Below the pieces are notes generated by a model. That model made no database searches. It saw nothing but the letters and a program-made list of their open reading frames with translations, and had not been told where the DNA came from. Positions 1-32,330 of a DNA stretch of 32,330 nt are shown here, one piece after another; positions within the stretch are counted from its first letter, which is position 1; every line of letters starts with the position of its first letter. A program made the translations under genes and the position numbers. This DNA comes from Acidiphilium iwatense (GTDB lineage: Bacteria; Pseudomonadota; Alphaproteobacteria; Acetobacterales; Acetobacteraceae), in NCBI RefSeq assembly GCF_021556475.1, contig NZ_JAKGBZ010000039.1, positions 1-32,330 on the forward strand, read 5' to 3'.

Positions 1-81
1 ACGTGATTCGCTGCCTTGCGTGTTCGATTCGAGACCCACCACCCGCCTCCACGAGTCAGAATCTCTACCCACTCACACGCG

Positions 82-264
82 TCAACGAATCGCTGCAAGA
101 ATTTTGTGACACAGTAAGATTAGGGAGCCGTACTCGTCACAAATTTTAACCAGGCATGAATCTATTTGATTTTTGAGAGTGGCGTAATAAACAGGAACCG
201 CAGAGATCAATTTCTCCAAAATCAATCTTTCGATTTCAGTTAAACCCCTCATATCATTACTCAT
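82..264 (-). CDS. Short hypothetical ORF, probably truncated immunity-type protein
   Basis: A 60-residue ORF in AT-rich DNA. The first half (LTEIERLILEKL) is amphipathic and protein-like. It resembles the start of small proteins (DUF6984-like, from memory) often found downstream of polymorphic toxins. Those proteins are about twice as long, so this copy probably loses its frame after the DEYGSL stretch; the last dozen residues look unrelated. It is the last of a run of minus-strand fragments behind a toxin C-terminus (1091-1795), which suggests an orphan immunity gene. Base composition differs from the GC-rich rest of the window. The family assignment is tentative and no function is claimed. 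Confidence 0.4.
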   Translation of the reverse strand: MSNDMRGLTEIERLILEKLISAVPVYYATLKNQIDSCLVKICDEYGSLILLCHKILAAIR

Positions 265-297
265 TTTCCATCTCCGTAATATTTACAACGGATGTCA

Positions 298-469
298 TTA
301 TGGTTTCGGATAATAGGTTCCAATATTTAATGACCCGTTTGGAAGTGGGTAAGCTCTGTATTCGTAATTTTCAGTGTCGATAAAAATGCTCCATGAACTC
401 TCCCTCAATTATAACGTGATCACTCCCGATGCGGTTGAACAAGCAAGCAAATTTTCTGTATAACCTCGC
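298..469 (-). pseudogene. Frameshifted remnant of a small protein
   Basis: Two adjoining minus-strand reading frames look like one broken protein. From 469 down to a stop at 371-373, the frame encodes a segment containing NRIGSDHVIIEGEFM. In another frame, from about 393 down to a stop at 298-300, it continues with FIDTENYEYRAYPLPNGS. Joining the two at about 380-393 gives a plausible acidic, aromatic-rich domain of about 55 residues with no good start codon. Its position between the Sel1 gene and the next short ORF fits a decayed immunity or toxin fragment. The family is not recognised. Confidence 0.4.
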
Positions 470-477
470 TTAATTGA

Positions 478-1104
478 TCACTGAAAATATTTTTCATCAA
501 GCGGTATATTTCTTGTTTTCCGCATAAGAATATCTATTTGATAATAAAAAAGATTAAAAAAAACACAAACTCCTTGAAGCTTCCCCAGAATTCCAAAATT
601 GTTAAATAACAAGACATGTGCCAAATCTTTTTTAGCCCACACATTTCCCATCTTAGCTGCAATTTCTAGCAGTTCACGGGCCTTTCGATAATCTTTTTTT
701 ACATATTCTCCTAAAAGATACATGCTTGCAAGCCGGTATATGGATGGAGCATATCCATCTGTTGCTCCCCAAGAGAAAGCGTCGAAAGCTGAAGAATAGT
801 CACCTATTCTGTCAAATCCCTTTCCAAAAAACAATGATGCTTTACTCAAGTGTGCAGCTTTCGCAAGTTCGTTCCAACGTTTTGCTCTTTCGTGTATGTC
901 ATCCAACTCAATACCACGCGCGAACATATCAGAAATATATAAAAGGCTTGCCTTCGACCCCTTGGCTGCAAAACACTCTAGCGCTAAAAAAGATTTGATG
1001 CGATCGGTAGACCTCATTCGGTACGCTTCGTTTACCATTGTCAGGTCAGGCTCGCTGCGTAAATCAGAAATTTGCATTTGATTATCCAAATTATCGTTCG
1101 TCAT
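478..1104 (-). CDS. Sel1-repeat protein, possible immunity protein
   Basis: The protein has Sel1-like (TPR-related) repeats in its C-terminal half. Paired helices carry the repeat pattern around GYAPSIYRLASMYLLGEY and KDYRKARELLEIAAKMGN, followed by a hydrophobic tail (FFNLFYYQIDILM). The ATG at 1104 is preferred over the more upstream start at 1326. Upstream of it the frame only mirrors the toxin fragment, and 1104 gives a 14-bp overlap with the end of that fragment (1091), as expected for translational coupling. Sel1 proteins are frequently immunity partners or adaptor scaffolds; here the position directly behind a toxin C-terminus supports an immunity role. That is inference. The gene is AT-rich with codon use unlike its neighbours, consistent with horizontal transfer. 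Confidence 0.6.
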   Translation of the reverse strand: MTNDNLDNQMQISDLRSEPDLTMVNEAYRMRSTDRIKSFLALECFAAKGSKASLLYISDMFARGIELDDIHERAKRWNELAKAAHLSKASLFFGKGFDRIGDYSSAFDAFSWGATDGYAPSIYRLASMYLLGEYVKKDYRKARELLEIAAKMGNVWAKKDLAHVLLFNNFGILGKLQGVCVFFNLFYYQIDILMRKTRNIPLDEKYFQ

Positions 1105-1795
1105 TTGGCATTGAAATTGTTTGTTCTGGGGGAGGTAGCACTTGTATTTCTTCTGTCTCTGGTAGTTCGGCATACGGATTAAATTTTGGTACATTGGCTT
1201 GGCATATAGAAAAGAGGCATAATGCTTTGAAAGTGAGGCTCCGTAGATCTGCGATTTCTTCCGGGGCGCCATTGAATGGTGAGGCTCCCGGACCGGTTTG
1301 CCCGCTTTGGCTGAATGTAGGTCCATACGGCTGGCTTGAATTCCCTCCGATCAGGCTATCATAGAGATTCTGTGTTTCATTGATGGCTGCACCGAATGCA
1401 GTATTCACCTGATTGCCGACCCAGTCCAACCCCTGGGCGATCTGGCCGACGACCGGGATGCCGTCAATTCCGCCTTGGCTGCCGTTGTTGTTTCCCGCCT
1501 GCGTTGCGCCCCTGAAGAGATAGGTAAAGGCCCCGGTCAAGGCGCCGTTGCCGAATTTGCCGCCGCCGAGGACGGATGCGACTCCGCCCGCAACGCTTTC
1601 GGTGACGACGGTATCATAGTTGCCATGGAGGGCAAGTTCGGGTCCGGCAGCGGCGCTGAACCCGGCGGAGACGGTGCTTCGGTGTGAAGGAGATCCAAAG
1701 CGGCGAGGAGATCGGCTTCGACGAGGCTGGAGCGATGGACCGGCTTCACGCCGGAGGCCGCACGCGCTTTCGCAGGGTGCGGAAATGTGCCGCAT
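1091..1795 (-). pseudogene. C-terminal fragment of a polymorphic/two-partner secreted toxin
   Basis: Residues around 70-95 (ESVAGGVASVLGGGKFGNGA, then LTGAFTYLF) match the conserved segment just before the variable toxin tip in haemagglutinin/Rhs-type polymorphic toxins. The following 130 residues are Gly/Asn-rich and end in an unrecognised tail with FKALCLFSICQ. The first 40 residues are an Arg/Ser/Pro-rich out-of-frame read. In another frame (1749 to about 1690) the DNA encodes a more natural SSLVEADLLAALDLLHTE, so a frameshift near 1685 probably separates it from SAGFSAAAGPEL. No secretion domain or long N-terminal repeat region is present, so this is a truncated tail. It overlaps the Sel1 gene by 14 bp. 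Confidence 0.55.
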
Positions 1796-1843
1796 CCATC
1801 TTATACAACCGCCGTAGCCTACGACTCACGCCTGACGCCAACT

Positions 1844-2053
1844 CGTCATTGCGACGGCGAGCTTGCGAGGCGGAAGCAATCCAGCTTTTTCGGGTAAAAT
1901 ACAGAAAAAGTGGGTTACCTCCGCGTCGTTTCCAGCAACCCCTTGGATTGCCGGAACCTTTCGGCGCTCCGCCACGTCGGCGGAGCTGTCCAAGGTTCCA
2001 TCGGCGTCAGCCGATGGAAAGACAGCGGAGGTTGACGCCTGCTCGCAATGACG
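1844..2053. repeat. Interspersed structured repeat with inverted ends
   Basis: The 11-bp end CGTCATTGCGA (1844-1854) is repeated inverted as TCGCAATGACG (2043-2053), bounding 210 bp. The ends resemble the widespread bacterial repeat that contains CATTGCGAGC...GCAATCCAG. Inside lies a nested cruciform: GGAACCTT (1953-1960) pairs with AAGGTTCC (1992-1999), enclosing GCTCCGCC (1966-1973) pairing with GGCGGAGC (1979-1986). CCATCGGC/GCCGATGG (1998-2017) makes a second hairpin that competes for two bases. No coding frame is convincing here. It looks like a MITE-like or REP-like element inserted between the toxin remnant and the housekeeping genes. Confidence 0.65.
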
Positions 2054-2084
2054 GGGTGATGGGCATTGTCCAGGGCGGCCGGTA

Positions 2085-2294
2085 TTACTTCGCGACCATC
2101 ACGTCCGAGGCCTTGATGACCGCGATCGCGTCTTCACCCGGCTTGAGCGCCAGATCGTCGATTGCCTCGTTCGTGATCGACGCGGTAATGACCACGCCAT
2201 TGCCGATGTCGAGCTTCACGTGGCCGGTCGTCTGACCCTTCTCCACGCTGAGCAGTTTGCCTTTGATCTGATTGCGCGCGCTGAGTTTCATCAT
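2085..2294 (-). CDS. Molbindin (TOBE/Mop domain protein)
   Basis: A 69-residue single Mop/TOBE domain with LSARNQIKGKLLSVEKG near the start and ITASITNEAIDDLALKPG in the middle, ending VIKASDVMVAK. This is the usual length and pattern of stand-alone molbindins, cytoplasmic oligomers that bind molybdate or tungstate oxyanions for storage or delivery. Two adjacent ATG codons (2294 and 2291) are possible starts. It lies downstream of glnA in the same direction, but a terminator at 2396-2428 separates them, so it is probably transcribed alone. Another molybdenum-related gene, moaB, lies at the far end of the window; there is no evidence that the two are linked. Confidence 0.85.
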   Translation of the reverse strand: MMKLSARNQIKGKLLSVEKGQTTGHVKLDIGNGVVITASITNEAIDDLALKPGEDAIAVIKASDVMVAK

Positions 2295-2395
2295 GATTTC
2301 GTCTCCAGATCATTGTCTCGAATTAGGGGGGCGCTTCGAGCGATATTTCTCTCAGGCTATATCGAGAACCGGCTGCGGGTGCAATGCAATCGCAA

Positions 2396-2428
2396 ATAAG
2401 AAAGACCGATCCGGTCGCCCGGATCGGC
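2396..2428 (-). terminator. Rho-independent terminator of glnA
   Basis: On the minus strand, CCGATCCG and CGGATCGG (2420-2427 and 2406-2413) form an 8-bp perfect stem with a 6-nt loop. It is followed by a T-rich tail, TCTTTCTTATT. It sits 23 bp past the glnA stop, the expected place for the operon end. Confidence 0.8.
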
Positions 2429-2450
2429 CTTCGTCATCCCCGCTATCCGA

Positions 2451-3884
2451 TCAGGCCGAGTAGTACATCTCGAATTCGACCGGGTGGGGCGTGTGCTCGA
2501 AGCGGAACACCTCTTCCCATTTCAGATCGATATAGGATTCGATCTGGTCCTTGCTGAACACGTCGCCGGCGAGCAGGAAATCGTGATCGGCGGCGAGCGC
2601 GCCCAGCGCTTCGCGCAGGCTGCCGCAGACGGTCGGGATGCCGTGCAGCTCCTCGGGCGGCAGATCGTAGAGGTTCTTGTCTATCGGGTCGCCCGGATGG
2701 ATCTTGTTCTTGATGCCGTCCAGGCCCGCCATCGCCATGGCGGCGAAGGCGAGATAGGGATTTGCCGTCGGGTCGGGGAAACGCACTTCGACGCGCTTGG
2801 CCTTCGGGCTGGTCGCATACGGGATACGGCACGCCGCCGAGCGGTTGCGCGACGAATAGGCGAGCAGAACCGGCGCTTCGAAGCCGGGAATCAGGCGCTT
2901 GTAGCTGTTGGTGCTCGGGTTGGTGAAGGCGTTGAGCGCCTTGGCGTGCTTGATGATGCCCCCGATGTAATAGAGGCACATCTCCGACAGGTCGGCATAG
3001 CCGTTGCCGGCGAAGAGCGGCTTGCCGCCTTTCCAGATCGACTGATGGGTGTGCATGCCCGAACCGTTATCGGCATAGATCGGCTTGGGCATGAAGGTCG
3101 CGGTCTTGCCGTAGGAATGCGCGACGTTGTGGACGCAGTATTTATAGATCTGCATCTGGTCGGCCATTTTCGTCAGCGGACCGAATTTGGTGCCCAATTC
3201 GTGCTGCGACTGCGCGACCTCGTGGTGGTGCTTCTCGATCGGCAGGCCCATTTCGCCCATGGTCGCGAGCATTTCGGCGCGCAGATCGCTCTCGGAATCG
3301 ACCGGCGGCACCGGGAAATAGCCGCCCTTGACCACGGGGCGATGGCCCATATTGCCTTCGGGGTAATCCTTCAGCGAGGCTTGCGGGCCCTCCATGCTGT
3401 CGATCTGATAGATGCCGTAATTGCCGCCGGTGCCGAACTTGACCGAATCGAACACGAAGAATTCGGCTTCCGCGCCGATCAGGATGGTATCGCCGACGCC
3501 CGACGCCTTCACATAGGCTTCGACCTTCTTCGCGGTCGAGCGCGGATCGCGCGAATAGGAAAGCCCGGTCGAGGGCTCCAGAATGTCGCAGAACAGGATC
3601 ATCGACGGCTTCGCGGAGAACGGATCCATCACCGCGGTCTCGGCGTCCGGCATCAGAATCATGTCGCTTTCGTTGATCACCTTCCAGCCGGCGATCGAGG
3701 AGCCGTCGAACATGATGCCGTCGCGGAACGCATCCTCGTCCATCGTCGAGATGTGCTGGGCGGTGTGCTGCCACTTGCCGCGCGGATCGGTGAACCGGAG
3801 GTCGACATATTCGGCGCCGTGCTCCTTCATCATTGCCAGCGCCTTGCTGATTGCGTCGCCGCTACCGGCGGGCTTTTTCGCCAT
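2451..3884 (-). CDS. glnA: Glutamine synthetase, type I
   Basis: Cytoplasmic dodecameric enzyme that makes glutamine from glutamate, ammonia and ATP. At 477 residues it has the usual GSI length. Visible motifs are FDGSS (59-63), the metal/ATP site NGSGMHTH (273-280), and Tyr406 in [10 protein letters not shown], the expected adenylylation site for GlnE control. The start is supported by a GAGGA ribosome-binding site just upstream. It follows glnB in the same direction with only a 66-bp gap that holds a strong hairpin, so glnB-glnA is an operon, the standard alphaproteobacterial arrangement under nitrogen control. A good terminator follows the gene. Confidence 0.97.
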
Positions 3885-3911
3885 GTTAGTCCTCGCTGCT
3901 CGTCAGATTAT

Positions 3912-3932
3912 GATGCCGCACGATGCGGCATC
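3912..3932 (-). promoter_or_regulatory. Intercistronic hairpin between glnB and glnA
   Basis: GATGCCGCA (3912-3920) and TGCGGCATC (3924-3932) are perfect inverted repeats around a 3-nt loop, in the glnB-glnA gap. No T-tract follows on the minus strand, so it is more likely an mRNA stability/processing element or weak attenuator that sets the glnB:glnA ratio than a full terminator. Confidence 0.55.
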
Positions 3933-3950
3933 GTGGTTGTTGGTTGGAAA

Positions 3951-4325
<375 letters not shown>

Positions 4326-4384
4326 TTACTGGTTATCGGCGAGCCTATGCGCGCACCAGCCACACGCGGCCGGCGACCTCGTGA

Positions 4385-4401
4385 TGCATGAGCCGTGCCA
4401 A
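4385..4401 (-). promoter_or_regulatory. Sigma-54 promoter of glnB-glnA
   Basis: On the minus strand the sequence reads TTGGCACG-GCTC-ATGCA. It matches the RpoN consensus TTGGCACG-N4-TTGCA at all but one position, including the GG (-24) and GC (-12) pairs. A transcript would start near 4374, about 85 nt before the glnB ATG. This fits NtrC/RpoN control of glnBA. A clear NtrC palindrome was not found. Confidence 0.75.
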
Positions 4402-4449
4402 ATTCCGGCTGCGTGCGGCTTGGCGAGGTTGCCCAACCGATCGGCACGA

Positions 4450-4487
4450 TTTATGCCTAAAATTACGTCATTTTATGCCTAAAATTA
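4450..4487. promoter_or_regulatory. Tandem 16-bp direct repeat, probable regulator site
   Basis: TTTATGCCTAAAATTA occurs identically at 4450-4465 and 4472-4487, a 22-bp period, which places both copies on the same face of the DNA. It lies between glnB (leftward) and the aminotransferase gene (rightward), about 50 bp upstream of the glnB sigma-54 promoter and about 80 bp upstream of the aminotransferase start. It could bind an activator or the nearby Lrp/AsnC protein; the binding protein is unknown. Confidence 0.6.
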
Positions 4488-4566
4488 AACCAGAGCGACC
4501 AAACCCTCTTGCTCTTCCAGGATTGCACGCGATACTGAACGCGCGCAGTTTCAGGAGGGTAAGGAC

Positions 4567-5754
4567 GTGAAATCGCCGAACCAGTTGCTTGACGCCATCG
4601 GTACGACGATCTTTACGGTCATGTCGGCCCTGGCGGTGCAGCACGGCGCGATCAATCTCGGCCAGGGTTTCCCCGATACCGACGGCCCGGCCGACATCAT
4701 CGACGCGGCGGCGAACGCCCTGCGCGATGGGCGCAACCAGTACCCGCCGCTTGCCGGCGTGCCTGAACTGCGCCAGGCGGTTGCTGCCGCCAATGACCGG
4801 TTTTACGGGATCAAGGCCGATCCGGGCACGGATATCATCGTCACCTCCGGCGCGACCGAGGCGATCACCGCCTGCCTGATGGCGCTGCTCGATCCCGGTG
4901 ACGAGGTGGTGCTGATCGAACCGCTCTACGACACCTATCTGCCGGTGGTGAAGCTGCTCGGCGCGGTGCCTCGGCTGGTTCGCCTGAACCCGCCGGACTG
5001 GGTGCTGCCGCGCGCCGATCTCGAAGCCGCCTTCGGCCCCAGAACCAAACTTCTGCTCCTCAATTCCCCGATGAACCCGACCGGCAAGGTGTTTTCCGCC
5101 GACGAACTCGGCTTCATCGCGGGGCTGCTCGCGCGCCACGACGCCTATGCGGTGTGCGACGAGGTCTATGAGCATCTGATTTTCGACGGCGCGAAGCACA
5201 TTCCGCTGATGAGCCTGCCGCGGATGCGCGAGCGTTGCGCGCGGATCGGCAGTGCCGGCAAGACCTTCAGCCTCACCGGCTGGAAGGTGGGTTACATTAC
5301 CGCCCCGCGACACCTCGCCGCGATCATCGCCCGCGCGCATCAGAACCTGACCTTCACCACCCCGCCCAATCTGCAGCGCGCGGTCGCCGTCGGCCTCGCA
5401 AAGGACGATGCGTATTTCGAGGGCCTCGCCGCCGATCTCGCGGCCAAACGCGATTGTCTTTCCGCAGGTCTGAGCGCCATTGGTTTTCAGGTGCTGCCGA
5501 CCGCGGGTTCCTATTTCGTAACCGCGGATTTTTCGCCTTTGGACTTTGCCGGCGATGACACGGCATTCTGCCGCCAAATCACCGAGCACGCCGGCGTCGC
5601 GGCGATCCCGGTCTCGGCTTTCTATGCCGGCGAGGCGCCGCGCCATTACGCGCGCTTCGCGTTCTGCAAGCGCGACGATGTGCTCGACGAGGCGATCAGC
5701 CGCCTGTCAGCGCATTTTCGCGCGACCGCCCCGCTCCGGGCCGCCGGAGACTGA
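4567..5754 (+). CDS. Class I/II pyridoxal-phosphate aminotransferase
   Basis: Fold type I aminotransferase, 395 residues. Lys232 in SAGKTFSLTGWKVGY binds the cofactor. NSPMNPTGKV (166-175), Asp198 in CDEVYEHL and the C-terminal Arg in YARFAFCKR complete the site. The overall pattern is closest to the kynurenine/methionine/aromatic aminotransferase group (YbdL/KAT-like). It starts at a GTG with AGGAGGG seven bases upstream. Downstream and convergent is an Lrp/AsnC gene, itself divergent from 4-hydroxyphenylpyruvate dioxygenase. A natural job is therefore tyrosine to 4-hydroxyphenylpyruvate (inference from context). Substrate specificity cannot be read from the sequence. Confidence 0.88.
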   Translation: MKSPNQLLDAIGTTIFTVMSALAVQHGAINLGQGFPDTDGPADIIDAAANALRDGRNQYPPLAGVPELRQAVAAANDRFYGIKADPGTDIIVTSGATEAITACLMALLDPGDEVVLIEPLYDTYLPVVKLLGAVPRLVRLNPPDWVLPRADLEAAFGPRTKLLLLNSPMNPTGKVFSADELGFIAGLLARHDAYAVCDEVYEHLIFDGAKHIPLMSLPRMRERCARIGSAGKTFSLTGWKVGYITAPRHLAAIIARAHQNLTFTTPPNLQRAVAVGLAKDDAYFEGLAADLAAKRDCLSAGLSAIGFQVLPTAGSYFVTADFSPLDFAGDDTAFCRQITEHAGVAAIPVSAFYAGEAPRHYARFAFCKRDDVLDEAISRLSAHFRATAPLRAAGD

Positions 5755-5758
5755 GAAT

Positions 5759-6241
5759 TCAGCGCAACCCGGCGAGCGGCAGATGCCGGGTTTCCTTGAG
5801 GCGTTCCAGCACCAGGGATGAGCACACCTGGGCGACGCTGTCGTGCGGGAGCAGAATGTCATTCACCAGGATGGCGAGGTCGGGCAGGCCCGGAAGTGCT
5901 GCCTTGAGCACGTAGTCGGGGTCGCCTGTCATCGCATAGGCTTCCTGGATGACATCAACCCGCGCGACGAGGTCGCGGAAGCGGCTGGCATTGTCCTTCG
6001 AATGCTTCGACAGCGACACCTGGATCAGGACGATCATCCCGAAGCCGAGCGCCTCGGCCGATAACCGCGCCTCGTAGCCGCGGATCACGCCCGCCGCTTC
6101 CAGCGCGATACGCCGGCGCGAGCATTGCGAGGCGGACAGGCCGACCCGCTCGCCGAGTTGCTGATTGGTCAGCCTTCCGTCCTGCTGAAGGCTGGCGAGC
6201 AGGCGCAGGTCGAAGCCGTCGAGATTGATCGATTCGCGCAT
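5759..6241 (-). CDS. Lrp/AsnC-family transcriptional regulator
   Basis: A 160-residue two-domain regulator. The N-terminal winged HTH is at residues 8-60 (LDGFDLRLLASLQQDGRLTN, then NQQLGERVGLSASQCSRRR), followed by the RAM/effector-binding domain with VIQEAYAMTGDPDYVLKA. The family binds amino acids and controls amino-acid metabolism genes, often divergent neighbours. Here it is divergent from the 4-hydroxyphenylpyruvate dioxygenase gene and convergent with an aminotransferase, so sensing of tyrosine or phenylalanine is a reasonable inference. The 125-bp intergenic gap to the dioxygenase start contains an AT-rich stretch (6243-6254) suited to Lrp binding. Start ATG at 6241. Confidence 0.88.
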   Translation of the reverse strand: MRESINLDGFDLRLLASLQQDGRLTNQQLGERVGLSASQCSRRRIALEAAGVIRGYEARLSAEALGFGMIVLIQVSLSKHSKDNASRFRDLVARVDVIQEAYAMTGDPDYVLKAALPGLPDLAILVNDILLPHDSVAQVCSSLVLERLKETRHLPLAGLR

Positions 6242-6366
6242 GATTTTATTTTATTCCGCGTAATCCGTGCATTCAAGTGGTTATGACTCCGCGTTTTGCA
6301 CACATTATGCTGCGAATTGCGACTATCGTGCGCTGGCGCGTTCGATTTCAGGAGGAGCAGCGAAAA

Positions 6367-7497
6367 ATGGGGCCGTTTCCGCACGACGCCGAGCCTTCGG
6401 TGATTTCCGATCAGAATCCGGCTGGCACCGACGGGTTCGGTTTCGTCGAATTCGCCCATCCCGATCCGCGGGCGCTGCACACGCTGTTCTGGACCATGGG
6501 GTTCGCCGCCGTCGCCCGGCACCGCACCAAGGCGATCACCCTCTACCGTCAGGGCGACGTGAATTACCTGATCAACGAGGAACCGGACAGCCACGCGACG
6601 CGCTTCGCGGCGCAGCACGGCCCCTGCGCGTCATCGATGGCGTTTCGCGTGGTCGATGCCGGCCATGCCTGGCGCCACGCGATCGCCAACGGCACGGAGG
6701 CCGCCGACGCGACAAACGGGTCGCTCGCGATGACCGTGCCGGCGATCAAGGGGATCGGCGGCTCGCTGATCTATTTCCTGGACCGTTACGGCGCGCGCGG
6801 ATCGGCCTTCGAGGATGAATTCATTTGGCTCGATGACGCCGACCCGCGACCGGAGGGGCAAGGGCTCCATTACATCGACCACCTCACCCATAATGTCGGG
6901 CGCGGCCGGATGGATGTGTGGTCCGGCTTCTACGAGCGGATCTTCAATTTCCGGGAAATTCGCTATTTCGACATCAAGGGCGAATATACCGGCTTGTTTT
7001 CCCGCGCGCTGACCAGCCCGGACGGCAAGATCCGGATTCCGATCAACGAATCCGCCGACGAGACCAGCCAGATCGCGGAATATCTCCACCAGTACAAGGG
7101 AGAAGGCATTCAGCACATCGCCTGCGGCTGCCACGACATTCATGCGAGCGTGGAAGCGCTGCGGATGCGCGGGCTTGCCTTCATGCCGGCACCGCCCGCG
7201 ACCTATTATGAACGCGTGGACGCGCGAGTGCCGGGCCACGGCGAGGATCTCGCGCGGCTTGAGCACAACGGCATCCTGATCGATGGCGAGGGCGCGGTTG
7301 CCGCCGGGGCCGCGGAAGGGCGGATGACCAAGGTGCTGCTGCAGATTTTTTCAGCAACCGTGGTCGGGCCGATCTTTTTCGAGTTCATCCAGCGCAAGGG
7401 CGACGAGGGTTTCGGCGAAGGCAATTTCCGCGCTTTGTTCCTGTCGATCGAGGAAGATCAGTTCCGGCGCGGCGTGCTGGCCCGTCCGGCTGCCTGA
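6367..7497 (+). CDS. hpd: 4-hydroxyphenylpyruvate dioxygenase
   Basis: Fe(II)-dependent dioxygenase that converts 4-hydroxyphenylpyruvate to homogentisate in tyrosine breakdown. It has two vicinal-oxygen-chelate domains. Iron ligands are visible as His172 (YIDHLTHNV), His250 (GIQHIACG) and Glu339 (IFFEFIQRKGDEGFGEGNF). At 376 residues from the ATG at 6367 it has family length, and GGAGGAG lies 10 bases upstream; earlier in-frame starts from 6277 add an arginine-rich leader not found in the family. It is divergent from the Lrp/AsnC regulator. The next enzyme, homogentisate dioxygenase, is not in the window. Confidence 0.95.
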   Translation: MGPFPHDAEPSVISDQNPAGTDGFGFVEFAHPDPRALHTLFWTMGFAAVARHRTKAITLYRQGDVNYLINEEPDSHATRFAAQHGPCASSMAFRVVDAGHAWRHAIANGTEAADATNGSLAMTVPAIKGIGGSLIYFLDRYGARGSAFEDEFIWLDDADPRPEGQGLHYIDHLTHNVGRGRMDVWSGFYERIFNFREIRYFDIKGEYTGLFSRALTSPDGKIRIPINESADETSQIAEYLHQYKGEGIQHIACGCHDIHASVEALRMRGLAFMPAPPATYYERVDARVPGHGEDLARLEHNGILIDGEGAVAAGAAEGRMTKVLLQIFSATVVGPIFFEFIQRKGDEGFGEGNFRALFLSIEEDQFRRGVLARPAA

Positions 7498-7504
7498 GTG
7501 TGCC

Positions 7505-7523
7505 GTCGCACCGTTCGTGCGAC
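7505..7523. terminator. Hairpin between convergent genes
   Basis: GTCGCAC (7505-7511) and GTGCGAC (7517-7523) form a 7-bp stem with a 5-nt loop, exactly filling the gap between the end of the dioxygenase gene and the stop of the GFA gene. No T-tract is present on either side, so termination here is only a suggestion from position. Confidence 0.4.
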
Positions 7524-7916
7524 CTACTCCTCAAAGCGACCCGTAGCGTCACGATCACGGTCATATCGTCTCGTGAGTGGAAACGGCGGCAACCAGGACT
7601 CGCGACGGACGATCCAGCTTTCGTGGGTTGGCATCAACTGATCCGGGGCATCCAGAGATCCCAGGTTCATTTCGATTTCGTCTGCGCTACGTGCAAAAAC
7701 AGACGAGCCGCAGCGGGGACAGAAAAACCGCCCGGCGTAGTCACGTGTTTCACCATCGATCGTCACCGCATCCTGAGGGAACACCGCAGAAGCGTGAAAA
7801 AGGGCTCCATGATGCTTGCGACAGTCGAGGCAATGACAAAAGCCGACCCGGTATGGGAGTCCCGACGCCACAATTCGGACATTGCCGCACAGGCAACCGC
7901 CGATGAATCGGTCCAT
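7524..7916 (-). CDS. GFA/CENP-V family zinc protein
   Basis: A small 130-residue protein of the glutathione-dependent formaldehyde-activating (GFA, CENP-V) fold. Zinc-binding cysteines are seen at Cys8, Cys10 (GGCLCG), Cys27, Cys29, Cys32 (CHCLDC) and Cys66, Cys69 (CPRCG). Many GFA members have no proven link to formaldehyde, so the function is open. It stands alone between the dioxygenase and the RpiR regulator. A second, longer GFA gene occurs within the inositol island (22769-23272) and is a better candidate for formaldehyde handling. Confidence 0.85.
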   Translation of the reverse strand: MDRFIGGCLCGNVRIVASGLPYRVGFCHCLDCRKHHGALFHASAVFPQDAVTIDGETRDYAGRFFCPRCGSSVFARSADEIEMNLGSLDAPDQLMPTHESWIVRRESWLPPFPLTRRYDRDRDATGRFEE

Positions 7917-8021
7917 GCTTCGTCTCCTCTAAATGTCTGTCCAGACCGCAAATCAAACATATGACAAGACACTTGGCCCGCTATCCGCTTTCTTGAAAAA
8001 CTCCGAGAACCTTTTCTGAAT

Positions 8022-8858
8022 TCAGCCCGCGTCCCTGACCTCGGCGCTGGCGATCGCCAGCGCCATCGCCAGCGCCATGGTGGCCGAAAGCGACCGGAAC
8101 GCACCGAGATCGGCCTCGATGACTTCGAGCCGTACCCGCGCTTCCGCCGAGACCGGGCTGAACACCGAATCGGTGATCGCGATGATCGCCGCGCCACGCC
8201 CCGCCGCGAACCGGACGAGATCGATGGTCGATGGCGTATAAGGGTTGAAGCTGATCGCGATCAGCGTGTCGGCCGGGCCGATCCGGCCTGCCTGGACATC
8301 GGCCATGCTGCCGATATTGTCGAGCAGAATGGCGGGGAAATCGAGTTTGCCGAGCGCATAGGCGAGATAGGACGCGACCGGAAAGGCGCGCCGCTGGCCG
8401 AGAATATAGACATGGGCGGCACGGGCGAGCAGCGCCGAAGCCGCATCGAACTCGCCGGGGATGATGGTGCGGCCGAGATCGGCGACCGAACGGGCGGCGG
8501 TGTCGATGAAACGGTCGAGAATGCGCGCGGGCTCGGCGCCGCTTTCGTCCTTCACCCTGGCGAGCCGCTCGCGATAATCCGGCCAGCGGTCGCGCAACTG
8601 CGCGCGGAACACGCTCTGCAATTCGGAAAACCCGGAATAGCCGAGGCTCTGGGCGAAACGCACCAGGGTTGACGGCTGCACGCCGGCCGCCTCGGCGAGT
8701 TCGGCCACCGTTGAAAGCGCCATCCGGTCCGGATGGTCGAGCGCGTGGCGGGCAACCTGGGCCAGGCGCTTCGGCATGGCGTCGTGCCGCGCCAGGATTT
8801 TACTGCGCAACGCTTCGAAGTCGCGCGGGGGTTCGGCGTCTTGGGTTACGTCATCCAT
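8022..8858 (-). CDS. RpiR/MurR-family regulator, probable inositol repressor (IolR-like)
   Basis: The protein has an N-terminal RpiR HTH (residues 25-90; LSTVAELAEAAGVQPSTLVR is the recognition region) and a C-terminal SIS sugar-phosphate-binding domain (from about residue 125, with VYILGQRRAFPVASYLAYAL). RpiR-type IolR proteins repress iol genes in alphaproteobacteria such as Sinorhizobium. This gene is divergent from iolD and two operator-like palindromes lie in the gap. The ATG at 8858 is preferred over 8903: the upstream start adds a non-conserved leader (MQPLDHFWKIHS) and would put one operator inside the coding sequence. The likely effector is an inositol-pathway sugar phosphate (family knowledge). 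Confidence 0.85.
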   Translation of the reverse strand: MDDVTQDAEPPRDFEALRSKILARHDAMPKRLAQVARHALDHPDRMALSTVAELAEAAGVQPSTLVRFAQSLGYSGFSELQSVFRAQLRDRWPDYRERLARVKDESGAEPARILDRFIDTAARSVADLGRTIIPGEFDAASALLARAAHVYILGQRRAFPVASYLAYALGKLDFPAILLDNIGSMADVQAGRIGPADTLIAISFNPYTPSTIDLVRFAAGRGAAIIAITDSVFSPVSAEARVRLEVIEADLGAFRSLSATMALAMALAIASAEVRDAG

Positions 8859-8867
8859 CAGCGAAAT

Positions 8868-8881
8868 AGAATGAATTTTCC
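8868..8881. promoter_or_regulatory. IolR-like operator, regulator-proximal
   Basis: AGAA-TGAATT-TTCC, one mismatch from the palindrome GGAA-N6-TTCC that I recall being reported for Sinorhizobium IolR. It lies just upstream of the preferred RpiR start (8858), fitting autoregulation. An almost identical 14-mer lies 44 bp further toward iolD. Confidence 0.6.
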
Positions 8882-8911
8882 AGAAATGGTCAAGGGGTTG
8901 CATCTCGATTC

Positions 8912-8925
8912 AGAATAAATTTTCC
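8912..8925. promoter_or_regulatory. IolR-like operator, iolD-proximal
   Basis: AGAA-TAAATT-TTCC, the second copy in the RpiR-iolD gap, spaced 44 bp (about four helical turns) from the first. Next to it is an AT-rich stretch with CATAAT (8933-8938), a possible -10 box for the iolD operon, and the palindrome ATTCGAAT (8939-8946). Repression of iolDEA from here is inferred. Confidence 0.6.
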
Positions 8926-8998
8926 ACTATTGCATAATATTCGAATTTGATGTTTCATATTGCCGAACCGAAAACCAGATCGGGGGGACGGAAACGCG

Positions 8999-10843
8999 AT
9001 GGCAACGCTGAGACTGACCGCTGCCCAGGCACTGGTGCGCTATCTTGCCGCCCAGCGCATCGCGATCGGCGACGAGGTTGTGCCTCTGTTCGGCGGGGTC
9101 TGGGCAATTTTCGGTCACGGCAATGTCGCCGGCCTCGGCGAGGCGCTGTTTGCCGCGCGTGAGACCCTGCCCACCTTTCGCGCCCACAACGAGCAGGCGA
9201 TGGCCCATGCCGCCATCGCCTACGCCAAGGCTCATAAGCGCCGCCGCATGATGGCCTGCACCAGTTCGATCGGGCCGGGTGCGCTCAACATGGTGACGGC
9301 GGCGGCCCTCGCCCATGTCAACCGGCTGCCGGTGCTTCTGCTGCCGGGCGACGTGTTCGCCTCCCGCCGGCCCGATCCGGTGCTGCAGCAGGTCGAGGAT
9401 TTCGGCGACGCCACGGTTTCCGCCAATGACTGCTTTCGGCCGGTGTCGCGATATTTCGACCGGATCACCCGGCCCGAGCAACTGCTCGCCGCGCTGCCCC
9501 GCGCGCTCGACGTGCTGACCGATCCCGTGGAGTGCGGGCCGGTGACGCTCGCCTTCTGCCAGGATGTGCAAACGGAAGCCTTCGATTATCCAGAAATGCT
9601 TTTCGAGGAACGGGTTCGGCGCATCCGCGCGCCGGAGCCTGACGCGCGCGAAATTGAAGACGCCGTGCGTCTGTTAGAGAACGCGAAGCGCCCACTGATC
9701 ATCGCGGGCGGCGGCGCTCATTATGCCGGCGCGTGCGGCGCTCTGACGGATTTCGCAGAACGGCATGGGATTCCAGTCGCCGAGACCCAGGCAGGCAAGG
9801 GCGCGTTGCAGTTCGACCACCCGTGCAATGCCGGGTCGGTCGGCGTGACCGGCAGCGCCGCCGCAAACACGCTTGCCGCCGAGGCCGACCTGATCCTCGC
9901 GATCGGCACGCGCCTGCAGGATTTCACCACGGGGTCGCGCGCCTTGTTCGCGGCACAGGGGCGCCGCATCCTGCATCTCAACGTGGCCGCGCGCGACGCG
10001 GAAAAACACGGCGGCGTTCCGTTGGTGGCCGATGCGGCGCGGGGCCTTGCCGCACTCGATGCCGCGATCGGGCTGTGGTGCGCACCGCCGGATTGGCGGG
10101 ACCGTGCCGAGGCGTTACGCCGCGACTGGCACGACGCCGTCGCCCGCGCGACCGCTCCCACTAACACGCAACCACCGTCAGACGCCGAGGTGATCGGCGT
10201 GGTCGACCGTGTGCTGGGCGAGACCGCGACCGTGGTTTGCGCAGCCGGCGGCCTGCCCGGCGAATTGCATAAATTATGGCGCGCGCGCGGGCCGAATTCC
10301 TATCATGTGGAATACGGATTTTCCTGCATGGGCTATGAAATCGCCGGTGCTCTCGGCGTCAAGCTCGCGCTGCCGGATCGCGACGTCGTTGTCATGGTCG
10401 GCGACGGTTCGTATCTCATGCTGAATTCTGAAATCGCGACATCGGTGGCGATGGGGTTGAAACTGATTATCGTCGTGCTCGACAATCGCGGTTTCGGCTG
10501 CATCAATCGGCTGCAGCAAGCGACTGGCGGTGCGCCGTTCAACAATCTGCTTGCCGACGCGCACCATGTCGCGGAGGTGCCGATCGATTTCGTGAGGCAC
10601 GCCGAATCCCTTGGTGCGGTAGCGGAAAAAGCCGACGACCTCGCGGCACTCGATGCCGCACTCGGCCGCGCGCGTCTGGCGGATCGGACCGCCGTGGTCG
10701 TGATCGACACCGATCCCGCGAAAACGACGGAGGCCGGCGGTGCGTGGTGGGACGTCGCGGTGCCGGAGGTCTCGTCCCGCGCCGAGGTCGGGGACGCGCG
10801 CCGCCGCTATGAGAGCGCGATCGAACATCAGAGCCTTGTTTGA
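8999..10843 (+). CDS. iolD: 3D-(3,5/4)-trihydroxycyclohexane-1,2-dione hydrolase
   Basis: Thiamine-diphosphate enzyme that opens the ring of the diketo-inositol intermediate to give 5-deoxy-D-glucuronate. It has the three-domain ThDP architecture: Glu65 in RAHNEQAMAH is the cofactor-activating glutamate, the central domain holds IIAGGGAHYAGA, and the C-terminal domain has the GDG motif at 468-470 with downstream VVLDNRGFG. At 614 residues it has IolD length. The ATG at 8999 is chosen over 8960 because GGGGGGA lies about 10 bases upstream and the family begins at this point (TLRLTAAQALVRYL). It is the first gene of the rightward iolD-iolE-iolA operon, with 3 bp to iolE. Confidence 0.95.
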   Translation: MATLRLTAAQALVRYLAAQRIAIGDEVVPLFGGVWAIFGHGNVAGLGEALFAARETLPTFRAHNEQAMAHAAIAYAKAHKRRRMMACTSSIGPGALNMVTAAALAHVNRLPVLLLPGDVFASRRPDPVLQQVEDFGDATVSANDCFRPVSRYFDRITRPEQLLAALPRALDVLTDPVECGPVTLAFCQDVQTEAFDYPEMLFEERVRRIRAPEPDAREIEDAVRLLENAKRPLIIAGGGAHYAGACGALTDFAERHGIPVAETQAGKGALQFDHPCNAGSVGVTGSAAANTLAAEADLILAIGTRLQDFTTGSRALFAAQGRRILHLNVAARDAEKHGGVPLVADAARGLAALDAAIGLWCAPPDWRDRAEALRRDWHDAVARATAPTNTQPPSDAEVIGVVDRVLGETATVVCAAGGLPGELHKLWRARGPNSYHVEYGFSCMGYEIAGALGVKLALPDRDVVVMVGDGSYLMLNSEIATSVAMGLKLIIVVLDNRGFGCINRLQQATGGAPFNNLLADAHHVAEVPIDFVRHAESLGAVAEKADDLAALDAALGRARLADRTAVVVIDTDPAKTTEAGGAWWDVAVPEVSSRAEVGDARRRYESAIEHQSLV

Positions 10844-10846
10844 GGA

Positions 10847-11788
10847 ATGAATAGCGTGATCAACATCGGCACCAACCCGATCGCCTGGAGCAACGATGAC
10901 TTGCCCGAACTCGGCGGCGCGACGCCGCTGGAAGACTGCCTCGCACAGGCACGGCAGGCTGGCTACGCAGGCATCGAGCGCGGCCACAAATTTCCCAATG
11001 ATCCCACAAGTCTTCGCGAAACACTGGCGCGCCACGGGTTGCGCTTCGTCTCCGGCTGGTATAGCGGGCGGCTGCGCGAACATGACGCCGACGCCGAGAT
11101 TGCCGCGATGGCGACGCATCTCGATCTACTCGCGAAAAACGATGCGCCGGTGCTGATCTATGCCGAAACCACCGGCTGTATCCATGGCGATCGTTCCGCG
11201 CCGCTTTCGCGCGGGCCACGCATGGCGCCGGATGACTGGCCGCGCTTTTGCGCGCGGCTGAACCGTGTCGCCGCGCATTGCGCCGAGCGTGGCGTGGCGC
11301 TTGTCGTGCACCACCACATGGGCACGGCGATCGAGACCGGCGACAACATCGCGCGCCTGATGGACGGCACCGACGATACCGTCGGTCTGCTGCTCGATTC
11401 CGGCCATGCGACGTTCGCCGGCATCGATCCCACGCAACTCGCGGCAGACTACGCCACGCGCATCCGTCATGTGCATTGCAAGGACATCCGGCGCGAGGTA
11501 TTTTCCCGCGCCCGTGCCGGCGACTGGAGTTTTCTCGATTCAGTCATCGCCGGCGTGTTCACCGTTCCCGGCGACGGTTTCATCGATTTCCCGGCGATGC
11601 TCGCGGCACTCGCCGCCGCCGACTATGCGGGCTGGATGGTGGTCGAGGCCGAACAGGACCCAGCGCGCGCTGAACCGCTTCACTACGCGCGCATGGGCTA
11701 TGACAACCTGTCCGCCATGCTCCGTGAAGCCGGGTTCGCCATCGCCGATCCGTTGCCGATACCACCCACGAAAGAGATTCTGTCATGA
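10847..11788 (+). CDS. iolE: myo-Inosose-2 dehydratase
   Basis: TIM-barrel enzyme that removes water from scyllo-inosose to give the trihydroxycyclohexanedione used by IolD. At 313 residues, it begins [20 protein letters not shown], a near-diagnostic IolE N-terminus, with [12 protein letters not shown] in the barrel, [15 protein letters not shown], the metal-site region HVHCKDIR, and [11 protein letters not shown] near the C-terminus. It lies 3 bp after iolD, and its stop overlaps the start of iolA by 4 bp (ATGA), so the three are translationally coupled. Confidence 0.95.
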
Positions 11789-13278
11789 AAACCCTTGGCC
11801 ATTTCATCAATAATCGCCGCGTCGATGGTGCCGGCACGCGCCGGCTGCCGGTTTATGACCCGGCGATCGGCGCCCAGGCCGCCGAAGTCGCGGTCGCCAC
11901 CCCGGCCGAGATCGAAAGCGCGATCGCGTCGGCCCGTGCGGCATTCCCGGCCTGGGCGGCGACGCCACCGCTGCGCCGCGCGCGGGTGATGTTCAAGTTC
12001 AAGGAATTGATCGAGCGCCACAAGGATGAACTCGCGCGACTGATCACCAGCGAGCATGGCAAGGTGCTCTCCGATGCCGGCGGCGAGGTTACGCGCGGCA
12101 TGGAAGTTGTCGAATTCGCCTGCGGAATCCCCGATCTGCTCAAAGGCGAATACTCGCGCAATGTCGGCACCAATGTTGACAGCTACACGATCCGCGCGCC
12201 GCTCGGCGTGGTCGCTGGCATCACCCCGTTCAACTTTCCGGCGATGGTGCCGCTCTGGATGTTTCCCGTCGCCATCGCCTGCGGCAATTGCTTCATCCTC
12301 AAGGTTTCCGAAAAAGTTCCGTCCACCGCCCTGCGACTCGCCGAACTGCTCGCCGAAGCGGGCCTGCCCGAGGGCGTGTTCAACGTGGTCAATGGCGATC
12401 GCGCGGTGGTCGATGCGCTGCTGACCGATCCGCGTATCGCGGCGATCAGCTTCGTCGGTTCCACGCCGGTCGCCGAACACATTTTCACCACCGCCTCCGC
12501 GCACGGCAAGCGCGTGCAGGCGCTGGGGGGTGCAAAAAACCATCTGGTGGTCATGCCCGACGCCGATCTCGATCAGGCGGTCGATGCGCTGGTCGGTGCG
12601 GCCTATGGTTCGGCGGGCGAGCGCTGCATGGCGATCTCGGTCGCCGTGGCTGTCGGCGATATCGCCGATCCGCTGATCGAACAGCTCGCCAAACGGGCGC
12701 GGGCGCTGAAGATCGGGCCGGGCACCGACTCTGAAGCCGAGATGGGGCCGCTGGTCTCGCGGGAACACAAGGCGCGCGTCGAATCCTATATCGAGGCCGG
12801 AATCGCCGAACGCGCCAAACTCGTCGTTGACGGGCGCGGCCTGAAACTTCAGGGCCATGAGGGTGGCTATTTCGTCGGCCCCACACTGTTCGATCATGTC
12901 CGACCCGGCATGAAGATCCATCGCGAGGAAATTTTCGGACCGGTCCTGTCGGTGGTGCGCGAAACCAGTTTCGACACCGCCGTCCGCATCATCAACGAGC
13001 ACGAATTCGGCAACGGCACCTCGATCTTCACCCGCGACGGCGATGCCGCACGGAGCTTCGCCGATGCGATCGAGGTGGGCATGGTCGGGATCAACGTGCC
13101 GATCCCGGTGCCGATGGCGTTCCATTCTTTCGGTGGCTGGAAGCGCTCGATCTTCGGCGATCACGGCGTGCATGGGCGCGAGGGCGTGCATTTCTACACC
13201 AAGCTGAAAACCATGACCTCGCGCTGGCCCACCGGAATCCGCGCTGGTGCGGAGTTTGCCATGCCGACGATGCGTTAG
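11785..13278 (+). CDS. iolA: Methylmalonate/malonate-semialdehyde dehydrogenase (CoA-acylating)
   Basis: Last enzyme of the inositol route, oxidising malonate semialdehyde to acetyl-CoA with loss of CO2; the same family (MmsA) serves valine breakdown. An aldehyde dehydrogenase of 497 residues. The catalytic Cys281 lies in [10 protein letters not shown]. The position of the usual catalytic Glu is in [17 protein letters not shown], the Asn-containing variant typical of CoA-dependent members. [19 protein letters not shown] is the family signature. The 4-bp overlap with iolE places it in the iol operon, which favours the IolA role over valine catabolism. Confidence 0.93.
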
Positions 13279-13280
13279 AG

Positions 13281-14327
13281 ATGGCAAAAGATATGCGCAT
13301 GACCGATCGCACAATCAATATCTGCATGATCGGTCACGGCATGATGGGAACCTGGCACTCCGAGGCGCTCCGCGATCATTCGGACTGTGTGCTACATACG
13401 ATTGCCGGCAAGGACCAGGAAGAAGTCCAGGGTTTCGCCCGGCGGTTCGGATACCGGTCCGCAAGCACTGATTTTGCCGCATCGATCGCCGATCCCGCGA
13501 TCGATGCGGTGATCGTCGCGAGTCCGAGCGAGGATCATGCCCGGATGACGAAGGCAGCGATCGAGGCACGCAAACCGGTTCTCGTCGAAATTCCGCTCGC
13601 GATGACGCTGGAATCTTGCGAAAATCTTGTCCTTGCCGCGGAGGATGCGGGTGTGACGCTCGCCGTCTGTCATCCAATGCGGTTCCGTGCCTGCCGCGTA
13701 CCGCTGATTGCCCGCGTCGCGGCGTGCGAGGAGCGTGTGCTTCACGTCCATGGACGGTTCTTTATCCATCGTCTGGTCAATATCGGCGCGACCGGGATTC
13801 GTCGCACCTGGACCGATAACATCCTTTGGCATCACACCACGCATCTTGTCGATTTTGGCCTGTTCGTCGCGGGTGGCGGTGATCCGCACGCGGCTGAGCG
13901 GCGGATTCGGCGCGTCGAAGGATTCATGCCTGATATCGATTCCCAGACCGGAATTCCGATGGAAATCGCGGTAATCATCGAAACCAAGGACGGTTGTACC
14001 ATCGCGGCGACGGGTTCCTATCACGCGCGCGAGCGGATTTATGAGATGATGACGGTGACCGGACGCGATTCCTACAGGGTGGATGAAATCGCCGCCACGA
14101 TGACCACGGGAGGCGGCACGCAGGCGATCGAGACCGAGCAGGAGAATGCCTGGCGCGTCGCGCGTGATTTCGTCGATGCGCTGCGCGAAAACCGTTCGCC
14201 TTTCGTGACCGGACGCTCGGTTCTGCCGGCAATGCGCGTTCTCGACCGGGTGCAGCAGGACTGGGACACGCGTTATGGTGCGCGCTCTTTGCCGGGTCGC
14301 CCCCTCGATTCATTTGCCACACCCTGA
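13281..14327 (+). CDS. Gfo/Idh/MocA-type protein with altered EKP motif
   Basis: The N-terminal Rossmann domain has ICMIGHGMMGTWH; the C-terminal Gfo/Idh/MocA fold follows. The normally conserved catalytic lysine of the EKP motif is replaced: the sequence here is PVLVEIPLAM (Glu103-Ile104-Pro105). HH at ILWHHTTHLVDFGLF and the WTDN segment resemble the group that includes LigC-like hydroxycarboxymuconate-semialdehyde dehydrogenases (weak, from memory). The substrate is unknown; a cyclic polyol, sugar lactone or hemiacetal is possible. It lies 2 bp after iolA and just before an HpcH/HpaI aldolase, so it belongs to the operon. Starts at 13281 or 13299 are both possible; no strong ribosome-binding site decides. 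Confidence 0.8.
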   Translation: MAKDMRMTDRTINICMIGHGMMGTWHSEALRDHSDCVLHTIAGKDQEEVQGFARRFGYRSASTDFAASIADPAIDAVIVASPSEDHARMTKAAIEARKPVLVEIPLAMTLESCENLVLAAEDAGVTLAVCHPMRFRACRVPLIARVAACEERVLHVHGRFFIHRLVNIGATGIRRTWTDNILWHHTTHLVDFGLFVAGGGDPHAAERRIRRVEGFMPDIDSQTGIPMEIAVIIETKDGCTIAATGSYHARERIYEMMTVTGRDSYRVDEIAATMTTGGGTQAIETEQENAWRVARDFVDALRENRSPFVTGRSVLPAMRVLDRVQQDWDTRYGARSLPGRPLDSFATP

Positions 14328-14348
14328 GAAACAACGAGGAGCAAAATC

Positions 14349-15125
14349 ATGTCGCTCAATGCCATCTGGTCCGAGGGACGCGCTGCGCTGAACGGCTGGT
14401 TGTCCATCCCCGATGGTTTCGCCTCCGAGGTGATGGCGCACCAGGGCTGGGACACGCTGACCATCGACATGCAGCACGGCATCGTTGACTACGCCTATGC
14501 GGTGCGGATGCTGACAGCGATTTCGACCACGCAGGTCGTGCCGATCGTGCGCGTGCCGTGGCTCGACCCCGGTATCGTGATGAAGGTTCTGGATGCCGGC
14601 GTGCTCGGCGTGATCTGCCCGATGATCAATTCCGCCGAGGACGCCGAGATTTTCACGAGCGCCCTGCGCTACGCGCCGCGCGGGCGACGCAGTTTCGGCC
14701 CGATCCGCGCGAACCTTGCCCATGGCGCCGATTACCCGAAACGCGCCGACGATCTCGTCACCGGCTTTGCGATGATCGAAACCCGAGCGGCCCTCGATGC
14801 GCTGGATGCAATTCTCGCGGTGCCGGAACTGGATGCGATCTATATCGGGCCGGCAGATCTCGCGCTGTCGCTCGGCGCCGAGCCGCGATTCGATCCGGTT
14901 GATCCGGTGGTAACCGGACCGATCGAGCACATCCTCGCGCGTGCCAAGCATCACGGCAAGCGGGCCGGCATCCATACCGGCTCGGCTTCCTATGCCCGCG
15001 CCATGGTTGAAAAAGGCTTCGATTTCGTCACCATCGGGTCGGACGCACGGTTCATGGCGGCGGGCGCCGCGCGCGCCGTGGCCGATTTCCGTAATGTCGG
15101 CAACGACGTGAAGATCGCTTATTGA
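14349..15125 (+). CDS. HpcH/HpaI-family aldolase
   Basis: Class II (metal-dependent) pyruvate-type aldolase of the phosphoenolpyruvate/pyruvate TIM-barrel superfamily, 258 residues, cleaving 2-keto-3-deoxy or 4-hydroxy-2-oxo acids to pyruvate and an aldehyde. Visible features are TLTIDMQHGIVDY with His43 (the expected catalytic base), VRVPWLDPGIVMKVLDAGVL, GFAMIETRAALD (metal-ligand Glu) and IYIGPADLALSLG (metal-ligand Asp). GAGGAG precedes the ATG. The classic inositol route ends with a different aldolase (IolJ), so this one suggests either a substitute or a parallel route for a keto-deoxy acid, possibly made by the IlvD/Edd dehydratase at 28064-29791 (inference). Confidence 0.87.
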   Translation: MSLNAIWSEGRAALNGWLSIPDGFASEVMAHQGWDTLTIDMQHGIVDYAYAVRMLTAISTTQVVPIVRVPWLDPGIVMKVLDAGVLGVICPMINSAEDAEIFTSALRYAPRGRRSFGPIRANLAHGADYPKRADDLVTGFAMIETRAALDALDAILAVPELDAIYIGPADLALSLGAEPRFDPVDPVVTGPIEHILARAKHHGKRAGIHTGSASYARAMVEKGFDFVTIGSDARFMAAGAARAVADFRNVGNDVKIAY

Positions 15126-15126
15126 G

Positions 15127-16161
15127 ATGGTGGACATGCTGAATTTCGCCCTGATCGGTGCGGGACGCATCGGCGTTTCCCATGCATCGCTGATCGCAAA
15201 CCATCCGCGCGCGCGGCTCGCCGCGGTGATCGACGCGGATGCGAAAGCCGCCGCGTCGCTCGCGTCCCGCTTCAGCGCCGCGACGATGAACTGGGCCGAG
15301 GCGCTCGCCGACCCGGCGATCGATGCCATGCTGATCGCGAGTTCCACCGACACCCATGCGGGTTTCATCGAAGACGCGGCGCGCGCCGGCAAGGCGATCC
15401 TTTCCGAAAAACCGATCGATCTGTCGCTCGACCGCATCGATCGTTGCGGCGCGGTGGTGACGGAAACCAAGGCGCGCCTGATGGTGGGATTCAACCGCCG
15501 GTTCGATCCGCATATCGCTTCTCTCAAGGCGCGGCTCGATGACGAAGCGATTGGCCGGGCCAGCCAGATCCTGATTATCAACCGCGATGCCGGAGCGCCG
15601 CCGCCGGAATTTCTCCGCCGTTCCGGTGGTATTTTCCGCGACATGGCGATCCATGACTACGATCTTGCCTGCCATCTGTTCGGCGCGGCCCCGGTTGCGG
15701 TTCATGCCCAGGGCAGCGCCCTGGTTGATCCCGGTGCCGCGTCCTGCGGCGATTACGACACGGCGCTGACCGTGCTGACCATGGCGGACGGCGCGCAGGC
15801 GATGATCGCGAATGCACGATGTGCGCGATTCGGCTTCGATTTCCGCCTCGAAGTGCTTGGCGCGAAAGGCGTGTTGCGGCTCGACAATCCGCGCGAGACC
15901 ACGCTGATCGAGGCGGATGCGGCAGGCGTACGACAGGCGAAACCGCCGCAGAATTTTTTCGCTCGGTTCGAGACCGCTTTTGCCCGCCAGCTCGACGCCT
16001 TCATCGACGCAATCATCGCGGGGCACTCACCGCCATCCGACTTCGCCGATGGCCGGACCGCGTCCGCGATCGCCGAAGCGGCGGCCAAATCCGCCACAAC
16101 TGGAACGCCAATTTTACTTGACAGAAAAGATGGATTGATTATTCTAAAATTACAAAAATAA
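15127..16161 (+). CDS. iolG: Inositol 2-dehydrogenase-like protein, copy 1
   Basis: NAD-dependent Gfo/Idh/MocA dehydrogenase that oxidises myo-inositol (or an isomer) to the inosose used by IolE. ALIGAGRIG is the nucleotide loop, Glu94-Lys95-Pro96 (SEKPIDL) is intact, and GGIFRDMAIHDYD carries Asp172 and His176 of the catalytic triad; VGFNRRFDP is typical of IolG. It starts one base after the aldolase stop; the ATG at 15136 is an alternative. The last 40 bp of the gene contain the promoter for the transport genes. A second IolG at 27066-28067 shares the same motifs, so the copies probably differ in inositol isomer. Confidence 0.88.
   Translation: MVDMLNFALIGAGRIGVSHASLIANHPRARLAAVIDADAKAAASLASRFSAATMNWAEALADPAIDAMLIASSTDTHAGFIEDAARAGKAILSEKPIDLSLDRIDRCGAVVTETKARLMVGFNRRFDPHIASLKARLDDEAIGRASQILIINRDAGAPPPEFLRRSGGIFRDMAIHDYDLACHLFGAAPVAVHAQGSALVDPGAASCGDYDTALTVLTMADGAQAMIANARCARFGFDFRLEVLGAKGVLRLDNPRETTLIEADAAGVRQAKPPQNFFARFETAFARQLDAFIDAIIAGHSPPSDFADGRTASAIAEAAAKSATTGTPILLDRKDGLIILKLQK
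16118..16145 (+). promoter_or_regulatory. Strong sigma-70-type promoter for the transporter operon
   Basis: A perfect TTGACA (16118-16123) is followed after 16 bp by TATTCT (16140-16145). It sits inside the 3' end of iolG copy 1, ahead of an operator (16162-16175), with transcription expected to begin near 16152 and the first ABC gene starting at 16262. The operator would overlap the early transcribed region, suited to repression. Confidence 0.65.
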
Positions 16162-16175
16162 AGAATTACTATTCT
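16162..16175. promoter_or_regulatory. IolR-like operator upstream of transporter genes
   Basis: AGAA-TTACTA-TTCT, a perfect 4+4 inverted repeat with 6-bp spacing, the same architecture as the sites at 8868, 8912 and 27033. It lies just downstream of the predicted promoter. Confidence 0.6.
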
Positions 16176-16261
16176 GAATGAGCTCCATCACGGATGCTCG
16201 TACGAGAGGGAACGTTGCCGATGGAAAACGCTAAATCGCCGGGATGCGAGGACCGCCGGAC

Positions 16262-17389
16262 ATGAGGGCGCCTGATATGGCGACTGCTCCGGGGAAGAAG
16301 CCGGTGCATGACGAGCGTCTGACCGACATCTCTTGGCTGCACCGCGCGATGCGCCGGCCCGAGCTTGGCGCGGTCGGCGGCCTGATCGTGGTGATTTTGT
16401 TTTTCGCGGCGACCGCGAGTGCCACCATGTTCAGTGTCGCCGGCATCATGACGGTGCTGCGGCCCGCCGCCGAACTCGGCATCATGTCCGTCACCGCCGC
16501 ACTTCTGATGATCGGCGGCGAGTTCGATCTTTCGATCGGCTCGATGGTCGCCTTCGCCGGGCTGATCTTCGGCGTTCTATTGGTCAACCTACATTTGCCG
16601 ATGATCCTCGCCGTGCTCGGAACCCTGATCATGGCGGGGCTGTTCGGCGCGCTCAACGGGCAATTGGTGATTCGCACCAAGCTGCCCTCCTTCATCGTTA
16701 CGCTGGCCTTTTTGTTCATCCTGCGCGGCTTGTCGCTGGTCGGACTCAAGCTCGCGACCGGCGGCAATACGATCCTCTCCGGCGTCGCGCCGGCGGGCAA
16801 GCCCGGCTTCGCCGATCACCTATTCTCCGGGGATACACTGACCGGATTGTTTTCCTGGCTGACGGCGCACGGCATGATCGCGACCCTGCCGAACGGCAAG
16901 CCTTCGGTGCATGGCGTGCCGATTTCGGTCGTCTGGTTCGTCACGATCACCGCGCTCGCTACCTGGGTTCTGCTGCGCACCCGCTTCGGCAACTGGATTT
17001 TCGCATCAGGCGGCGATGCCAATGCCGCGCGCAACTCCGGCGTTCCGGTCAACCGCGTGAAGACGATTCTGTTCGTCTGTACCGCGCTGTCCGCGGCACT
17101 AGTCGCGATCATCACCTCGCTCGATACCGCCTCGACCGATGCGCTGCGCGGTCTGCAGATGGAGTTCGAGGCGATCATCGCGGCGGTGATCGGCGGCTGC
17201 CTGCTGACCGGCGGCTACGGTTCGGCAATCGGCGCGTTTTTCGGCGCATTGATCTTCGGCACGGTCGAAATCGGCCTCACCTACACGAATTTCGACAGCG
17301 ACTGGTTTCAGGTTTTCCTTGGCGCGATGCTGCTGATCGCGGTGATGTTCAATAACGCGGTGCGCCGGCGCGTGACCGGGGAACGCTGA
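16262..17389 (+). CDS. Sugar/inositol ABC transporter permease
   Basis: Integral inner-membrane permease of the ribose/inositol (RbsC/FrcC) family. About eight to ten hydrophobic segments are visible, beginning with [20 protein letters not shown]. Typical landmarks are [30 protein letters not shown], and [18 protein letters not shown] in the cytoplasmic coupling loop. The ATG at 16262 is preferred to 16244, since GAGGA lies nine bases upstream. It is first of permease-ATPase-binding protein, with 2 bp to the ATPase gene. The substrate is inferred as an inositol or a methylated inositol from the surrounding genes. Confidence 0.9.
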
Positions 17390-17391
17390 CC

Positions 17392-18174
17392 ATGAGCGAC
17401 CTCCCCCTCATCGAAGTCCGTGACCTGCGCAAGCAGTTCGGCCATGTCATCGCCCTCGCCGGCGTCTCGCTTCGTGTCCATGCAGGCGAGGTACTCTGCC
17501 TGCTCGGCGATAACGGCGCCGGAAAATCAACTCTGATCAAGACGCTGTCCGGGGTGCATAAACCCACCGAGGGCGAATTTCTGGCCGAGGGCAAATCGGT
17601 CGCGTTCGCCAGCCCGCGTGATGCGCTCGATGCAGGAATCGCGACGGTCTATCAGGATCTCGCGATGATCCCGCTGATGTCGATCACGCGCAATTTTTTC
17701 ATGGGGCGCGAGCCGGCGAAAGGCGTCTGGCCATTCAAACGGGTCGATTTCCGAAGCTGTGACGACATCGTCCACGACGAAATGCGCCGGATCGGCATAG
17801 ATGTGCGCGACCCGACCCAGGCGGTCGGCACGCTCTCGGGTGGCGAACGGCAATGCGTGGCGATCGCGCGGGCGGTTTATTTTGGCGCCAAAGTTTTGAT
17901 TCTCGACGAACCGACCTCGGCCCTCGGTGTCGCGCAGACCTCGATGGTGCTGAAATACATCAATCAGGTGCGCGCCAAAGGGCTTGGGGTGATCTTCATC
18001 ACCCATAATGTGCGCCACGCCTATGCGGTGGGCGATCGGTTCACCGTGCTCAATCGCGGGCGGACGATCGCGGACGCCGCGAAACGGGAGATCGGCATCG
18101 ACGAGCTGCAGACCCTGATGGCCGGCGGCAAGGAGTTGCAGGAGGTTTCGGCCGAGCTGGCCGGAATGGTCTGA
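17392..18174 (+). CDS. ABC transporter ATPase, single nucleotide-binding domain
   Basis: Cytoplasmic ATPase for the adjoining permease. Walker A is GDNGAGKST (39-47), the signature is LSGGERQ (148-154), Walker B is VLILDEP (168-174), and the H-loop is IFITHNV. At 260 residues it has a single nucleotide-binding domain, unlike the duplicated two-domain RbsA type; single-domain versions occur in FrcA-like fructose/polyol systems and would act as a homodimer. Spacing is 2 bp after the permease gene and 47 bp before the binding-protein gene. Confidence 0.92.
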
Positions 18175-18221
18175 GGAACAGTTATTCAATCACGCGTTCA
18201 TCACATGGGGAGGAAATGGTT

Positions 18222-19178
18222 ATGACAAAGCGTTTGAGAGCCCTGCTCGCGGGGCTTGCCGGTGCGGCGGTCGTCGTATTCGGGCACGGTGCCGCGCAGG
18301 CGGCGCCGAAGAAGCTCGTGATCGAAATGGTCACCCATGGCGAGGCGGTCGATCCGTTCTGGACCCGGATCAAGAACGGCGCCGATCTGGCCGCGCGGCA
18401 GATGAATGTCGATCTGCGCTATCGCGCCCCGAATACGTTCAACATGGTCAAGATGAAGGATTTGATCCAGGCGGCGGTTAACCAGCATCCCGCCGGGCTG
18501 ATCGTGACGATCCCGGACGCAGCGGCACTCGGCCCCCCGATCAAGGGCGCGGTGGATGACGGAATTCCGGTGATCACGATGAATACCGGCCGCGTTCCCG
18601 GCAAGAAGCTCGGCACGCTCGCCTATGTCGGCGAGGGCAATTACGCCGGCGGCGTCGAGGCCGGCAAGCGTTTCGCCAAGCTCGGCGCGACGCTAGGCGT
18701 CTGCCTCAATCAGGAGGTCGGGCAGATCGCGCTGGAGCGGCGATGCCAGGGCTTCGCGAAGGGGTTCGGCCACAAGGTGATCACCCTGCCGACCAGCGAA
18801 GACCCGACAACGGTGGTCTCCCAGATCGAGGCGTTTCTGCGGACGCACCCTGGCGCCAACGCGATCCTGGCGAACAGCGCGCCGCTTGGCGGCGAGCCGG
18901 CGGTGAAGGCGGTCGAGGCGCTTGGGCTCAAGACCAAGATCTTCATCGGCTCGTTCGATCTCTCGCCGGGTTTCCTGCAGGCGCTCGCGCAGAAGAAGGC
19001 CGATTTCGCGCTCGATCAGCAGCCCTTCCTGCAAGGCTATCTCTCGGTCGTGCTGATGGCGAATTACGCGCGCTATGGCGTCATTCCGTCTGAATACGAC
19101 ATCCCGACCGGGCCAAATTTCGTGACCCCCAAGAATGCCGCTCAGGTGATCGCCCTGTCCAAGAAAGGCATCAGGTGA
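18222..19178 (+). CDS. Periplasmic sugar/inositol-binding protein
   Basis: Type I periplasmic binding protein (RbsB/IbpA/MocB-like) that delivers substrate to the ABC transporter. A Sec signal peptide covers residues 1-28 (basic MTKRLRALL, hydrophobic core, GAAQA-AP cleavage). The mature domain has MVTHGEAVDPFWTRIKNGAD, then AYVGEGNYAGGVEAGKRF and DFALDQQPFLQGYL. The ATG at 18222 is chosen because GGGGAGGA lies seven bases upstream; 18216 would be too close. Its stop overlaps the next gene's GTG by 4 bp. Confidence 0.9.
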   Translation: MTKRLRALLAGLAGAAVVVFGHGAAQAAPKKLVIEMVTHGEAVDPFWTRIKNGADLAARQMNVDLRYRAPNTFNMVKMKDLIQAAVNQHPAGLIVTIPDAAALGPPIKGAVDDGIPVITMNTGRVPGKKLGTLAYVGEGNYAGGVEAGKRFAKLGATLGVCLNQEVGQIALERRCQGFAKGFGHKVITLPTSEDPTTVVSQIEAFLRTHPGANAILANSAPLGGEPAVKAVEALGLKTKIFIGSFDLSPGFLQALAQKKADFALDQQPFLQGYLSVVLMANYARYGVIPSEYDIPTGPNFVTPKNAAQVIALSKKGIR

Positions 19179-19981
19179 CGAAGCGGACGCTCGGCGTCTG
19201 TAGCTGGATTTTCGGAGGGTTAGGAGCCGGAGCGATCGTCAAGGCGGTCGCTCCTCTCGGCTACCGGGGGATCGAGCTGCATCCGGCACTTCTCGAAGCC
19301 AGGGACACGGCATCGATCCTTGCCGATCATGGGTTCGACATCGTCTCGATCACGCCGCCGGATGCGGATATCGCCCATCCCGATCCGGCGATTCGCGAAC
19401 CGGCGATCGTCACGCTCTATCGGATGATCGACCGGGCGACGGAACTCGGTGCGCCGCGCGCGGCGGTGCATGGGCTGGTCGGGCGCATCCGCCCGGTCAC
19501 GACCCAGGCGGAGGAGGACGATCTGCTCGACGACGCGGTGGCCCGGCTTGCCGACCATGCCGCCGCCTGTGGGATCGCCCTGGTTTTCGAGGTGCTGAAC
19601 CGCTACGAATCGCACCAGATCAATACCGCCGAACAGGGGTTGGCGACGCTCGCCCGGCTCGGCCGGCCGAATCTGAAACTGCTGCTCGACGCGTATCACA
19701 TGAATATCGAGGAACCCGATCCGGCGGCGGCACTCCGCGCGGCCGGCGCTTCACTCGGGCTCTATCATGCCGCCGATTCCAATCGCCGCGCGCCGGGGCG
19801 CGGCCATATCGATTTTGCGGCGCAACGGGCGGCATTGGATGCGATCTCCTATGCCGGGCCGGTGGTTATCGAGATCACCGCACCCGGCCCGGATCCGTTC
19901 ACGCCAAAGAAGTCCGGCGATTTTCGCGCGATATTGCTCGACGATCTCGCGGCGGCGATCAGAACACTCGGCGCGAGGTGA
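19175..19981 (+). CDS. TIM-barrel sugar/inosose isomerase or epimerase
   Basis: AP-endonuclease-2/xylose-isomerase-like TIM barrel, 268 residues, of the D-tagatose 3-epimerase/IolI/MocC group. Metal-site motifs include FEVLNRYESHQINT, LLLDAYHMNIEEPD, YHAADSNRRAPGRGHIDF and VVIEITAPG. The family interconverts ketoses or inososes, so a role in funnelling an inosose isomer toward IolE is likely, though a ketose epimerase is equally possible. It begins with GTG, which overlaps the binding-protein stop (GTGA), and is the last gene of the transport transcript. A small hairpin, CTCCG-CTTA-CGGAG (19998-20011), follows the stop. Confidence 0.85.
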   Translation: MTKRTLGVCSWIFGGLGAGAIVKAVAPLGYRGIELHPALLEARDTASILADHGFDIVSITPPDADIAHPDPAIREPAIVTLYRMIDRATELGAPRAAVHGLVGRIRPVTTQAEEDDLLDDAVARLADHAAACGIALVFEVLNRYESHQINTAEQGLATLARLGRPNLKLLLDAYHMNIEEPDPAAALRAAGASLGLYHAADSNRRAPGRGHIDFAAQRAALDAISYAGPVVIEITAPGPDPFTPKKSGDFRAILLDDLAAAIRTLGAR

Positions 19982-20067
19982 GGGTTTTCCATCAAATCTC
20001 CGCTTACGGAGGCGGGTTCGCACCGGTATTCTGAGGCTACTCCATAAGCCAGGAAAGCAGTGCGACG

Positions 20068-21141
20068 ATGACGCCAGCGACGACAACGATGACGAGGGAC
20101 CGGCCACATCGGCGCGACTACGGCCTCACCGGCGCCGACGCCCGCCGCGCCGAAGCGACCGGACTCGCCAATGCGAAGTGGTTTTCGGCAAATGTGCCGC
20201 GCGCCGCGCTGAAATCGATGATGCAGCGGCGTAACGGACCCGCGCTGCGCGACACCGCGATCTGGTTGGCGGCGCTCGCCGCCTCCGGCGGCCTCGCCGC
20301 ATGGTTTTGGGGCAGCGCCTGGAGCATTCCGTTTTTCGGCGTCTACGGCGTGCTTTACGGCTCGGCGTCCGATTCGCGCTGGCACGAATGCGGCCACGGC
20401 ACCGCTTTTCGCACACGCCGGCTGAACGACATCGTCTACAACATCGCCTCCTTCATGATCCTGCGCGAGCCGACGGTCTGGCGCTGGAGCCATGCACGCC
20501 ACCATACAGATACCATCATCGTCGGGCGTGACCCGGAAATCCTCGCGCCGCGCCCGCCCGATCTTCTCGGCATCACGCTCAATCTGTTCGCGCTGAAAGC
20601 CGGTCCGAAGGCGATCGCCCATATCCTGCTGCACGCAACCGGCTGTCTGACCGCCGACGAAAAAAGCTTCATCCCCGCGACGGAGCAGCCGAAGGTAATC
20701 CGCACCGCACGCATCTGGCTCGGTCTGTTCGGCGCGGTGATCGCGCTCGCGCTCGCGACGCGCAGTTTTCTGCCCTTGATGCTCGTCGGGCTGCCGACCT
20801 TCTACGGCGCCTGGCTGCAACTGATCTTCGGCGTCACCCAACATTCGGGACTTGCGGAAGACGTGCTGGATCACCGGCTCAATAGTCGGACGATCCACAT
20901 GAATCCGGTGTTCCGCTTCATCTACTGGAACATGAACTACCACGTCGAACACCACATGTTTCCGCTGGTGCCGTATCACGCGCTGCCGCAACTGCACGCG
21001 GCGATCGGCGCGGAATGTCCGCCGCCCTATCCGGGCCTGCTCGCCGCCTATCGGGAAATCGTCCCCGCGCTGATCCGCCAGCGCCGCGATCCCACCTGGC
21101 ATATCAAGCGCCGGTTGCCCCAGCGCGCGGTGGAAGCGTGA
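20068..21141 (+). CDS. Membrane di-iron oxygenase/desaturase, MocD-like
   Basis: Membrane fatty-acid-desaturase superfamily enzyme, 357 residues. Histidine boxes are HECGH (106-110), HARHH (142-146) and HVEHH (292-296), with an extra His259 in TQHSG; they ligate two irons. Hydrophobic segments flank residues 64-100, 214-230 and 234-258. Followed directly by a Rieske ferredoxin and a ferredoxin reductase, it forms the same trio as rhizobial mocD-mocE-mocF, which act on the rhizopine 3-O-methyl-scyllo-inosamine. An O-demethylase or hydroxylase role on methylated inositols is inferred. A lipid desaturase is the alternative, but the location within an iol island argues against it. Confidence 0.82.
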   Translation: MTPATTTMTRDRPHRRDYGLTGADARRAEATGLANAKWFSANVPRAALKSMMQRRNGPALRDTAIWLAALAASGGLAAWFWGSAWSIPFFGVYGVLYGSASDSRWHECGHGTAFRTRRLNDIVYNIASFMILREPTVWRWSHARHHTDTIIVGRDPEILAPRPPDLLGITLNLFALKAGPKAIAHILLHATGCLTADEKSFIPATEQPKVIRTARIWLGLFGAVIALALATRSFLPLMLVGLPTFYGAWLQLIFGVTQHSGLAEDVLDHRLNSRTIHMNPVFRFIYWNMNYHVEHHMFPLVPYHALPQLHAAIGAECPPPYPGLLAAYREIVPALIRQRRDPTWHIKRRLPQRAVEA

Positions 21142-21167
21142 CGATGATTTCCAAGGAAAATGACACC

Positions 21168-21482
21168 ATGACGCAATGGATCGATGTCTGCGCTGCGGAC
21201 GCGCTGGAACCGGACGACGTGATCCGCTTCGATCACGAAGGGCAAACCTTCGCGGTCTATCGCACGTCGGATGACGCGTATTGCGCGACCGACGGACTTT
21301 GCACGCACGAGCAGGTGCATCTCGCCGACGGCTATCTCGAGGGCAGGATCATCGAATGCCCGAAGCATAACGGGCGGTTCGATATCATGACCGGAGCGGC
21401 GAAAGGCGCGCCCGCCTGCATCGATCTGGCGACCTATCCGGTGAAGGTCGCCGATGAGCGCGTGCTCATTGGCCTCGGCTGA
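21168..21482 (+). CDS. Rieske [2Fe-2S] ferredoxin, MocE-like
   Basis: Small electron carrier of 104 residues. The Rieske ligands are Cys45 and His47 (CTHEQVH) and Cys64 and His67 (CPKHNGRF). Length and sequence match MocE-type ferredoxins, which shuttle electrons from a flavoprotein reductase to a membrane oxygenase. The start at 21168 follows AAGGA; an in-frame ATG at 21144 would add eight residues. Upstream of that the frame only mirrors the preceding gene. It is separated by 26 bp from the oxygenase gene and 6 bp from the reductase gene. Confidence 0.92.
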   Translation: MTQWIDVCAADALEPDDVIRFDHEGQTFAVYRTSDDAYCATDGLCTHEQVHLADGYLEGRIIECPKHNGRFDIMTGAAKGAPACIDLATYPVKVADERVLIGLG

Positions 21483-21488
21483 GCCATC

Positions 21489-22715
21489 ATGTCCATACGC
21501 CGCATCGTCATCATCGGCGCGGGTGCGACAGGTACTGCCGCCACCCGTGCGCTCCGCGCCTCGGGGTTCGACGGCGCGCTCGCGCTGATCGACGGCGAAG
21601 GCGAAACGCCCTACGAGCGCCCTGCCCTGTCGAAATCGGTGCTGACCGATGCCGCCGATCCGCCCGTGCTGCTCGACGCTGCGACGATCGCGCGCGAGGC
21701 GATCGATCTTGTCTCGGGCATTCCGGCCGCCGCGATCGACCGGGCGGCGCGGTGCGTGACGCTCGCGAACGGCCCTGCAATCTCCTACGATCGCCTGCTG
21801 ATCGCGACCGGCGCCACCCCGCGCCGCCTCACCCTACCGGGGGCCGAGCGCGTATACTATTTGCGCAATCTTGCGGATGCGCGAGCGATCCGCACCCGGC
21901 TCGTGCCTGGCGCTGCGATCGCCATCGTGGGCGGCGGGCTGATCGGGCTGGAGCTCGCGGCAAGCGCGCGCAGGCTCGGCTGCGCGGTGACCGTGATCGA
22001 GGCTGCGCCGCGCATCCTGGGCCGCGCCGTGCCTGCGCGCCTTGCCGCCGCGATCGAGGCGCGACACCGCGCTTCGGGCGTCGCTTTCCACACCTCGGCG
22101 ACGATAGCCTCGATCGACGGCGCCGGGCTTCGCCTGGATAACGATGCATGGATCGGTGCGGATGCCGTCATCGCCGGGATCGGCGTGGTGCCCGAAACGG
22201 CGCTCGCGGGCGCGGCCGGTCTTGCGCTCGATAACGGAATCGCGGTCGATGCGGCGTTCGCGACCTCAGATTCCGCGATCTTTGCCGCCGGCGATTGCTG
22301 CGCGCTCCCGCACAGGCTGTTCGGCACGGCGAGGCTGCGTTTCGAATCCTGGCGGGTTGCCGGCGATACCGGCGCGTGCGTGGCGGCAACTCTGCTGGGT
22401 GTCGCACGGCCGTTCGACGCCGTGCCCTGGTTCTGGTCCGACCAGTATGACGAAACCCTGCAGATCGCCGGAATGCCGCAATTCGGCGCCCGTATCGTCG
22501 AACGCGCCACCGGAACCGCCGCGCCGATGCTGTTCCATCTCGCCGCGGACGGTCGCCTCGTCGCCGCCGCCGCGTTCGGACCGGCCGGCGCGATCGGGCG
22601 CGACATCCGCATCGCCGAGCGGCTGATCGCGGCATGTGCGCATCCCGCGCCCGAGGATCTCGCCGATCCGTCGCGCCCGCTGAAGGTGCTGCTCCGCGGC
22701 ACCGTGGCGGCTTGA
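21489..22715 (+). CDS. FAD/NAD ferredoxin reductase, MocF-like
   Basis: Flavoprotein of 408 residues that passes electrons from NADH to the neighbouring ferredoxin. The FAD-binding loop is IIGAGATGTAATRAL (8-22), the NAD loop is IVGGGLIGLELAASA (146-160), ATGATPRRLTLPG is the linker motif, and IFAAGDCCALPH (264-275) is the second FAD contact. The architecture is that of rubredoxin/ferredoxin reductases of oxygenase systems. It completes the MocDEF-like set. Confidence 0.92.
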   Translation: MSIRRIVIIGAGATGTAATRALRASGFDGALALIDGEGETPYERPALSKSVLTDAADPPVLLDAATIAREAIDLVSGIPAAAIDRAARCVTLANGPAISYDRLLIATGATPRRLTLPGAERVYYLRNLADARAIRTRLVPGAAIAIVGGGLIGLELAASARRLGCAVTVIEAAPRILGRAVPARLAAAIEARHRASGVAFHTSATIASIDGAGLRLDNDAWIGADAVIAGIGVVPETALAGAAGLALDNGIAVDAAFATSDSAIFAAGDCCALPHRLFGTARLRFESWRVAGDTGACVAATLLGVARPFDAVPWFWSDQYDETLQIAGMPQFGARIVERATGTAAPMLFHLAADGRLVAAAAFGPAGAIGRDIRIAERLIAACAHPAPEDLADPSRPLKVLLRGTVAA

Positions 22716-22768
22716 GTGCGGGGGTCTCCGGGATCATATTTCCCCGGCACCGGAACAGGGAGGTCAGA

Positions 22769-23272
22769 ATGCCGGCACAGGAAATCTTCCCGCTCGAGGG
22801 CGGCTGCGACTGCCGCACCGTCCGCTATCGCATGGAAATCCGCCCGCTTTTCGTTCATTGCTGTCACTGCCGCTGGTGCCAGCGCGAGACCGGCACGGCC
22901 TTCGCGCTCAATGCGATGATCGAGTCCGAGCATGTCACGACGCTCGCGGCCGAGCCGGTCGTGATCGATACGCCGTCGGCAAGCGGAATCGGCCAGAGAA
23001 TCGCCCGCTGCCCGAACTGTCATGTCGCGGTCTGGAGCAATTACGGCGGTGCGGGAGACAAAATGCGGTTCGTGCGGGTCGGCACGCTCGATGCGCCGGA
23101 TCATCTGCCGCCCGATATTCATATTTTCACCACATCGAAGCAGCCCTGGGTCGTGATTCCGCCGGGGGCGGCGGTGGTTCCCGAATATTACGATCGCGAA
23201 GAACACTGGCCGGCCGAGAGTCTGGCACGGCGGCGCGTTCCGCTGGAGAAGTCCGGCGCCGGGCGGACATGA
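22769..23272 (+). CDS. GFA-family zinc protein linked to the O-demethylase genes
   Basis: A 167-residue glutathione-dependent formaldehyde-activating/CENP-V fold protein. Zinc ligands are seen as Cys13 and Cys15 (GGCDCR), Cys31-Cys37 (CCHCRWC) and Cys81, Cys84 (CPNC). AGGGAGGT lies just before the ATG at 22769; longer starts add unrelated arginine-rich sequence. It lies 53 bp after the reductase gene in the same direction. Oxidative O-demethylation releases formaldehyde, so a GFA protein directly behind a MocDEF-like set is a plausible detoxification partner. The catalytic claim for GFA proteins is disputed, so the role is inferred from context. Confidence 0.85.
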   Translation: MPAQEIFPLEGGCDCRTVRYRMEIRPLFVHCCHCRWCQRETGTAFALNAMIESEHVTTLAAEPVVIDTPSASGIGQRIARCPNCHVAVWSNYGGAGDKMRFVRVGTLDAPDHLPPDIHIFTTSKQPWVVIPPGAAVVPEYYDREEHWPAESLARRRVPLEKSGAGRT

Positions 23273-23302
23273 TCGCCGAAGCCAGTTCGGCGCTCCGGGA
23301 TC

Positions 23303-24310
23303 GTGCGTAGCCGCGCGAAACTGGAGGATGTCGCGCGCCGCGCCGGGTGCGGCCTCGCGACCGTGGACCGGGTGCTCAATGAGCGCGGCGGCGTTTCGCC
23401 GGCGACCGCGCAGCGCGTGCTGAAGGCCGCGCGCGCACTCGGCCTCCGCCGCATCCTGCCCGCGCCCTGGCACCGGCAAATCAGGATCGACATTCTGCTG
23501 ACCCGTTCGGCAACTCCCTATATCGGACGGCTCAACGCCGCCTTCGTGGCGATCGCCGGCACGCTTGACCGCTCGGTCACGCTGCAGCGCAGCGCGCTCG
23601 ATCCCCAGCCCACGCCCGCCGCGCGGCGGATGGCGGAAAGTTCCGCCGATGCCGTCGCGGTCTATGTCGTCGATCATCATTCGGTGCGCGAGGCGGTCGA
23701 TCGCCTCGCCCTGCGCGGCGTGCCCGTCATCTGTCTCACCACCGATCTGCCCGGAACCGCACGCGCCGCCTATGTCGGGATCGACCATGGCAAGGCAGGG
23801 CGCACGGCAGCGTTCCTCGCCGCACGGGTGCAGCTCGCGCGCGAGCCCGGCGCTGCCCTGGTCATCACCACCAGCCTCGCCTTCCGCGCCCATGTCGAAC
23901 GGGTTGACGGATTCGCCGAGGGACTCGCCCGCCATGCGCCGGACGCGCGCATCGCCGAGGTGCTGGAGGCGATGGACGATCCCGATCGCGCCTATGCCGC
24001 GATCAGAACCGCGCTCGCGGCGCGGGACGATTGGGGCGCGCTCTACAATACCGGGGGAGCCAATCGAGCGGTCGCCGCCGCTATCGCCGATGCCGGATGG
24101 CGCGATCGCCTGATCTTCCTCGGTCACGAACTCACCGGAGAAACCGCATCGCTCCTTGCCTCCGGCGCGATGCTCGCGACGATCGATCAGGCGCCCGAAC
24201 TCCAGGCCCGCCGCGCAACCGATATCCTGCTCCGCCGTCTCGGTCTCGCCGAAGGCGAGGTGCCGACGGGCGAAATTCCCTTCACCCTGCACACGCCTGA
24301 AAATATCTAA
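23303..24310 (+). CDS. LacI-family transcriptional regulator
   Basis: The N-terminal LacI HTH (residues 7-26, LEDVARRAGCGLATVDRVLN) carries the hinge sequence that follows and is joined to a periplasmic-binding-protein-like effector domain. The start is GTG with no earlier candidate. It ends the mocDEF-GFA direction group and may sense the methylated inositol or a sugar. Its TAA stop overlaps the TAG stop of the convergent iolB gene by two bases (CTAA). Confidence 0.9.
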   Translation: MRSRAKLEDVARRAGCGLATVDRVLNERGGVSPATAQRVLKAARALGLRRILPAPWHRQIRIDILLTRSATPYIGRLNAAFVAIAGTLDRSVTLQRSALDPQPTPAARRMAESSADAVAVYVVDHHSVREAVDRLALRGVPVICLTTDLPGTARAAYVGIDHGKAGRTAAFLAARVQLAREPGAALVITTSLAFRAHVERVDGFAEGLARHAPDARIAEVLEAMDDPDRAYAAIRTALAARDDWGALYNTGGANRAVAAAIADAGWRDRLIFLGHELTGETASLLASGAMLATIDQAPELQARRATDILLRRLGLAEGEVPTGEIPFTLHTPENI

Positions 24311-25104
24311 AAATTTTCGGTTGCGGCTGCGTGATCGGTATCGACGCGCACCCGCCATAACCGGCGCGGACCGGCCATGACGTTGAGATAATAGAGATCG
24401 CATCCCGGTGCGGCGGAAACCGGATGATAGCCGCGCGGCACCAGCACCGCGCAGCCATCGTCGAGCGGGAGGGCGGCATCGAGCGATCGGTCCTTTGTAT
24501 AGACGCGCTGGACGCCGAAACCGGACGGACGCGCGAAACGATGGTAATAGACCTCCTCCAGCGCGGTTTCGTGCGGCCAATCATCGGTATCATGCTTGTG
24601 CGGCGGGAAGGACGACCAGTGGCCGCCGGGTGTTATCACCTCGACGACCAGCAACGATGCCGCCGGTTCGGTCTCGGGCAGGATGTCGCGGATCAGCCTT
24701 GCGGTGCTGCCCGCGCCGCGCGTGGACACCTGCCATGATCGCGGCCCGATGATCCGGGGCGGGATTTTGCCCCGTTCATCCGCCGCGAGGCAAAGTGCTA
24801 ACTCGCAGTCCGTCTCGGCGCGGAACCGGAAGCGGTTGCGCGCGGGAATGTAGGCGGCGTGGCCTGCCGCCGTGAAGGGATTTTTCCGTCCGCCGATCGC
24901 GGTCCGGGTCAGGCCCTCGGCTTCGAGACGGCCCTGGCCGGATAACAGGACGAGGCAGGTTTCGCGCACGTCGTCGATCCGCGCGAGTTCGGCGCCGGGC
25001 GCTAACTGGAACACCTCCATTGCGCAGTGTCGCAACGCATCCCTGGTCGCCAGCACGCGGCCTTCCGGGTCTGGCGACGGATTCGCTCGGATCAGCAGGG
25101 TCAC
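24307..25104 (-). CDS. iolB: 5-Deoxy-glucuronate isomerase
   Basis: Cupin-fold isomerase that converts 5-deoxy-D-glucuronate to 5-dehydro-2-deoxy-D-gluconate. Bicupin of 265 residues; metal ligands lie in SSFPPHKHDTDDWPHE (about residues 165-180) and EEVYYHRF. The GTG at 25104 is chosen because it overlaps the iolC stop by 4 bp (GTGA) and GGGGAGGA lies seven bases upstream; the longer ATG at 25134 would overlap iolC by 34 bp. It is second gene of the leftward iolC-iolB operon. Confidence 0.93.
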   Translation of the reverse strand: MTLLIRANPSPDPEGRVLATRDALRHCAMEVFQLAPGAELARIDDVRETCLVLLSGQGRLEAEGLTRTAIGGRKNPFTAAGHAAYIPARNRFRFRAETDCELALCLAADERGKIPPRIIGPRSWQVSTRGAGSTARLIRDILPETEPAASLLVVEVITPGGHWSSFPPHKHDTDDWPHETALEEVYYHRFARPSGFGVQRVYTKDRSLDAALPLDDGCAVLVPRGYHPVSAAPGCDLYYLNVMAGPRRLWRVRVDTDHAAATENF

Positions 25105-26987
25105 GATACCAATCCTCCCCGGTTCCGCCACCATAGCGAAACCATCGCACGGAACCGCTCGATCATCATATCCCGTGCCGCCGCTTCGTCGATCGCGCCG
25201 GAGCAGAATCGCTCCGCCGCCTCCTGCCAGATCGCCCGACCGATCGCGAAGCCGGCGACGATCGGTGCCGCCGCCGCCGTCGCGATGCCGTTCGCGAGGT
25301 CGTCATCCCCCGCGTCCCGCCCGAGCACCAGAACGCCGCGGCAATCCGGGTCGTTGTGCCGGATCACCGCCTCGATTCGCCGCCAGGAAGCCGCGCTCTG
25401 CATCTCCAGTTTCCACCAATCGGGGTGCAAGCCGAGCGCATAGAGATGCGCAAGCGTGTCAGCGAGGGTCGCTTCACCGACCGGCCCGAAGGGCGACGCG
25501 ACCAGTTCGATCAGCAACGCGCGGCCGAGCCGCCGAGCCGCCTCGCCGGTTTGCACCAGCGCCACATCCTGGGCGGCGCGCAGTTCGGGCGGGTCGTCCG
25601 GGTGGTAGAGTGCCAGGCACTTCACCACATGCGTCTCGGGCCACGCGATCAGGGCGGAACCGAGATCGCGCCCGGCCTCGAAGGCGAGCGGCCGGCTGCC
25701 CGGCCGTTCGACTGGCACGCCGATCCAGAGCGGCGCGGGCCGGGCGGTGAGCGAGTCGAGCGCCGCCGCACCATAATCCCGATCAAGCAGAACGCCGAAC
25801 CCGCATTCCGGCCGCGTATCGGTCGCGGCAAGATCGCGCATCGCGGCGCATCCCGTCGATTTGAACGTGGCGATCGCCCGTGCGTCCCGCCCATGGTGCG
25901 TGGCAAGTGCCGCGAATTGCGCGCGATGATCGAGCGCGAGCGCGAGAATCGTCGCCGGCGCATTGCGCGCGGCGGTCGCGCGCGGAGGATTGGCGCTCGC
26001 CGGCGCACCCGCAAGGAACGCCGCAAGCTCTTGGGTCGTGGGGCTTGCCGCAGAGCAGAGCAGCCGCGCCGCGACGATCGCCCCGCACGCATTACCGTGC
26101 CGCGCGCAATCCTCCGGTGCGGCGCCCTCTAGATAGCGCGCGATGAACCCGGCCATAAACGCATCCCCCGCGCCGAGCGGGTTGCACAGCGCCACGGAAA
26201 ATCCGGGTACCACGCCGCCCGCATCCAACCGTGCGGGAATCGCCGCGCGAAGCACCACCGAACCCCGCGATCCGCGCTTGACCACGAACACGGCGCCCGA
26301 CCGTGCGCGCAGCGACAGTAGCGCGTCGATCGTGCTCCCGGCGTTGCCGGCGATCCGCCACTCTTCCTCGGTACCGACGACGACATCCGCCGCTTCGATC
26401 AGCGCGGTCAGACGGGATGCGACCGCCGCCGCGCCGCCGGGGGTGCCGAACGACGGCCGGTGGTCGATATCGAGCACCACCGATCGCGCCGCATCGCGCG
26501 CGGCGGTGATCGCCACGTCCACCGCATCCGCGCCGATGCCCGAGGCCGCATGGGCGCCGCTGACCACCAGGGCGCGGGCCGAGACGATCAGCGCGGTGTC
26601 GATCTCGGCCGGCTCGGTTACCGCGTCAGCGGCGTTCTCGCGGAAAAACACCAGATCGGGCGCGCCTCCGGGCGCCGCGCTGGCGAAGGCGAGCGCGGTG
26701 CACCGTGCCGCATCCTGGCGCAGTCCGCGCGTCGCGACATTTTCCGCTTCCAGGGTCGCTTTGACATAGGCACCGAAAGAGTCGGCTCCGGTCGCGGTGA
26801 CGATGGCCGCGCGCAGCCCCAACCGTGCGCAGCCGATCGCGATATTGCCCGCGCAGCCACCCACCGCGCGGGCGAAACTGCTCGCCTGATCGAGACGCAC
26901 GCCGCTTTGCTGGGCATAGAGATCGACGCAGATCCGGCCGAGCGTGACGACATCGAATTTCGGCTCCGGCGCGACGATCACCACCAC
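25101..26987 (-). CDS. iolC: 5-Dehydro-2-deoxygluconokinase fused to DUF2090 domain
   Basis: Bifunctional-looking 628-residue protein. Residues 10-320 are a PfkB/ribokinase-type kinase (IolC) with GGCAGNIAIGCARLG and the catalytic NPLGAGDAFMAGF (Asp275); it phosphorylates 5-dehydro-2-deoxygluconate. Residues about 340-628 are a DUF2090 domain, a predicted class I aldolase-like TIM barrel, with ALDHRAQFAAL near its start. This fusion is known from alpha- and other proteobacterial IolC proteins and probably supplies the IolJ aldolase step that would otherwise be missing. It starts at GTG 26987 (others nearby are in frame) and overlaps iolB by 4 bp. Confidence 0.93.
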   Translation of the reverse strand: MVVIVAPEPKFDVVTLGRICVDLYAQQSGVRLDQASSFARAVGGCAGNIAIGCARLGLRAAIVTATGADSFGAYVKATLEAENVATRGLRQDAARCTALAFASAAPGGAPDLVFFRENAADAVTEPAEIDTALIVSARALVVSGAHAASGIGADAVDVAITAARDAARSVVLDIDHRPSFGTPGGAAAVASRLTALIEAADVVVGTEEEWRIAGNAGSTIDALLSLRARSGAVFVVKRGSRGSVVLRAAIPARLDAGGVVPGFSVALCNPLGAGDAFMAGFIARYLEGAAPEDCARHGNACGAIVAARLLCSAASPTTQELAAFLAGAPASANPPRATAARNAPATILALALDHRAQFAALATHHGRDARAIATFKSTGCAAMRDLAATDTRPECGFGVLLDRDYGAAALDSLTARPAPLWIGVPVERPGSRPLAFEAGRDLGSALIAWPETHVVKCLALYHPDDPPELRAAQDVALVQTGEAARRLGRALLIELVASPFGPVGEATLADTLAHLYALGLHPDWWKLEMQSAASWRRIEAVIRHNDPDCRGVLVLGRDAGDDDLANGIATAAAAPIVAGFAIGRAIWQEAAERFCSGAIDEAAARDMMIERFRAMVSLWWRNRGGLVS

Positions 26988-27032
26988 GATCCCCGGAAAA
27001 ATAAAACGAACAATCCATAGACTTTATGTTCT

Positions 27033-27046
27033 GGAATTGTTATTCC
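27033..27046. promoter_or_regulatory. IolR-like operator between iolC and iolG copy 2
   Basis: GGAAT-TGTT-ATTCC is a perfect palindrome that reads GGAA-N6-TTCC. It lies 19 bp upstream of the second iolG and 46 bp upstream of the iolC start, in a 78-bp divergent gap, so one site could repress both. It is the best match of the four copies in the window. Confidence 0.7.
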
Positions 27047-27065
27047 ATTCAGAAAGGTTTGGAGA

Positions 27066-28067
27066 ATGTCCATGACCCAGCTCAATATCGCCTTGATCGG
27101 CGCCGGCCGGATCGGCCGCGTCCATGCCGCCTCGATCGCGGCGCACCCGGATTGCCGCCTCGCCACCGTCAGCGACGCGATCGAGGACGCGGCCCGGTCG
27201 CTCGCCGCCGAAACCGGCGCGGCCGTGACTCCCGCCGAGGCCGCGATCGGCGATCCCGCGACCGACGCAGTCATGATCTGCGCGCCCACCGATGTCCATG
27301 CCGCGCTGATCGAAACCGCCGCGCGCGCCGGCAAGCCGGTGTTCTGCGAAAAGCCAGTCGATCTCGATGCCGCTCGCATCCGCGCCTGCCTCGCCGTGGT
27401 TCGCAGCACCGGCATTCCCCTCATGATTGGCTTCAACCGCCGATTCGACCCAAGTTTCCGCGACCTCAAGCGCCGCCTGGACGCCGGCCGCATCGGCAGC
27501 ATAGAACTGGTGTCGATCCTATCGAAAGACCCAGCGCCGCCGCCGGTTTCGTATATCGAGCGTTCTGGGGGGCTGTTCCGCGACATGATGATCCATGATC
27601 TCGACATGGCGCGCTTCCTGCTCGGCGAGGAGCTGATCGCGGTTCATGCCGCCGGTAGCGCCCTGGTCGATCCGGCGATCGGCGCGGCGGGCGATGTCGA
27701 TACCGCCGTCGTCACGCTGAGGACAGGGTCTGGCAAGCTGGTCTCGATCACCAATTCACGGCGCGCGACCTATGGCTACGATCAGCGGATCGAGGTTCAT
27801 GGCAGTGGAGGGATGCTCGCCGCCGGCAACCGCACCCAGACCACCGTGACCGAAGCGGGCGCGTCCGGGTATATCACCGATCCCGCTTTGCCGTTTTTCC
27901 TGGAACGCTACGCGGACGCATATCGGGCCGAACTCGACGCCTTCGTCGCCGCGATCAAGGGCGGCACGATGCCGGAACCGGATGGCGAGGATGGGCTCGC
28001 GGCGCAGATTCTCGCCGACGCCGCGACCGAATCGGCGAAAACCGGCCAGACGGTGCATCTTCAATGA
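27066..28067 (+). CDS. iolG: Inositol 2-dehydrogenase-like protein, copy 2
   Basis: Gfo/Idh/MocA NAD-dependent dehydrogenase, 333 residues, with ALIGAGRIG, the intact EKP motif (CEKPVDL, 95-97), IGFNRRFDP, and GGLFRDMMIHDLD with Asp173 and His177. An alternative ATG at 27072 has GGAGA upstream. Its stop overlaps the dehydratase start by 4 bp (ATGA). Being next to iolC and the best operator site, it may be the main myo-inositol enzyme, with the other copy acting on scyllo-, D-chiro- or methyl-inositol; that split is inference. Confidence 0.9.
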   Translation: MSMTQLNIALIGAGRIGRVHAASIAAHPDCRLATVSDAIEDAARSLAAETGAAVTPAEAAIGDPATDAVMICAPTDVHAALIETAARAGKPVFCEKPVDLDAARIRACLAVVRSTGIPLMIGFNRRFDPSFRDLKRRLDAGRIGSIELVSILSKDPAPPPVSYIERSGGLFRDMMIHDLDMARFLLGEELIAVHAAGSALVDPAIGAAGDVDTAVVTLRTGSGKLVSITNSRRATYGYDQRIEVHGSGGMLAAGNRTQTTVTEAGASGYITDPALPFFLERYADAYRAELDAFVAAIKGGTMPEPDGEDGLAAQILADAATESAKTGQTVHLQ

Positions 28068-29791
28068 GCGCCAAACGCGATCCCGCCGCGCTGCGCAGCC
28101 ACCGCTGGTTCGGTGCGGCCGATCTGCGCAGTTTCGGCCACCGCTCGCGGATCAGGCAGCTCGGTTTCGACCTCGCGGATGTCGCGGGGCGCCCGGTGAT
28201 CGCGATCGTCAATACCTGGAACGGGCTTGCCCATTGCCATGGCCATTTTCCGGCGCGGGTGGAGGCGATCAGGCGCGGCGTGCTGGAGGCCGGCGGGTTT
28301 CCTGTCGAAATCCCGGTGATGGCGCTGCCGGAAAATTTCGTGAAGCCGACCACCATGCTCTATCGCAACCTGCTCGCCATGGAGGTCGAGGAAAACCTTC
28401 GCTCGCTGCCGGTGGACGGCGCGGTGCTGATGGGCGGTTGCGACAAGACCACGCCGGCGACTATCATGGGGGCGATCAGCGCCGGGCTGCCGGCGATTTT
28501 CATGCCGGCCGGCCCGATGCTGCGTGGCAACTGGGGCGGCAAAATCCTTGGCTCCGGCTCAGATGTCTGGAAATACTGGGACGAGAAACGCGCCGGCAAC
28601 ATCTCCGACGCACAATGGGCGGACATGGAATCCGGCATCGCGCGGTCCGACGGCGTGTGCATGACCCTGGGCACCGCGATGACCATGACCTCGCTGGCCG
28701 AGGTGCTGGGCCTGACGCTGCCGGGCGCGACGTCAATCCCCGCACCCGATTCCGGCCATGCCCGCATGGCGACGGCGACCGGGCGGCGTGCGGTCGATCT
28801 GGTCTGGGAGGGTTTGCGGCCTTCCGATATCCTTACCGCCGCAAGTTTCGACAACGCGATCATCGCGAGTGCCGCGCTCGCCGGTTCGACCAACGCGATC
28901 ATCCATCTGATCGCGATGGCGCGCCGGGCGGGAATCCCGCTCTGGCTCGATCGGTTCGACGAACTCTCATCGGGCGTGAAGGTGCTCGCCGATATCCGCC
29001 CTTCCGGCGCCTATCTGATGGAGGATTTCTTCTATGCCGGCGGATTGCCCGCCTTCCTGACCCGCATCGCGCACCGGCTCGATCTTTCGACCCGGACCGT
29101 CAACGGCAGAACGCTTGGCGATAACATCGCAGAGGCGAAAGTCTGGAACGAGGAGGTGATCCGCCCGGAACAAAATCCGGTCTCTTTCGCCGAGGGGCTG
29201 GCGGTGCTGCGCGGTAATCTCGCACCCGACGGCTGCGTGATGAAACCGTCCGCCGCGGAGCCGCGTTTGCTCAAGCACGAAGGTCCGGTGCTGGTTTTTG
29301 ACGATTACGACGCGATGGCGCGTGCCGTCGCCGATCCCGATCTCGACGTCACGCCGGATCATGTTCTGGTGCTACGCAATGCCGGGCCGCTCGGCGGGCC
29401 TGGAATGCCCGAATGGGGCATGCTGCCGATTCCGGTGAAGCTGCTGCGCCAAGGGGTGCGCGATATGGTGCGCATCTCGGATGCGCGGATGAGCGGCACC
29501 AGCTACGGCGCCTGCATTCTGCATGTCGCGCCGGAAGCCTTTATCGGCGGCCCGCTCGCGCTGATCCGCACCGGCGATGTCATCGCCGTCGATGTCGCCG
29601 CGCGCCGCATCGCCGTGCAACTGACGGACGACGAACTTTTGCTCCGCCGCGCCGCCTGGACGCCGCCGCCGCCGCGTTATCCGCGCGGCTATGGCGCCAT
29701 GGCGGCTGCTCATATCGGTCAGGCCAACACCGGCTGCGATTTCGACTTTCTGCAGCGCGACGGGGCCATCCTCGAACCCGAAATCCATTGA
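28064..29791 (+). CDS. IlvD/Edd-family sugar-acid dehydratase
   Basis: Iron-sulfur dehydratase, 575 residues, close in length to L-arabinonate-type dehydratases. Cluster/active-site cysteines are visible as Cys58 (AHCHGHF), Cys126 (MGGCDKTTPA) and Cys199 (GVCMTLGTA), consistent with a [2Fe-2S] enzyme; SDARMSGTSYG is the C-terminal signature serine region. It should turn an aldonate into a 2-keto-3-deoxy acid. This reaction is not part of the standard inositol path. Coupled by ATGA to iolG copy 2, it suggests a parallel aldonate branch with the HpcH/HpaI aldolase at 14349-15125 (inference). Valine/isoleucine biosynthesis (IlvD) is less likely in this context. Confidence 0.88.
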   Translation: MSAKRDPAALRSHRWFGAADLRSFGHRSRIRQLGFDLADVAGRPVIAIVNTWNGLAHCHGHFPARVEAIRRGVLEAGGFPVEIPVMALPENFVKPTTMLYRNLLAMEVEENLRSLPVDGAVLMGGCDKTTPATIMGAISAGLPAIFMPAGPMLRGNWGGKILGSGSDVWKYWDEKRAGNISDAQWADMESGIARSDGVCMTLGTAMTMTSLAEVLGLTLPGATSIPAPDSGHARMATATGRRAVDLVWEGLRPSDILTAASFDNAIIASAALAGSTNAIIHLIAMARRAGIPLWLDRFDELSSGVKVLADIRPSGAYLMEDFFYAGGLPAFLTRIAHRLDLSTRTVNGRTLGDNIAEAKVWNEEVIRPEQNPVSFAEGLAVLRGNLAPDGCVMKPSAAEPRLLKHEGPVLVFDDYDAMARAVADPDLDVTPDHVLVLRNAGPLGGPGMPEWGMLPIPVKLLRQGVRDMVRISDARMSGTSYGACILHVAPEAFIGGPLALIRTGDVIAVDVAARRIAVQLTDDELLLRRAAWTPPPPRYPRGYGAMAAAHIGQANTGCDFDFLQRDGAILEPEIH

Positions 29792-29879
29792 CGGAATTCG
29801 TCATGCCCCGACATATGCGCGTAACAATGATGCTTTATGGGTAGCTGGTCGAAGTCTCATCGCAGAACAGGAGATCGCG

Positions 29880-30176
29880 ATGATCAAACGTTGGCGATCC
29901 CGCCTTACCCGCCCGATTCTGGCCGCCGTCTCGGCTGCCGCCGTGGCCGGCGCGCTGATGGTCCCGCACCCGGCCTATGCCTGGTGGCGACCGCATCCCT
30001 GGTGGGGACCGCGTTTCGGGATCGGCATCACCGTGCCGCTGGCGATTCCCGCGCCGCCGCCGGCCTATGCCTATTACGGTCCGCCGGCCTATTACGCGCC
30101 GCGCGCCCGTGTCTGGATTCCGCCGCACTATAACTGGGCCGGTGCGTACATCCCCGGTCACTGGGTCTGGCGTTAG
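29880..30176 (+). CDS. Small exported Tyr/Trp/Pro-rich protein
   Basis: A 98-residue protein with a signal peptide (basic MIKRWRSRLT, hydrophobic core, PAYA cleavage near residue 34). The mature part is rich in Trp, Pro and Tyr (WWRPHPWWGPRFG, PPAYAYYGPPAYYAP) and ends in a YXWGXW-like GAYIPGHWVWR. This is typical of short periplasmic or envelope proteins of unknown function. AGGAG lies six bases upstream of the ATG. It is convergent with moaB, overlapping its stop by 3 bp. Confidence 0.8.
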   Translation: MIKRWRSRLTRPILAAVSAAAVAGALMVPHPAYAWWRPHPWWGPRFGIGITVPLAIPAPPPAYAYYGPPAYYAPRARVWIPPHYNWAGAYIPGHWVWR

Positions 30177-30712
30177 TTAGAAAGATGCTCCTTGAGCCGC
30201 GGCATCAGCTCCACGAGATTGCAGGGGCGATGCCGCGAATCGAGCTGGAACAGCAGAATATCGTCCCAGCCATCCTTCACCGCTCCGGGTGAGCCGGGAA
30301 GCGCGAAGAGATAGGTTCCGCCGGCCACGCCGCCGATCGCGCGGGACTGGATCGTCGAGGAGCCGATTTTCCGGTAGCTCAGCATACGGAATAATTCGCC
30401 GAATCCCTCGATTTCCTTCTCCAGCACCCGCGAGAACGCCTCTGGCGTCACGTCCCGCCCGGTGATGCCGGTGCCGCCGGTGGCAATCACAACGTCGATC
30501 GCATGATTCTCGATCCAGTCCCGCAGCCGCGCCTCGATCGCATCGGCATCGTCGCGTACGATCGCCCGCGCCGCCAGGATATGCCCCGCCGCCTCGATCC
30601 GTGCCGCAAGTGCGTCGCCAGAGGTATCGTTTTCCGCATTCCGCGTGTCCGATACGGTCAGCACCGCGATCGATACCGGCACGAATTTCCTGGTTTCGTC
30701 GATGCGCGACAT
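30173..30712 (-). CDS. moaB: Molybdopterin biosynthesis protein MoaB/MogA family
   Basis: Molybdopterin-adenylyltransferase fold protein of 179 residues, involved in molybdenum cofactor assembly. The signature VIATGGTGITGRDVTPEAF is present, along with AVLTVSDTRN near the N-terminus and IGGVAGGTYLFALPGSPGAV. The ATG at 30712 follows AGGAGCGG; longer starts add a non-conserved basic leader. The tRNA-Val gene lies beyond its start in the other direction. Confidence 0.93.
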   Translation of the reverse strand: MSRIDETRKFVPVSIAVLTVSDTRNAENDTSGDALAARIEAAGHILAARAIVRDDADAIEARLRDWIENHAIDVVIATGGTGITGRDVTPEAFSRVLEKEIEGFGELFRMLSYRKIGSSTIQSRAIGGVAGGTYLFALPGSPGAVKDGWDDILLFQLDSRHRPCNLVELMPRLKEHLSN

Positions 30713-30861
30713 CGATTTCCGCTCCTGGTCACCGGATGCCGATATAGGGCGTTTCGCGGCAACACCGAACCCCCCGCCCTTGATGCCCGTTTCCAAAGGG
30801 CGGCCTGACCCAGCCTCTTGCGCCATGCGGCAGGGAAAGCTAGATCACGCCTTCGGATCGT

Positions 30862-30936
30862 GGGTGCGTAGCTCAGCGGGAGAGCATCGCCTTCACACGG
30901 CGGGGGTCACAGGTTCAATCCCTGTCGCACCCACCA
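30862..30936 (+). tRNA. tRNA-Val (CAC)
   Basis: A 75-nt cloverleaf. The acceptor stem GGGTGCG pairs with CGCACCC; the D arm is GCTC...GAGC; the anticodon stem TCGCC/GGCGG has loop TTCACAC (anticodon CAC, valine GTG codon); the T arm is ACAGG-TTCAATC-CCTGT; and ACCA is encoded at the 3' end. An integrase gene on the opposite strand ends inside the T arm, marking this tRNA as an attachment site. Confidence 0.95.
30907..30936. other. Probable attachment core (attL) in the tRNA-Val 3' end
   Basis: The integrase frame runs through the 3' third of the tRNA gene and stops at 30907-30909. Integrases of this class recombine within tRNA 3' ends and leave the tRNA intact. The exact core length cannot be set without the other junction, which lies outside the window. 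Confidence 0.55.
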
Positions 30937-32016
30937 CGATTTCAATGGTTTAGAGAGCGTTTTTTGAGTTGTCCGGTCGGTTTCCGGGGCCACGTGGCCC
31001 CGGAAACCGATGGCCGAGGTCAGCGCATTGGCCGCGTCGCGCAGATAGTCCGGGCTATGATGGCCGTAGACCGCTTCGATCATCGCGACCGAATTGCCCA
31101 GGAAGCCGGCGATCTGGTTGTAGGAAATGCCGCGCTGCACCATCCAGGAGGCCGCGGTGTGGCGCAGCGTGTGGGGCGAGACGCCCTTGAGGCCGGCGCG
31201 ATCGGCGCTGGCCCGAAAGCCCCGTTTGACCGAGAGGACGCGGCTGCCCCGGTATTCGACCACGTAATCGCTCACGGCCTGCTTGCGCGCCTCAACCAGG
31301 AGGGAAAGCAGCGGATCGGCGATCGGAACCTTGGCCCGGCGCTTGTTGCCGTTGCCTTCGCCTAAATCGATCATTCGGCGCTCGAAATCGACCCGATCCC
31401 AGGTCAATTCGAGAAGCGCGCTGGTACGGCCGGCCGTGAACAGGCCAAGGGCGATGAACATCCGCACATGGTCATGGACCGCGCAAGCCATCAACCGCTC
31501 CGCTTCGGCCGGCGTCAGCCAGCGGTCGCGCGGAGGATTGCTTGGAGGCAGCTCAACATGCGGGACATTCGCGATCCAGCCGCGCTTTTGCGCCCAATTG
31601 AGCGCCGCTTGCAGCGCGCCGAGTTCGCGCCTGACGGTCGGCCCGCTGATCGGCGGCTTGCGCTCCTGCTGGCGTTCCTTGAGGTAGCGGCGTCCCACCT
31701 CGACGGAAAGCGTCTCGACGTTCAGCGGGCCAAGGCGGCGCCGGAGCGGATTGAGATGGCAGCGGGACTTGTCGGACTTCCCTGCCATCTTGTCGGCTTC
31801 ATAGGCGTCGAGCACATCCTTGACGGTGGGCTTGTCCGGGGATGGCGGCGTGTCGAATCCGGCTATGAAATCCGCGAGGAAGCGTTGCGCTTGCGCATGA
31901 TTCGTTGTGCCGCACGAAAGCCGGCGCCAGGCTCCATCCTCCCACCACCGGACATAGAACCACTCGCCGCGCTTGGCGAGCCGGTAGGATGGGGTTTCTT
32001 GTTTTGGTCTGGGCAT
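30907..32016 (-). CDS. Tyrosine recombinase/integrase of an integrative element
   Basis: Site-specific recombinase of 369 residues. It has an N-terminal Arm-type/SAM-like domain (YVRWWEDGAWRRLSCGTTNH, then VKDVLDAYEADK) and a C-terminal catalytic domain. The Arg is in LFTAGRTSALLELTW, followed by a Lys in KRRAKVPI, HTLRHTAASW (His-X-X-Arg-His), and the Tyr nucleophile in VYGHHSPDYL. The second box-II His/Trp position reads GNS (FLGNSVAM), a common variant. The C-terminus WWVRQGLNL is encoded by the antisense of the tRNA-Val 3' end, a strong sign that this is the element's own tRNA-targeted integrase. The element extends to the right. Confidence 0.93.
   Translation of the reverse strand: MPRPKQETPSYRLAKRGEWFYVRWWEDGAWRRLSCGTTNHAQAQRFLADFIAGFDTPPSPDKPTVKDVLDAYEADKMAGKSDKSRCHLNPLRRRLGPLNVETLSVEVGRRYLKERQQERKPPISGPTVRRELGALQAALNWAQKRGWIANVPHVELPPSNPPRDRWLTPAEAERLMACAVHDHVRMFIALGLFTAGRTSALLELTWDRVDFERRMIDLGEGNGNKRRAKVPIADPLLSLLVEARKQAVSDYVVEYRGSRVLSVKRGFRASADRAGLKGVSPHTLRHTAASWMVQRGISYNQIAGFLGNSVAMIEAVYGHHSPDYLRDAANALTSAIGFRGHVAPETDRTTQKTLSKPLKSWWVRQGLNL
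30977..31010. repeat. 34-bp perfect palindrome in the integrase gene
   Basis: The half-site TCGGTTTCCGGGGCCAC is followed directly by its exact reverse complement, GTGGCCCCGGAAACCGA, with no spacer. It encodes FRGHVAPETD in the integrase C-terminus, about 40 bp from the tRNA. It may be an integrase/excisionase arm site or a transcriptional stop for readthrough from the tRNA. Confidence 0.8.
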
Positions 32017-32129
32017 TGCTGTGCCTCATATTGTTGAAGGTCGGAAGGGCGCACCCTGATCTGCCCTCCAACCCGAATATGAGGCAATTTGCCATTCCCG
32101 CAAAGAGTGTAGATCGAGGTCGGCGACAC
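31863..32129 (-). CDS. AlpA/excisionase-like HTH protein, 5' end uncertain
   Basis: The protein carries a helix-turn-helix of the AlpA/excisionase type: SIYTLCGNGKLPHIRVGGQI followed by RVRPSDLQQYEAQQ. The natural start is upstream, since the same frame continues with VFTVAEVARHFRV (up to 32171), the expected first helix. That frame stays open to a stop at 32223-32225 yet contains no ATG, GTG or TTG before the GTG at 32129. So the annotated start cuts the HTH and the real 5' end is probably lost or frameshifted. The 3' part overlaps the integrase start by 154 bp in another frame. It probably regulates the integrase or directs excision. Confidence 0.6.
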   Translation of the reverse strand: MSPTSIYTLCGNGKLPHIRVGGQIRVRPSDLQQYEAQQCPDQNKKPHPTGSPSAASGSMSGGGRMEPGAGFRAAQRIMRKRNASSRIS

Positions 32130-32283
32130 CCGAAAATGCCGTGCGACCTCGGCGACGGTGAAGACGGCTACGGGAGAACGAGATACGGTCCCATGAGCAA
32201 AATCATTCCTGCTTACCCATCTTGATCAGCCACTTTCAGAGCGGTACAAAACAGAGACATGATGCTGTGAGCGGAGGAAATCG

Positions 32284-32330
32284 ATGGCTCGGAATGCGGT
32301 GCAGTTTCAGCGAGGGCTGAGCGAGGCTGA
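32284..32330 (+). CDS. IS1595-family transposase, 5' end only
   Basis: The reading frame begins MARNAVQFQRGLSEA and runs off the window. This is the usual N-terminus of IS1595/ISXO2-type transposases (family knowledge). CGGAGGAA lies just upstream as a ribosome-binding site. The left IS end should lie within about 32170-32283, close to the damaged HTH gene; its inverted repeat cannot be fixed without the other end. Confidence 0.7.
   Translation, partial: MARNAVQFQRGLSEA

Follow-up and report, generated by a model that had tools for sequence, protein, structure and literature searches.

The window, by which we mean the whole stretch of 32,330 nucleotides from Acidiphilium iwatense that was analysed, carries three genes resembling rhizobial mocDEF within an island of inositol catabolism (iol) genes. 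L197, used below for comparison, is a cluster of rhizopine type, identified as such by its MocR (NF052281, 739 over 650). The features are as follows, "over" and "below" referring to model cut-offs.

8022..8903, minus strand: RpiR-family regulator, divergent from the iol run; matches to HexR/MurR/RpiR models below cut-off
8960..10843, plus strand: iolD, trihydroxycyclohexane-dione hydrolase; TIGR04377 943.1 over 715
10847..11788, plus strand: iolE, inosose dehydratase; TIGR04379 388.8 over 290
11785..13278, plus strand: iolA/mmsA, CoA-acylating semialdehyde dehydrogenase; TIGR01722 715.2 over 448.5
13281..14327, plus strand: Gfo/Idh/MocA oxidoreductase; best NCBIfam score 80.9 (iolG, cut-off 355), best solved relative PmdC 9azo
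14349..15125, plus strand: HpaI/GarL-type aldolase; HpaI 160.1 and GarL 137.9, both under cut-off
15127..16161, plus strand: iolG-like inositol dehydrogenase; TIGR04380 345.2 against a cut-off of 355
16244..17389, plus strand: sugar ABC transporter permease; 65-68% to permeases of rhizobial loci L168/L169
17392..18174, plus strand: sugar ABC transporter ATPase; 75-77% to its counterparts in L168/L169
18216..19178, plus strand: substrate-binding protein, inositol type; rhzpin_SBP (NF052284) 288.7, below 420
19175..19981, plus strand: ketose 3-epimerase/IolO-type TIM barrel; IolO 129.4, below 300; best solved relatives are ketose 3-epimerases
19978..19995, no strand assigned: putative LacI operator GTGAGGGTTTTCCATCAA ahead of mocD; 13 bases shared with Acidisoma promoters
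20068..21141, plus strand: predicted mocD-like membrane di-iron oxygenase; PF00487, three His boxes, tree; 57.6% identical to L197 MocD
21168..21482, plus strand: mocE-like Rieske ferredoxin; TIGR02377; 60.6% identical to L197 MocE
21489..22715, plus strand: mocF-like FAD/NAD ferredoxin reductase; Pyr_redox_2 and Reductase_C; 46.8% identical to L197 MocF
22769..23272, plus strand: CENP-V/GFA-family protein; PF04828 93.8 bits, solved relative 8ajq
23303..24310, plus strand: LacI-family regulator; PF00356 and PF13407; 50-54% to the LacI adjoining mocD in L004, L041, L043 and L170
24307..25134, minus strand: iolB; TIGR04378 267.4 over 205
25101..26987, minus strand: iolC kinase fused to a DUF2090 domain (289); TIGR04382 286.6 (cut-off 300) and fused model NF047869 494 (cut-off 600), both missed
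27066..28067, plus strand: iolG, inositol 2-dehydrogenase; TIGR04380 430.9 over 355
28064..29791, plus strand: IlvD/Edd-type sugar-acid dehydratase; NF009559 (L-arabinonate dehydratase) 955.5 over 882

The earlier note had described mocDEF-like genes here in the rhizobial order, and coordinates, Pfam and TIGR02377 matches confirmed this: mocD, mocE and mocF follow one another at 20068-22715, ahead of the GFA-family and LacI genes. The MocD product matched Pfam FA_desaturase (PF00487) at 119.5 bits against a cut-off of 29.7, and the three His boxes that had been claimed for it were present as HECGH (residue 106), HARHH (142) and HVEHH (292). Together with its grouping in the tree this places it among the MocD-type di-iron oxygenases. 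For mocE the better start is 21168; the 104-residue product contains the Rieske motif and scored 147.1 bits against the curated TIGR02377 cut-off of 136.15, a cut-off exceeded in 11 of the 385 genomes of the class that were searched. An AlphaFold2 model of MocD (mean pLDDT 79.8) gave no Foldseek match in the PDB at E <=0.001, the best being 8xqw_M (E 3.8e-3, TM 0.56).

The claim that mocDEF lies amid a full iol set was also upheld by the NCBIfam scores. IolA, B, C, D, E and G are all encoded, IolC below its cut-off, and iolD is the genome's only TIGR04377 match over cut-off. Only 56 bp separate iolD from the RpiR-family gene, and neighbouring plus-strand genes from 8960 to 24310 are no more than 86 bp apart. 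The best solved relative of the iolG-like protein encoded at 15127 is an inositol 2-dehydrogenase (4hkt), and the TIM barrel encoded at 19175 is possibly an inosose isomerase. The island resembles a Paracoccus myo-inositol locus (L183) that has iolG, C, D, E and B and a related ABC transporter, and the window's substrate-binding protein is 53.7% identical to one adjoining iol genes in Paracoccus. In contrast to the window, the stretch of L183 that was seen contains no mocDEF.

MocD relatives were compared in a tree whose rows were thinned at 90% identity from 108 (8 not MocD) to 64. A first tree, containing XylM of pWW0 and two other desaturase-family proteins of the window's own genome, was rejected because these rows sat on branches about 10 in length and an outgroup fell within the family. 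The second tree was built without XylM, own_L001, own_L003 and out_L020. In it the window MocD grouped with 58 other MocD rows, apart from eight distant desaturase-family proteins of unassigned function, the dividing branch having a support of only 88/65. Long-branch warnings persist in this tree, which does not fix exactly where the window MocD belongs within the family. The MocDs linked to MocR were nested in a broader set of LacI-linked ones, among the rhizobial sequences and away from the window MocD; methylated inositols may therefore be the older MocDEF substrate.

The neighbourhoods of MocD relatives were then scored for iol genes and for C1 genes, defined as PanB-like, PurU or FolD. 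The comparison used the 80 named loci with the closest MocDs, the best 80 of 551 confirmed. Under strict limits an iol gene lay nearby in 37 of these 80, a C1 gene likewise in 37/80 and one or the other in 58/80; once the set had been thinned at 90% identity, the figures were 14, 16 and 24 of 41. These counts do not represent independent samples, because the sets overlap (e.g. L006/L099, L043/L172, L083/L174), the best of a longer list were taken, and several loci and controls have flanks of less than 10 kb. Distant desaturase-family controls, drawn from the window's family whereas most positives are rhizobial, gave iol in 0/20 and folD in 2/20. Under loose limits three of the 20 controls had IolD matches of 26-28% and two had PanB matches of 40%; the strict limits, under which these matches vanish, were fixed once they were known.

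Individual loci show the same association. In L071, a MAG, mocDEF runs straight into iolB (263.6 over 205), an IolE-like gene (156.5, below 290) and iolC (339 over 300), with iolD (816 over 715) further downstream. In L093 (Rhizobiaceae) mocDEF lies between iolG/LacI and iolE, with iolC, iolD and iolB beyond, and L096 has mocDEF, panB-like, purU, folD, LacI, TIM-barrel and iolG genes all on one strand. The gene-order comparison that the earlier note had proposed bore out iol recurrence in the rhizobia-rich set but not in the window's own family, where an iol gene was found at 1 and a C1 gene at 0 of 12 further MocD loci (7 genomes); one member of this family in the named set, Lichenicoccus (L039), has iolC and iolG. 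As far as gene content can indicate, these neighbourhoods support O-demethylation coupled to inositol breakdown.

In L197 mocDEF continues into panB-like and purU genes, as would be expected if a C1 unit were released, and in many loci of rhizobia mocDEF is likewise followed by PanB-like, PurU and FolD genes. The window contains none of the three, and searches for PurU in its own genome gave only partial matches (27 and 34%); formaldehyde would probably be handled elsewhere in the cell. The earlier note had given formaldehyde disposal to the GFA-family gene, for which 22769 is a better start than 22634. Its product does belong to the GFA family by PF04828, but it scored 19.8 against a cut-off of 234.55 with the Gfa model TIGR02820 and is not a Gfa equivalog. 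No GFA match adjoined any of 101 other MocD loci, and the Gfa of Paracoccus is reported not to catalyse S-hydroxymethylglutathione formation (PMC4682968). We set the gene aside as a formaldehyde partner because it does not recur and its model score is too low, and any role for it is a guess. Of the complete pathway that had been read from the locus, the disposal step is left with poor support, while the putative coupling of MocDEF to the iol genes is retained on homology, tree and neighbourhoods.

The LacI-family protein encoded at 23303 is likely to regulate mocDEF. Thirteen bases of the site GTGAGGGTTTTCCATCAA recur within TTGATGGAAAACCATCAA, a sequence from the mocD promoters of the Acidisoma loci L041/L043; this match was chosen after the promoters and the window had been viewed together. 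The site ahead of mocD is the genome's only exact copy of the 13-base string. Matches to the 18-bp operator palindrome with up to 3 mismatches numbered 2 against 1.15 expected, which is not above chance. A LacI regulator of FixV/Msi360 type accompanies rhizobial mocDEF loci (PMC3538637), and as in the window LacI adjoins mocDEF there; many such loci also have an ABC transporter, iolG or a TIM-barrel epimerase nearby. They differ in that the iol core is found in few of them and PanB-like, PurU or FolD genes in many, whereas the window combines an iol core with a GFA-family gene.

The identity and order of these genes, their family membership and their recurrent neighbourhoods are established directly. 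For their function we favour, with some confidence, a reading in which MocDEF would demethylate an O-methyl inositol and feed the island's iol pathway; substrate, demethylation, regulation and isomerase role are predictions from sequence. The ABC transporter would import the cyclitol. The membrane di-iron oxygenase MocD would receive electrons from NADH by way of the flavoprotein MocF and then the Rieske ferredoxin MocE, and would hydroxylate the methyl group of a compound such as pinitol or ononitol; the hemiacetal would then fall apart into free inositol and formaldehyde. The epimerase-type TIM barrel might interconvert chiro- and myo-type inososes. Ring breakdown would follow through IolG, E, D, B and C, the last with its fused domain, and through IolA. 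LacI, encoded at the end of the unit, would sense the cyclitol and control mocDEF through the site just ahead of mocD.

Two genes of the island, the aldolase and the sugar-acid dehydratase, are foreign to inositol breakdown and count against this reading. They would fit an O-methylated sugar or sugar acid as the MocDEF substrate, which we judge unlikely. On this view a non-phosphorylative sugar pathway, made up of the Gfo/Idh dehydrogenases, the HpaI/GarL-type aldolase and the L-arabinonate-dehydratase-like enzyme, would have been combined with the iol island. The 28064 gene exceeds its L-arabinonate dehydratase cut-off, and mocDEF has other neighbours elsewhere: in Acidiphilium multivorum they are LacI, TIM-barrel and Gfo/Idh/MocA genes without iol, at a locus of a Verrucomicrobia MAG (L045) they are of RhaT and oligogalacturonate-lyase type, and in P. 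syringae mocDEF adjoins the xylose isomerase gene xylA2 (PMC5132102). An aldolase 48% identical to the window's also occurs in L005, together with iolD, iolE and mocD. Against a sugar substrate stand the full iol set of the island, a large part of which shares one strand run with mocDEF, the iolG genes near mocDEF in many rhizobia, and L071, where mocDEF lies directly ahead of iol genes.

It is less likely still that MocDEF hydroxylates the cyclitol ring or a deoxy position with no loss of a methyl group. Hydroxylation of unactivated carbons is known from the FA_desaturase superfamily too, and among NCBIfam models those nearest to MocD describe desaturases and an arginine hydroxylase (32 bits, cut-off 380). 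The C1 genes that follow mocDEF in the MocR cluster and in many rhizobial loci, though absent from the window, point instead to C1 release.

A catabolic cluster for rhizopine (3-O-methyl-scyllo-inosamine) is a very improbable alternative. The mocD-mocE-mocF order, one mark of such clusters, and the protein families are those of rhizobial mocCABRDEF (Bahar et al. 1998, Rossbach et al. 1994, cited in PMC10107442), and the window has an IolE-type counterpart to an L197 protein at 50%. The inositol pathway would serve downstream in both (for rhizopine use, cited in PMC5789663). An unannotated locus, L199, was matched by 10 of 11 L197 query proteins. By tblastn at E 1e-8 the window has no match to the L197 MocR, as the earlier note had also concluded, nor to the binding protein adjoining it; a second L197 binding protein matches the window's at 24%. 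No aminotransferase was found among 20 island genes scanned. The window has a LacI gene in place of MocR, lacks the PanB-like and PurU genes, and holds its iol set in the same island; the MocR-linked MocDs sit elsewhere in the tree. The window's binding protein falls short of the rhizopine model NF052284, a weak test since L197's MocR-adjacent binding protein itself scores 39.8. That model was rejected as a lead to rhizopine: it cannot tell rhizopine from inositol because of this score and because the window's transporter resembles those of inositol loci with no mocDEF in the stretch seen. The substrate here is probably no inosamine, and homology, tree and recurrent neighbourhoods support, as a prediction, methylated inositols rather than rhizopine. 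The statement that the combination matches no known pathway was too strong, since a rhizopine model of 1998 reportedly already let MocDEF demethylate its substrate and the inositol pathway take over from there.

That MocD is a lipid desaturase present by chance is scarcely credible despite its FA_desaturase match, as it scores 19.9 and 30.4 with the DesA and DesB models (cut-offs 500), has its own MocE ferredoxin and reductase, shares neighbourhoods with iol and C1 genes, and stands apart in the tree from the eight desaturase-family proteins of unassigned function, though only on the 88/65 branch.

Methylated inositols are common in plants; Lotus nodules accumulate pinitol and ononitol (PMC8730688). 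The MocDEF enzyme type, known from root-nodule bacteria, here sits in an iol island and probably strips the methyl group from such compounds. We tentatively put forward, at somewhat less than even chance, that MocDEF was originally a general O-demethylase of plant methyl inositols, that rhizopine use came late, and that rhizobia pass the formaldehyde to tetrahydrofolate via PanB-like, FolD and PurU. This would explain why mocDEF is common without MocR, the flanking DNA of 85 other MocD loci having given no MocR match, and why these C1 genes follow it. Among the literature matches listed, none described such a C1-disposal module or named a bacterial enzyme demethylating methylated inositols. 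If MocDEF demethylates such inositols outside rhizopine users, genes annotated as fatty acid desaturases would join a testable pathway. A comparable oxidative carbohydrate O-demethylation with formaldehyde release is reported from marine Flavobacteriia, where a cytochrome P450 with redox partners demethylates 6-O-methyl-D-galactose (PMC10033563); the proteins are unrelated to the membrane di-iron enzyme here. Mimosa root exudate, in which pinitol was the most concentrated compound, raised mocDEF 1.53-2.11-fold, from which the authors inferred rhizopine use (PMC5789663). Besides Alphaproteobacteria, MocD-type records are labelled Pseudomonas, Verrucomicrobia, Kiritimatiellales and Actinomycetota.

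Family and model searches bore out the order, place and identities that an earlier note had given for three consecutive genes, mocD, mocE and mocF, which lie in the following arrangement.

20068-21141, + strand, mocD, Pfam fatty-acid-desaturase family (119.5 bits)
best start 21168, + strand, mocE, with a Rieske motif (TIGR02377, 147.1 over 136.15)
21489-22715, + strand, mocF, a ferredoxin-reductase-type flavoprotein
best start 22769, + strand, GFA-family gene behind mocF
after the GFA-family gene, behind mocDEF, LacI-family gene
beyond the LacI gene, - strand, iolB and iolC (iolC fused to DUF2090)
past iolB and iolC, + strand, iolG, then a sugar-acid dehydratase
30862-30936, tRNA-Val, at the window edge
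30907-32016, integrase-like ORF, named by reading the sequence

MocD carries the histidine boxes HECGH, HARHH and HVEHH. Neither a sequence-profile search with MocD nor its AlphaFold2 model (mean pLDDT 79.8) gave a convincing relative among solved structures. MocE passes the curated MocE model TIGR02377, which was matched over its cut-off in 11 of the 385 class genomes searched.

We found that iol genes surround mocDEF, as had been claimed. The same strand carries, upstream of mocD, iolD, iolE and iolA, genes for a Gfo/Idh protein and for an HpaI-type aldolase, an iolG-like gene, and genes for an ABC transporter, its binding protein and a TIM barrel of the ketose-3-epimerase type; iolB, iolC and iolG lie beyond. 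Gaps between neighbours from 8960 to 24310 are at most 86 bp, and the IolD of the window is the only one over cut-off in its own genome. The HpaI/GarL-type aldolase (14349-15125), which recurs in locus L005 with mocD, iolD and iolE, and an L-arabinonate-dehydratase-like gene (28064-29791) are in the island, although inositol would not require them. Since the tRNA-Val overlaps the end of the integrase-like ORF, the region may be mobile, with this edge a possible boundary of a mobile island.

Bahar and others reportedly put forward a rhizopine model in which MocDEF demethylates an inositol amine. This step was thus already proposed, and the earlier view that the combination matches no known pathway is too strong. 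A LacI-linked, iol-embedded mocDEF outside rhizobia was not found described in the literature searched on the subject. Our yardstick was L197, on Rhizobium indicum plasmid pPR13E04, a putative rhizopine-type cluster judging from its MocR (NF052281, 739 over 650) and gene set: an IolE-type gene, two Gfo/Idh genes, a binding protein, MocR, mocD, mocE, mocF, a PanB-like gene and purU (330.6 over a cut-off of 285.95). Identity to the L197 proteins is 57.6% for MocD, 60.6% for MocE and 46.8% for MocF of the window. No match to the L197 MocR or its adjoining binding protein was seen in the window at E 1e-8, in agreement with the claim that a MocR-like regulator is absent. Among the flanks of MocD loci searched, this MocR was matched over 60% of its length only in L199 (S. 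meliloti T073 pSymA), which matches 10 of the 11 L197 query proteins at 72-88%; thus none was seen in the flanks of the other 85 loci (L004-L008, L039-L118). The binding protein adjoining MocR in L197 (6285-7214) scored only 39.8 against NF052284, the NCBIfam rhizopine-binding model (cut-off 420), so this model may describe inositol transporters.

A 67-row phylogeny separated the 59 rows of MocD from eight distant desaturase-family proteins, themselves without known function, on a dividing branch with only 88/65 support and with long branches flagged. The two MocR-linked MocDs fell inside the rhizobial group, away from the window, and that of S. meliloti adjoins the LacI-linked copy on S. meliloti pSymB. 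This nesting suggests, without proof, that rhizopine use was recruited from a wider MocDEF family.

The window LacI is 50-54% identical to the LacI proteins beside mocD in L004, L041, L043 and L170. In L041 and L043, both from Acidisoma, the promoter of mocD contains TTGATGGAAAACCATCAA; of this, 13 bases stand unbroken in the window (19983-19995), at a distance of 72 bp upstream of mocD. This 13-base motif, picked after seeing these promoters and the window together, occurs exactly once in the genome (4.16 Mb), with seven more places at one mismatch; its 18-base form was not above chance. One report describes FixV-type LacI relatives adjoining mocDEF in rhizobia and proposes that an inositol derivative is catabolised (PMC3538637).

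A comparison of gene order across Acetobacteraceae and rhizobia supported the link to iol in part. We searched genome contigs with a MocD alignment and took the best 80 of 551 confirmed loci. Under strict identity limits, an iol gene was in the flank of 37/80, a C1 gene (PanB-like, PurU or FolD) in 37/80 and either in 58/80; five (L039, L071, L093, L108, L117) had one of iolB, iolC, iolD or iolE. Thinning these 80 at 90% identity left 41 loci, 14 with iol, 16 with C1 and 24 with either. Twenty distant desaturase-family control loci gave iol in 0/20 and folD in 2/20 under limits tightened after a loose count (26-28% IolD matches in 3/20, 40% PanB matches in 2/20), the controls being from Acetobacteraceae and most positives from other lineages. 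Within Acetobacteraceae, Lichenicoccus L039 has iolC and iolG close to mocDEF, along with an RpiR gene. Against the iol reading, 12 further loci of this family, from seven genomes, had an iol gene once and a C1 gene never, and Acidiphilium multivorum plasmid pACMV1 (NC_015178.1, MocD match 132432-133445) carries mocDEF beside LacI, TIM-barrel and Gfo/Idh/MocA genes but without iol. MocD had no match at E 1e-20 in two further same-genus genomes among those listed.

The gene set of L093, a Rhizobiaceae MAG, is close to that of the window: mocDEF is flanked by iolG (417 over 355) and LacI on one side and by iolE on the other; RpiR, iolC, iolD and iolB lie farther out. In the MAG locus L071, labelled Actinomycetota, iolB (263.6 over 205) follows mocDEF directly; next come an IolE-like gene (156.5, below 290) and iolC (339 over 300) and, at a greater distance, iolD (816 over 715). 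In many loci of Mesorhizobium, iolG (420 over 355 in L047) and ABC-transporter genes are divergent from mocDEF.

FolD and PurU convert methylene-tetrahydrofolate to formate and tetrahydrofolate, so the PanB-like, PurU and FolD companions fit C1 release; this set too was not found described with mocDEF in the literature searched. The same-strand run starting with mocD includes the PanB-like gene in 35/80, purU in 7/80 and folD in 3/80 of the best 80 of 551 loci (summed from gene orders). In L096, mocDEF shares one strand with PanB-like, purU, folD, LacI, TIM-barrel and iolG genes. Scores for the PanB-like protein of L006 miss the PanB cut-offs (132.1 vs 272; 105.2 vs 207.55), and over residues 55-250 it can be aligned with solved PanB; such a protein may load formaldehyde onto tetrahydrofolate. 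Its gene lies behind mocDEF in numerous rhizobia, accompanied by purU and folD in some of them (L006 11672-12487, L008 11763-14376, L197 11747-13483). No PanB-like, PurU or FolD gene was found in the window, and its own genome gave a PanB-type match at 36% and only partial PurU matches. A glutathione route may operate from outside the window, since Gfa-type and class III alcohol-dehydrogenase-type pieces occur on contigs C132, C156, C126, C134 and C101 of this genome (L186-L190), those on C132, C156 and C101 ending at contig ends.

Our best guess for the MocDEF substrate is pinitol or ononitol, because of the iol set, the epimerase-type protein and a report on Mimosa exudate. The TIM barrel, whose solved relatives are ketose 3-epimerases and to which IolI is a weak match, could convert chiro-type inososes. 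According to that report, both mocDEF and the iol genes rise when Rhizobium mesoamericanum is in the pinitol-rich exudate, from which its authors infer rhizopine use (PMC5789663). A rhizopine biosensor tried against ononitol and pinitol was reported as activated by the inosamines (PMC6668481). Since the aldolase and the arabinonate-type dehydratase lie inside the island, a methyl sugar is a further candidate in place of a methyl inositol.

In L005 (7927-10086) and L053 (383-2494), where mocF was not found, mocD adjoins a second gene, placed in the sterol desaturase family by annotation or match; the pair may belong to a related two-oxygenase system. MocD also occurs in MAGs labelled Verrucomicrobia and Kiritimatiellales (L045, L046), and L045 has genes for sugar transport and of the oligogalacturonate-lyase type close by. 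Outside the island, the window has a second GFA-family gene (7524-7916, - strand), to which the solved CENP-V/GFA protein 8ajq is very similar by eye.
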